Shown here: positions 1-64,000 of the stretch, in pieces
Layout of the letters: every line of letters begins with the position of its first letter
Position numbering within the stretch: the stretch's first letter is position 1
NCBI GenBank assembly: GCA_950295325.1
Contig: OX485805.1
Span: forward strand, 41,938,758 to 42,002,757
Reading direction: 5' to 3'
Source: Polytrichum commune
Lineage: Eukaryota > Streptophyta > Polytrichopsida > Polytrichales > Polytrichaceae
Length of the DNA: 64,000 nt
Notes under the pieces: generated by a model
Database searches by the model: none
What the model saw: the letters and a program-made list of their open reading frames with translations, nothing else
Told to the model about the DNA's origin: nothing
Translations under genes and position numbers: made by a program

Positions 1-426
1 CAGATAGATAGATAGAAACTCCGGTCCCTATTTAAAGGGGGCCGGCGTGAATGAAGTGTCCGTTCATATTGTCAAATGACCCGATGCCCAGATACACACT
101 CACAAATGAAAGAGCCCTCAAAGGCCCCATCTCCCCTGTCCACACATGCACATAGCCCATACAATCCCCTATAGACTAGCCATACACCTCTCAACAACAA
201 ACATCACAAGCATAATTAGAAACCTACAAACCTTGATTAAAAAATACACACAAATCTAACAGTAAAAAATGCCCAAAAAGACCAATACGCAAAGAAATGG
301 ATCAACAATGACCAAATCAACCGCAAACTTTCCAACCACTCCTAGAAAACTCCACACACCACATACACACAAATTAGACAAATCCAGAAAATTGACTTGC
401 CTATTATACGGTATATGGGCTTCCAC

Positions 427-461
<35 letters not shown>

Positions 462-1020
462 CTAAATTTATTCATTTAAAAAAAATAAAAATAACCATTT
501 TGGCTTTAGCTACACACAAACCACAATTGCAAACTATGCACCAAAATGCTCATTTTTAGCCAAACTCACACCTAATATTATAAACATAAAAAGAACTCGT
601 TTTGAGCAAGCAAGACCATTAACCCTCTCCATACAAATCATAGAATTCACCTACACAGACAACATAAACATCAACGAAGCCATCCAAACCAAAACACATA
701 AATACAACCCATTAATTAAAGCAACCAGAGCCCAAGCATGGATTGTTAACCCATTAAAAAGCACAACCACCGGCGTTAGAAGAGCCATCCATGACAACAA
801 CCTTGAAGAGCTCAAAAACCTACACATACCCATGCCCTGCATAAAAACATCCATGAAAAACATATACCACATTGCTATTTGATATCTTACATATCTCGTC
901 CTCAACAAAAGGAACTTGAAGCCAAACAAACTCCAATACTACCTCCCTAGGGGAAAACAACCTACCTACCTCATTGACTCTTTTTATACCAAACATGATC
1001 CACCTACCGCAAAGCACGTA
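1..1020 (+). mobile_element. LINE 3' fragment (C-terminal endonuclease-like end of ORF2)
   Basis: The A/C-rich, G-poor plus strand encodes pieces of the C-terminal end of a non-LTR retrotransposon ORF2. The clearest stretch (about 601-900) reads IIEFTYTDN, then a KY-PLI block, then GVRRAIHD, followed by YLTYLVLNKR. The same order of blocks occurs on the minus strand at 56483-56990, so this is a repeated family. The E/D-x-T ... K-x-x-KY pattern resembles the restriction-like endonuclease region after the RT of R2/Dualen-type LINEs; that assignment is inference. Upstream (about 140-240) a degenerate Cys/His stretch precedes it. Several stops and a CA microsatellite break the frame, so it is dead. 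The element enters from outside the window and its 3' end is placed only approximately. Confidence 0.6.
428..461. repeat. (CA)n microsatellite
   Basis: About 17 uninterrupted CA dinucleotides lie inside the LINE fragment. They produce a spurious Thr-His run on one strand and a Cys-Val run on the other. Confidence 0.95.
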
Positions 1021-2860
1021 GTATAACCTTACGTTGTACCAAGGGCACTCTTGAACAAAGTAAGGCCAATGGACTCAAATTCATGTCGGTAACCCGGTCG
1101 GTAATAACAACCGACGTTCATTTCTCTTCCTTTTCTTGGATGGATGAAGGGGTACACTCGTAAGAACTACACTAAATATGATAGTTAGTGTCACCAATTC
1201 TCATTGTCTTGCTCAATACTAACTGTAAACCGCAGTATAGTGTCACCAACACTAAATATTAACCCCATATTATTTGTCATTCCTTGTAGATTTTTGGGGG
1301 ATTACAGATTTATAGTGTTGCAAATACTATCACTTAACAAGTGATTTTCATCCAAATTTCCATCATCCATGACAATATTTCATCACAAGTTGCTGACAAG
1401 AGAACTAGGGGGGGGGGGACACTTCACTATACTTTGTGTGAACACGTGCGTTAAAGGGGTATTTAAATGAGGCTATCACATAATTGGAATATTCGAGGTA
1501 TATTCGTGATATATTCTTTGATTATTCCTTACTTGAATTTTAAGCATCCTATATTACATCTAAATTTTTCTAAATTTTATTGCTCATGAATAAAATACAC
1601 CCTATATTTTAACGCACCATGTGTACTAATTTTCCTAAGTGTCCTCCCCGAGCAAGAGAAGGTAGGGTTTTGGCCAATGGATGAACTCATCCATCATCCA
1701 TGACAATTACGCGATGCTATAACTATTTACTGTATATCCCACCTTTTGCCAACAAAGGTCAATTTAGTTGTTTGAACATTACGTAACATGAACATCTCTA
1801 CTTGGTAAAAATTACATTAATAAAAATAAAATTAACATTGCGTAATTCCAAATAGAATATGATACCAAATACAATATTTGTAGTGTGTTGAAGACAATTG
1901 GGATGACCTATCTATTCAGTTAAGAAATCAACAAATCCTGAAATATATATTATTTTATTTTATTTTATTTTATTTTTGAAACTCGCCATGGTTTTTATGG
2001 TGATCACTGGTTCGAATGAAAAAATGACATGTACGTGTCTCCTTTTCACGGTACTTCAAAACCTTTGCAGTCAATGCATTACATCTTTATCATCACAATT
2101 TCAAAAGAATACTACTGCACCTTCAAAGAAAACCACATAAAGTGCCCAAGAAGGGATTCGGCTAGAAGGTAGCCATCAATGGACACATCAATGGACACAA
2201 AAAAAGGGATGTTATAGTTGCCATTCGTGACTCAAGTGCACAACAATCTAACCCCTATAATACGATTCTACGATGCATTTCCCATCGACCAAACTTTCTA
2301 GTGTTGATTTACCCCCATACTACAATTATGATGCTCGTTATATAGCATTTTTAAGGCCCGATTTGTCATATAATAGAGGCAACAATTTCATGCAATCGTG
2401 GGACCTGTACTAATGATTTGCCTTGGGATGAAGGAGTTAGTGATGGATTCATCAATGGCTTAACTTAAGTTAACTTAAGCTAACTGTTTAAAACCTTGGT
2501 TTCAAAGCAGTGGTTGCACTTTGTAGTCTTTGGATTTGGGTGGAGGTTGAGGGTTTAGGGATTGTTGGATCTGCACACTAGAATTTTGAAGGTGTTGATG
2601 TCTCTTCTTGATTCGAAATTTATCCTTACACTTGAATCTCACGTCTTTTTAAATTGGAAATATTAGTTCTCGTCAACTTATGCTTCTAGATTTGCTCATG
2701 CCACTCTTCAATTTCTTCGCTCTGGAGGTGAGGGTAATCTTGAGTGACGGATGCTTTTCATTTTGGTTATAAGTTCAACACCTTCGATGTTGATAACCAT
2801 GTCTGCACACCAAACAACTTGCACACTATTTGGTAAGCACTAACCTCCTCCGCATTGCTT
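1020..2860. other. Gene-free stretch with one MITE copy
   Basis: I see no coding sequence here. It holds the reverse-oriented MITE listed at 1166-1430, a G9 run near 1411 and an (ATTTT)n tract near 1950-1977. The rest is A/T-rich unique-looking DNA. Confidence 0.6.
1166..1430 (-). mobile_element. MITE-like repeat family A, copy 1 (partial)
   Basis: By eye this stretch is the reverse complement of parts of the sequences at 12497-12890 and 39735-40125. Shared landmarks are the 'caccaacactaaatatt', 'ttgtcattccttgt' and 'catccaaatttccatcatcc' blocks in the same (reversed) order. There is no coding capacity. Confidence 0.55.
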
Positions 2861-4010
2861 ATGGCAGCGGAGGATGTTTACAATATGGATGAGACTAGTT
2901 TATTTATTGTGCCCAACCAAACAAAACAAAGAGCAAGGAAAAGTTCGTGGGCACAAAATTCAAAAGGACCATCTCACTCTTGCTCTTGTTGTAAACACGA
3001 CATGCACTGACAAGTTGAAACTTGTAATTATTTACAAATCTCTATGCCCAAGATGCTTTGGAAGGTGGTTGCCAACATATTATGTGTGGTGGTTTGCAAA
3101 CCAAATGGCATGGAGGACATCATATGTATTGGAGATTTGGATGATGAGCCTCAATGTACATTTCAAATCTAAATGTACTTTTAATTATGAAAAATTGTGC
3201 TACTCATTCTCTTAAGCATGTTGGTAGGGGTGAATCATTTGGTTTCTCAACTTTGCAGTTGAGTAGTATTTTTATTGTTTTCTTACCACCTAATGTTACA
3301 AGTGTGGTGCAGCCCTTTGGATCAAGGAAAAATCGCTTGATTCAAAGTTTAGTATAAGAAGAGGCTTTTGGAACGGGTTCTCTCTTAGTTTGATTCTTGC
3401 ACTACTCATCATGACTTGAGGAAAATAGTGCCTAATGTAAGGCATCCTATTATGTGGTGCTCTCAAGTGTGGAGAGAGATGAATCCCAAATCATACAAAA
3501 CAGTTGGAGGATTCCAAAATTTTACCTACAGATTAGAGTGTCGATTTTGCCATATATAGTGAACATGAGAAATCGAAAATGAAAGAAGTAACAAATGAAT
3601 TGCCAAGTCTCATTGCCTCTTTAAATCTTGGAAGTGTAGAAATGTTTGCTGAAGAATATGTGCAATTGATAGAGTACAAAATTGTTGATGCATAGTACAA
3701 CATGGCTAAGTTGGTGGATTTGGCACGGGGTAGAGAAATCCAATTGGGTTTAGATTTGAATGAAGAGCCAATGAAGGGAAATGATGTGAATGACCAACCA
3801 ACACCAATAGTCAAGCTTCCTCAAGCCCGTGAGTATGCCCAATTACTATCAAATTTTGCAATGGAGCATCCTTTGGAGTTTTTAGATGTAGATGTGATGA
3901 ACATTCAGTCTTTGGAAAATTTGAATAAGATGTCAATTTCCAACATCATCAAACGTCATCAGAACACAATAGATTCTTACATTTGTAAATGTAAAGGGGC
4001 AAAATTATGA
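2860..4010 (+). pseudogene. pogo/Tigger-like DDE transposase, broken (CENP-B/jerky type)
   Basis: Consecutive frames on the plus strand carry hallmarks of the DDE_1 superfamily endonuclease. These are YNMDET at about 2880 (first catalytic Asp), GKVRGHKIQKDHLTLAL with KLKLVIIYKSLCPRCF, then LLIMKNCATHS (3184-3210), FLPPNVTSVVQPFG (3286-3321) and a C-terminal tail (3702-4010) with acidic LDLNEEP. In the family the second motif is normally a D-N-C-x-x-H, but here the Asp is Lys. The third Asp region is also frameshifted after VQP. At least three frame changes and several stops separate the parts. Only the last ~102 codons form one clean frame. The N-terminal DNA-binding half is not recognisable upstream. 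A transposase of cut-and-paste Tc1/mariner-like elements is the known role; this copy cannot make one. Confidence 0.8.
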
Positions 4011-6660
4011 CTATAAAAATTTATTGCTTTAAAATGACACATTTGGACGCATTTGGATACTATAGAACATAAATAGCTTTACTTGGTAAAATACCACATT
4101 CTCAATAAATAGTCATAGCACTGCGGACATATGAATACCTAGTAGGTGACACTAAATATCATAAACGGTGTATTAATTTGTGTATTGTTCTGCTCATGAA
4201 TGGCCATATGTTGAATACAAGTAATTTTAAACTAAGCCTTGGAATATGAGTTCACAAATAAAGTACTCAAATATCATTCAATCATCTACATGAAATAGCG
4301 TTGCTTCAAGTAAAGTTTGCTTTGATTGTCAAACTTATTTGTGCAAAACTTAGTAATAATATATGTATGGGGCCGTTTCATAATACTCTACAGACATATT
4401 TGTCTACCAGAGTTCTAGAGACACTAAAAGGAGGAAGGGGTACCGTAGTATCTTTACCACTCCGGGTATTTATAGTATATAGAATGAAAATCATATATTT
4501 AAAGAAAATCAGATTTTTCTTTATTAATTTTATTAATTAAAAATACAATTCATGCAGATTTGGGTTTTCATAAAAACGGTTTAATTAGTACCGAAGTGGT
4601 AAAGATACTCCAATATTTTGGAGAAAGAGAGGGAATTAACACATACATGTGTACCTCTCATTTATCCAATATAAAAGCCTTGAAATAATGTGCAACCTGG
4701 AGATTATTGTGTCGTTGATTTGACACCAAAATCAGTTTTAAAGTCACCGAATTAGTCTAGTCCAAGTCATTTGAGATGATACGGGCACAATTTTGCAAGA
4801 GGTCAAGTTTTTATGTTGGATGGATGAGAAACACGTTCATATGCGAAAATTCCCTCTCATAAGCAGGGCTCGTGGCTCAAATGACACAGATATCAAAATA
4901 TAACACATGCCATGAGTTTTAAGTAGGTATCATAGCATCACAATCTATTGGACAACCCAACTACCCAGATAGCTCTTACTTTGTTTCACAGTGCTAGCAT
5001 TCTTTTCATATTCGGAAAGTTGTTCTTTAAGTCTTAGAATGTGCTCACTGTTTAATGTTCATTAGTACCATACGTTTGATAGTACACTGTTTGATAGTAC
5101 ACTATTAGTTCGTTGAGGTATTCTTTTGTAGCGCTAATTTATTACATGATAAGTTGATAACAGTTCTGTTCTAGAAATGTAGCAAATACAGCCAAAGCTT
5201 TATCTACTCAATCACTTTTGTACTTTGACCGCTTCATCATTTTGTCAAGCATTTTTTAAGCTTCACTTCAGAAGCCTGAGTAGCAGTAGTTGCAGCCTCT
5301 AGTTGCTTTCTGGCTTGATAATCCACTTTCTCACAGTGATACTCATACTGTTCCTCATTCTTTCGAATATATATACGATAGCTACAGCCACACTTTTTAT
5401 TCACAGAAGATTATGTATATGTTTTTGTAGGCAATTGAGTGTAGTATGTTTAGGGTTTAGGGGAAAGGATTTAGGGGAAAGGAGGAGGTCATTTTGTAGT
5501 CAACTTCAACCCAACTTCAATCCACAAAGGAATATGGATTAACATGAAATTACAAAACCATGTAGAATATGGTTTGTATCCTCAGCAGAATTTCTGACCA
5601 CAGTTCTACATATGAGATGAACTGTGGAACTAAGGAAAAATACCAAGGACATAAACTAATTTTGTCAAACTAAGAAAAGTTAGAAAACCAGTTACCACAA
5701 TGACTACAATGGCTACAAGAACTTCTAGGAAAATTTGTATGTGATTGGCAACACTAGCACCATCATTCCTTGAGGATCTTCAGAAATATGAATTGTGTCG
5801 AAAGCTGAAGCATTTCTAAGATGTGTTTTAAACTAGTGTTTCTAAGAGTTTCTTGGAAATTATCCCATAGAGGAATTGTGAAGCACCATAAACCCGTTTC
5901 TATTTCTATCTTCCCAAAATAAAATTTAAAATTATATATTTTTTAAATTGACCAAAAAAAAATCATCTGATTGACTACCATTCTAAACACTATACTGTAG
6001 ATGGATGGATAGTTGTAAGAATAATATGATATTGAAATGAACTATTAGATGGAGAACATTTCATAAGGTGTACAGAATAAGCATTTGTGAAATTTTGTCA
6101 AGCTTTGGGAGGCGCTAAACAGTTCCAATAGCTACGACTTGAGAAGAAATTTGCCAAGGACTATTTATATTCAATCAAACACCCCATCATTTATGATTGA
6201 GATTCTCATTTCAGAAGGTTTAGGCGATTAAGGGTTAAACCAGTAGTGCACCACAAACTGCAAAATCTTCTGTTCCAAATGCCTTAAAAAGGCGATCAAA
6301 CCAAGAACTAAAAGACACCAGTGTCACTGGGCACTCAATACAAAATGATACATCAGATGTTCAATAAATTCTATACAAAAGTCTCAAAAAAGTGCATGCA
6401 CAGTGGGCCCGAACTCGACTTTTCGAGTCTTCCACCAGCAGCATGTCAACTGCTATACAATGCAACTTCTGAGCATGCATTGCCTTATCTGCGGTACGCC
6501 AACTGACCAGAAACTAGGAGATCTTTGTCCAGATAACTACAGTTGAAGCCCATTATCGATTTGCTCAATAGTCATTGAGCTACTCTTACTACACGTAATT
6601 TGTCAAAATTAACATTGACAATCTTTACAGCGATACCTCAACCCAATCGGCTACACACTG
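4011..6660. other. Gene-free stretch
   Basis: No supported gene. The only structured item is the small inverted-repeat element at 4445-4611. A short telomere-like TTTAGGG patch occurs near 5450. The part nearest 6660 may be 3' flank of the minus-strand gene that ends at 6671. Confidence 0.5.
4445..4611. mobile_element. Small MITE
   Basis: The left arm, with core AGTATCTTTACCACT at 4448-4462, is matched by the inverted right arm ending at about 4611. The arms agree over roughly 20 bp with a few mismatches. The 167-bp span has no ORF. No target-site duplication was recognised. Confidence 0.5.
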
Positions 6661-6670
6661 TGTGAGTAAA

Positions 6671-9293
6671 TTAGCCAGAAGCCAGGTCTGCTGGAGATGC
6701 ACCCTCCTTTTTAATTTTCTCTCCATGCTCTGCCCCCTCAGGATCAACCTTCGAGGTTGGCATGGAACCCTGCAGTGCAACATTTCCATGTTACTACAAA
6801 GTGAATTTTGGCTCCCCCAAAAAAGCCACCTGAACATGGGTTTAATCCTGACACCAGTGTCCATAACAAGTTCCACCAATTACACCAATCATGAATTTCT
6901 AATTTGAAGAACATTATGTACCTAAATTTAAGAAAAACTGACCAAGAGCAGTGAAAAATATCTTGAATCAATTCCGGAACATCAACAAGAAAATCGCAGA
7001 CTCTAACAAACTCTGAGCATCTTGGATACACAACTCTTTGAATCTGGGAGTAAATGAACTACCACCAGTTGACACAGAAACATCCAATCTATTGACATTG
7101 ATTCTGTCAGTGATTTGAGGTGACACACCAAATTATCACCAGTGAAGACAGAGGTAATTTCTAATGTAGGAGCGCCCAATTCTGTAGTGACCTAATTCCG
7201 CAATTCCGAGGACACCTATTTTACTTAACCTTGTGCGGGCATGTCCGTACCAGCACCCCCCAAAAAAAAATTAACAACACCTACCAATGATATTATTCCA
7301 AGCACCAAAGATGCAGCTCACTGGTTGAGAGAGACAAAAAAACCATCCCTCAACAATAAGATATCCAATTCGATTGCAGAAAAACGTTCACTTTCAAAAA
7401 TCGCATTTAAATCACATGATGTCGAAATTTTCAAGTGCATTAGCACCCCTACGAATTTGATATATTTAAAAATTTCTGTAAAAATTTTTGAACACGTCCA
7501 GGGTTTTTATATGCTCAAAGTACGTTGGTCATAGGCGCTATTCTACCATATCGACTTCGATTCATCGGTAGAATGTGCATTCCAGCGACCAGAGTCTCAG
7601 TTGAAACCAAACACGCGCGTTCAATACTTTCATGACCATAACTCAACCCACCAACTGTGCTACCAGTACGATATACAGATTACCATAAATGATGCAGCCA
7701 CAAGAACCTAGCAAACAATTATGATTTTTTTCAGAGACGAAGCATGTGCTAACTCACTTGAGCAGCATTCATCCGCTCCTCCCGTTTATCTTGAATGAAA
7801 TCTCGAGTACTTTTCTGCCTGGTCAGGTTTGGGGTCTGCACTTGACCTTCCGAATCCGTGTTTCGCTTTCTACGTTCGTGTAAATGATCTTCCTCACGAC
7901 TTCCAGGTGCAACCCCTCGCTGAGTAGCCTTCTCATCGATGGGAGGTTCACCTGAACCCCAGTTGGAGGTGGAGCTATCTTGAGGTCGCTCTTGGGCAAA
8001 TCCTCGCATCGCCTATACAAGCGTACACAGAGAGAAAGTATTAAATAACTTCAAGTAGACCACATTTCAAGTTTGAACACCCAGAAGCCACTTTTTCCTC
8101 ACAGAAAAGTGTGCAACGGAACAAGATGGCACAAAGAATTTTCTTTGTGAATCCAGAACCGTTAGTTGATTGCCAACTTTCATATTTCCATAGACCTTTT
8201 CAGAAAAATCGATGAGGGAATTATTGCTGTGTCAAAATGATGTGAACGTCCTGCATGCACGTTCCGGATACATAACCCTCTCCAGTCCTGTGCTTGATCC
8301 ATGAAAGGATTGAAAATTTGAAGAGACAAATGCAGGTGTCAACTGATAGGGCTTCCCAAAAACACAATGTGATTTGGGGATTTTAAAAGTAAGGGCACTA
8401 GAAACGGAGAAAAACACAATTTCCTATCGGTCGTCGGTTCATTTCACCACACGGAAAATGCCTCCCAAGTTGGTTAGTTACAGCTAACATTTAGATGCTC
8501 AAGAAAATGAAAGGCAGGTGTATGCACACGTATAAAGACCAGCTTCCTTGAAGAGGACTTCTCCTTTGCTCTTGTGCAATCACAAATTTGCACTACAGCC
8601 ATATGGCCGGGGAATACTTTAATTTTTTCATGACGTGCATACCTTGCTTCTGCTAAATCTTTTTGGTCATAAAAGAGAGGTGACTACCTAATGCTAATCA
8701 ATCAAAAGGAGTCAATAGCACGAGAGAACAGAAGAACAGGCTTCTTCTTCTCCCTATGTCAAACAAAGAGCTCATTAAGGATCAAGAATGTCCTTCGGGA
8801 CCACCGCTACTGCATTCTCAATGCTCTCAGATTTGTGCCCTGCCCTATGATATGCAGAATGCACCACTTCCTATCTACTTGACTGCAACAGAAATGTTCA
8901 CTGTTAGCTTACGGTTTGCTCTTCAACAGTTTTTTTAATCAACATAGCCTATTCCAAGCCGTCATAGAAGTGGCCACATGCAGCGGACAAAGGAGGACTC
9001 GGACCGGCCAGGAGACAGAGTCTCTGTACGATTAAAAAGCATTTCGGCCCTCTCTATGCTAGATGAGAGGTTTTCCACCGCATGTTGCAGATTACGGACA
9101 ATATCAGTAAGTACGAGTCTTGTATCATACAATCCGCAGTTCCTGACAGATCCATGGCCGCAATTTGACCCCATTTTGACTGACTAACCTGTGTTTGCGT
9201 TCCTCCTACACCCGTCCATGCTTGGCTGCCAGGACTGGCGGGCATAATCCACCTCCGAAGGCTCATGCCGATCAAACCTCCTGTCCTCGCCAT
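6671..9293 (-). CDS. Candidate host gene, several exons, unknown product
   Basis: I do not recognise the product. Proposed exons on the minus strand are as follows. Exon 1 is 9293-9189 (35 codons, ATG in a good plant context, AGAGATGGCG) with donor CAG|GTTAGT. Exon 2 is 8012-7758 (85 codons, very hydrophilic, RKRNTDSEGQ and STRDFIQDKREERMNAAQ) with acceptor TATAG and donor CAA|GTGAGT. The last exon is 6769-6671, with acceptor CACTGCAG and a Lys/Glu-rich tail ending PADLASG then TAA. Exons 1 and 2 and the start of the last exon are all phase 0. A further coding-looking stretch near 7112-7000 (STGGSSFTPRFKELCIQDAQ) does not join in phase, so at least one exon is missing from this model. The GC-rich upstream region with a TATA box supports a real promoter. 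The model could be wrong in the middle, and a decayed gene is possible. Confidence 0.45.
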
Positions 9294-9589
9294 CTCTGAA
9301 ATCGAAGCTTCACACCTCCCCTAACTTAAGCCCCCTTCCACCACAGAACTAACGCCTGCACCAACCTTGACTTTTAAAAGTGCTGAAAAGTGGCAAAGAA
9401 TTCGCAGAAGTTGTTATCCTTCACTGTGCGAAAACTGGGAAACTTTCACGAGTTCGCACAATCCACGAGTGCTTGACTCTTCTTTTGCGAGGTTTCGGAA
9501 GAGGAGAATACGAGCAAACCGACTTCGACCTTCCAAGACAAGAACGAACTTTACACCAGAAGAGCAGTGATGAAAACGGGGGGGAAAAG

Positions 9590-9640
9590 ACAAAGGCACA
9601 GATCTTTGAAGAACTATCTACGTATATATACTACTTGAGG
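9590..9640 (-). promoter_or_regulatory. Putative TATA-box promoter of the minus-strand gene
   Basis: On the minus strand a GTATATATAC box (9622-9631) lies in a locally GC-rich stretch (about 9560-9850). It is followed by a pyrimidine-rich leader (C7 run near 9580) and then the ATG at 9293. A start site around 9590-9600 would give a leader of about 300 nt. This is inference from sequence only. Confidence 0.4.
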
Positions 9641-9796
9641 AGCGTGTAATTGAAGAGAGAATCCGCGAAGAACGAGAAGGAGTAGAAGAAGAAGAGCTCT
9701 TCCGAAAAGCGTTGGAAGACGAGGGGTTTCGCCGCCGGCGTTGACGTGGCTTCCTACGTGGCGAGCGAAAGTGACCGCCAGCGCCCGCAGTACGTG

Positions 9797-9915
9797 GGCC
9801 AAGGGGAAGGCTGGTCACGGCACGTGTCCACTGGAACTTCGAAAGCGGTCGAGGGGGTTAAGTTAAGCCCCGGCTCCCTCTACTTAATTAACTTGCTTAG
9901 ATGCCTAATTAAGGT
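9797..9915 (+). repeat. Dispersed ~115-bp module, copy 1
   Basis: Pattern: AGGGGA.., then CACGGCACGTGT, a TTGG/CTGG-A block, GGTCGAGGGGGTT, and a TTAGCCCC-like block followed by TGCCTAATTA. Diverged copies follow at about 10604, 10841, 11575 and 12356. Confidence 0.5.
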
Positions 9916-10600
9916 TGTAAGTGGGTGTTTAAAGGACACACTTATTAGCTCTCCACCCACTTCTTGTAGGATATGAAAACACAAAATTAATTAGTGGTAA
10001 GATGATTAGTTCAAAAACAAACATAACATTATTCACATCCATAATAGTGTTATGTGGGACTGAAAGTATTCTATGGAATACTATCGGTTTGAATGTGGGG
10101 AATATTCCATAAAATACTACCAATTCCACATAACATTGTTATGAATTATGATATGAATTATCTGTAGCCACTTTTCTCATAGTTTATTAAGCTCATATGA
10201 ATATCTTGTTCATTGTTAAAGTGAGTCTTTGAGTTACTGAATGACCATATAGGGTCCTTCCCAATTATGTCGACTATTTGTGTCTAGCATGATTGATAAA
10301 CTTTGACTATGTAATCTGATTACTTTCTAACACATGTCATTTTTCAGGGTTTATCTTCAGATCCAAATTCAAACATTCACCACTCCAATTACGATGTATG
10401 TTTAAGATGAAACACTTTAAGCATCTCAAACAATTCATAAACTCCTATCAAGGCAAAATCATTTCATGACCAGTGTATTTTTCCATACATATAAATGTTT
10501 GGAACTAGGATAGGTAGACAGTTAACTTCTACATCTTTGAGAATAAGCAACTCGAAATCATCTATCAACCAAAAATGTACAAAATTGCAAATAAAATCAA

Positions 10601-10715
10601 GGGGAGCTATGCACGGCACGTGAACCTTGGGGCTTGTGAGGTGGTCGACATTGCTTAATTTAGCCTCCACTAAGTGCCTAATAAGAAGCGGTTCAAAAGC
10701 GGCAATCCTTTCCAA
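10601..10715 (+). repeat. Dispersed ~115-bp module, copy 2
   Basis: Contains GGGGAGCTATGCACGGCACG, then GGTGGTCGACATT and a TTTAGCC...GTGCCTAATAAGAAGC tail. Same block order as copy 1. Confidence 0.5.
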
Positions 10716-10840
10716 CAATCCCGTTTTCCTCAAGGCAAACTCATTATTTTCCCTAGTGTTTTCTTTAACGCCTTGCGTTGTTTGGAACAACAATGGTAAA
10801 CATCATCTCGAACAAACCGCTTTACATTATCTAGTCAAAA

Positions 10841-10955
10841 AGGGGAGGAGAGCTTTGCATGACACGTGTACATTGGAGCTTGTAACAAGGTGGCCAATGG
10901 GGTTAGATTTAGCCCCTACTAATTGTCTAATGAGAAGCATTTCAAAAATGGCCAA
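10841..10955 (+). repeat. Dispersed ~115-bp module, copy 3
   Basis: Contains GGGGAGGAGAGCTTTGCATG, ACACGTGTACATTGG, TTTAGCCCCTACT and TGTCTAATGAGAAGC blocks in the same order. Confidence 0.5.
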
Positions 10956-11574
10956 CTCGGTTTTCAATCATCACATAACATTACTAAGTAGTACCTAGAT
11001 GATGGTCTATTTTCAAATAAAAAGGGTTGTGATTGGAAAAAAAATCTATGAAATTGTAGATGCTTGTTGAAAATTTCACATTCCACCAATGAATGGGGAG
11101 AACCGATAGCTAGTTGCATATGAACCGGTTGAGTTTGAGAAAGAACCGGTTGGAGTTCAAGAGTTCCAAAAAAATTACCGATTATTTTAGAGGAATCTAT
11201 AGATTATACATCGATTTAATAAAGAAAAACCTAGAGATCATAACATGTAACCAGCTAGACTTGAAAACACCAGGGTATTGACTGATTATGCCCGAAAATC
11301 TCACCGGACACTACATTCCACAACATGAGTGCTTCCCATAGGTGAGAAATTCCGGACTTAACGGAGAATCATGCCTCGATGGTACATGATCCCACAGAAC
11401 GCAACCAAGGAGTTGAGTAACATCTACATACCTTCCTCATATGATTGTTAATGTTTTTCACTAACTTAATGTTGTTGTGTTTTCCCATTGTGCACTTAGA
11501 AATGCAATAGTTTAGTCACGCGTCATCTCGAACAAACCACTTGAAATTATCCGTTAACTATTAGCATCGGGTTA

Positions 11575-11685
11575 AGGGGGAGCTCGGCCTGGCATGTGTA
11601 CGTTGGTGATCGGGAGGGCAATCAATGGGTGAAGTCGAGCCCCTATTCATTGCCTAACAAGAAGTAAAGCAATTGAAAAGTGATG
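11575..11685 (+). repeat. Dispersed ~115-bp module, copy 4
   Basis: Contains GGGGGAGCTCGGCCTGGCAT, GTGTACGTTGG, GAGCCCCTATTCATTGCC and TAACAAGAAG blocks in the same order. Confidence 0.5.
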
Positions 11686-11920
11686 ATTGTTTTTCCCAAC
11701 AATCATTGTACATTTTGTAAAGGAAAATTCTATCAATGGTCAAGTTTGCCCCTTTCACTTGGCATTACGATATTAAAAGTTCTACATCACTGTGAACAAA
11801 CTCCATGAAAGTATTTTAAAGGGCTCTCTATTCCAAAAGGGAAAATAATCAATTTCCTCCAAATGTCATGTTCATATTGGTTAAGACTTCTTGTTATCCC
11901 ATGTGGAAACTACATTTCAA

Positions 11921-12321
11921 TACTACACTAGAAAGGATATTTAGTGTTTGATTATATTTAATGTTGTTACCACCCTACCCTGCTCAACACTAATTTTCAA
12001 TTCCTTGACAATTAGTGTTAGACGTAAATGTGTTGCTACCTCCCCTACTACCAGCTCCCTTCCTGTGAAGCATGGATTTCATTAGACTTGCGATTTGAGG
12101 GATGGTGCCCCACCTTCTTGCTTGTTGATCTCACGTCTGATGTCATTGTTTTTTTGTTTTTTTTTTCATATCCTTACTAACACTAAATTAAAACATGTAA
12201 CATCCACGTATTACCATAATTGATATAAATTAGTGTTTGAGTTTACATTTAATGTTGCTTACTTTCGTAGTGTTATTGACATTTAGTGTGTCAAACATTG
12301 AATATCCTTTTTAGTGTAGTA
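11921..12321. mobile_element. MITE, TIR TACTACACTA...TAGTGTAGTA
   Basis: The left end TACTACACTAGAAAGGATAT (11921-11940) matches the inverted right end that finishes at 12321, with about 3 mismatches over 30 bp. The ends fit a TA target duplication next to CTACACTA, as in Tc1/mariner-like MITEs; a CACTA relationship is an alternative. The ~400-bp interior has no ORF and repeats the motif TTAGTGTT internally. Confidence 0.6.
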
Positions 12322-12354
12322 AAGACGAACTAGAGTGCCCTTTACAATATGTTA

Positions 12355-12445
12355 AAGGAGAGCTACACACGGCACATGTAGGTTGAGGTCGGGAAGGTGG
12401 TCGAGGAGGGGTAAGTTTAATCCCCAAACTTAAAAGCTCAATTAA
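12355..12445 (+). repeat. Dispersed ~115-bp module, copy 5 (short)
   Basis: Contains AGGAGAGCTACACACGGCAC, GGTGGTCGAGGAGGGGT and TTTAATCCCC blocks. It lacks the last block seen in the other copies. Confidence 0.45.
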
Positions 12446-12496
12446 AAACAACTTGACTATCATCATTCAAGTTACAATTCTTACAAATAATCACAT

Positions 12497-12890
12497 AGCA
12501 CACTAAATATTGTATTTAGTGTCATATGGTATGTTATGTCGTCGTGGTACCTTTTCTAATGACACTTCTTATGAACAAGTTCACAAACATTGTCACGGCT
12601 GATTGAAACATGGATGAAATCCATGCCAATTATGGAAACAAAGTTTGGTATATTTTGCATCCTAACAGTATGCAATGAAAGCTTGTCATGGATGACTGAG
12701 ATTTGGATGAAAAAATATATAGTTAGTGAAGGTGATTGCAACTAAATTTATAGTGCCCAAATTTGTTTTACAAGTCACGACAAATAATGTTATGTTTACA
12801 TTGAATGTTGGTGACACTATGAGAGTGGTTTACAATTAGTAGTGAGCAAGACGGATAGAATCCGTGACACCACAACAATTAGTGGCTTGT
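12497..12890 (+). mobile_element. MITE-like repeat family A, copy 2
   Basis: Collinear with 39735-40125. Shared blocks include 'cactaaatattgtatt', 'gaaacaaagtttggtatatt' and 'gtgagcaagacg'-like ends. About 390 bp, no coding capacity. Copy 1 lies inverted at 1166-1430. Confidence 0.6.
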
Positions 12891-14471
12891 GTAAGAAGTT
12901 TGGAGTTTTACACATGAAGTGATCCCTAAGAAACCAAGTACTTAGAGTCCGTTCTAATTCTTAGATTCTCAAAACACATTGTTTTGGTCACACGTGGGGT
13001 ACTACAACATCACGAACCTCAACATTTACCTTCGTTCGAGGTCCACGAGGAAGTTGAGGATCCCATAACTCGTGCATTCTTGGAGAGGCTACAAAGAACC
13101 AAGGTCCACCACTAGAGGGAAAAGATCCTTGCTTATACCTTATACCTAGTTGATCACAACGATTGGGGCCACTTGGTAATAATATAAGACTCTTATGGAT
13201 GTTATAATAATAAGAACAACAACAACAACTAGCACTTGGGGATTGAAATCGCGTGATCTTCATGTGAACGATTGCCATTGGACTAATCAACGATGAATGT
13301 GTATAGTAGAGGCATCCAAAACGGCCTTCATTCCATCCCCCTATGCATCTTTCCATCGTCAATACATGCACTGAGTTTAACCCCTAACTTCCCACGTCCA
13401 ATTTTCTTCAAATTTGTCCCAACAAATGTGACCTTAATTTCAGTGTTTGTGGTTGAAGATTTAGAGTTTTTTTTGACAAATCGAACTGTATAGGTGTTTG
13501 CAAGTTAGAGGTGACTACTCGTAGTTCAAATTTTAAATGTTGAAGTTTTGTTATGTAGGAATGTCAGTAGTGTTCTTGCAGGACAAAATTTTATAAATTA
13601 CATTGGGGATTTTTTTTATTATTATTGAACCTACACTCGAATCATCTCCAAATGACAAAATGTTACCCTCATTCGAAAGTGGGACAATATACCTACGCAA
13701 TTGGCTCACAAATCTTGAAACCACTATTTTGTGATTTTTTGGGAAGCTTTGCAATTTGAGGCAGCGGTGCCACAATTGTGCACCTTCCCCATGGATTTAC
13801 ACCCACCCACACATGTCCAACTAAAAAATTCAATGGTAGATGTTTAGGATATGTTGTGTTTGAGTGAATTTTCATAGTAATTGGGAATCAATTGCACATA
13901 GGGATCAACCAAAAAAACCCATGTTTAAGATATGTTGCCCCTAAACTACGGAGGTGAGAAATGTCAAGAAATCATTCATGGATCAGTTTCATTGTAAACC
14001 AGTTGAGAGCACGCTCCCATATTTGAAATAATAATAAAAAACTAACTTTGTTAAATCAAAATTATCCACGTGGCAAGACATAGCAGACCTGAACATGTTT
14101 AGAACCGATGTCAAATGGGTCAGAGCAAATTGTTCACAACCAGATTATGGTCCCATAAGACATTAGGGGTTAAATAAATCATTTCAAGTTGCACAATTCA
14201 GTAGGCTTGCAATGACATCGCTTTGCATGTTCTAGAATCTTGAGGGTGAAGGATTTAGACACATCCTTGTGTTTCTTCAAGTTACAGATTTATCAGATAT
14301 TTTATTGTGGGTCCCAAAATTTTGCAATTTGGATGAATTATGATTCCTTGTGTATTTCATTTTGCGATATTTGAATTGATGTTGACTCAAAATTTGTATT
14401 TCTACTCTCTTTTTAATAACAAAAAAAGTGTTGAAAATAGGTGCCTCTACAATACTCATACAATTTTAACA

Positions 14472-14628
14472 TTACCATAGAGGGCTCACTATTTCATCTT
14501 TACATGTGTCGGAATGTAGTTTCCACGTGGGGATACAAGTGGGTATTGGCAAATGTAAGCACGACACGTGGCAAATTTTTGAGGGGAAAATCATTATTTT
14601 GTGTTGGAATAAAAGGCCCTCTATGGTA
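14472..14628. mobile_element. Small MITE
   Basis: Inverted arms TTACCATAGAGGGC (from 14472) and its complement ending at about 14628 bracket 130 bp of non-coding DNA. Only about 13-14 bp of arm is clear. Confidence 0.45.
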
Positions 14629-15283
14629 CTCAACCATGGCACTATGTTCATTAGACCCTAGAATAAAGTAATCATATTATGTGGGGCCCCTGATCAAAGA
14701 AGTAATATTCAATTATTGTCCATACATTTAGACACTTCAAAATTTGGGTGGAGTTATGTTTTTGGCACTAATCAGAGGAAGCATTATTTATTCCAACACT
14801 ATGTGTTGAAAATAAGACACTATTTCTTAGTATAAATGTGGTGTAAACGGAAAACATCACCACACATTTTGCCATACCTATTTTCAAGAGTTGTCCTAAA
14901 AAACCCCCCTATTATTCCGACCAACATTATCCATACTTGGCATGTGGAATTCCATGTAATTTTTTCATCCACTGAAAATGTTATGGGTTTGTAGTCCATC
15001 ATTGCCCACATGTAAATCTAAAGCAGGGGCCCGTGTCACTATCAACCAATGAGAACTCAAGTATTCTCAAGAGCCATGGCCTAATGGCTTTCATGTAAAC
15101 ATGCCCTAATTGTTGTAGTGTTGAGATTTGGATTAGGTGGACCCACCGACATCCCACTATATTTCCTCCTCATGCCCTCCAAGACCACATACTATAGCAT
15201 GTGCACATGTGGTGTCCATGATGATGATGAGAAACCCATTGCCCCTATGGCACCCTAAAGGCCACGTGTTTCCAATCCTATCT

Positions 15284-15998
15284 TAATAATTCTTTGGCAA
15301 GATGAATTCACAAAAGTGCAAACTCAATTTTACGATTTTGTAAACCAATTTAGCAATAGGTTCTACCAATGTCATTGGAATTGTGAATCAAGTTCACTGA
15401 TATAGACAACCAATTTAACTTGAACTTTCAACCAATTTCACTACACGTTGTGAACAAGTTCATGGTTTGGTAACCATATTTTCATAACTACACAAAATCA
15501 ATTTCATGAATTATAAAACCTTATTTCACAAAGAACGATACATCACGTATAAGAGTGTCCTAATTGCTCCCCACAACTTAGCTCTATCAAAATTTCAATT
15601 GACCTCTCTTATCCAACCTTGGACCATGTCCGCAGTGATTGCTTGTACATCGTCATTAATGTGACCTACATAATAAAGAGGAACCAATGAACAATGAGAA
15701 GGCCAAGAACATGAAACAAGAAGGCGAGAAGTTGAGAATATGAAAACCGCATAGTGTGAAAAGATTTATGAAATTGGTTTGGAAGATTCATGAAGTTGCT
15801 AGAGGTAAAGGTCCAATATCATGAAACTGAGGTGTGCCACATGTTAAGTCGGCTAAAAGAATCATGAACTAATTTAAAAGGTTCATGAAATTGGTAGAAC
15901 AATCTAGTAGCATTGATTGGAAGGGTCATGAACTGGATTGGAACCTTTGTGTAGTCGAGTTTGCACTTTTGTGAGGTCATCTTACCAAAGGAGTACTA
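15284..15998. mobile_element. Inverted-repeat element, ~715 bp
   Basis: Arms of about 45 bp at 15284-15328 and 15955-15998 are inverted copies. Shared blocks are CTTTGG-AAGATGA and TCACAAAAGTGCAAACTC. The interior repeatedly uses 'tcatgaa(a/c)' and 'ttggt' words and their complements, as if it were a partly self-complementary foldback. No ORF and no clear target duplication. Confidence 0.5.
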
Positions 15999-16611
15999 TA
16001 ACATGTTTGGGAAATAGCCAAAGCAAGTCGCAATTTCAATAACATAATGTTTGGTACGCAATGTTGCAATATTGAGGTCTCCCTTCAAATCAAAGGATCT
16101 TCCAACAAAACTTCCTACTTGAGGCCCCAATAATTAAAAATTACATGATCTCAATATGTGCTCCTCTATGCCAATGATGACTCATCACTCAAGACCATGG
16201 TCATGGCAATGCCTCCACCTTACTCTTACCACCAACAATCATGCTCTTCCCATCTACCTAGAGTACATACATAGCATGTGCACATACCATGACCATGATG
16301 ATGCTAACAAACCCATAATCCATGTGGCATCCTAAAGGTCCCAGGGGGTCCACTCTTCATTAGAATTCTAAATGACATGTGTGGGTGACTATGAAATAAA
16401 ACCCTACTGTACATACACATGCATACAATTTTCCAAAATATAAATGTATAATGCTAAATATACATAATACCCAATTCATTACACTCATAACCCAACAAAT
16501 CTATGTAAAGTATTTTGAGGGTTACAAGCTTGTGAATACATTATTCAAAAAAATAATGTTGGCCATGAATAGAACATATTATTGCAATTTTGATTTTCTC
16601 CGCTCATATTT

Positions 16612-16621
16612 ATTGTGTGTA
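16612..16621 (+). repeat. Left target-site duplication of the large MULE
   Basis: ATTGTGTGTA, repeated exactly at 32659-32668. The 10-bp size fits the 8-10 bp typical of Mutator-like elements. The repeat is TG-rich, which weakens its value somewhat. Confidence 0.65.
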
Positions 16622-16850
16622 GAGCGTGACTTGTATGCGAGCGATGGGCGGAGAGCGGAGAATTGGAGAGCGGAGAGCGGAAAATGGAAAACACAATCCA
16701 AATATAGAATATTTATGCTAGGCATTTTAGAATATTCTGTGAATATTTCTTTTTTGGGCCAAGGGTTGAGACCTATAACCGTGGACCCAGGGGGTTTAAA
16801 AATTGATACATTCCTATTTTTTTCCTATTTTTTCCTATTACCGTGCTATC
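16622..16850 (+). repeat. Left terminal inverted repeat of the MULE
   Basis: Begins GAGCGTGACTTGTATGCGAG and contains several GGAGAGCGG units. It matches the right end (32500-32658, inverted) in four ordered blocks; the sequence between the blocks is diverged. Confidence 0.7.
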
Positions 16851-16911
16851 ACTTTCCAGTAATATTGGTTGATTTAAACAATTTTTTTTACGTGTATGAT
16901 TTACGATATGT

Positions 16912-17328
16912 GTTACCAACAGCTTAGGCACTCTTTTGCCTAATAATTAATTAAAGTGAAAAAAGTGGTTAGGCAATTTGAAAAATAATATCTCAAAGTT
17001 GGGCAGTTTTCAATTATAATTAAATATAAGTTAGGCATTCATCTAGTTTTCTAACTGGTTAGGGTTACTTTCAAAATGGATGGTTACCCTAATCACTTGC
17101 ATTAGTAACCTTAAGCAGACTTATTGTTGTGTGATGTAGTTTTATCGTGTATGAAATGGTTGTGGTATGTAGGGAAGAGATTTATGAGTTATACTTGAAT
17201 TTATGTAAGTTTAGGCAGTTTCATAATTTAATTTAATTTAGTTTTTTTTGGGCAAATATAATCAAGAATTTCTAGAAAATTTAGGCAGTCTTGTAAATAA
17301 TTATTTTATGCCTAAGCTGCTAGTAACA
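16912..17328. mobile_element. MITE nested in the left subterminal region of the MULE
   Basis: The left end GTTACCAACAGCTTAGGCA and the inverted right end (GTTACTAGCAGCTTAGGCA read inwards) differ at 2 of 19 positions. The 417-bp interior is A/T-rich with scattered TTAGGCA words. An ATG(T/C) duplication at the edges is possible but not clear. Confidence 0.6.
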
Positions 17329-17490
17329 TGCGGTAGTCGTGCATAGTCTACATAGTGTGAATGACAAAACCCTTTTTATTGAAAAAGACAATATGAATAT
17401 TGTATTGCTGACTCAGTACATGTAATGACAAGGGAATTTTGAGTGGCCACCGTCCATTGAAAAGAATCTAGGCTGTTTGTAGGTTGCATC

Positions 17491-20400
17491 CTAGTTTTTA
17501 GCCAAATTGTGAGTCAAGAGTCCGCTTTCTAGGACTAGCTTGACCTCGTTGAAGCTAAAGGTAGGCGCGTGAATGAAAAGGTCGGCCTCAAGATCACGGT
17601 GGCAAACCTTCAAAAGGATGAAGTACACATGCTTGCAATAAGAGAATTGGGTCCGAGCTCGGAACTTAGTCATCGTCTTCTTGAATGCAGGGCAAGTGCA
17701 ACCCACGAAAGAGCTGATGGTGACCTGGTACTGTGTGATGGCAGGAGAAACACCCGAATCCAGCCCGATGATGCAACCATGTCCTGGATGAGGTATCATA
17801 GTGATGGAACGGATGCAAGCTTTCAGAGAGTCGGAGGAGGCCATGGAGAGTCGCTGAGCGGGATTTGGGCGAATGGCAGTGCGTTTGACCATCTTGCCGT
17901 CTCTCTTGCCAGGGTAGCGGTCTGTTTCTGCAGGAACGGGCACCGTGCTCAGATTTGCAGGTGGCGGGGCAGAAAAGAGCATGCGTCTTGGAGAGACCGG
18001 CTTCTTAAGCGGGAGTTGGAATCCGGCCGCTTCAAGGGCAAGAATTTCGGTAGGCTTGAGGTTTGTGCCTAGCTTCACCGGCCAAACGTCTGGAATCGGC
18101 GGCATTTCCCGGTCTGCTGAGTGCTTAGCAACCCATTTGCGCCTTGTGCCCTTCACGCACCGGTCAATGTCATCGGAGCAAAAGAAGAATTCTGTCCTCT
18201 TTGATAAATTCCTGCGTATATTAGTCCAAACTCCGGTGTAGGTAGGCTCGGCGGTCAAATTGGCGCCCCTCACAATTCTCTCCGTACACTTCTTCTTCGT
18301 GACAGCTCTCTGGGCCCAACAACACTTCGCCGAGGTCTTGGGAAGTCTTGATATGTGCCACTCCTTGACGTTAACCTTTGTCTCTTCGACAACATTGACA
18401 TGACGGATCCCCCCGTCATTCGGCGGGGACGCAGGGATGCTCTCAAGCTCAGGCTCATGATGAATTTCTTGGACGTCCATATCATCTTCAGTATCTTCAA
18501 GAATGATGGGCATCTGTACAGGACGAGCCCTCACAGCACATCCTGAACCTCTTGGATGTGAGAAGTTTACCTTGTCAGGCCGATGAGACTCCTCTTCTGC
18601 TCCAAGAGGTAGATCTACCTTCTGCTTCGTGGACCCGAATACCTCTTCTCCAGCCATGCGAGGAACACGGGTACAAAATTCTTCTGCTCCAGGCATGTCC
18701 AACATGGGGTCTTCAAGCACTAAAGGATTACCTATTTGCTTCGCCCTACGCTCTGCCATCCTTAGTTTGAGCTCTTTCTTTGTAGGGCATGTTCCGCCGA
18801 CGTCACCTTTCAGGAACTGGTAGTAATTGACAACCTGTAAGAAGCCTCTAACGAAGTCGTCAATTGTAGCAACGTAGAGGTCACCGCCACTGTTTCCAGA
18901 CGCTTGAAGCCACTTGTTGTGTATTGTTTCAGCTAGATTACATGAAGGCAGTTCTGCTAGTTCTTCTTCTGAAAATTTCTGAGAGTACATAGTGGAAGTA
19001 GTTACAGATTAGTGAAGAGTTGTTTCAGATTAGAATACTGTGAAAAGAAGGAAAAGAATATGAAATGTATTGGAAAAACATACCCCGGTCATGAAGCCTC
19101 CCCATTGGCGATAACGGTAGTGCCAGAATACAAGCCAAAGCTCTAGTTTGTTTAGGGCCTTCTCTGTCACTGCCCCGGCGGATACCCACCATGCACGTAG
19201 CCCGTGGTACATACTCTCCGCTTCGTCCATGGTCCTCGCCGTCCTATACTGGTGGCACATCTTCTTGTGTTGCTCCCAGAGTTCTTCGGGAATGTACTTC
19301 TTGGTATACTTAACCATAGACTGGGTCCAGTGAAACTGACAGGTTCTCTCGTGGTCCTCCTTCTTCCCATTGCCATATATGACCCGAACTGCATTCCAGT
19401 TGGCCTGGGCGTTGTCGGCCATGAAACCCTTGAAGTTGGGCTTGACAACGCCATTTCTCTCCATGACAGCATTGAGATTTTTCCATAAAACGATCTGGGC
19501 ATCAAAGTCCTCAGATTGCATGTCACAATTTACAATGGTCATGACACGACAATATGTGGAGTCATATACGTGGCATGCCATTGTGGTCCATTGTCTTACA
19601 CGTTTGACATGGTCGAACATCATCCAGGCATTCTCCAGGTCTTCCCCGGGCTGCATACGCTTCACCAAATCTACCCCACTACCAGGCCCAACTTCCGACA
19701 TCTTGAAGACAAAAACCTTGTCAAGATCAGCCCCTTGACCTGGAAATTTGTTCTCCTGAACAAAGGCCTATAAACTGATTCCACGGAGTTTGGTGATAAA
19801 GTCCATGACACCATACCTTCTGAGGAAACGGAAGCTCATGACCTTGTTGCGGATGTTTGGGGAAGCCATGTCCTTGCATCGGTCAAAGACATGAACAAGT
19901 TCCTCTAGAGTGAGCTTCTTTGGCGGCGCATCATCGGATTGAAGAAGATAGTTGCCAATTAGAACTTTGCTAGCCTCCAGCACCACTGCACTCTTGGTAG
20001 CCTGGGGAGTCTTCTCGATCTGTTCTTCAATTAGGCCAGTGATCTCAGCCTTAGTGTCTCTATAGTCGCCCACCTTGACTAGGTGATCGTGAGTTCCTAG
20101 GTGGATACACGCTCTTGTATGGTTGATTTTGCCAGCAACATAATAAATCTTAGCTCCACATGTAGCAATACATGCCGGGGGTTCTTTACATACCTTGCAA
20201 ACAAGAGTGGACTCAGTTGGTGGTGTTTGATCCACTACAAAGGCTTGCAGGGTACAACTTTCAAACTCTGTCTCGTTGACTTGGAAAATACGAGGACGGC
20301 GGATCAGATATTCACACTCCTTGTTGCAACGCAGGTATCCAACGCAGGCGGAAGAACGGAAGGACAAACCAAAGTCGTTTGTGATGTTGGTGGTGATGGT

Positions 20401-21173
20401 CTTCGTCCACACATGGCCGTCGTAACGCTTGTCCATTCCCTGCATTGACTTGGCCTGTGACCGTGCGGCCGTGTGACTAGCGGGTGGCAACTCAAATATG
20501 ACGGCACCATCGAACACAACAGGAAGGTACTATACCCTTTCGTGTCTAATCACCGAGTAGTCTATTTTTTTGAGAATTTTTTTTTTCCAGGCATTCCGGC
20601 GAGTTGTTTAAGTAATGGTAATATGCTAACAGTGTCTTGCGAAAAAGGATATACTTTAGGAGCGTTCCCACTAACTATGACCTTAGGCGGGGCCTTTGTG
20701 GGACTGCACTCTTCATCAGAAGAAAGTGTTATTAAAGACTGAAATGTAACGTTTTCTACAATTGGCGTATCGAGACCGGGCTCGAGCTTGACCTTCACAT
20801 CACGTGGCAGAGGAGTTTGAATGGTGTAGGTAGAGGAAGAACGAGGAGTGAGGATCTCAGTAGACGCAGCCATCTGAGAATCAGTGAGGCCATACACATG
20901 GTAACGACCTGGATGAAAACTCCAAAACAAGTTATTGTTCTCATCTCGCTGCGATACCCGACCAAGGGTGTGTGTAAGCTCTGACGTGACAACGTCAAAA
21001 ACATCCTCGTCAACAATAATAGTGTCCTCTCTGAAGCCGAACCGAAGACTCAGACGTTGTGCCGTAACGATTGCGAGACCGTCCTCTTCCATCCGAAAGG
21101 TAAGTGGGACTCTCACTCCATCTACATAGAGGACAGCCAACCCCAACTCTCCGATAGCAGGAATATAAACCAT
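17491..21173 (-). pseudogene. Mutator-like (MULE) transposase with SWIM finger, two exons, damaged
   Basis: Catalyses cut-and-paste transposition. In order, the N-terminal ~200 residues (ATG 21173 chosen over an upstream ATG at 21284 because coding character begins there) have no named domain. A zinc region follows: CVGYLRCNKECEYL (about 20360) and C-x2-C ... ACIHLGTHDH (about 20100), resembling the GCM/WRKY-like fingers of MULE proteins. The DDE core (19701-19084) has TIVNCD, FKGFMADNAQANWNAV and CQFHW. The SWIM finger CTCPAF ... YCKHVYF is near 17640. An intron at 19083-18979 (105 bp, GTATGT ... CTCAG, phase 0) fits both frames. Damage: a frame change in the A10 run at 20577-20586, TAG at 20532-20530, and TAG at 19770-19768, all with clear homology continuing across. 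About 1190 codons if undamaged. Confidence 0.88.
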
Positions 21174-21675
21174 GATGATGGAAATGAACCCTTGGGGGAA
21201 GATGGAAATATGGAAGAGGTTTCTCAACATTGTGGGATACCTATTTATTAGAAATGCTTTGCCAACGACAACAATGGTGGACATGACCCAAATGACGGAT
21301 GAACTCTGAACAAAAGAAACACGAATATCTTAAAATTTGTAACGCTGTCACGATATACAAAATAAGAGTGTCCAAGTCATGGTAGACATTCTAAATGACA
21401 AGCAATTAAATATGGTTAGTTGGCGCCGACTTAAAGCCTGATTCATTATTAGGTCTAGGGATAGCCCTGACGTTTGAGGACAGGAATAGATCGAATGACG
21501 AAATCCCAATTGGCCATTAAATATATGAATGTTCCTTGTGGAAACAATTGTACCCGATCGAGTGATACTCATCTCCTTTCACTTAGTATCATAAGTTATG
21601 AATTTTCGAGTGGCGTAAGATGTGTTCGGTTGACGGGAGGGTTTGAGAGTGTTGGAGTAGACATGCTCAGGAAGG
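21174..21675. promoter_or_regulatory. Divergent intergenic region between the two MULE genes
   Basis: About 500 bp separate the transposase start (21173) from the companion start (21676 or 21688). The genes read outwards from here, so both promoters probably lie in this stretch. I see no certain TATA box. Confidence 0.5.
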
Positions 21676-22027
21676 GTGACACATGACATGCAGGCCCCTA
21701 TCAAGAGGAGAACGAAGAGAGGGAAGTTATATTTCAGTAGCACTAAGGCGTTGAAGTCGAGTAGGATGGGGAGGAAGAAGGTGGCGCCTGAAAGATATGA
21801 GACAAGTGGGATTAACAAAGTTTTAGATTTTGAGGACACCGAGGAGAACGCAACATTATCGACGGTAGATGAATGTGAGGGTCCCTCAACTTCCCGGGGC
21901 CGAGGATCTCAGTATCGAGAAGCATCAAAGGATGCGGGGACACAGTCCAATCCCGCATCCAATCCCGCATCGCAGGAGCAGAGTGGGGAGGAAGAGCTTG
22001 AAGAGACGAGCTTGATGGAACTGGAAG

Positions 22028-25000
22028 GTGGGTTTCGGAAACCCTAAACTTGACACTTGTGGTAGAAGTTAGCCCCCGACTAGTCAAGGTAGGTTTAGAT
22101 ATGGTTGCCTCGGGAGCTTTGTTTTTGGTTGGGGGTCTGAAATTTTGTGAGAGGAAAGGCAAGGTAGGTTCAGATATGGCTGCCTCTGGGGCTTTGTGTT
22201 TGGTTGATGGGCTGAAATTTTCATAGTGGAAAGTCAAGGTAGGTACAGATATGGCCAACAATGGTGCAGGTAAGAGGTACTAGAATGAGCCTCCGAGGAG
22301 GTGCCTGTAACGGCACCCCCCTCGGGGGCCTTCTTTTTACTTAAAATTATGAAAATTTAGAGACAGCAAAGTGACCTAGGTGTAGATATGGGTTGCCTCG
22401 GGGCTTTGTTTTTGGTTGGGGGCCTGAAATTTTGAGAGAGGGAAGTGAAGGTAGGTTTAGATATGGCTACCTGGGGGGCTTTGTTTTTGTTGAGGGGCTG
22501 AGATTTTGAGAGTGGAAAGTCAAGGTAGATTTAGATATGACCAACATTGGTGCAGGTAGGATGTATTAGATTGAGCCTCCGAGGAGGTGCCTGTAATGGC
22601 ACCCCCCTCGGGGGCCTTTTTTTTGCTTGAAATTCTGAAAATTTTTAGAGAGCAAAGTGACCTAGGTGTAGATATGGGTTGCCTCAGGGCTTTGTTTTTG
22701 GTTGGGGGCCTGCAATTTTGAGAGAGGGAAGTCAAGGTATGTTTAGATATGGCTACATGGGGGGCTTTGTTTTTGGTTGAGGGTTGAAATTATGAGAGAG
22801 CACAGCCACGTTAGGTTCAGATAAGGCCAACATTGGTACAGGTAAGAGGTACTAGAATGAGCCTCCGAGGAGGTGCCTGTACCGGCACCCCCCTCGAGGG
22901 CTTTTTTTTTGCTTGAAATTATGAAAATTTAGAGAGAGCAAAGTGACGTAGGTGTAGATATGGGTTGCATGGGGAGCTTTGTTTTTGCTTGAGGGCTTGA
23001 AATTTAGATATTGGATAGTCAAGGAAGGTACACATATGGCCAACATTGGTGCATGTTAGAGGTACTAGAATGAGCCACCGAGGAGGTGCCTGTAACGGCA
23101 CCCCCCTCGGGGCCTTTTTTTTTGCTTGAAATTCTAAAATTTTGAGAGAGCAAAGTGAGCTAGTTTTAGATATGGGCAGCCTTGGGGGCTTTGTTTTTGG
23201 TTGAGGGCCTGAAATTTAGCTATTGGATAGTCAAGGTAGGTACACAGATGGCCAACATTGGTGCAAGTTAGAGGTACTACAATGAGCCTCCGTGGAGGTG
23301 CCTGTAACGGCACCCCCCTCGGGGGCCTTTTTTTTGCTTGAAATTCTAAAATTTTGAGAGAGCAAAGTGACGTAGGTGTAGATATGAGCTGCCTGGGGGG
23401 CTTTGTTTTTGGTTGAGGGCCTAAAATTTAGCTATTGGATAGTCAAGGTAGGTACACATATGGCCAACATTGGTGCAGGTTAGAGGTACTACAATGAGCC
23501 TCCGAGGAGGTGCCTGTAATGGCACCCCCCTCGGGGGCTTTGTTTTTGCTTGAAATTCTAAAATTTAGAGAGAGCAAAGTGAGCTAGTTTTAGATATGGG
23601 CAGCCTTGGGGGTTTTGTTTTTGGTTGAGGGCCTGAAATTTAGCTATTGGACAGTCAAGGTAGGTACACAGATGGCCAACATTGGTGCAGGTTAGAGTAC
23701 TACAATGAGCCTCCAAGGAGGTGCCTGTAACGGCACCCCCCTCGGGGCCTTTGTTTTTGCTTGAAATTCTAAAATTTTGAGAGAGCAAAGTGAGCTAGTT
23801 TTAGATATGGGCAGCCTTGGGGGTTTTGTTTTTGCTTGAGGGCCTGAAATTTAGCTATTGGATAGTCAAGGTAGGTACACATATGGCCAACATTGGTGCA
23901 GCTTAGAGGTACTAGAATGAGCCTCCGAGGAGGTGCCTATAACGGCACCCCCCTCGGGGGCTTTTTTTTTGCTTGAAATTATGAAAATTTAGAGAGAGCA
24001 AAGTGACGTAGGTGTAGATATGGGCTGCCTAGGAAGCTTTGTTTTTGCTTGAGGGCTTGAAATTTAGCTATTGGATAGTCAAGGTAGGTACACATATGGC
24101 CAACATTGGTGCAGCTTAGAGGTACTAGAATGAGCCTCCGTGGAGGTGCCTGTAACGGCACCCCCCTCGGGGGCTTTTTTTTTTGCTTGAAATTCTAAAA
24201 TTTTGAGAGAGCAAAGTGAGCTAGTTTTAGATAGGGGCAGCCTTGGGGGCTTTGTTTTTGGTTGAGGGCCTAAAATTTAGCTATTGGATAGTCAAGGTAG
24301 GTACACATATGGCCAACATTGGTGCAGGTTAGAGGTACTACAATGAGCCTCCGAGGAGGTGCCTGTAATGGCACCCCCCTCAGGGGCTTTGTTTTTGCTT
24401 GAAATTCTAAAATTTAGAGAGAGCAAAGTGAGCTAGTTTTAGATATGGGCAGCCTTGGGGGTTTTGTTTTTGGTTGAGGGCCTGAAATTTAGCTATTGGA
24501 CAGTCAAGGTAGGTACACAGATGGCCAACATTGGTGCAGGTTAGAGTACTACAATGAGCCTCCAAGGAGGTGCCTGTAACGGCACCCCCCTCGGGGGCTT
24601 TTTTTTTGCTTGAAATTATGAAAATTTTGAGAGAGCAAAGTGACGTAGGTGTAGATATGGGCTGCCTGGGGGGCTTTGTTTTTGGTTGAGGGCCTGAAAT
24701 TTAGCTATTGGATAGTCAAGGTAGGTACACATATGGCCAACATTGGTGCAGGTTAGAGGTACTACAATGAGCCTCCAAGGATTGTGCCTGTAACGGCACC
24801 CCCCTCGGGGGCTTTTTTTTTGCTTGAAATTCTAAAATTTTGAGAGAGCAAAGTGAGCTAGTTTTAGATATGGGCAGCCTTGGGGGCTTTGTTTTTGGTT
24901 GAGGGCCTAAAATTTAGCTATTGGATAGTCAAGGTAGGTACACATATGGCCAACATTGGTACAGGTTAGAGGTACTAGAATGAGCCTCCGAGGAGGTGCC

Positions 25001-28000
25001 TGTAACGGCACCCCCCTCGGGGGCTTTTTTTTTGCTTGAAATTCTGAAATCTTGAGATAGCAAAGTGAGCTGGTTTTAGATATGGGCAGCCTTGGGGGCT
25101 TTGTTTTTGGTTGAGGGTCTGGAACTTAGCTATTGGATAGTCAAGGTAGGTACAGATATGGCCAACATTGGTGCAGGTTAGAGTACTACAATGAGCCTCC
25201 GAGGAGGTGCCTGTAACGGCACCCCCCTCGGGGGCTTTTTCTTTGCTTGAAATTATGAAAATTTAGAGAGAGCAAAGTGACGTAGGTGTAGATATGGGCT
25301 TCCTTGGGGGCTTTGTTTTTGGTTTAAGGCCTGAAATTTAGCTATTGGATAGTCAAGGTAGGTACACATATGGCCAACATTGGTGCAGGTTAGAGGTACT
25401 AGAATGAGCCTCCGAGGAGGTGCCTGTAACGGCACCCCCCTCGGGGGCTTTTTTTTTGCTTGAAATTCTGAAATCTTGAGAGAGCAAAGTGAGCTGGTTT
25501 TAGATATGGGCAGCCTTGGGGGCTTTGTTTTTGGTTGAGGGCCTGGAACTTAGCTATTGGATAGTCAAGGTAGGTACACATATGGCCAACATTGGTGCAG
25601 GTTAGAGTACTACAATGAGCCTCCGAGGAGGTGCCTATAACGGCACCCCCCTCGGGGGCTTTTTTTTTGCTTGAAATTATGAAAATTTAGAGAGAGCAAA
25701 GTGACGTAGGTGTAGATATGGGCTGCCTTGGGGGCTTTGTGTTTGGTTGATGGGCTGAAGTTTTCATAGTGGAAAGTCAAGGTAGGTACAGATATGGCCA
25801 ACATTGGTGCAGGTAAGATGTATGAGAATGAGCCTCCGAGGAGGTGCCTGTAACGGCACCCCCCTCGGGGGCTTTTTTTTTGCTTGAAATTATGAAAATT
25901 TAGAGAGAGCAAAGTGACGTAGGTGTAGATATGGGTTGCCTTGGGGGCTTTGGGTTTGGTTGATGGGCTGAAATTTTCATAGTGGAAAGTCAAGGTAGGT
26001 ACGGATATGGCCAACATTGGTGCAGGTAAGATGTATGAGAATGAGCCTACGAGGAGGTGCCTGTAATGGCACCCCCCTCGGGGGCCTTTGTTTTGCTTGA
26101 AATTCTGAAAATTACAGAGAGCAAAGTGACCTAGGTGTAGATATGGGTTGCCTTGGGGCTTTGTCTTTGGTTGGGGGCCTGAAATTTTGAGAGAGGGAAG
26201 TGAATGTAGGTTTAGATATGGCTGCCTGGGGGGTTTTGTTTTTGGTTGAGGGGCTGAAATTCTGAGAGATGAGAGGCAAGTTAGGTTCAGATATGGCCAA
26301 CATTGGTGCAGGTAAGATGTATGAGAATGAGCCTCCGAGGAGGTGCCTGTAACGGCACCCCCCTCGGGGGCCTTTTTTTTGCTTGAAATTCTGAAAATTT
26401 AGAGAGAGCAAAGTGACCTAGGTGTAGATATGGGTTGCCTCGGGGCTTTGTTTTTGGTTGGGGGCCTGAAATTTTGAGAGAGGGAAGTGAATGTTGGTTT
26501 AGATATGGCTGCCTGGGTGGTTTTGTTTTTGGTTGAGGGGCTGAAATTCTGAGAGATGAGAGGCAAGTTAGGTTCAGATATGGCCAACATTGGTGCAGGT
26601 AAGATGTATGAGAATGAACCTCCGAGGAGGTGCCTGTAACGGCACCCCCCTCGGGGGCCTTTTTTTTGTTTGAAATTCTGAAAATTTAGAGAGAGCAAAG
26701 TGACCTAGGTGTAGATATGGGTTGCCTCGGGGCTTTGTTTTTGGTTGGGGGCCTAAAATTTTGAGAGAGGGAAGTGAAGGTAGGTTTAGATATGGCTGCA
26801 TGGGGGGCTTTGTTTTTGGTTGAGGGGCTGAAAATCTAAGAGAGGACAGCCAAGTTAGGTTCAGATATGGCCAACATTGGTACAGGTAAGAGGTACTAGA
26901 ATGAGCCTCCGAGGAGGTGCCTGTAACGGCACCCCCCTCGGGGGCTTTTTTTTTGCTTGAAATTCTGAGAATTTTGAGAGAGCAAAGTGAGCTAGGTTCA
27001 GATTGGGTTGCCTCGGAAGCTTTTTTTTGGTTGAGGGGCAGAAATTTTGATAGTGGAATGTCAGCTAGGTTTAGATATCGCTGCCTCAGGGGCTTTGTTT
27101 TTGTTGAGGGGCTGAGATTTTGAGAGTGGAAAGTCAAGGTAAGTTTAGATATGACCAACATTGGTGCAGGTAGGATGTATTAGATTGAGCCTCCGAGGAG
27201 GTGCCTGTAACGGCTCCCCTCTTGGGGGCTTTTTTTTTGCTTGAAATTCTGAAATATTTATAAAGCAAAGTGAGCTAGTTTTAGATATGGGCTGCATGGG
27301 GGGCTTTGTTTTTGGTTGAGGGCCTGAAATTTTGATAGTTGAGTGTGAGCTAGTTTTAGATATGGGCAGCCTTGGGGGCTTTGTTTAAGGTTGAGGGCCT
27401 GAAATTTAGCTATTGGAAATTCAAGGTAGGTATACATATGGCCAACATTGGTGAAGGTTAGAGATACTAGAATGAGCCTCCGAGGAGGTGCCTGTAACGG
27501 CACCCCCTCGGGGGCTTTTTTTTTGCTTGAAATTTTGAAATTTTAGAGAGAGCAATATGAGCTAGGTTTAGATTGGGTTGCCTCGGGAGCTTTGTTTTTC
27601 GTTGAGGGCCTGAAATTTTGAGAAAAGAATGTCAGCTAGGTTTAGATATGGCTGCCTCGGGGGCTTTGTTTTTGTTGAGGGGCTGAAATTTTGATAGTGG
27701 AATGTCACCTAGGTTTAGATATGGGCAGCCTCGGGAGCTTTGTTTTTGGTTGAGGGGCTGAAATTGTGATAGTGGAATGTCACCTAGGTTTAGATATGGG
27801 CAGCCTCGGGAGCTTTGTTTTTGGTAGAGGGCCTGAAATTTTGATAGTTGAATGTCAGTTAGTTTTAGATATGTGCAGCCTTGGGGGCTTTGTTTAAGGT
27901 TGAGGGCCTGAAATTTAGCTATTGGAAATTCAAGGTAGGTACACATATGGCCAACATTGGTGAAGGTTAGAGGTACTAGAATGAGCCTCCGAGGAGGTGC

Positions 28001-28610
28001 CTGTAACGGCACCCCCCTCGGGGGCTTTTTTTTTGCTTGAAATTCTGAAATTTTAGAGAGAGCAATGTGAGCTAGGTTTAGATTGGGTTGCCTCGGGAGC
28101 TTTGTTTTTCGTTGAGGGCCTGAAATTTTGAGAAAAGAATGTCAGCTAGGTTTAGATATGGCTATCTCGGGGGCTTTATTTTTGTTGAGGGGCTGAAATT
28201 TTGATAGTGGAATGTCACCTAGGTTTAGATATGGGCAACCTCGGGAGCTTTGTTTTTGGTTGAGGGGCTGAAATTTTGATAGTGGAATGTCAAGGTAAGT
28301 GTAGATATGGCCAACATTGGTGCAGGTAGGATGTATTAGATTGAGCCTCCGAGGAGGTGCCTGTAACGGCACCCCCCTCGGGGGCTTTTTTTTTGCTTGA
28401 AATTTTGAAATTCTTATAAATAAAAGTCAGCTAGTTTTAGATATGGGCTGCCTTGGGGGCTTTGTTTTTGGTTGAGGGCCTGAAATTTAGCTATTGGAAA
28501 GTAAAGGTAGGTTTAGATATGGCCAACATTGGTGCAGGTAATAGGTCTTAGATTGAGCCTCCGAGGAGGTGCCTGTAACTGTTTGACGTAATTGTTTGAA
28601 CTATAGCAAG
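22028..28610 (+). other. Intron 1 of the companion gene (6583 bp)
   Basis: Donor GGAAG|GTGGGT and acceptor TATAGCAAG|AGATTG join exons 1 and 2 in a single frame (...LMELE|EIAEAAHAAED). The codon split 1+2 fits exactly. Nearly the whole intron is the satellite described separately. Confidence 0.7.
22045..28580 (+). repeat. Modular satellite array, 26 units, inside intron 1
   Basis: The anchor block GAGCCTCCGAGGAGGTGCCT recurs (with small changes) at 22287, 22573, 22859, 23072, 23284, 23496, 23707, 23919, 24132, 24345, 24556, 24769, 24982, 25193, 25406, 25617, 25830, 26043, 26329, 26616, 26903, 27187, 27474, 27983, 28343 and 28555. Spacings are mostly 211-213 or 284-287, with single cases of 509 and 360. 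They therefore follow 212 + n x 74 (n = 0, 1, 2, 4). The inserted 74-bp module reads roughly TTTAGATATGG, GGGGCTTTGTTTTTGGTTGA, then GGGCCTGAAATTT. The central units (23072-26043) are uniform 212-mers while the edge units are longer. Long minus-strand frames across the array are by-products of the repeat, not genes. Confidence 0.92.
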
Positions 28611-31475
28611 AGATTGCAGAAGCTGCACATGCTGCTGAAGACAAATACAAGATGAAGAACCCAGATTCTAGCAATTGGACGGATCATAATGCAGAGGAAT
28701 GGGTTAAGAAAGCTGTGAATAAGGTCAAGGATAAGCTTGTCGCGGAGCTCGGGAAGCATTTGCCTGTTGCGGATCCCAAGCTAACTTCTGGTTTTCTAGA
28801 GGAAGTAAAAGCTCACTATGAGAAGTTCGATGAACCTGAGATGCTCCAGGAAAAGCTATACATGCTTGCCACTTCAACGATGCCAGCAAGGATGATGGTT
28901 AAGTGGCTCTAGAGGTGGAATCCCTCTGCGGCAATTCGAGATGCGCATCGTTTTCCCAAGGCTAGCTTCGCCGACTCCAAGTTTCCGGAATGGCTGAATC
29001 GGGCAACATGGTGGGCGCAGGTTAGTATTCATCTTGAATTTCATGTTGTCATTTGACTGACCCCTAATGAGCTATGGCAAGGATGTCAACCTGTAAGACA
29101 ACATCTAATTTCTTAAAAATGTTTCGTGTACATGGCCTCAGATTGCAGTGGAGGCTGACGAGCTCTTCTCGGGTGTTCTCACAGACCTTGGAGAAATTAT
29201 TGACTACAATCCCTATGGCGAAGATCCTATCTGGACTATCTTCGATTACGTGGAGGCCATGAGGTGTCAGCTCTGGGAGATTGCCTTCTTCATTGAGTTG
29301 GGTGGAGATAACGGCGCTTACAAGAACAACCCCCCGGACAAGCAACCTTTCTTCGTTTAAGCTGTCCGCAGGGTCCTTTACAGGTACTTTCGATATGTTC
29401 TCCTGCCCATGAAGGCCATCTCTAAGGTACCCGCTTTCTTCCCTAACTACCTGGACTTCGAAAGTCATGATTCCATGTTCACTCCTGCAATTATAAAAAC
29501 ATGGGATCCAATTCACTTTCAACAGTGCGGGTGGTACTTGGACTGTCCGGTCAAGAAGCCTCCTCCATTTGACATCGCACTCAAGAACTCCATCCAACCT
29601 CTCCTACCTTCTCCCGCTGCATCAGTTCCAGGCTCAGAGTCTCCCACACCCCCAAAGGTGGCTCCTCCATAAGCAAGACTGCTACTAAAGGGAGTAGGCC
29701 TTGGGGATCCAAGCGGAAGGCTGCTGAGTTGGTTGAGGAGCCAATGGACGAAGATATTCGTGTAACAGGTGGTGATTTCGGTGTTCCACCTGTTGAACTT
29801 GCAGTCCCTATCAGCTCCCATCCTCCACGGGCACCTAGTCCTAAGCGTATTCACCTGGGAGCTGCTGGTCAAGTCAAACCCATCACATTCGTCCCACCTG
29901 CGGTTAAGGCAATGTCGTCATCCCAGGCATGCACCTCCTCCTCTGCTTCTCCTCGGGTTCTCATACTCAATGACTCATTCCACAGGATGTTGGATTATAA
30001 GGCGAAGCACAACAAATTCCCTTCAACGTACGATGACATGGTTTCTTTTCTAAGTGAGGTACATATCCAACTTCATTCCCATTCATTTCTGCTAGCCTGC
30101 CCCTATTTACGAATTTATTCTATACTTAACGCCCTGGTTTTTTTTGAAACAAAGGTTGGAGCATCCAGGGAATTCTTCTTCTCAGGCAAGGTGTTCCAGA
30201 AGGCTGCAATGGACCTCATTATTGCAGAGTATCCCGATGGTTTACCTGTCCCAGGAGTTTCCGAATTTCCAGGGCAAGTTCCACATTGGAATAAGCAGGT
30301 TCAGAACTTTATCAAGTTCACCATTGGCTTTTGTCAAGGCTATCTTCACGACGACGGGGCACTCCTCCTATTCTATCCTGACAGCATGCAAATCAAGAAG
30401 AAGGTTTTGAGCTTTCTCTACAACAACAATCTGGAGGTCAAAGAGGAATGGACCATCGTGAATTCTCTCCACCTCACTCACCCTGTGCATAACTCCAAGC
30501 GGGTCAATAATTTTGGCCATTTCCCGCTCTTCAAGTTCTCCTTCCTTCATGACTTGAATCACATTGCTAACAATTCGGGGCCTATGGTTGATGTCCAGAC
30601 TCTTAAATTCAAAGCGATCGTGCTGGTTCGGTCTTTCTCCACACCTTTGGTTAGGCAACCCAAGGAGTTTGTCATTTCTTCTAGTGACGAATTTGAAGAT
30701 GTTGACCTTGCACGTGATGACGTGTTTTTCAACATTGTCACCACTGATACTGCACTCAAGCGCAACGACGGTGACACATTCTGGAGGGGCCCTAAGGAGA
30801 AGGCAGTGTCCCTGCTCCAGCTTCTAATCAGTGGCCTTAGCCCTCCAGGGGGGATTATATGTGACCTCACTGCTGGAACTGGTATGAATAATTTGTTCAA
30901 TATTCCCATGTCCCTAGACTTAGGCAATTCAATCACATTCGACTAATTCATTTGTTTCGGTCTTTGTAGGTGCCTCGGTTCTTGCAGCACAATCTGCTAA
31001 TAGGGCAATAGTGGCACTTGAGGGAGATAAAGAATTGTACGAAGAACTCCTGCAGCCACTTCAGGTCGCAGCGTCGGAGTCTCAGGGGGTCGATCCAACC
31101 CACTTTGTAGACCTTGACGACGACGACGATGCCCTCCCTCAATAGGGTGCAGTTAATCTATGTGAGTAAGTCTTTTGTCATCCTAAACTTATTTTTCGAA
31201 TATATTGCATTTAATTGGAAGGATTCTAACAATCGTAATTTGTCCTTTGTTGGTGCAGTCTGATGGTTCAAGGCCGACGCTCGGTAGACTATGGCTCACC
31301 TCCTAGTTCTAGCATGCGACTTCCTTGTTATGCAGAGGATATGGCAGTAGCTTATGCCAAAGACTCCTCCCATAGTAGTAGTGCCTCTTCTAGTCCACGT
31401 CAGAGATACGATCCAAGAGTACTCAAATTCATAGATCAGAGTGCTTCGGAGAGTGAGGATGAGTTTATTCCCTGA

Positions 31476-32500
31476 ACTCCATTTTGTATTGGATTTTATT
31501 ATTCTATGATCCGCACTCCTTTGCATTTGAATCTAGTAGTTTAAAGATGATGACAAAAGATCATTAAATACGAGGCAAAACAATTCCTAAAAAAACAAAT
31601 TTGAATAGAATCATAGTATAAAAACTTAAATTATAGTTGTGGAATGGATAAACAATGCTCAACAATTAAATCATGTAAAAATCAAATGTTAACCTTCCAT
31701 AAATGTTTACCCTCGGGAGTGGATCAAAGTTAACATTATAAAGGTGTTAACAATTAACAATTATAAAATTATTTTTTTGAGCAATATACAAATCTTAACA
31801 TGTTCTAAATATAAGCAATTGTGAACAGTACTTGTGAGAGAATACAATTCACTAAATTACAAACCCAATCAAAATTTTATTCAATATCAAGTTTACAAAT
31901 CATGGGTGAAGTATGAATCAATGGTTCTATGGTGAGATTCATGTGCATGCACAACTTGCAAATATTTCTCAATGTGCACCAACAAACCACATACTTGGAC
32001 ACCCACATGAATGTGTTTCCATGTACCTTCTAATGGAACTTCTCATGTGCCTCCATTCTTGAACTTCCATCACTAGAACTATTAGTAGCCAATCTTAGTC
32101 TTTCCAAAAGACTAGTTATGGTTGTATTTCATTCGTTAACATTTATAGAGTCAAATTTACAAAGAAGGGAGTAGCATTTTGTTAACAATTAACACATTTA
32201 ACATTTATAGTGTGCAATATGTGGGGAGTAGAAGAAGTTAACATTTAGAAATGGTTAACACTTATAGGTGTAACATTTATAGAGGGTGGATTGTATGTGG
32301 AGAATTTTTTTTCACAAACCTCCTTCGTGTTTCCTTCAAATAGTAAATTTTATTTAATTTACAGTAATGTGTACTATAGTACATAAGTTTGGATATTGTC
32401 TTGGTGACGTCATACTGATGTAAGCCCTCATTTTGTATTTTATTAAAATATTTCTATGTTTCCTAAATCTATAGACGTTATGAATGGGGAAATGTTGGCC
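31476..32500. other. Right subterminal non-coding region of the MULE
   Basis: About 1 kb of A/T-rich DNA between the companion gene and the right inverted repeat, with repeated 'ttaacattta(t/g)' words near 31680-32290. No gene seen. Confidence 0.6.
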
Positions 32501-32658
32501 TATTTCCACGGTAATAGAGTCCCTAACTCTTAAAAGTTTCTAAAAATAGTTCGATGTTTTCCCTCATTCCCGCGGTTATAGGTGCATTTTTCCTTTCAAT
32601 TCATGTCTCAAATTGAGTTCTCCGCTCTCCGCTCTCCGCTCGCATACTAACTTTCCCC
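32500..32658 (-). repeat. Right terminal inverted repeat of the MULE
   Basis: Read inwards on the minus strand it begins GGGGAAAGTTAGTATGCGAG, then three GGAGAGC units, ACCTATAACCGCGG and CTATTACCGTG, matching the left end block for block. Confidence 0.7.
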
Positions 32659-32668
32659 ATTGTGTGTA
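32659..32668 (+). repeat. Right target-site duplication of the large MULE
   Basis: ATTGTGTGTA, identical to 16612-16621. Confidence 0.65.
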
Positions 32669-35600
32669 CACAAATAATGAGAGGTGATTGTTATTACTAC
32701 CAAATAGGGCCATGAATACGTGTCATGTATTTTAACAAGACATTTAAAAGACACCTTTACAGACGACATCCCAAGAATATTACTTTAAAATAAGTAGCTT
32801 CAATAGGAATACACTATTTTGTAATACTATGAGAATGAGCATAACATTCTTTAGCTGGTTTTATTTGTTCAACGGGTCTGGTACATAAACAAAGTTCATA
32901 ATATTACTAAGCAACTAGATGATGGTCTCTTTCCGGAGGAAAATGTTACGATTAAAAAAATCTGATAATTATCATGTTGAAGTTCAAGTAGAAATCAACG
33001 TGGGCCACACACGGGGGAGCACTTCCTCTTAGATTAAGTATACACATGCAATAACATAGTATTTTTTTTTGGGGGGGGGGGGGGGTGGGGCTATTTATCT
33101 ACTATAATGAATTATAAGACATGCTAATTTTTAAATGATGGTAAATTGATATGATTATTGGTACCCTGTGGGTTATTATAAAATTAGTGAATAATTGATT
33201 TCATGTCACCATGTATTACTTATATGTAAAAAAAAAAATCCCCAATTTCCCCAAGTCCTTAGAGTGTATGATTGACTATAGGCCTCACAAGGAGCGCATG
33301 TCCAAAATAAGGAAAACAAACAAACTATAAGGTTCAAGGTTTATGGTTTGAAATCGTAATCAAGCCTGGTGCAAAGAAACATAGTAGTATATTAATAACA
33401 ACAATGGATTATGTTTACATGTCATAACATTTTATATGTAATAAATAAACAAACAACAATCAAAAGTTTGTGTTCATTAACACAATTTAGGGGGTTTCAA
33501 ATTACGGCATTGTTAGAGACCCTAATGTCATGCTTCAAAGATAGCCATATGTGTCTAAAAGTCAAAATTACAAGGTTCCCACATGCCCTACAAAGGAATC
33601 TATGTATATGCATAAATCTACAAAACACATGTTAACGCAGTTGAAGAAATCTTGTAGATCTCACAAGTCCTCCACTTATTAATGCTACAACTCGAGAGAG
33701 AAAAACGATTTAGTTTGTTGAACACCCACAAATGCAAGGTCAACAACCACCACCAGTGCAAACTACACATAAACAAACACAACATTGACTTTCAAACTCC
33801 ATATTAAAACGAAAAACTTGTGAGCATGATACAATAGCCATTTGATATAATATGTATTACAGATACTCGCTAAATGGCATTATCTAGTATGAGATCAACT
33901 AACATATCAAGAGTGACCGAAGGGTTGAGATACACAATTTGACCTTGTTTGTCAAAGTGCAAAGAATTCAGACAAATGCATAAAAGACAATCTACATAGG
34001 GGGGATTCACGGTTGGGGTACTACTTTTGGATGTCTAACGGTTTAAGGACTATTTTAGACAACTTTACATACTTGGTGTGCTTAGATTTGTATTGTGAAG
34101 CATATTTTGGATCATACCTACATTTCATACTCCATATTAAGTACATTGACAAAGTTAATTTACAAGGAAATAGGGTCATCTAAGATATCATTTTGATTCC
34201 TTAAAGGACATTCATGGGTGTTGTCAAAATTGTTCACCTTAGGATCAAGGAATGAAAAGGACAACAAAAATTAATTGAAACGATCCCAATTTTTTTCCTC
34301 ACAATCATCGTTCAAGTGTGTACCAATAGAACTAAAAATGTATTGCATACCAATTGTATAACTTTACATGTGGCACCAAACATGGCCAACATTACACAAA
34401 ATCATGGCTACATGAAAAAGGAAAGTTTAGTATTAGAGTTGGACATTAAAAAATATATGTATGGACACATGACACTTACACCAAGGTACTAGGATGCAAA
34501 ATAGGAAAAAATTGACCTCTTGAATAGTACACTTGAATAGTAAAAATTGCCATTGATGTGGCCCAAACAAGTCATATGACCTCTTTACAAGTTTTATGAC
34601 TTATCTACTCATTTCATAGGGAATTTATCCATTATTGGTGATTATTTAATAAGAAATAATATCTTTCTTGATAAAGCCTATGAACTAGATACTTATCTAT
34701 TTAAAATGTATTGATCAAATAATAATAAATCATGATAAACGCCGAGATCCAATGCGACATGGTCCTTAAGTCCTTTGTCCCAAAAGTAGTACCCCAACCG
34801 TGAATGGACCCCATAATTAGTTATATCTACATATGATGATGTTCTTACCAATCTTCCAAATAATATTGTGCAATAGCCAAAGCCATGTTTCTTTGCTTTT
34901 AGTCTTTTGTACATTTGTCCATCTACACTAGTAGCACCTAAAGCCCTGTTGGATATCAATAGGAGTAGAGATAAGATTGCACAAGCATATACACTTGCAC
35001 AAAGGTATGTGAACAATGCTTGGAGTGAGATGGTCTCATGCTCTCCTTGCTTTGCCTTTTATTGTTTTTATTCTTTTTCATACAAACAATATGGGATAAC
35101 TCTTATCCTGCTTCAAATTAGTGTTGTAGCCTTATTCCAACCTTATTGTTTCTCATGCCTCTTCCAAAATTTCTTTATTGATTACGAGCAATCTAATGCT
35201 CCACCTTCTACTAGCCCATCAATTTAGAGGAATATATGGAATGCACCTCAAAGAAAAATTAAAAGATCACAACATGCAACCACTTGGACTTGAAAACACT
35301 TAGATTTTAACCAATTTTGCCCAAAAATCTCCCTAGACATTGCTTCAACATGATTTCTTAGAGCCCTACAAATGCTTGTAATCACAAACAAACTAGTAAC
35401 AACTAGAGCCAACAACATTGTGAGAAGAAAAATAATGAAACGTAAAAGCTCCAAATCTACATTCTAACAAAGTATCCACATTGTCGACCAAGTCTAGCCC
35501 TAAAAAGGAAACCACAAAAAGAACATGCGTTGTAAGAACACGTGTAGCTACATATATCCAACTTGATTGCTCCAAACTTCTTATAAATTTATGACCTACA

Positions 35601-38600
35601 TCCTCCTCCAACACTAGTTGACCATCACCAATACATGATTTACAAACCCTACAAAGTGCCTCCGATTGCTCCTACCCACGTCAACACTCAAAATCATGCC
35701 AAGGACTAACAAACAGTGGCAAAGAAACAAAAGATGTGATCCAATTTGCAGTAAATAGAAGTTTGTTTACATGGTTGATTTCCTCTTGGCTAACCTCCCA
35801 TGGCTTTCATGCTCCTCTACCTACTTCCACACACACAAACTCTATCAAGACAATCAAATCTCCAACACTTGCCTTCCAAATCACATTTTTCTCTTTGTAT
35901 ACAACATACCACACATGGATATTCTTGGTAGATGAAAATCGAGATTTGTTCGCAATCCATAAATCAAACACCAACAACATGAAAACATAAATTTGTGTTC
36001 TCACCGTGGCCTTTGGCTTACCCAAGCTTTGGAGTCCAAGGTTGTATCACTGTTCTAGAAGAAACTAATGACATTTGGGACTTTCTTATGGCTCCCAACA
36101 ACGATTTGCTTGCAAATCACAAATACAACACCACACCAAATTTGGTCAACGTTGTGTAGCTAATTTTAGCTTGAATATTGCCATGAAAATGGTTCGTTGA
36201 GATTAGCAAAGTGTATCAACCATGCATATTATCTAGATTTCATTGGTGTTGCGCAAGGACAGTCAAAGGATTGAGGAACCTCTATTGTTACCTAATGTTG
36301 GTCAAAATCAACAAATGGCATATTATTTGAATATCTCTAGTGCGTACATTTAAACAGGCTATTAAGAATTTTAAAGCTAAAACATATGTACAGAAGGGGG
36401 CCCTAAGATATAGAGAATAAATTGATCATAGATGTGTTAATTTCATCTAGTTTTTTTTTTCATTCACTGTTGTGACATGGTAATTCTCCAATGACTACCT
36501 TGTCCGTTCTTGTTAGGTTTTGCATTTAGATTTGAGGTTTTCTGAAATTGGTTCAAAGTGGATATATATGAATTAATTGATCATATGAATGGTGAATTTA
36601 GATGCTATTAGTGCCTTAGCTTCAATGACATGGGTTTTAAGGTAGGATTGTTACATGTTACATATATGGATTGAAAGATCCTCAATAACTATCTCATTGG
36701 AAAGTGCAAGTTACATGTATATGTATTAAGGGCCTATTTCTTTCATTAAGTTATATTTTTTGTATGTAGTGGAGGCATATATCACATCAATTTAAAGAGC
36801 TTAGTATAGAAAATTCACTCTATTTTCAAGCCTACAATTAGTATTTATACATTTTTTTTCTTTATAAAATTTCTCATGTATAAGGGGTTTTATTTGATAG
36901 TCACGCACACACGTCATTTAAGTCTCCAACAAAGAGTCCACCCCCCAGGGCTTGAATCTCATATCATAAACACTAAAATGAAACGTGCTCTCATCAAAAT
37001 CCAAGTACCAAGAACTTGTGTTGCAAGCTCTATCTTAATTGCTTGAGATTTACCACAATAACACATTCATACTCACTTCTGACCTCACCTTAGTACCCAT
37101 CAAGAAATCTCAATTTATGTTCTCTTGGAACTTGGCGTGATCCTTAAATTCATTGAGTAATGTCATGTCTTAAATGGTTCTTTATGACCTTTTCTTTTCT
37201 AAAGATGACCCTTCTACTCCCCAAACATCTTCAATCCTCATTTCGTCTCATCAGGGTTCAAGAAGATATATCTAGATCCAATGTCACATAGACAAAGAGA
37301 ATTGAAGAAGCTCACCTAGAATATTGTACTCCTGACACTATCCGATTGCAAAGCTTTAAGCCCATGTTGGAGATCTACATAACATAACTATGCATGTGAT
37401 TAACTTGAGCAATGACAAGTGAACTTCACCAAACATAAAACAAAACATTACAAAGGAAGAGGAGAGGAGAGGCAAGTGATGAGTCCAATGTGATGCCCTA
37501 ATCCTAACCCCACTCCTTAGCTCCTTACTTTCTCATGTCCCAACCCTCTTGAAATCCTAGGAGACATTTCACAAGTAATTTCATCCATCCTCAATTCTTT
37601 ACAAAAAAAAATCAACGATTATTCAATCCATTCTCCATAATTGAAGTGCAAGATATATAGTTTTACATACCTAGCCCTTGATGTCCATGGTATTTTATAT
37701 GTGGCACTTAAGTAATTTTATGATGTGATGTCAAATGCTATGATACATATAATCATGATTTTCACACCCATAGCACCCTATATTATATGTAATTATTTTT
37801 ACAAAATTAACCCATAATTGATACATGAGACCCTATATTTTATCGCACATAATCTTTATGTAATTCGTCATTGCCCCCCTCCCCTCAGGCCACATTGATT
37901 ATATTTCTAGAAAATTAATGTGGTTATTTTATTTTGTGCTACTTTTGTCCTATAACTAATATTCAATGTGTAGGTCGAAAATCTTCAGAAAGACTCATGG
38001 GGAGGCCCGGGGTCTTGAACCCACATTACATCCACCTTTACTATAAATTAGTGTGGCCCACGCTAATTTTGCACCCGCACTAATAGGACTAGTTAGTATA
38101 TCTTCCAAATAAGTGATAGAGTAGCACTACAAAGTGACATCGATGCCGACCCCCTTGTGCTACCCCTTGTGCTGAGAGTGACCGGTGACAACCCTCCTTA
38201 GCCATTTCATAAATGTGGTGAGAAATCATTTTGACATGACAAAATAAGAGTGGCAAGTGAATCTTGTTCACTTACCAAAGAATGTTATGATTTAAGCAAA
38301 ATTTAGTATTAATTTTTTTACAAGAGGAGCTATGCTACAACCCGTATCAAGATGACATGTGTACGTTATCTTCTCTTTTTTTTGGCACAAATTGAAAATT
38401 CAATTGCATAGAGAACCCAAAATAACATGTGTACATTATCGAGACTTGATATGTTGCATTTGTTGCTTGCTATGGTCCATGTTAGTCGTGCTCGTATCCA
38501 ATGAAGATATAACACGTCAATGAGGTTTGAGATGGTGAGCACTATGCATGAAATCATCCAGACACTAAGAGTTGTTTTGTTTTCAACTTTGAGTGCTTAA

Positions 38601-39730
38601 AAAACCTTTTGAACGTTGGATTGTCTCCTAGAATTAGGCTAAGAGTTTGTGGTGTCTACGTAAACTCATGCATTGTGAACGTGAAAATGCAATGTATTCT
38701 TCTATAGCATGTAAGTGGTTCATTTCAAAACAAATTGACTCCAAAACAACATTAGAGACCCTGCTCTAGTCTTGTGGAGTCCATTTGATGTAATGAATCA
38801 ACCCTCAACCTTATGGGGGTTGCTTTTACTAGAGCATTTCATGCACAATAGATGAGTTTACATAGACACCATGAACTCCAAGCCCCAAAGTAAGGACACA
38901 TACAATGAAGCTTTACATATTGTATTGGATTCATTTTGACAAAACCCTTAATATTATTCGCATGTTTGCCTTTGTATCCTATAATGAGCGAGCATTGTTA
39001 CTAAGGCCCACAAACATGCATTGTGTTGAATGATTGTGTTGAATGATTGTGTTATGTAAATATTGATTTGTGCATAATAACAATTATAGTGTGGAAGGTT
39101 ACACTACAAGCGTATGAGTCTTGGGCATTTGTCTTGCTTCACTGGAAACTTGTCCTATGTCACTAGAATATATGAAGATCTACCATAATGATAGATTGGT
39201 AGTGTTCCTTCGCCGTCGTAAGACATTTGCCTAGGACTCATATCATATGTTGGAGTTTTGTAGTGTGGCGTGCTCGTAGAAAGCATTCCGTGAACTTTGT
39301 GTTGACATTAACTATTCAAAAAGCAACCAAAACTTATGCAAATCAATGGACCAAAGTGCAAGTAGAACATTGAATTTGGAGAGTCAAGTCATACATATGT
39401 TTGAGGGTGCCACCCAAACTTTTCACTTTAAAGAATAAAAAACATACATTGGCATACTAAAATTTCTAAAACTTTTAGATGCGTATTTTAAGAATCCACA
39501 TCAATACGTTTTCACTTTGACTGAATATGCACTAGTTGCAGCATCCTAGGGTTATATTCTCATGACACACATAAAATGAATGCACATTGCTTAATAATGT
39601 TACATGTGAAATACACTTGATAAACTAACATGGGATCCCAAATTACATGAGATGATGATACTTTCTAGTGTTGGACGTCACGTTCTAAACTCATCAACTC
39701 ACCCATTATCATATTAGCCCTTATTCTATC
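32669..39730. other. Gene-free stretch
   Basis: No gene I can support across about 7 kb. Short dispersed similarities exist: 32905-32980 resembles 10985-11060 ('ctagatgatggtct'), 35255-35345 resembles 11222-11316 ('gacttgaaaacac'), and 38324-38365 resembles the start of the ~115-bp module. A long G run sits at about 33071. Open frames at 35016-34693 and 35614-35248 (minus) have no recognisable features. Confidence 0.5.
33060..33092 (+). repeat. T-run followed by a long G-run
   Basis: About ten T followed by about 15 G, then TGGGG. A G-tract this long could form a G-quadruplex. It is also a common place for sequencing length error. Confidence 0.8.
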
Positions 39731-39734
39731 ATGT

Positions 39735-40125
39735 ACTACACTAAGTATTGTATTCGATATCATACGGTATTTTATGTCATTGTGGTAACCTTTCTATTGA
39801 TATTTCTTATGAATTGGCTTACAAGTACTGTCATCCCAACTTACTATTTAGTTCATCCAAATGCCCATTATTGAAACAAAGTTTGGTATATTTTGCATTC
39901 TAACATTTATGTAGTGAAATAGTCGTGGGTGATTGAACTTGGATGAAAAATCACATAGAAAGTGACAGTAATTGCAACATTGTAAATCTCTAACACATAA
40001 ATTGTTTCACAAGGAATGAGGAATAATGTTAGGTTTACATTCAGTGTTGGTGGTACCACACGGGCGGTTTGCAATTTGTATTGAGCAAGACAAAGAGAGT
40101 TGGTGACACTAAGGGTTGCTTTACA
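39735..40125 (+). mobile_element. MITE-like repeat family A, copy 3
   Basis: Collinear with 12497-12890 over about 390 bp, including 'gaaacaaagtttggtatatt' and 'tttacattcagtgttggtg'. No coding capacity. Confidence 0.6.
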
Positions 40126-40127
40126 CT

Positions 40128-40256
40128 ACGGTGGAGAAGTGCACTGGTCGGTCAAAAACTTTCGCCCAAGACATGGTTGTTTGAGGCGAGGGATGGTATC
40201 CTGGAGAAGATGAAAAGACAATAAAATAATGCCTTAAGAAGTCTTGACCGGCCGTA
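40128..40256. mobile_element. Short MITE, TIR TTACACTACGG
   Basis: The left end GCTTTACACTACGGTGGAGA and the inverted right end (GGTTACACTACGGCCGGTCA read inwards) share TTACACTACGG, and both continue to a CGGTCAA word. About 125 bp. A related piece occurs at 42885-42990. Confidence 0.5.
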
Positions 40257-40559
40257 GTGTAACCACCTAAAGGAGAAGTGTATTGGACAACTCCACCAAG
40301 AGGAGAAGTCCACCGGACTACTTCACAAAACGGTCAAAGCCGGCCATAGTAAAAACGTTACCTCCTACCTAGATGACTATTGTATTGATATTTTAAAAAA
40401 TTATATTGATAAATAAAATAAAATGTATATGGCAATGTTTTAGAACTTCTTTCATGACAATAATTTATTTGAAAACGTTCCACCTCAATAACAAATCCAA
40501 ATTAAGGTAAATAAGTAGGTAACATTCTCTTCTTATTGACTTTTAAAGAAATTACATGT

Positions 40560-41345
40560 TGGTATAGTCCAACCTCGTTAATATGACACTCGTTTATACG
40601 ACACCCTCAATATTAGGACACATTTTTACGAGACCAAACTTTTTAGTTCAAAACTCCCTCTTTTGTACGACTACAACACTCAATAATGCAACATATAGAA
40701 TCTCCGTTTTGTCATATTAAAGAGGTAGTTAATGCTAGAATTCCTTTCATCTATACAATGTACTTCTAAAATACATCCATTTTCACTTGGGAACCACTTG
40801 GGAACTTAACTTATTGTTGGGAACTTAATGGTAATTAGGATTACTAGTGTAGAATGGACATGGCTAGGGTGAGAGTGGCCTCCTGCCTAGTATGTTGCCT
40901 TGTATGCGGGTGATATAGTATCACAAGTATCTTGATGCTAAACGTCATGCATCATTGTTGTTTAGTTTCTTATTAGAGGAGTCTTTATATTTTGGTGTTA
41001 ATGAAATTATTAGTTTCCAAAAGTTAGATGGGAATTTAGATAAGATGACAGTTGCTAACTTGGGTAGGCAACACCAAAGTTCTTTGAACTCTTATTTTAA
41101 GAGTTCTTGAGAATATTTGTAATTGTTTGGAATTAAAGGTTATTTTTTCATACCATCTATATTGCTTAAACTTGTTGTATATATTTTTAAGCTCATATTA
41201 CTTATGTTTTTATATTCCCTTAATAATATGACAACTTTACGTCATTTTTCATATTAACAAGATGACAACTCGATAATATGACTCTTTTTTGTATTTCACA
41301 AAAATGTCATACTAAAGAGGGAGAAAAATAATGCAAAGATTTCTC
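40560..41345 (+). mobile_element. pogo/Tigger-like element relic
   Basis: The left end TAGTCCAACCTCGTTAATAT at 40566, and repeats of the 'aatatgaca...' motif in both orientations near 40610-40730 and 41220-41330, resemble pogo-type terminal repeats (CAG..AACCTCG.TAAT in the family). The middle (about 40970-41108) encodes a piece like the C-terminal tail of the transposase at 3840-3990, with acidic and QHQSSLNSYF-type sequence. The catalytic core is missing, so this is an internally deleted relic. Confidence 0.6.
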
Positions 41346-42090
41346 TCAGGCCATCACACCCCCTTACGTTTCATAACCACATGCGATAAAAGTTTGCTAC
41401 CCTATATTATATGCCATATATACTTTTAAAATTTATGATATTTTTTCTTCATATGCATAACCATTGATAATATCTTTTGTATATATTTTTTGAAATTTTT
41501 AGGCATCATAAATTTTGTAGTAATTGTTTCAATTCAATTTTGCGTCATTCTAGTTAGAAACAATATGTTTTATTTTTATTTTTAAAAAAATCATCAAATT
41601 TGGTTACATTTTTTACTATGTAATAGAAACTGTGTATATCTACTCATGAAAACAATTGATAAAATTTTGACCCATTTTGATGATGCTATATGTAAAAAGT
41701 AGATTTGTTTTATCGCACGTGGTGTTCAACTTGACAATGAAGTGCACCCCCCCCCGAGAGATTTCTCTAAGGAACAAATATTTTATTGAAGTTGGAGTTC
41801 TCCGGAGGCCAAGTTTGTTGTCCGAGGCTTTGAGGTTGCCCAAGAAACCTGGCCTCCGGAGAACTCCCCTTGGAAAAAATGTCGCCACGTTGCCAATCAT
41901 GTCATTATCGAGAAGAAGTCTATGGGCGATGAAAGGAGCTTCTGGCTTCTGGTGAGGCCACGTCGCCTGTGCTTTCTCGACTGTCGGATCTGACCCTCTC
42001 CCCTAATCTCCTCCGTCCACTGCCTGTGCAGACGGATAGACAGAGAAGACAGACAGACACTCACTCTCTTCACCTTCCCGATTCCGATTC
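41346..42090. other. Gene-free stretch with a strong hairpin
   Basis: Only the inverted repeat at 41794-41867 stands out. The part from about 41900 is GC-richer and may be the upstream region of the gene starting at 42478. Confidence 0.5.
41794..41867. repeat. Perfect 17-bp inverted repeat (hairpin)
   Basis: GGAGTTCTCCGGAGGCC (41794-41810) and its exact complement (41851-41867) are separated by 40 nt. The arm itself contains the palindrome CTCCGGAG. Confidence 0.9.
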
Positions 42091-42096
42091 TCGTCT

Positions 42097-42477
42097 GTTC
42101 GGTGAGGTTTTGGGTGAATGTGGGGGGAGGAGTTTGAGGAAAGATGGGTCTTCAAACTCTTCATAAATAAGAGAAGCATTTCTCTGCTACCCAACTCCTG
42201 AATTCTTAAGATTCTGTAGCAAATTTTGAAACAAGGACATTGTGAGGTCCGGTGAGGTGTTTGGGTGAATGTGGGAGGTTATGTATCTATGTATGAGTAA
42301 GAGGGGAGGAGAGAGAGAGAGAAGAGTTTTAAGTGAAGACTTGGGAATCAAGTCAGTGAAGGAAGTTTTGAGGGTTGATGAATGGGGGAAGGATTTACTC
42401 TTGAACTCTCAACATTTTTCAGCAATTTTGAAGAAGAAACAAGGACTTTGTGAGGGTTGGTGAGGTGTTCGGGTTGA
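42097..42477 (+). repeat. Tandemly repeated leader upstream of the XRCC1-like exon
   Basis: The block GGTGAGGT(T/G)TT(C/T)GGGT(T)GAATG(T/G)GGG occurs at about 42100, 42250 and 42457. The last two copies are each preceded by ACAAGGAC(A/T)TTGTGAGG. The third copy contains the start codon at 42478. Confidence 0.6.
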
Positions 42478-42759
42478 ATGGGGGAGGACGAAGAAGTTGA
42501 ATGGGTAATAAAAGATGGATCCTCGGAGGATGAGGTGCACCCAGCCACAAATGTGTTAAACCCAGACAGGTACAGGCTATGGCAGACAGAATCCCCAACT
42601 GATGACGCATGGTTAATATTGCAACCACGGCCGCCCACGGCATTCCACAAAGTGGAGATGGTGAATGCGGGATCGGCACTTGTGGAGATTCACGGGCTGC
42701 GGGAGGACGCTGGGGGGGAGGAAATTGAGGATTATGAGCTTCTCTTGTCTGCACAACAG
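42478..42759 (+). CDS. First exon of a gene with an XRCC1 N-terminal-like domain
   Basis: Ninety-four codons from ATG 42478 to donor CAACAG|GTGGGT (phase 0). The product runs DGSSEDEVHPATNVLN, then YRLWQTESP, AWLILQ, HKVEMVNAGSALVEI and EDYELLLSAQQ. This order (S-S-E-D/..PA-N-L, Y-R-x-W, x-x-LQ, a GSA-FVE-like strand, and Y-x-x-LL) matches the start of the XRCC1 N-terminal domain, a beta-sandwich that in animals binds DNA polymerase beta and nicked DNA. The assignment rests on pattern recognition, not a search. The rest of the gene is not seen: the following DNA is MITE and LINE sequence, so either a very large intron follows or the gene is truncated by insertions. Confidence 0.5.
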
Positions 42760-42879
42760 GTGGGTTAGTTATGATTTAGTCTGCACCTTCAGCAGGTTGT
42801 TGGAGGAGAAATTCAGCAATTTTAACTACCCCTCTTTTTTTTCATCCATGTACAAAGTTCTCCACCAAAGGACTCTTGG

Positions 42880-43015
42880 CCGTAGTGTAAACCACCACTG
42901 GACAAGAGTGTCACTCTCAGCCCATCAAATTTCAAAATTCCCCTAGAATTCTTGACCGGATGACTTCTCCACCGTAGTGTAAAGCGGGCCTTAATACAAT
43001 ACTTAGTGTAGTCAT
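42880..43015 (-). mobile_element. MITE remnant related to 40128-40256 and family A
   Basis: Contains CCGTAGTGTAAA words in direct and near-terminal positions, then 'acttctccaccgtagtgtaaag' and 'aatacaatacttagtgtagt'. These are the reverse complements of the ends seen near 39735 and 40130. Confidence 0.45.
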
Positions 43016-43305
43016 TGTCAAATGAAGGCATGGAAATATGATGTGTGTACATGTTGATTGATTGACAAAGTTTGAAATGGGATTCATGAATTGTGATTTA
43101 GTCTAAGGACATGCATTATGGTTAGCCATGAATGCAAATTCTTGTAAGATTGTTTTGTTTGTTTGTTTGTTTGTTTTTTTCCAATTCCCTCTCCAAATAT
43201 GAGTTGGAATGCAACTTAGACCCAAGATGCCTCACCATCCTATGTAGGCTACATAATCTACTAGAATACACACACTCAAAGTAAAAACACACAGAAAATC
43301 ACCCC

Positions 43306-46050
43306 ATGGCACAAGTCTACACATATATCAACAACAAAATCGCCCAAGGCAAACCAGTAACTACATCTATCTTTAGAGAAGAATTGCCCCATCTCCCACA
43401 AAACCTACCACAAAAAATAACTGAATGTACCCCAAAAGTAAGGGGATATTACCCCACCCTAAACACTACCAATGCAACTCACACCGCTCCGGACACCATA
43501 AGTATAGATGCCCACCACATAACAAACTTAAAAATAGTCACTTGGAATACCGGACACATCAACTCCAACCTACCATGCATCCAACAAATCACACAAACAT
43601 TACATGCAGACCCACACATCCTCCTCGTACAAGAAACCAAATTTCAAAAATCCAAATCCACATCATACATAGACGGCAAGTTCCAAAATTATTAAATCAT
43701 ATACAACAACTCCAACACCATAACACACAAACACAATAGATATACCGGATCCGCCTCGGCAAGAGGAGGTGTACTAGCAATGGTACTTAAATCCATATAC
43801 ACAATTGAAAACATTACCAAAATCCCAACCCCAAACTCAATATCGCCATAACTCCAAGCTATTATAATCAACAACAAACCCATCGCACCCATACTCATCT
43901 TAAACATGTATATGCCCACACACCCTCAAGATATCCACCTCACACAAGAAATCCAAAGCCAAATTCAATCCCTGATAAACCAACACCCAAATCATCAAAC
44001 CATCATAGCAAGAGACTTCAATCGGGACATCCTACTTAGAGGCAAAACATCCAATAGAATACCCTCCCCCCTAACCAAAGTGATTATGCAAGAGCACAAT
44101 TCACGAATAGCATCAAGCTTAACACGATTATTAACAAAAATAACTTTACAAGACAAGGAGGTCACAATTACACCTCAACGAGCCTCATAGATGGCTTCTA
44201 TTCTAACATCCCGAACCTCAACAATATACAAATATCCAACCTAGACCAAAACTCTGACCATTACCCAATCCAAATACAACTAGCCCCTAATAGCATTGTC
44301 ATCAAAGGAACCAAAATCCTCACGAGCTTCCCCCCCCCCCGGCATAACATACCCTATATCCCCCATCAACATCCAAAAACTCCAAACAACATTCATAGAA
44401 AGACAAAACCTAGCTATAGCTAACCTCCATACAATGTTACAAAGTGAATAACTTACATACATATAATGGGAAGAAGCCCAAAGTAAATTCCAAGACATCA
44501 TAAACTATCTCAACCAATGCATTGAACAAACATGTATGACAAAAACCCCCTCACCGTTACCCAACAAAGCAAAAGCCCATGGCGGATTCCTACCCAAGAG
44601 ATAACAAAAAGTGTGGAAACACCAATTAAAAATACACCATAGCATCCGCAAAGCAATTCGAGCCACATGTCACAACTTTCGCACACACTTCCACAAACCC
44701 AAACATAAGTACTCTACAACTAATCCGGAACATCAACATCCCACCATTTCCCACTAACTACACAGAACACAAACAATAGATAGAGGACCTAGCTACAAAA
44801 GGCAAAAAATGCTAAAACAGAAGCCCACAAAACCATTACCAAACAAACCACAATAAACTGCAAAATGGCCATCACAAAATACAGAGCCCGCCTCAACACC
44901 AAACCCAAAACTATCCACAACATGATTTTCTACCCAACAACCTATAGCTCCTTCGACTGCCTAAAAAACTCCCAATGAGCCATTCTCGCCAAACCCACGG
45001 ACATAGCCAATAAAATTTACAACATCCAACAAACATCCTCCCAAAGACAAACACCCATATACAAAGACACCACAAATCACCTAAGCTCATGCACATGTGC
45101 CGTACGAAGATACCCTAGGCACATAAACAAATGTTTCATACTTGACAAAAGAGGCCCTCATGAACACACAAATACACACCCAATTCACCAAAGAAACCTA
45201 TGACAAATGTCTTAGGAGACTAACTTGATGAAAAACCCCTGCACCCGACAACATTCCCAATGACATAATCAAGACCCTACCACCACAATGTCATGACCTA
45301 CTCTTCTTATTTTTCCAACATTACTACAAACATAAGGAAATCCCAACCTATTGGAAACACAATATAACCATCTTCTTACACAAAAAGGACGATCCAATTC
45401 ACCTCGTCAACTACATACCCATTGCCATGGCTAACATAGTATATAAGCTATATACTAACACCTTAACGGCCCTCCTCATAAGCTACAGATAACAATACCG
45501 TCTACTTCACTAATAAGGGTTTAGATCACAATGTAACACCTCAAGACAAATCCAAATGATCATAGCAACCCTTGAGGACACACGACTCAGCAACAAGGAT
45601 ATATACCTCACATACATCGATTTCCGAAACGCCTTTGGCTCCATCGACCACGCAAGACTGTTAGCCTTAATGGAAGATTGAGGCTTCTCCCTAGACACCA
45701 TCGAAATCGTTGACAACATCTACAAAACTCCATCACATCCTTCACTAGAAACCATTTCGGAACAACACCCTCAATAGAAATCAATCGCATAACCATACAA
45801 GGTGATACCCTTAGCCCATATTTATTCATAATAATCCTAGAACCCATCTTGAGATGGATGGAACAAGGCAACATGGAATACCATTTCAACACCTCCCCCA
45901 CCACATGTACCGCCACCGCCTACACAAGTGCCCTAGCAATAATCACCGACAATATACAATACATCCAACCTCAAATAAGTAAATTTCAAAAATTCGCAGA
46001 ATGGTCCCACATGGACCTCAACCTATCAAAATGTGCTATCGCAGGCTACC
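43306..46050 (+). mobile_element. LINE ORF2 (APE endonuclease + reverse transcriptase), broken; 5' part
   Basis: Non-LTR retrotransposon ORF2 in many pieces. The APE-type endonuclease begins at about 43530 (LKIVTWNTGHINSN, LLVQETKF) and continues with IIARDFN (about 44010; the family has G-D-F-N) and SDHYPIQIQL near 44257. RT motifs follow: IFLHKKDDPIHLVNYIPIAM (45373-45432), TYIDFRNAFGSIDHARL (about 45612), and GDTLSPYLFIIILEP (about 45800). The catalytic YADD box is replaced by AYTSALAIIT (about 45920). More than eight stops or frame changes are present. The reading is cut at 46050 by the gypsy element and resumes at 55569. Confidence 0.85.
46046..46050 (+). repeat. Left TSD of the gypsy element
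   Basis: CTACC, repeated at 55569-55573 directly after the right LTR. The LINE reading frame continues across the two sites. Confidence 0.85.
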
Positions 46051-47099
46051 TGTGAGGCCAAACCGCCCACCCTTAAGCGTCCTAGTCCGAGTGAGGGCAT
46101 GGTGATCACATTCACATTCTTCCTAGTTTAATCGTTCCTCCGTCATTCACTCCATTGCATCACACGTAACTTCGATCACACCAATTTATTCTATGCCATG
46201 AGTACAAGCGTTGAAAAACGCTTTTCCTATCAGTGCTCTCTTAATTCCCTCTAACAACTTCCCACACAATTGCCAAACCACTTACATGAATCACTAATTA
46301 TCTAGCCAACCCATTTTCTTCAACTTAGGGCGCTAGATATAATTAGCTATCATTCTAAGCTTCCCCTAAACCCGTTACCGTCTAGCTAACTGCCTCCCCT
46401 TTTGGCCTTAACCCAGCGCTACACCTTCTGTCGCAGCTGACCAACGCTAAAACCTTCTGCCGCAGCTGACCAGCGCTAAACCTTCTGTCGCAGCTAACTG
46501 CCTCCCTTTCTGGGCTTAGTCCAGCTAATTAACTAAATTTCTAATCTTATTTTAATCAACTAAATTTCTAATCTCCTTCTAATCAACTAAATTTCTAGTC
46601 TCCTTCTAATCAACTAAATTCCTAAACTCCCTCTAATCAACTAAATTCCTAAGCTTCCTCTAATCAACTAAAATTCTCTACCACCCTACACCACACACAC
46701 ACACACACCCACCAAGAGAGAGAGATAGAATGAGAGAGAGGAAGAAGGAAAGGAGGGAGGGCACCCAAACCACAACCTCCTCAGCCTTCTCCTACTTAGT
46801 AGGACCTTATCCTATTCACTAAACCCCCAACCCTTAAACCAACAAGAATATGTTCTAATTCAAACATTTTAAATCAAAGACACTTCCCCTTGCCTCATCA
46901 AGCACTACTCCTCTAATCAAAACACTCCCTAATGTCACTAAGCTCCTAATTAATCACACAAATAGGCTTAAGGCCTAAACATAAATCCACACCAAGCCTT
47001 ATTCTTTTTATATTTTTAATTGTTTCAATAACACTCCAAATGCAATTCTAAGTAGATCCTAAACACAAACCAAATATGAGCTCTCATTTTGGGCTCATA
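46051..47099 (-). repeat. 3' LTR (left) of the gypsy element
   Basis: 1049 bp. Includes a short tandem array (3 units of the ~28-bp GCGCTAAACCTTCTGTCGCA type, 46420-46500), then CTAAATT-TCTAATC repeats and CA/GA microsatellites (about 46690-46740). A TATAAAAAG box on the minus strand (near 47010) fits transcription towards lower coordinates. Confidence 0.9.
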
Positions 47100-47156
47100 T
47101 AATTGGCGACCATCGGGGAATGGATTGCGAATCTCTTGCTTCGAAGGCAAGTTGTG

Positions 47157-48404
47157 TCAAACTCGATACTCCTTGCACCTACTTCCCGCCGTTCGAGTTG
47201 GGAAGCTCTCTCCGTTCAATGTCTCTAATTGTATGGAATTGTTGGGAAATACGTCGCGTACAAGATAAGGTCCCATCCAAACCGCATCAAACTTACCGGG
47301 GAATTCGAGTTTCTTACCATCTTGAATCATCACCATCATTTCCGGTCGTAGTGCCCTCTTCTTGTGCCGTTTGTCGAATGTGATTTTCCTCCGACGTTGA
47401 ATCGCCTCGATGTGTTGAGCCGCCATTCGCCTTCTCTCATCAAGCTCCTCCAAGTCGGTCAATCTATTTTTCAACGATTGACTTTTGGTATGGCGCGAAC
47501 CTATGGCCACTCGTAGAGACTCTACCTCATACAGAATTGGAAGTGTAGCTTCTAAATCATACACCAAGGAGAAGGGAGTAGCTTAAGTAGTTACTTTGTA
47601 AGTTGTCCGATAAGCCCACAATACCGCCGTCAACTTCGTCTCCCAATCTTTCTTAGAGTCTATCATTGTCTTGTGTAGGATACTTACCAAAATATCATTT
47701 ACCCTCTCCGTTTGACCATTTGTTTGGGGGTGATAAGGTGTAGTTTTCCTATGATCAATTTGGAACTTGTCCGTCATTTTTTGAATCAAGGAATTTAGAA
47801 AATGAGTGCCTCTATCACTCACCAAAATCTTGGGCACTCCGAATCTTGAGATTATGTTTTCATACATAAATGCCGCCGCATGCGCCGCCGTATCGGTCTT
47901 GACGGCCTTAGCTTCCGCCCACTTGGTGAGGTACTCGGTGGCAACTATAATGTAAGCCATTCCCTTGGAGGAATGAGGATGGACTTCGCCCACATAGTCA
48001 ATGCCCCACTTTTCGAAAGGCACAAGAGGCAATGATACATGTAGTAGCATTTCCATCCGTAAATCATTCCGAGCATACCTTTGATAAGCGTTACAACGCT
48101 TCACATAATCATGTGAATCCTTAAACAAGGTAGACCAAAAATATCCCGCTCTAAGAATCTTTTGACCAGTAAGTTGGCCGGAAAAATATCCCCCACATGC
48201 ACTATCATGACAAGCCTCTAGGATAGTCGGGATCTCTACCTCCGACACACACCTCCTAAGTAACCCATCGGTCCCCCTCCTAAACAATCTATGGCCTACT
48301 ACTGCAAAATGCCTACTATTAATCCTAACCTTTCTTCTATCTTCCTTGGTCCAATTTTCGGCAACCTTTGTGTGGTTAAGAACTCCACGATACCCGCATA
48401 CCAA
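47157..48404 (-). pseudogene. gypsy integrase (broken)
   Basis: Inserts element cDNA into the genome. The zinc-binding HHCC region (about 48215-48090) is damaged: CHDSACGGYF has Tyr where the second His is expected, and CNAYQ has Tyr for the last Cys. The catalytic core keeps GIDYVG, SDRGTHF and NGQTERVN, with 35 residues between the second Asp and the Glu (D,D-35-E). A TAA at 47585-47583 separates the core from the C-terminal part (47567-47157), which stays in the same frame and ends SRCKEYRV. The start at 48404 is only where the frame opens; the natural protein is part of a pol polyprotein. Confidence 0.88.
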
Positions 48405-48742
48405 TCCGGCTTGGCCGTGACCACAAAAAGATTATCATCCACCAATCTATCATCTATGGGACTCTCTCCTATCCCTTCGGACAACCTAGACAAGTGGTCG
48501 GCTTGTAGGTGCATGCGGCCCAGTTTGTACTCCACCGTGTAGTCAAACTCCTCCAATAACAAGACCCATCTAGCTAATCTTCCGCTTAGCTCCGCCTTAT
48601 TGACCAAGTATTTTATGGCCATGTGATCCACAAAGAAAACAACCGGATTACACACAAGATAATGTCGAAACTTCTTAACCGAAAATACCATAGCCAAGCA
48701 TTCCCTCTCCGTGATAGAATAGTTCATCTCGGACGGTGTCAA
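48299..48742 (-). pseudogene. gypsy RNase H region
   Basis: Degrades the RNA strand during reverse transcription. YSITERECLAMVFSVKKFRH, FFVDHMAIKYL and HLQADHLSRL are typical Ty3/gypsy RNase H blocks. It overlaps the integrase in a different frame, which shows a frame change near 48310-48400. Continuity with RT upstream (49105-48742) is lost through stops. Confidence 0.85.
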
Positions 48743-49104
48743 TTGCTTGCTAGCATAGGCAACGGGGTGGTCCTTACCGTTCTCACCGTGGATTGATACA
48801 AGACACTACCAACTGCTATATTGCTAGCATCACAATACACATGGAAAGGCTTATCCCAATCGGGTGGCCTCAACACCGGGTACGTGCTCAACTTATTCCT
48901 CAACTCTTCAAACGCCCTTTGGCATGCCTCGGTCTATTCAAATCTAACATACCTCTTGAGCAAGTGGGTAATATGAACCGCTATTTTAGAGAAATTAGGA
49001 ATCAATTCCCTATATCACCCCACATGTCCTAACAACTTGGCTATACCCTTGGCGTTGGTGGGAGTGGGTAACTCATCAATAACCGTTATTTTGTCGGGAT
49101 CCGG

Positions 49105-50433
49105 TTATCTCCCCTTCTCGCTCACCACATGACCCAAAAGAACTCCCTTGTGAACGCCCAATAATGTCTTATCCGGGTTCAAGGCCAATTGTATCTTCCT
49201 ACACCTAATCAAAGCATCTCGCACACACCCTATATGTTGACTAATATTTGATTGACTGCTAAAATCGTCCATGAAAACCGTCATGGATTTGTACAACAAG
49301 TCGGTGAAGATGTACATGACAAGCCTTTGAAACGTAGCCGGAGCGTTACATCACCCAAATGGTATGACCACCCAAACAAATGTGCCCCATGGAGTAGTAA
49401 AAACCATCTTATGGATATCTTGTAACGCTATGGCGATTAGGTTATATCCCGCATAACCATTCATGAATGTGTATCGAGCATGACCTCCTACCTCTTCTAG
49501 AAGGAGAGTGATGAATGGTAAAGGGAAGTGATCATTTTGTGTGTAAGCATTTAGTTTCCTATAATCCACACATACCCCCAACTTTCCATTCTTTTTCTTG
49601 ACCAACACCATTGGCGAGGTCCAATCTGTAATCTCGACGGGTTTGATAAATCCGACATTCAACAATCTCTCTAACTCCGCTTTAACCAACAATTGTAGTG
49701 ATGGGTTCGTCCTTCTCTCTTTTTGCCTAATGGGCCGAGCACCCGGAATCAAAGAAATCCGATGCTCCACCATCTCTCTAGGAATCTTTTTAAGCTCATC
49801 GTATGACCAAACAAAAGTGTCACTAAACTCATCCACCAAATCGCTATATTCCTTGATTTCTTCCTCCCCCAATTGAAACCTCATGTTCAATTGTCTCACT
49901 TTGCCATTCTTTGTAGTAACATCTCCTTCGGTAACATGAATTTGTTCATCTTTGTTCCAATACCAATCCGCCGGTACATGAGAATAATCATTGACATCTT
50001 GTCCAACCACAATTCCCGTTGACGTAGTATTGAAGTGTAAAGGCTTCTCCAACTTCTCTATTTTCATGATATGATCCTCATCTTGAGTCCCATCCACATG
50101 CACCAAACTTAAATCACTATCTTTCCTACTATCTACCCAAAGTGTCAATCCCCCTAAAATCCACTCTTCCTCGGTGAGCACCTCATATGTTTCTAATAAG
50201 GAATATTCCTCACTTCGTGACTCAATAATGTCATCGCTCAAGCATGGATGGTGGGACGTCGTCATGATGTCGAATTCCGACTCCGGATAATTCCTCAACC
50301 ATTGGGCATACTCCCCATCATCCCCATAATTGTAAAAACTAAAACCTAGACTACCCGAATGAACTACTCCTACCAATGTTTCATCATTCTTACCATTTTC
50401 TTTAGCATTGCGTTCATCTTCCGAAGATGACAA
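49105..50433 (-). pseudogene. gypsy reverse transcriptase (broken)
   Basis: Contains LVKKKNGKLGVCVDYRKLN, then FMNGYAGYNLI and VIPFG. After one TGA at 49353-49351 the same frame continues with APATFQR, VFMDDF and LGHVVSEKGR. The Y/F-x-DD box is intact. Motif A normally reads F-x-D-G-x-x-G; here the catalytic Asp is Asn. A single TAG near 50449 separates this frame from the protease. Confidence 0.9.
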
Positions 50434-50448
50434 AATCTCTTGTCTAAT

Positions 50449-50976
50449 CTAACCACCTAACGACCCTATATGAACTTTGACCCTATTGTCCTCCGGACCA
50501 TAAGCAATAGATGGTTTGGCTCCTCCCCAATCCACTATGGCATCCGTCATTCCCAACCATGACCTACCTAACAAAATGATAAATGTATCCTTGTTAGAAT
50601 GCATTTTGATGACATGAAAGGTGACCACATACTCTTTCCCTCTGGTGCTAATCATACAATCCTTAATCATTCCCAAAGGCACGGCTGGACTTTGATTCGC
50701 CATATTGATGATGAAAGGTGACGGATCGGTAAGACTAAGACCCAATTTCTTCATGGTGTGCTCCGGTAAGATGTTCAAACCACTACCTCCATCCACTAGC
50801 ACATTAGGAACCACCTTGTCCACCACTATAACCTCAATTTCAATAGGTTTGACATCTCGTCTTGTTCCTTTCGTTTGAACAATAGCCGACATTCTAAGCT
50901 TAACCTTCCTAATCCTCCTAGTCACCAGCATCCCTTCCTTGAGAGTCTTCCTAGCCATCGGTGAAATCTCCAACAA
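50449..50976 (-). pseudogene. gypsy aspartic protease region
   Basis: NVLVDGGSGLNILPE is the retropepsin-type active site in the D-G-G-S-G form common in plant retroelements. ILLGRSWL about 90 residues later is the second conserved strand. It processes the gag-pol polyprotein. One stop at 50979-50977 separates it from the upstream linker (51477-50977), in the same frame. Confidence 0.85.
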
Positions 50977-52191
50977 TTATCCAAAGCTAATATCGGCCTT
51001 GAGTGAGCTAAGATCGGCCCATAAATCGTAGCCACTCGACTTCTCCACTTTGGCCTTACCAACACCATCAACCTCATCCAAAAAAATCCCTGGTCCTTCC
51101 CATTCTCCCATCTCACTACCATCCAAATCATGAATGACATTAGGCCTCTCCTTATCATGAAGAATCACATTCTCCTCCTCTAACTCCCTATTGGCCCTTC
51201 TAGCTACTCTATCCAATTCGGAAAGGTTAGGAGCCTCATCCGAAGAATACTCCTCTTGACATTCTTCTTCTACCTCTAATGATGTCTTCCCTCTCCTGGC
51301 TCTGGTGGTAACCGCTAATGCCGGTGCCTCATGAGTAACCTCATCCCCTAGACTCTTCAACTCATAGGTGATGGCATTGGTGTGTGGAGGCCATTGACCT
51401 TGTCCGTCTCCACTATCCATGTGGAGAGGGAGAGTGTCATCATGATGTGACTCCACTACACCATCCATAAACCTCACATCTTGACAATTAGACGGACCCA
51501 GATCCGTAAGAGGAGGTTGACGCCGATTGTCAAAGTTTGTGGACCTCCTTGCCTACCTTGAATCGGAATGTAACCATTCGCCGTTTGCAATCCCGCCGGT
51601 GAATGAGAAGTTTGTCTCGCATTACCATGGTCGTAATACAAATTCGGTGGCCTAAGCTCATTCGGTGCTTCATCTTCAGGTCTAGCTCCTCTCATGTTGT
51701 CCTTCGCTTGTTGTTGTGGGTTGGCCACCGGATAATTCATACTAATAACCTTATCCAGTTGACGACATTCGTCCGAAGGATGGTTTCCCCCACAATTGCT
51801 ACAACCATGACCTTGTGCATGGCACCTCCCACAAAACGGATGGAACTCCCTCTTCTCCACATTCTGATTATCTTGACCTCTATGAGGAGGTCCCCTATTG
51901 TTGCCTTGTCCATATTGAAGTTGTCCTTGACCTCGTTGGTTTTGTGGAGGTGGACCACCATTTCGTCTTTGATCACGGTTTTGTCCACTTCTACAAAAAT
52001 TGGCGAGTGTGACCCGGTTGGCCACATTGAACACACCACAATCCCGATGAATGTCTACCCGACTCAATTAGAGGAGGGAGACCCGGTTGTTGGCTCTTGA
52101 TCATCAAAGATATTTGATCCGTAAGACTTTGCATTTGCTTAATCATAGCCTCTTGAAATTCCAATTGACTAGCACCCACTCTTCTCTCCAT
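50977..52191 (-). pseudogene. gypsy gag C-terminus, zinc knuckles and linker
   Basis: One frame (52191-51991) ends CVQCGQPGHTRQF, a CCHC knuckle whose last Cys lies in the next frame (52067-51474, beginning near NFCRSGQ). A one-base frame change therefore splits the knuckle. The second frame holds another knuckle, CSNCGGNHPSDEC, in an Arg/Gly/Gln-rich stretch. An acidic linker follows (51477-50977). Confidence 0.8.
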
Positions 52192-52294
52192 TTCATCAAT
52201 GTGAGGATCCGCTCTAGGGGCCGGTAGTGCTTGAAGTGGTGCCGGTTCTGTAACCGCTAAAGGACATGGGCCGGTATCAACAACGGCATAAAGT

Positions 52295-53257
52295 TCATAT
52301 CAATTGTGATATCAATTCATCTTCCCTTCTCCACAACCTCTCATGGTCTCTATCCAAAGTCTTCATCTCTCTAGCCGATTGTTTGGCATCCGCCAATGTT
52401 TGAGGATTCTTTTCAAGAACACCCTTAATTGTCTCCGACTTAAAGAATCTTTTAATGAAGAATTGCTTTAGTGTGTCATCATTGAGCATGATGCCCTTAA
52501 ACCGTGTACACAGTAAATCAAACCTCCTAATGTAGGCCGAAATCTCCTCTTCCCTACTTTGCTTTAATGAAGCCAATGCCCTCAAAGTCGTGCTTTGACC
52601 AACCTCCGGCCGAAACTCATTCAACAACTCCCTTTGCAATTGCTCCCAACCTCTAAAATGTCCTTCGGTATGGTCTCTATACCACTCATAAGCCTCACCC
52701 TTCAAAGTCGTGGGAAACCATACCAACCAATATCCCAGATTGGTCACCAAAGAACTAGCTAATCTCTCGATGTACCTCTCCATATGCCTAGAAGGATTCT
52801 CATCCTTAGTTTCATAAAACTTAGGGAGGTGGGATGGCATATCCACCGCGTGTAAGTTTTGTGGAACCACAATTGGTAAACCTCTCGGTCTAACCAATGG
52901 ATCAATGGGATCCTCCTCCAGTATAGGACCCTCGTCATTCCCTCGTCGTGCCATGTCAACTGGTGAATCATCTCCTAATTCTCTATCAACGTATATCGGA
53001 ATTTGTTTCCTAGACGTACAAGCATCCGATGATATCTCACCAATCAAATTAGAGGGAGTTGCCTCCTTCTCCATTTTATGTTCCGCTTCTAGAATCCCTA
53101 ACAATGGACTAAAACTAGGCTCAACATTCAAACAACTTTCTAATCCAACATCAATTTTGTCTACAACATCACTAATCCTAGATGATGTCCTCCTACGTCT
53201 AGATCTTTCTAATCCTAATGTCAAGCATGGTTTTTGGGATCGAGTCTTACCTTGCAT
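52295..53257 (-). pseudogene. gypsy gag (capsid-like) region
   Basis: 320 codons. The segment from about residue 135 (HLPKFYETKDENPSRHMERY, then EAYEWYRDH, WEQLQRELLNEF, SLKQSREEEISAYIRRFD and FIKRFF) matches the Retrotrans_gag domain that forms the particle core. The frame ends before the zinc knuckles, with a frame change between 52295 and 52191. Confidence 0.88.
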
Positions 53258-53342
53258 TCCCCAAATAATCGATCAACCTTCACTTGACCAATCATACTTC
53301 TCACTACCTTCACTAATTAATATTATCATTTTTTTGGTGTAA

Positions 53343-54172
53343 ATTAAAATTTGAGGAGGTGAGGAAGAGAACCTGCAAGATCACTTAGATGAACAATCCC
53401 AAACAGGGGATAGGCATGCTCATGTCAATTTTCGGTTGGGCTAGAGCATCACCTCTAAAACCTTCCCTTCCATTGACACTCACCACAATACCGAAAGTGA
53501 GGGGCTGACCGTCGTCATGCAACGTATCAAAGACCGAGGCATCACCCTCTTGTCTCCAATACTATACTATGACTAAGGAATTACCCTCTACAATGGATAA
53601 CGACAACCACGAGTACAAAAATCATTCTTTAATTAGTTACCAATTCACTTTGAAGAAATTTCGTACCTTGAGCAATCGCGTCCCCTGCAAATTAGCACTC
53701 CCCTCGACCGTAATTCAATGCGATAATAACAACAAAATTTCTAAACTAACAATCTAGCCTAAAGCATAAAATGTCCAGCTCCCCAAGACTTGGAGACTCA
53801 CCCCGAGGTGAGTGTCAAAGTCTAATGTCATAAGGTTAATTACCCCTCTAATTTTTTAGTGAACTAATCGATCATAAATTCTTTTTATATTTTTAATAAC
53901 TCCCCAAAAATGTTGAGGACGTACCTTCGCCGCGCTCCCTAGCTCCTTAAAACAAAAATGCATAAAAGAAATATGCAATTCATTCCAAGGAAATAATCAA
54001 AATAAACTAAACTAGAAAATCACCAAAATCACAAAGTCTAAGTAAGACACTTACCATGAATTAAGTGCTTATTTCTATGTCCCACGTTGTCGCCTCCAAG
54101 TCTTTCCCAATCGCCTCCAAGTCTTCCTAATTCCGCTTCACTCCTGGCGGACGCACCATGTATGTGAGGCCA
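53343..54172 (-). other. gypsy untranslated region between 5' LTR and gag
   Basis: About 830 bp with no ORF. Next to the LTR the minus strand reads TACATGGTGCGTCCGCCAGG; TGGTGCGTCC is the only primer-binding-site-like word here. Confidence 0.5.
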
Positions 54173-55568
54173 AACCTCCCACCCTTAAGCGTCCTAGTCC
54201 GGGTGAGGGCATGGTGATCACATTCACATTCTTCCTAGTTTAATCGTTCCTCCGTCATTCACTCCATTGCATCACACGTAACTTCGATCACACCAATTTA
54301 TTCCATGTCATAAGTACAAGCGTTGAAAAACGTTTTTCCTATCAGTGCTCTCTTAATTCCCTCTAACAACTTCCCATACAATTGCCAAACCACTTACATG
54401 AATCACTAATTATCTAGCCAACCCATCTTCTTCAACTTAGGGCGCTAGATATAATTAGCTATCATTCTAAGCTTCCCCTAAACCCGTTACCGTCTAGCTA
54501 ATTGCCTCCCCTTTTGGCCTTAACCCAGCGCTACACCTTCTGTCGCAGCTGACTAGCGCTAAACCTTCTATCGCAGCTGACTAGCGCTAAACCTTCTGTC
54601 ACAGCTGACTAGCGCTAAACCTTCTGTCGCAGCTGACCAGCGCTAAACCTTCTGTTGCAGCTAGCCCAGCGCTAAACCTTTTGTCGCAGCTGACCAATGC
54701 TAAACCTTCTGTTGCAGCTAGCCCAGCGCTAAACCTTCTGTCGCAGCTGACCAGCGCTAAACCTTATGTCGCAGCTGACCAGCGCTGACCTTATGTCGCA
54801 GCTAGCCCAACGCTAAACCTTCTGCCGCAGCTAGCCCAACGCTAAGCCTTCTGTCGCAGCTGCCCAGCGCTGACCTTATGTCGCAGCTAGCCCAACGCTA
54901 AACCTTCTGCCGCAGCTAGCCCAACGCTAAGCCTTCTGTCGCAGCTAATTGCCTCCCTTTCTGGCCTTAGCCCAGCTAATTAACTAAATTTCTAATCTTT
55001 TTCTAATCAACTAAATTTCTAATCTCCTTCTAATCAACTAAATTTCTAGTCTCCTTCTAATCAACTAAATTCCTAAGCTCCCTCTAATCAACTAAATTCC
55101 TAAGCCATCTCTAATCAACTAAAATTCTCTACCACCCTACACCACACACACACACACACACCCACACCCACACCCACCAAGAGAGAGAGAGAGAGAGAAT
55201 GAGAGAGAGGAGGAAGGAAAGGAGGGATGGCACCCAAACCACAACCTCCTTAGCCTTCTCCTACTTAGTAGGACCTTATCTAATCCACTAAACCCTCAAC
55301 CCCTAAACCAACAAGAACATGTTCTAATTCAAACATTTTAAATCAAAGGCACTTCCCCTTGCCTCATCAAGCACTACTCCTCTAATCAAAACACTCCCTA
55401 ATGTCACTAAGCTCCTAATTAACCACACAAATAGGCTTAAGGCCTAAACATAAATCCACACCAAGCCTCACTCTTTTTATACTTTTAATTGTTTCAATAA
55501 CACTCCAAATGCAATTCTAAGTAGATCCTAAACACAAAACAAATATGAGCACTCATTTTGGGCTCATA
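54173..55568 (-). repeat. 5' LTR (right) of the gypsy element
   Basis: 1396 bp, collinear with the left LTR except that the ~28-bp tandem array (54525-54945) has about 15 units instead of 3. That accounts for nearly all of the 347-bp length difference. Confidence 0.9.
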
Positions 55569-55725
55569 CTACCCTAATAAATCCAAACTTAAGCCAAATA
55601 CCTTCAAAGTGTACATCCAATCACAAAACATCACATATAAATCCAAACACTTCTCCACTCACCCTCACACAAAACAAACCATACACATACCTAGGCATCC
55701 ACCTAACACGCAATATTCATTAAAA
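55569..55725 (+). mobile_element. LINE ORF2, continuation after the gypsy insertion
   Basis: Resumes the RT reading frame cut at 46050 and includes YLGIHLTRN (about 55690), the block that follows the YADD region in LINE reverse transcriptases. It ends at the edge of the sequence leading into the foldback element. Confidence 0.75.
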
Positions 55726-55841
55726 TGAGAGTTTTCCAGTGAATTGAGAGTACATAAAGCAAACTATTAATCCAAGAATGAAATGAAAACCACCGGAAAG
55801 TTGTAGAGTACAAGTAAAAAAATAACATTTGATTTTCCGCC

Positions 55842-56165
55842 GTAGTTTCCATTAAAATAAGAGTATGTTAAGCTGGGAAATTGACTCATTTAGGTCGACT
55901 CAACCTAAATTGACAACATATTGTCCTCATTTAGGTCGACTCTACCTAAATTGATTAACATAATTGTCCTCATTTAGGTCGACTCTACCTAAATTGACTA
56001 ACATAATTGTCCTCATTTAGGTCGACTCAACCTAAATTGACAACATAATGTCCTCATTTAGGTCGACCCAACTTAAATTGACAAAATATTGTCCCCATTT
56101 TGGTCAACTCAACCTAAATGAGTCGATTTCCCAGCTTAACATACTCTCATTTTAATGGAAACTAC
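55842..56165. mobile_element. Foldback MITE with 54-bp TIRs and internal tandem repeat
   Basis: The ends are GTAGTTTCCATTAAAAT... and its complement. Over 54 bp the two arms differ at only two positions. Between them are about five ~45-bp tandem copies built around TTTAGGTCGACTCAACCTAA, which is itself nearly palindromic. A partial arm-like word (CATTAAAATGAGAGT) also lies at 55726, just outside. No ORF. Confidence 0.85.
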
Positions 56166-56482
56166 ACGTTAGAAGTATAATCTAGTATTTATCAACCTAA
56201 CATGACTTTTAGGTGTCCAAATGGCCAATATTATTTTGAGAGGATCCCACTCTCTCAAATTATTGAATATCGTGTTCTAATACCATCACTCAAATGAAAC
56301 CTACATAAAAAAATCATGCTTCCAAAAGCCAAACAACAAAGCACCATGTTAACCCTCTCCCCAACCAGCTTCAAACAAAAACTAAATAAATAAAATAAAA
56401 TAAAAATAACGTCAGGGTTTCATTTTACACCGACGTGAATGGGAGCCCGTTCCTCTATACCGTGATCATATTTAACCAAGCG

Positions 56483-58089
56483 TCACCATAAGAATACTTT
56501 CTCCCTCTCGGGAGATGGGCTTCTTTTGGAAGACGTGAACAACTTACCCCTAGGGGGTCTATTGGGGGTTGTTATTTTGTCTAACTTTCTTTCGTTTAGT
56601 ATTAAGTATGTAAGGTGTATTTGTTTAGTATTATTTCTTTTCATGGGAATTTGATGTATGTGTTTCATAAGTGTTTTTATCTCGGCTTTGGGTATTTTTA
56701 TTTCTTCTAGTTCCTTAATGGGTTGTTCGTGAATTGCCCCTCCAACTCCTATTGTGATGGTGATGAGAGGGTTGACTTGCCAGTTGGCTCTTCTGAGTGT
56801 GTGTATGAGTGGGTTGTATTTGATGGTTTTTTAATACCGTGCATTCTCAGGGAATCTGTCATGGCAGTAGGTGAATTCCATAAATTGTATGGTATGTGAT
56901 GAGGTGGGCCTTAGAGGGGGTTGAGTGTCTGTGGGAGCGCATAGTACACATAGTAAGTCTGGTATTAGCCTAGCTAGGCATGTGCATGGTCTGGTGGGAC
57001 ATATGCATTGGAGTAGCCATTATGGGATTGTGTTGTCTTGTATTCTACTTTGCTTTCGGGACTCACCCTTTGATCGGTAACCAATTCTTAGATGTGAACT
57101 TCCATCCATGGAAGTCCAATCTTATGTTGATCATTGTGTTGCCGGAGCAACACTACAACAACCCGAACCATATTAGGTAATTGTGCCCTCACATTAGACT
57201 AAAGCCCATGAAGGCCGTGCCGTTCGGCCTCGGGTGGGTGAGGCCACACCACCTCACCCATATAAGCCTCTAGGATTTTTGGCAAGGCCCTTACCCCACC
57301 GTCAAGAAACATTTTGTCTCTCTACCAAGAGTTGGGGCCAAGTAGACATTTTCCCTTAGCCGCTGGGGCTAGAAGCCCCCAACAACTTCAGAACACCATA
57401 ACTTTTTTGTATGATCTTGGATGCTAACAAGCAACCACTCCATCGTCATTTACGTTTCACATAGATGCCGATGGACTCATCACTTGCCCCATTTGAGCAA
57501 GTATTGAGGAATTTATGCATGTTCAAACTTTGGCAGTCTCGAGAGCCACTCCCATGCCACTGCTGTACCAGGGCCCCACTCAGATTGCCATATCTCCTAA
57601 CTCACACCTCCAATTGTGGTGTTCTTGAGCATTCTAGAAATTACACGCCATAAGCTACTCATAGTTGATGGCCTTACTCTCGTGCCTCCTAGCCTTCATG
57701 GGTGGGAGACATTCCCAACGCATGGGACCCTCACCCACATTAGGATCACTTGGGCCCTCTTACCAACGGCGCCACAAGTCCCGGGTGTCACTCCGGGCTC
57801 CCCCTTATGCTCATGGTGTTTCAGCCACTCTCCATGGAGAGGTGTGCAACAGTTTTGGTGGCCTACATTTACGAGTGTATAGTATCTTCTGTGTTTAGTT
57901 GATTGGAGCGTATGTACGATTTGGTGGACAACTTTATTATGGCGTGTTATTCGTAGTCCCTTTATGTGTGGATTTGAAAATGTAGATAGTAGATGCGGCC
58001 ATGTGTCTATAGTATTATTGGGGCACACTGTACAATTTAGGTTTGGGTACAAGTTGGGCCAAAATAAGTATTTACGGTGGTTACCCATG
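56483..58089 (-). mobile_element. LINE 3' fragment, opposite orientation
   Basis: Two LINE-like blocks on the minus strand. From 58089 to about 57830 is a Cys/His block (CTVCPNNTIDTWPHLL, GLRITRHNKVVHQI). From about 56960 to 56483 is PDLLCVL, then FMEFTYCHD, KYNPLI, VNPLITITIGVGGAIHE and MKHIHQIP followed by YLILNERKLD. The second block matches 601-950 block for block. The 57000-57830 stretch between them is not LINE-like and is probably an insertion (nature unresolved; it begins TGTTGCCGG and ends GCAACA, LTR-like, but no TSD was found). Confidence 0.65.
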
Positions 58090-59022
58090 TGTGAGGCCCA
58101 ACCACCCACTCTTATGCGTCGTAATCCGGGTGAGGGCATGGGGATCACATTCATGTTCACATAACTCTCTCTTCCCAACGTCATTAAAATCCATTACATT
58201 TTCCATCAACTCTTGCACACCAGTTTATTCCATAATACGAGTACAAGCATTGAAAAATGCTCTTCTCTATTTATTCCCTTCGTCCTACACCAATTTACAA
58301 ACCAACCCTCAAATCCCTACCAAAAGCTCATCCCTTTATGCCACCCTCTTGCACTTTAGCCCCCCCCCCCTAATTCACTAATGAGTTAAGTCCCTAGTTT
58401 GATCTTTCCCCCCTTTCCTAATTAGCTAGCCCACCATATAAGGTGACCTTAGTACCCCTGGACCCTTCCCATAACCGGTCCAACATCCGGAGTTCAAGCC
58501 TCAAACCAGTAGCTCTCCCGAGCTTAAGCCTCAGACCAGTAGCCTCCGAGCTCAAACCTCAACCCAACAGCTCAATTCGAGCTCAATCCTCAAACCAGTA
58601 GCTCTCCGAGCTCAAACCTCAACCAACAGCTCTTCGAGCTCAAGCCTCAAACCAACAGCTCTCCCGAACTTAAGCCTCAAACCAGTAGCTTCCAAGCTTA
58701 AGCCTCAAACCAGCACCTTCCGAGCTTAAGCCCCAAACCAGCAGCTCTCTGAGCTCAATCTTCAAACCAGCAGCTCTCCTGAGCTTAAGCCTCAAACCAG
58801 CAGCTCTCCCGAGCTCCTTGAGCTCCTCCCCCACTCAACTAAAAGAGAGAGAGAGAGCCACACACAAAACCCGAGAGAGCTTAACCCCTTACCCCTCTCC
58901 TACATAATAGAACCTCATCCTATCCACTAAACCCTCACCCCTTAAACCAACACGATAGGTCCCAATTCAAACACTTAAACCCCGAGGCCCCTTCCCTTAC
59001 TTTAACCCACAACCACTATGTT
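58090..59022. repeat. Truncated LTR related to the gypsy LTR
   Basis: Starts TGTGAGGCCCAACCACCCAC and follows the LTRs at 46051 and 54173 through GGGTGAGGGCATGG and 'cactaaaccctca'. It stops near 59022, before the expected GGGCTCATA end. At the array position it carries a different tandem array (58490-58812, ~25-bp GAGCTCAAGCCTCAAACCAG units). Probably a diverged subfamily. Confidence 0.7.
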
Positions 59023-60590
59023 CTAGATTTCAGAGGGAGCAAAAAAAATGACGCTCTGAAGACCGAGAAAGAGAGCGGAGGAACACTGGAAGCGGATCTC
59101 GTCGTCTAAGCCTCAAGCGCCGTGGGTGATGCCGTCTCGCTTGTAGGCCGAATCGACGTCAAAACTCAATACAACGACTGTGGGCGTGATATGCGAAGGT
59201 TGGATCGGTGATCGGAGGGAGTGACATCCAGAGCCAGAAGGTGGGCAAGCTGTGTTCGAGGGACGGAAAGACTCACAGACTGATACGGTGAACGTAACGT
59301 GATACCAACATTGGTAATCCCAGATCTACAACACACCTCTCATGTCCACAGACCTTACACTGACTCAAGTTCCAGAAGTGCTTGCTAACGTGTTTGTGAA
59401 GTGGTTGTCAGGGAAATCTGTGTGCCTAGGTTAATGATACTAAGAGGGTAACAGAAGTCTGTATTACAGTTGAGGTGCATTGTAGTCGTAGGCCGTTTTT
59501 CTCTTCTTCTGTGTGTGTAGAGGGTGCAAATCGACTAAGGCGATCCGACACTACCCATCCGAAGCCTGCTCAGTGACAAGCCAGATCGGAGCTGGGATCC
59601 GGTGAAGGAGATCGCAGCAGAAATCGAATCTACAATCCCACGCTCGGACCTTAACTGAACCTTGAAGGCGCAAACTAGTCAGGGTGTAACAACCGTGCCT
59701 GTTAGACACCTAACCGGAGGGGGAACCAGCGCGGAGGCAAGATCCGACGAGAGCAACCACGAAGGAGATCGACCCAGCAAACACAAACTTGGAACATGTG
59801 CCGGACATAGGGTGATTGTGTGCTTAGATCAGAGAATCGCTCTTCGTAGATCAAAGCAAAAGGAAGGGAGCCAGAACGGTCGAATTGACACCACTCCTAC
59901 CAAGGATCGGCCAGGAGCCGAAGTAGCTGCTGTGTTTCGAAACCAACATACGTGGATTGGCTGAGTTCCCAAACCCGAACATTCTGCTTCGAACCACAGC
60001 AACAGACCTCCGAAGCAACAGGGAGTCTCGAAGTTAAGCTTTGACTACTCACATCCAGGCAGAGTAAGGTCTGTAAGCCCCACCGACGGCTAAACCAGGA
60101 CCGCACCAAGAAGAGTGAGCACTTGGCCGAAATCCCAACCACACAGCCCCCGCTACCACAGGCCCGACTCCAGCACCACCGAAAGTTGCACCAACACCAT
60201 CCACGCAGCAACCGCTCACTGAGCGTCTCCCTACAGCTGATCGGGCGTACATTCAAACGTTCAGGGTGATTCCATTGCAACGGCAGAAGAGTGGGTAGTA
60301 ACTAACCCAGGATTAGGCAAAATAGGAAGAATGTATAGATTGCAGTATACCTCTCCAAAGTTTATACTGAGAGCATGGGAAACTTGCACTATGTAGTTGG
60401 AACATAGCATTGGATTGGTATACAGATACTATACAAACTCCCAACAAACCTAACCTGTTTAGTACACACACACTCCGCCCCAGAAAACTAGTATACTCAA
60501 ACTTGGCCGCAAGGTCAAACTTCGAATACACTAGTCAGCCACCGGGAGACTACCGCGACCAGAAATCCTCCACCCACCGCACCCAAGTAC
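59023..60590 (+). other. Probable 5' untranslated region of the downstream LINE
   Basis: GC-richer than its surroundings, with no convincing gene. A 100-codon plus-strand frame at 59662-59964 has no recognisable features. It sits directly before the LINE ORF1 start at 60591, and its sharp start after the truncated LTR suggests it is the LINE 5' end. Confidence 0.4.
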
Positions 60591-62861
60591 ATGAGCAACA
60601 ACGACAATACAACGGACCAGCCCAACACCGCCACCATACCAACAGAGCACCACATACAACAAAGGAAGGATAACATCAAAGCAACAGTTCATCACCATCC
60701 CCAACTCCATACCAACATCAGCATAGAGGTAACCCCTCAGAAACAGGTACGTTACTCCCCTCACCACATGAATTTCCTTCATTATGCTTTGTCCTCAGTA
60801 GATAGGAAAAATAACACAGTAAACATAAACCTTGTGAGAGGCAGCGAAACAAAACAACAAATTAATAGCATCACCACTCCACGAAATGCATCATGCTCAA
60901 TTCTTCACACTAAATTATCCAAACCAACAACCATAGAAATATATATCACAACTTACATAATAAAGCACAACACCCAAACAACTAAAAGCTCTAATCTCCT
61001 CTACAAAGCCCAATTGCACGCGCAAGAAGGAGGAGGAGATGAAAGCACTCACCTAAACCCTAACATGCATTATGTTCAACAGATGGCATACAGAGGTAAA
61101 GCAGTACACGAAGCTATCATGAGAAGCCCCATTGACACCACCATGGAAGACACGGAGGACGCAATAGTGACAGAATCCACTCAAACCAAAAGAGCTCAAG
61201 AAACGAAGAAAGGAAGCAGTTCAAGCAAGAGGAAGAAAAATACGGAGCTTGTAACTGGACTGAAGGAAACACCCAAAGACTTTTGGCTTGGAATCGTGGC
61301 CATGGAGAAACTCGCAATAGATGAAGGAGTCAAAGCCAAAGATTGTAGGCCATCAATGAAGAAGGAGGACCTCATTGGAATGGGCATATCCGAGGGCGAA
61401 GCGGAGGAGATGAGCCAATTTTGCAAAATTGCATTCCCACACGTGAAGCAACTACTCTACCCGCTTGAGAGGCCGGATGGGAAAGGTGGACAACATTTCA
61501 ACCTAACCCAATTGCCCATCGAAACGGAAGTGGACCCAGGTACAGGACTCTCCTTTGACTACCACATAGCCGTACATTTTGAAATACCATCCAAAGATTA
61601 CACCCACAATGAGATACTCACTATGGCAACGGCTAGATTAACACACATGAGCATTGAAATGGGCATAGGACTTGCAGAACCAATCTATATCCCATGCAAA
61701 GAAAAAGAGAGAAATAGCAAAGTCAAGTTTTGGACATGAACCATAAAGATCCATCTCAAACACCCTAAAACCGATGGCATCGGCATGCTTAAAGGGCTAC
61801 GCCCTTTTATCTTGACCATAGACAATACTCAAGTCCTAGGGAAGGTATGCAAATGTTATGATGCAATAGCTAGGAATACTTTGCTTTCCACAAAAATTGA
61901 GAACCCAAAACTACACCTCATCTCCTCTAGTGAACTACAAAGAGATGTCCTAGTTGAGAGTTTTAGAAGAGGGTATGATTATGAGATCGCAAGCGTCCAA
62001 AAAGTTAAAGAAGAGACATGGGGATGTTTTATCTCAACCACACCCACTCAAGCAAACAGGATCATCCAATACCTTGTGCCCTACAAGCAGGAACTCATGC
62101 ATGTGATCACGCCGCAAGCAGCCAAAGCAGAACGTAGGAGTCGCGGCGAAGGACTCACTGAAGAAGAAATCAAGAAAAAGAATGCTACCATGCTATGCCT
62201 TTATGGCCTTCACAAGATGAAGAAAGTTGAGGATACAAAGGAATCCATCAAAGCAGTCTTAGGTGGATTGAATGTTGCATCTTTTTACTTTCCAGGGCAA
62301 GTAGGAGATCTCCACAAAGGCACGGCCAACGTACAATGCCTCAACGCCATTGTCTATAGACAATGGGTAGGCAAGACGGTAGAAATATTTGGTAAGCATG
62401 TCAGTTTCACGCCCCACCCTAAAACCCTACAAGGTGCAATACCACCCACCAAGGAAGAACAAGAAAAGCTTGGGTTTTGTGATATATCCACAGCAATTGC
62501 GGATACTCTCGAGGCTACTCGCAATGCACCTCCAAACAAAAGTAAAAATCCCGTATTCTCACGTGACGACCTAGATGCACTAGTTGAGACCGCCATAGAC
62601 AAACGGAATGGGCAACTCATAATAGAGCTCAAAACCGAGCTTACGGCCGAAATACACAAAGAAATGGGCGAATTTCAAAAAGAGGTATCTTTGGAAGCCG
62701 ATGTACGCGAAGAAAGAATCACACGGAATTTGACAACACATGTCAAAAATCAACTAGCGGAAATAAGAAAGCAACTAGCGCTAACATCCCAAGCGGTTGA
62801 CATGACAACCAAAGCGCTAGACTCCATTCTAGCACCAACACAACCACAATTGGAAAACTAG
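60591..62861 (+). pseudogene. LINE ORF1 (nucleic-acid-binding/gag-like), one in-frame stop
   Basis: About 756 codons in one frame from ATG 60591, interrupted only by TGA at 61737-61739 (between VKFWT and TIKIHLK). The protein has a Thr/Gln/His-rich N-terminus, a basic stretch (SSSKRKKN, about residue 205), a long central region without a named domain, and a C-terminal coiled-coil-like stretch (about residues 680-740, rich in E, K, L and I). It resembles first ORFs of plant-lineage LINEs by position and style; I cannot assign a domain. It is less decayed than the other LINE copies here. Base composition is strongly A/C-rich, as in the ORF2 copies. Confidence 0.6.
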
Positions 62862-64000
62862 ATTGGACAAACAATCACATAGCCCACCTACCAAAAATGT
62901 GTACTCACACAAAAAAAGAAAAACGAAAAAAGAATAAAATAGCATTTGGAAATGCTAATAAAACAAATAAAACCAAAGCATTTATAAATGCTCTCACACA
63001 AGTTCAAAGCATATCAACCCAACAAAAAATAAAAAACCAAAAAACAACACAACCTCAAAAACACAAAATCAAAACAACAATTAAAAAGATACACACAAAA
63101 AGCTACAAAACAACAAATACCATACACCAAATTACACACCCAACATACATACTTAGAACAAACACAACTAACCCAATCAACAAAACAAAATACACAAATA
63201 AAATAGAAGACACATGCACCCCACCACCCCATAACACAAACCGAACCAATAAACAAAAAAACCTCCAAAACATAATCAAAATAACAAACACAAACCTAAA
63301 ACAAAACCGCTCTACCAATCTCATCCATAACTCAAACAAACCCATACACAAACCTAAACAACGTAAAAAATCAAATCACACCATACCCAATAACAAATGT
63401 AAACACACACAACAAAAGCACATAAAACACCTCCCCAAAACATCTACAACACACCCCCTACTCACATTATACAACAAACCAAAAGTACAACAAAAAAACA
63501 AAAAAGACATACAAAAAACATATCCAATAAACCTAAAACAAACAAAAAACAATAGCCCAAAACCCTATAAACAAGCACACAAAACCACAACACTTTCTTA
63601 TACCCCCACAACAACGAGAAACAAACCAACACACACACACATAAAATCAAACAAACACATACCCAAAGAAAAACAAAGTATAACCACAAACAACAAAGAC
63701 AAGACAAATCTCCAAAAAATAACCCTAAAACGGGCTCGGCCTACCGGTCTCGCACTAAAAAAATACAAACACCCCCAAAACAATACACCCAAAAACATTA
63801 AAGAAACAAAACACAAATAAAACAAAACACAAATAAAACAACATCCAAACCCATAAATAAAAACAAAATTACCTATTTGATACTAAGAAAGTATGTACCC
63901 AACACGCCAAAAACAAAAACAATACACACAACTAAACCCATAAAAACAAACACCACACCTCTCATCAACATACACCAAATTAAGAAGCAGAAACATCATA
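62862..64000 (+). other. Extremely G-poor stretch after LINE ORF1
   Basis: The plus strand is almost only A, C and T, with G a few percent. A 307-codon frame (62897-63820) is open mainly because of this bias and is low-complexity (Lys, Thr, Asn, His). It might be an ORF1-ORF2 spacer or the start of a diverged ORF2. No endonuclease motif is visible before the window ends. Confidence 0.5.

Follow-up and report, generated by a model that had tools for sequence, protein, structure and literature searches.

We describe a companion gene, carried by MULE-like transposons of Polytrichum commune, whose protein appears to join a ParB-like domain to the fold of a DNA methylase. We favour, with some reserve, the view that this transposon-borne ParB-methylase-like protein is probably not an ordinary base methylase, and that it recognises its own element and counters silencing. 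The gene was analysed in a 64,000-nucleotide stretch of contig OX485805.1 (hereafter, the window) and in related copies elsewhere in the same genome.

The element and its companion gene

The host element is a 16-kb MULE-like transposon (16622-32658) with an exact 10-bp target duplication on both sides (Table 1). MULEs typically duplicate 9-11 bp of their target, and the window copy has ends of this type: a duplication within that range, together with terminal inverted repeats. The 10 other copies printed have the same ends in slightly modified form, and in two of them the outermost bases differ. The adjacent transposase gene has a SWIM match (E = 0.0036) under the Pfam cutoff and, by eye, a D...C-x2-H pattern; the Pfam MULE transposase domain gave no match to it. 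We say "MULE-like" on account of the 10-bp duplication, taken together with the weak match to SWIM and the C-x2-H pattern. A sequence-only reading of the window had placed the gene in a DNA transposon, and the anatomy of the element (its ends, its target duplication and the transposase beside the gene) agrees; it is almost certain that this is the companion gene of a transposon.

Table 1. Features of the element and its companion gene (window coordinates)
Feature	Position	Strand	Remarks
Target-site duplication ATTGTGTGTA	left 16612..16621, right 32659..32668		two copies identical
Left terminal inverted repeat region, outer 11 bp degraded	16622..16697	+	inverted match to right end
MULE-like transposase gene, four open stretches, SWIM-like C-terminus	17491..21329	-	divergent from companion gene
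Minisatellite, 23 exact GGTGCC-N6-GGCACC palindromes (22300 to 28356)	22085..28523		
Companion gene exon "1" (middle region)	28607..29020	+	TAG stop 28910-28912
Companion gene exon "2/3"	29142..30058	+	TAA 29358-29360; 917 long, against 915 in the C6 copy
Exon 4a	30155..30502	+	motif IV region DLIIAEYPDG, also DDGALLLF
Intron, 96 bp, GT-AG	30503..30598	+	open by chance in window subfamily; stops in related subfamilies
Exon 4b	30599..30881	+	motif X equivalent WRGPKEK, motif I DLTAGTG
Exon 5	30970..31165	+	ALEGD (beta-2 acid), acidic stretch, premature TAG 31143-31145
Exon 6	31259..31475	+	conserved C-terminal tail ...RYDPRVLKFIDQSASESEDE
Right terminal inverted repeat, outer end GGGGAAAGTTAGTATGCGAGCGGAG	32618..32658	-	AAAGTTAGTATGCGAGC at the same end of the 10 other copies printed

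In the window the companion gene has six exons, with GT-AG splice sites used throughout. All the peptides quoted from it in the sequence-only reading were found, in the order and on the strand given there, and the phase-1 intron recognised there is real, lying with GT-AG borders between exons 4b and 5. What had been taken for a single exon 4 contains the extra 96-bp intron of Table 1, which corresponds to residues 117-148 of a structure model in which residues 112-147 have pLDDT below 50. The gene had also been ended at 31145; this is the premature TAG of the window copy, CAG in the copy on contig C6, and the gene continues through exon 6. That account missed two exons, the ParB-like one and the downstream one, as well as the hidden intron, the palindrome arrays and the precise register of motif IV.

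Stops interrupt three exons of the window copy, and there is a net frame change, to which the length of exon "2/3" contributes. Of the upstream exons A and B, a tblastn search of the window at E ≤ 1 gave only one weak match, to exon B (E = 0.62). With these stops, the frame change and exons A and B missing, this copy cannot make the protein, and we rejected it as a live gene. The C6 copy reads through eight exons, 1037 codons in all, with no stop (start exon not found); the intact companion protein is at least 1037 aa long, and its methyltransferase-like domain is C-terminal, from about residue 695.

A fold derived from beta-class methyltransferases

There can be little doubt that this C-terminal domain has a fold derived from methyltransferases of the beta-class N6/N4 type. 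The exon 4+5 product of the window, in-frame intron included, matches Pfam N6_N4_Mtase (PF01555) with E = 2.6e-6 and 28.0 bits (cutoff 26.7); spliced forms of the C6 domain score 26.7 and 26.8 bits (22.7 inside the 1037-aa protein), and PF01555 is matched by six of eight subfamily members at E ≤ 1. A phage methyltransferase family matches the C6 domain with a best E of 1e-10, covering the motif X-I-II part only; distant phage methylases matched by the methyltransferase part number 564 records at E ≤ 1 (best 8e-7), and viral_contigs gave a single weak methyltransferase locus (L046). Many of the sequence matches are likewise restricted to the X-I-II part, and the CcrM alignment covers the whole domain. 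Among PDB sequences, a profile of the eight sequences of subfamily A1 finds M1.HpyAVI (E = 1.4e-5) and CcrM (E = 0.002), and its profile-profile score against phage methyltransferases is 68.7, the best of 60 controls (one reversed and 59 column-shuffled) reaching 25.6. For the A4 alignment, headed by the window sequence, the same kind of comparison gave a probability of only 46%, over 93 columns.

The predicted fold, modelled with exon 5 left out, is of the Rossmann type with motif order IV-X-I, and matches CcrM, MboIIA and M1.HpyAVI. Profile and fold bear out the descent from a beta-class amino-methyltransferase put forward in the sequence-only reading: PF01555 is matched above its cutoff, the Rossmann-type fold is present, and the best profile hits are not to an unrelated family. 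The companion protein shares with these enzymes the fold, the motif order and the motif X lysine; it differs from them in its motif IV and in being encoded by a spliced gene of a eukaryotic transposon. METTL14 and MTA9 are scaffold halves of heterodimers, and the domain could conceivably be such a half, paired with a host MT-A70 enzyme, or itself be of MT-A70 descent. Motif order cannot tell the two origins apart, the bacterial matches are better, and we judge this explanation distinctly improbable.

An altered motif IV

In the HMMER alignment to CcrM, A-D-P-P-Y-N-L stands opposite A-e-i-p-e-g-l. It follows from this register that EYPD, not AEYP, stands for DPPY; the sequence-only reading, which gave AEYP, was one residue off in the register and right about the replacement. 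The family consensus where D-P-P-Y is expected is [DE]-[YIFLV]-P-[DE]. The A4 alignment has 65 rows, 62 with letters at motif IV and three gapped there, and many of them are closely related, so that they are not independent. Position 1 is D in 31 rows, E in 30 and Y in one; position 2 is Y (37), I (16), F (4), L (3) or V (2); position 3 is P in 60, L in one and S in one; and position 4, the tyrosine site, is acidic in 62/62 (D 43, E 19). D/N/S-P-P-aromatic occurs in 0/62 rows. Outside A4, position 1 is Q in L024, V in L027 and Y in L030, and the A1 copies L016 and L017 read AEYHDG and AAYPDG; in each of these position 4 is still acidic. The aromatic residue of motif IV stacks on the flipped base in known enzymes, and with position 4 acidic the residue in that place is an acidic one here. 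The suspicion of an altered catalytic motif, first raised on the window copy, is confirmed by this comparison across family members.

The other motifs are kept to different degrees. Among the eight A1 sequences the motif X lysine and the motif I A-x-T-G are invariant; the first of the paired glycines in motif I survives in two and is Ser, Ala or Glu in six; and the acid after beta-2 is E in five of the six sequences that reach the site, and Q in one. Because the D/N/S-P-P-aromatic motif is absent, we do not file the domain as an ordinary working N6/N4 methylase, and judging by its motifs the companion protein has probably lost canonical base methylation. Alternatively, the domain might still methylate DNA by way of an unorthodox motif IV, marking element copies with 6mA or 4mC for protection or activation. 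The retained fold, the invariant A-x-T-G, the beta-2 acid, the purifying selection described below and the D at position 1 in 31 of the 62 A4 rows with letters there would all suit an active enzyme, but the lack of the canonical motif from every row, an aromatic site that is always acidic and the replaced glycine in six A1 sequences speak against it, and we consider it unlikely.

A ParB/sulfiredoxin-like upstream exon

An upstream exon, absent from the window copy, has a predicted fold like that of ParB/sulfiredoxin, at moderate confidence. G-x-x-R is the active-site motif of the ParB/sulfiredoxin superfamily, and it is present in this exon as GNHR; across 75 rows the G and N are invariant, and the H and R are each kept in at least 90%. 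No Pfam ParB model is among the 16 families listed for the 75 members, and DndB is matched by two of the 75 (E = 0.0059, amid other chance-level matches). As no ParB sequence profile matches, we call the exon ParB/Srx-like and do not file it as a member; an N-terminal ParB/Srx-like domain in the companion protein is nevertheless likely. Together with the palindrome arrays, this domain adds interest to the gene beyond the sequence-only reading.

Bce_0392 of Bacillus cereus is a ParB-methylase according to excerpts of PMC5512222; in it, as in the phage NatCom_3357 gene (L035), a ParB-like domain precedes a beta-class methyltransferase in one protein, as here. The companion protein differs in having about 510 aa between the two domains, no canonical motif IV, and introns, and its link to ParB is mainly by fold. 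No close prokaryotic or viral relatives of the ParB-like exon were found in viral_contigs, genome_contigs or phages. In public sequence collections this exon has relatives by the hundred, and a methyltransferase-like exon was seen on a 521-kb contig (metagenome proteins P0125-P0244 and P0079).

Palindrome arrays in non-coding parts

The palindromes of the window minisatellite recur in other copies. C6 has 17 GGTGCC-N6-GGCACC sites in two arrays, one upstream of exon A and one in the intron before exon 4, and eight further A1 copies (L013-L020) have 5 to 8 sites each, allowing ≤2 mismatches. In subfamily B, the copies C1, L023 and L025 carry 8, 10 and 7 longer GTGGCC-GTTAAC-GGCCAC sites (≤2 mismatches), mostly at a spacing of ~105 bp. 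No palindromes were found in the window flanks, nor in shuffles of four sequences (50-bp blocks, 100 times each). Units of A and A1 have ~54 bp in common around the core (score 74, null maximum 25), and A1 and B units have the core alone in common (L025: score 28, null maximum 24; C1: score 23, null maximum 25); both comparisons of the window with B units fall under the null maximum. The core is lacking in C4, C2, L021 and L026-L030, and C2 carries a unit with a different palindrome, in two copies. That subfamilies A, A1 and B bear, in their non-coding parts, palindrome arrays sharing a core is an observation of moderate strength.

The ParB-like fold, and arrays that lie in an intron as well as in the space separating the divergent genes, would also suit a helper in replication or transposition: a ParB-like clamp that sits on the palindromes and plays no part in silencing. 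Such a helper leaves the methyltransferase-like domain unexplained, and we doubt it about as much as we doubt an active methylase.

GTTAAC is the palindrome centre in C6, L022, L023 and L025. It is identical to the HpaI site, for which the bacterial methylase is an N6-adenine enzyme; this may be coincidence. Single perfect GC-rich palindromes of 20-26 bp were also seen (L027 at 6363 and 7938, L028 at 1327, L029 at 7475, L030 at 2199 and L021 at 824), near distant family members or, for L021, an A1 copy. They do not form arrays and were left out of the counts; 1.6 Mb of dinucleotide-shuffled sequence yielded none. A TTTAGGG-type repeat, consistent with a plant, was seen in L016.

Family copies and selection

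Matches to exon 4 in its own genome number at least 165, fragments included (150 of 1487 candidates scored). Related transposase-companion pairs occur in other subfamilies of the 408-Mb genome, and the divergent arrangement is found in C4, C1 and C2 as well, transposase identity for C1 and C2 being 30-85% per stretch and companion identity 27-56% per exon. Only pieces of the transposase N-terminus lie within the 13.9 kb joined for C6. Among the 8-kb loci, most of which are too short to tell, the pair is divergent in L025, and transposase pieces lie on the companion strand in L026 and L028. Besides its A1 copy, L021 contains another, distant companion-family member a few kb away (5711-6361, minus strand). 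The companion family probably exists outside this genome as well.

Between lineages, exon 4 has evolved under purifying selection. Of 11 pairs compared, those with dS ≥ 0.148 have dN/dS of 0.07, 0.07, 0.13, 0.22 and 0.24; in closer pairs the ratio is 0.29, 0.29, 0.44, 0.49 and 0.64, and one pair has no synonymous change. A single pair compared for the ParB-like exon has dN 0.019 and dS 0.102. When L011 is compared with L012 or L015, 19-20% of sites differ in the excised intron, and exon dN is 0.027-0.029. These signs of selection suggest that the transposon uses the companion protein and does not merely carry it as a passenger. The broken window copy is what one would expect of a functionless gene fragment captured by a MULE, as in Pack-MULEs. 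A gene pair common to divergent subfamilies, a dN/dS as low as 0.07 between lineages and the intact reading frame of C6 all weigh against it; disfavoured by selection and by the shared pair, a passenger fragment is highly improbable.

Proposed function and known systems

A Pfam scan of the 1037-aa C6 protein (without the start exon) listed three families at E ≤ 1, and DUF1985, the mark of VANC, is none of them. Excerpts of PMC5735166 describe how VANC of Arabidopsis binds tandem-repeat motifs, located in introns of the VANDAL companion gene and upstream of the transposase, and removes methylation. VANC is, like the protein described here, a MULE companion protein, and its targets are motifs arrayed in tandem in non-coding parts, both in introns of companion genes and upstream of the transposase; such arrays are present here in the window, C6 and subfamily B, and are lacking in some copies. 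As far as those excerpts go, the two systems differ in the motif (palindromes here, directional there) and in the protein, and the function proposed here is by analogy.

From this likeness to VANC targets we infer self-recognition through the palindromes, relief of silencing and a binding role for the methyltransferase-like module. The ancestor of the companion protein would have been a prokaryotic or phage ParB-methylase. The protein would bind palindrome-bearing copies of its own element, and binding would relieve host silencing there, allowing the transposase to be expressed; the methyltransferase-like domain would serve as a DNA- and perhaps SAM-binding module, and not as an ordinary 6mA/4mC writer. 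Self-recognition and anti-silencing, taken by themselves and argued by analogy, are tentative, with a chance a little under one half. More speculative, and rather unlikely to hold in every part, is the full scenario: that a ParB-methylase from a prokaryote or phage was domesticated by a lineage of plant MULEs, that the methylase became a non-canonical DNA-binding module, that the tandem palindromes with GTTAAC-like centres are the protein's own binding arrays, and that the result is a self-recognising anti-silencing clamp independent of VANC.

Already known aboard transposons, according to excerpts of PMC5890265, PMC12730594 and PMC5735166, are cytosine methylases, TET-like enzymes, SET methylases and VANC. 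Fungal DNA transposons carry TET/JBP (PMC12730594), SET methylases occur in Phytophthora Harbinger and MuDR families (as cited in PMC12730594), and DNMTs occur in retrotransposons of dinoflagellates and charophytes (PMC5890265). In all of these, as these excerpts present them, a transposable element has likewise captured the fold of an epigenetic enzyme, but here the fold is that of an amino-methyltransferase, and the active site appears to be altered. N4CMT of bdelloid rotifers is a host gene with a chromodomain that writes 4mC, and is not described as transposon-borne in excerpts of PMC8885841. No amino-methyltransferase or ParB-methylase in a plant MULE was found among the matches listed for the open-access literature (titles and abstract beginnings), and the words methyltransferase and methylase are absent from the MULE survey PMC6446971. 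If the proposed function is right, the companion protein would be a second solution, with a different protein, to the problem that a transposon faces in distinguishing copies of itself from other genomic DNA and in lifting silencing at them.

Other features of the window

Several further open stretches were noticed. On the minus strand, 46000-53300 resembles, by eye, a Ty3-type LTR retrotransposon, and arrays of 28-bp and 27-bp repeats (46413-46677 and 54525-55128) may sit in its two LTRs. On the plus strand, ORFs at 43285-44423 resemble, again by eye, a non-LTR retrotransposon in its endonuclease part (WNTGH..., VQETKF), and two long open stretches of 415 and 373 aa at 60492-62861 are possibly a retrotransposon first ORF.
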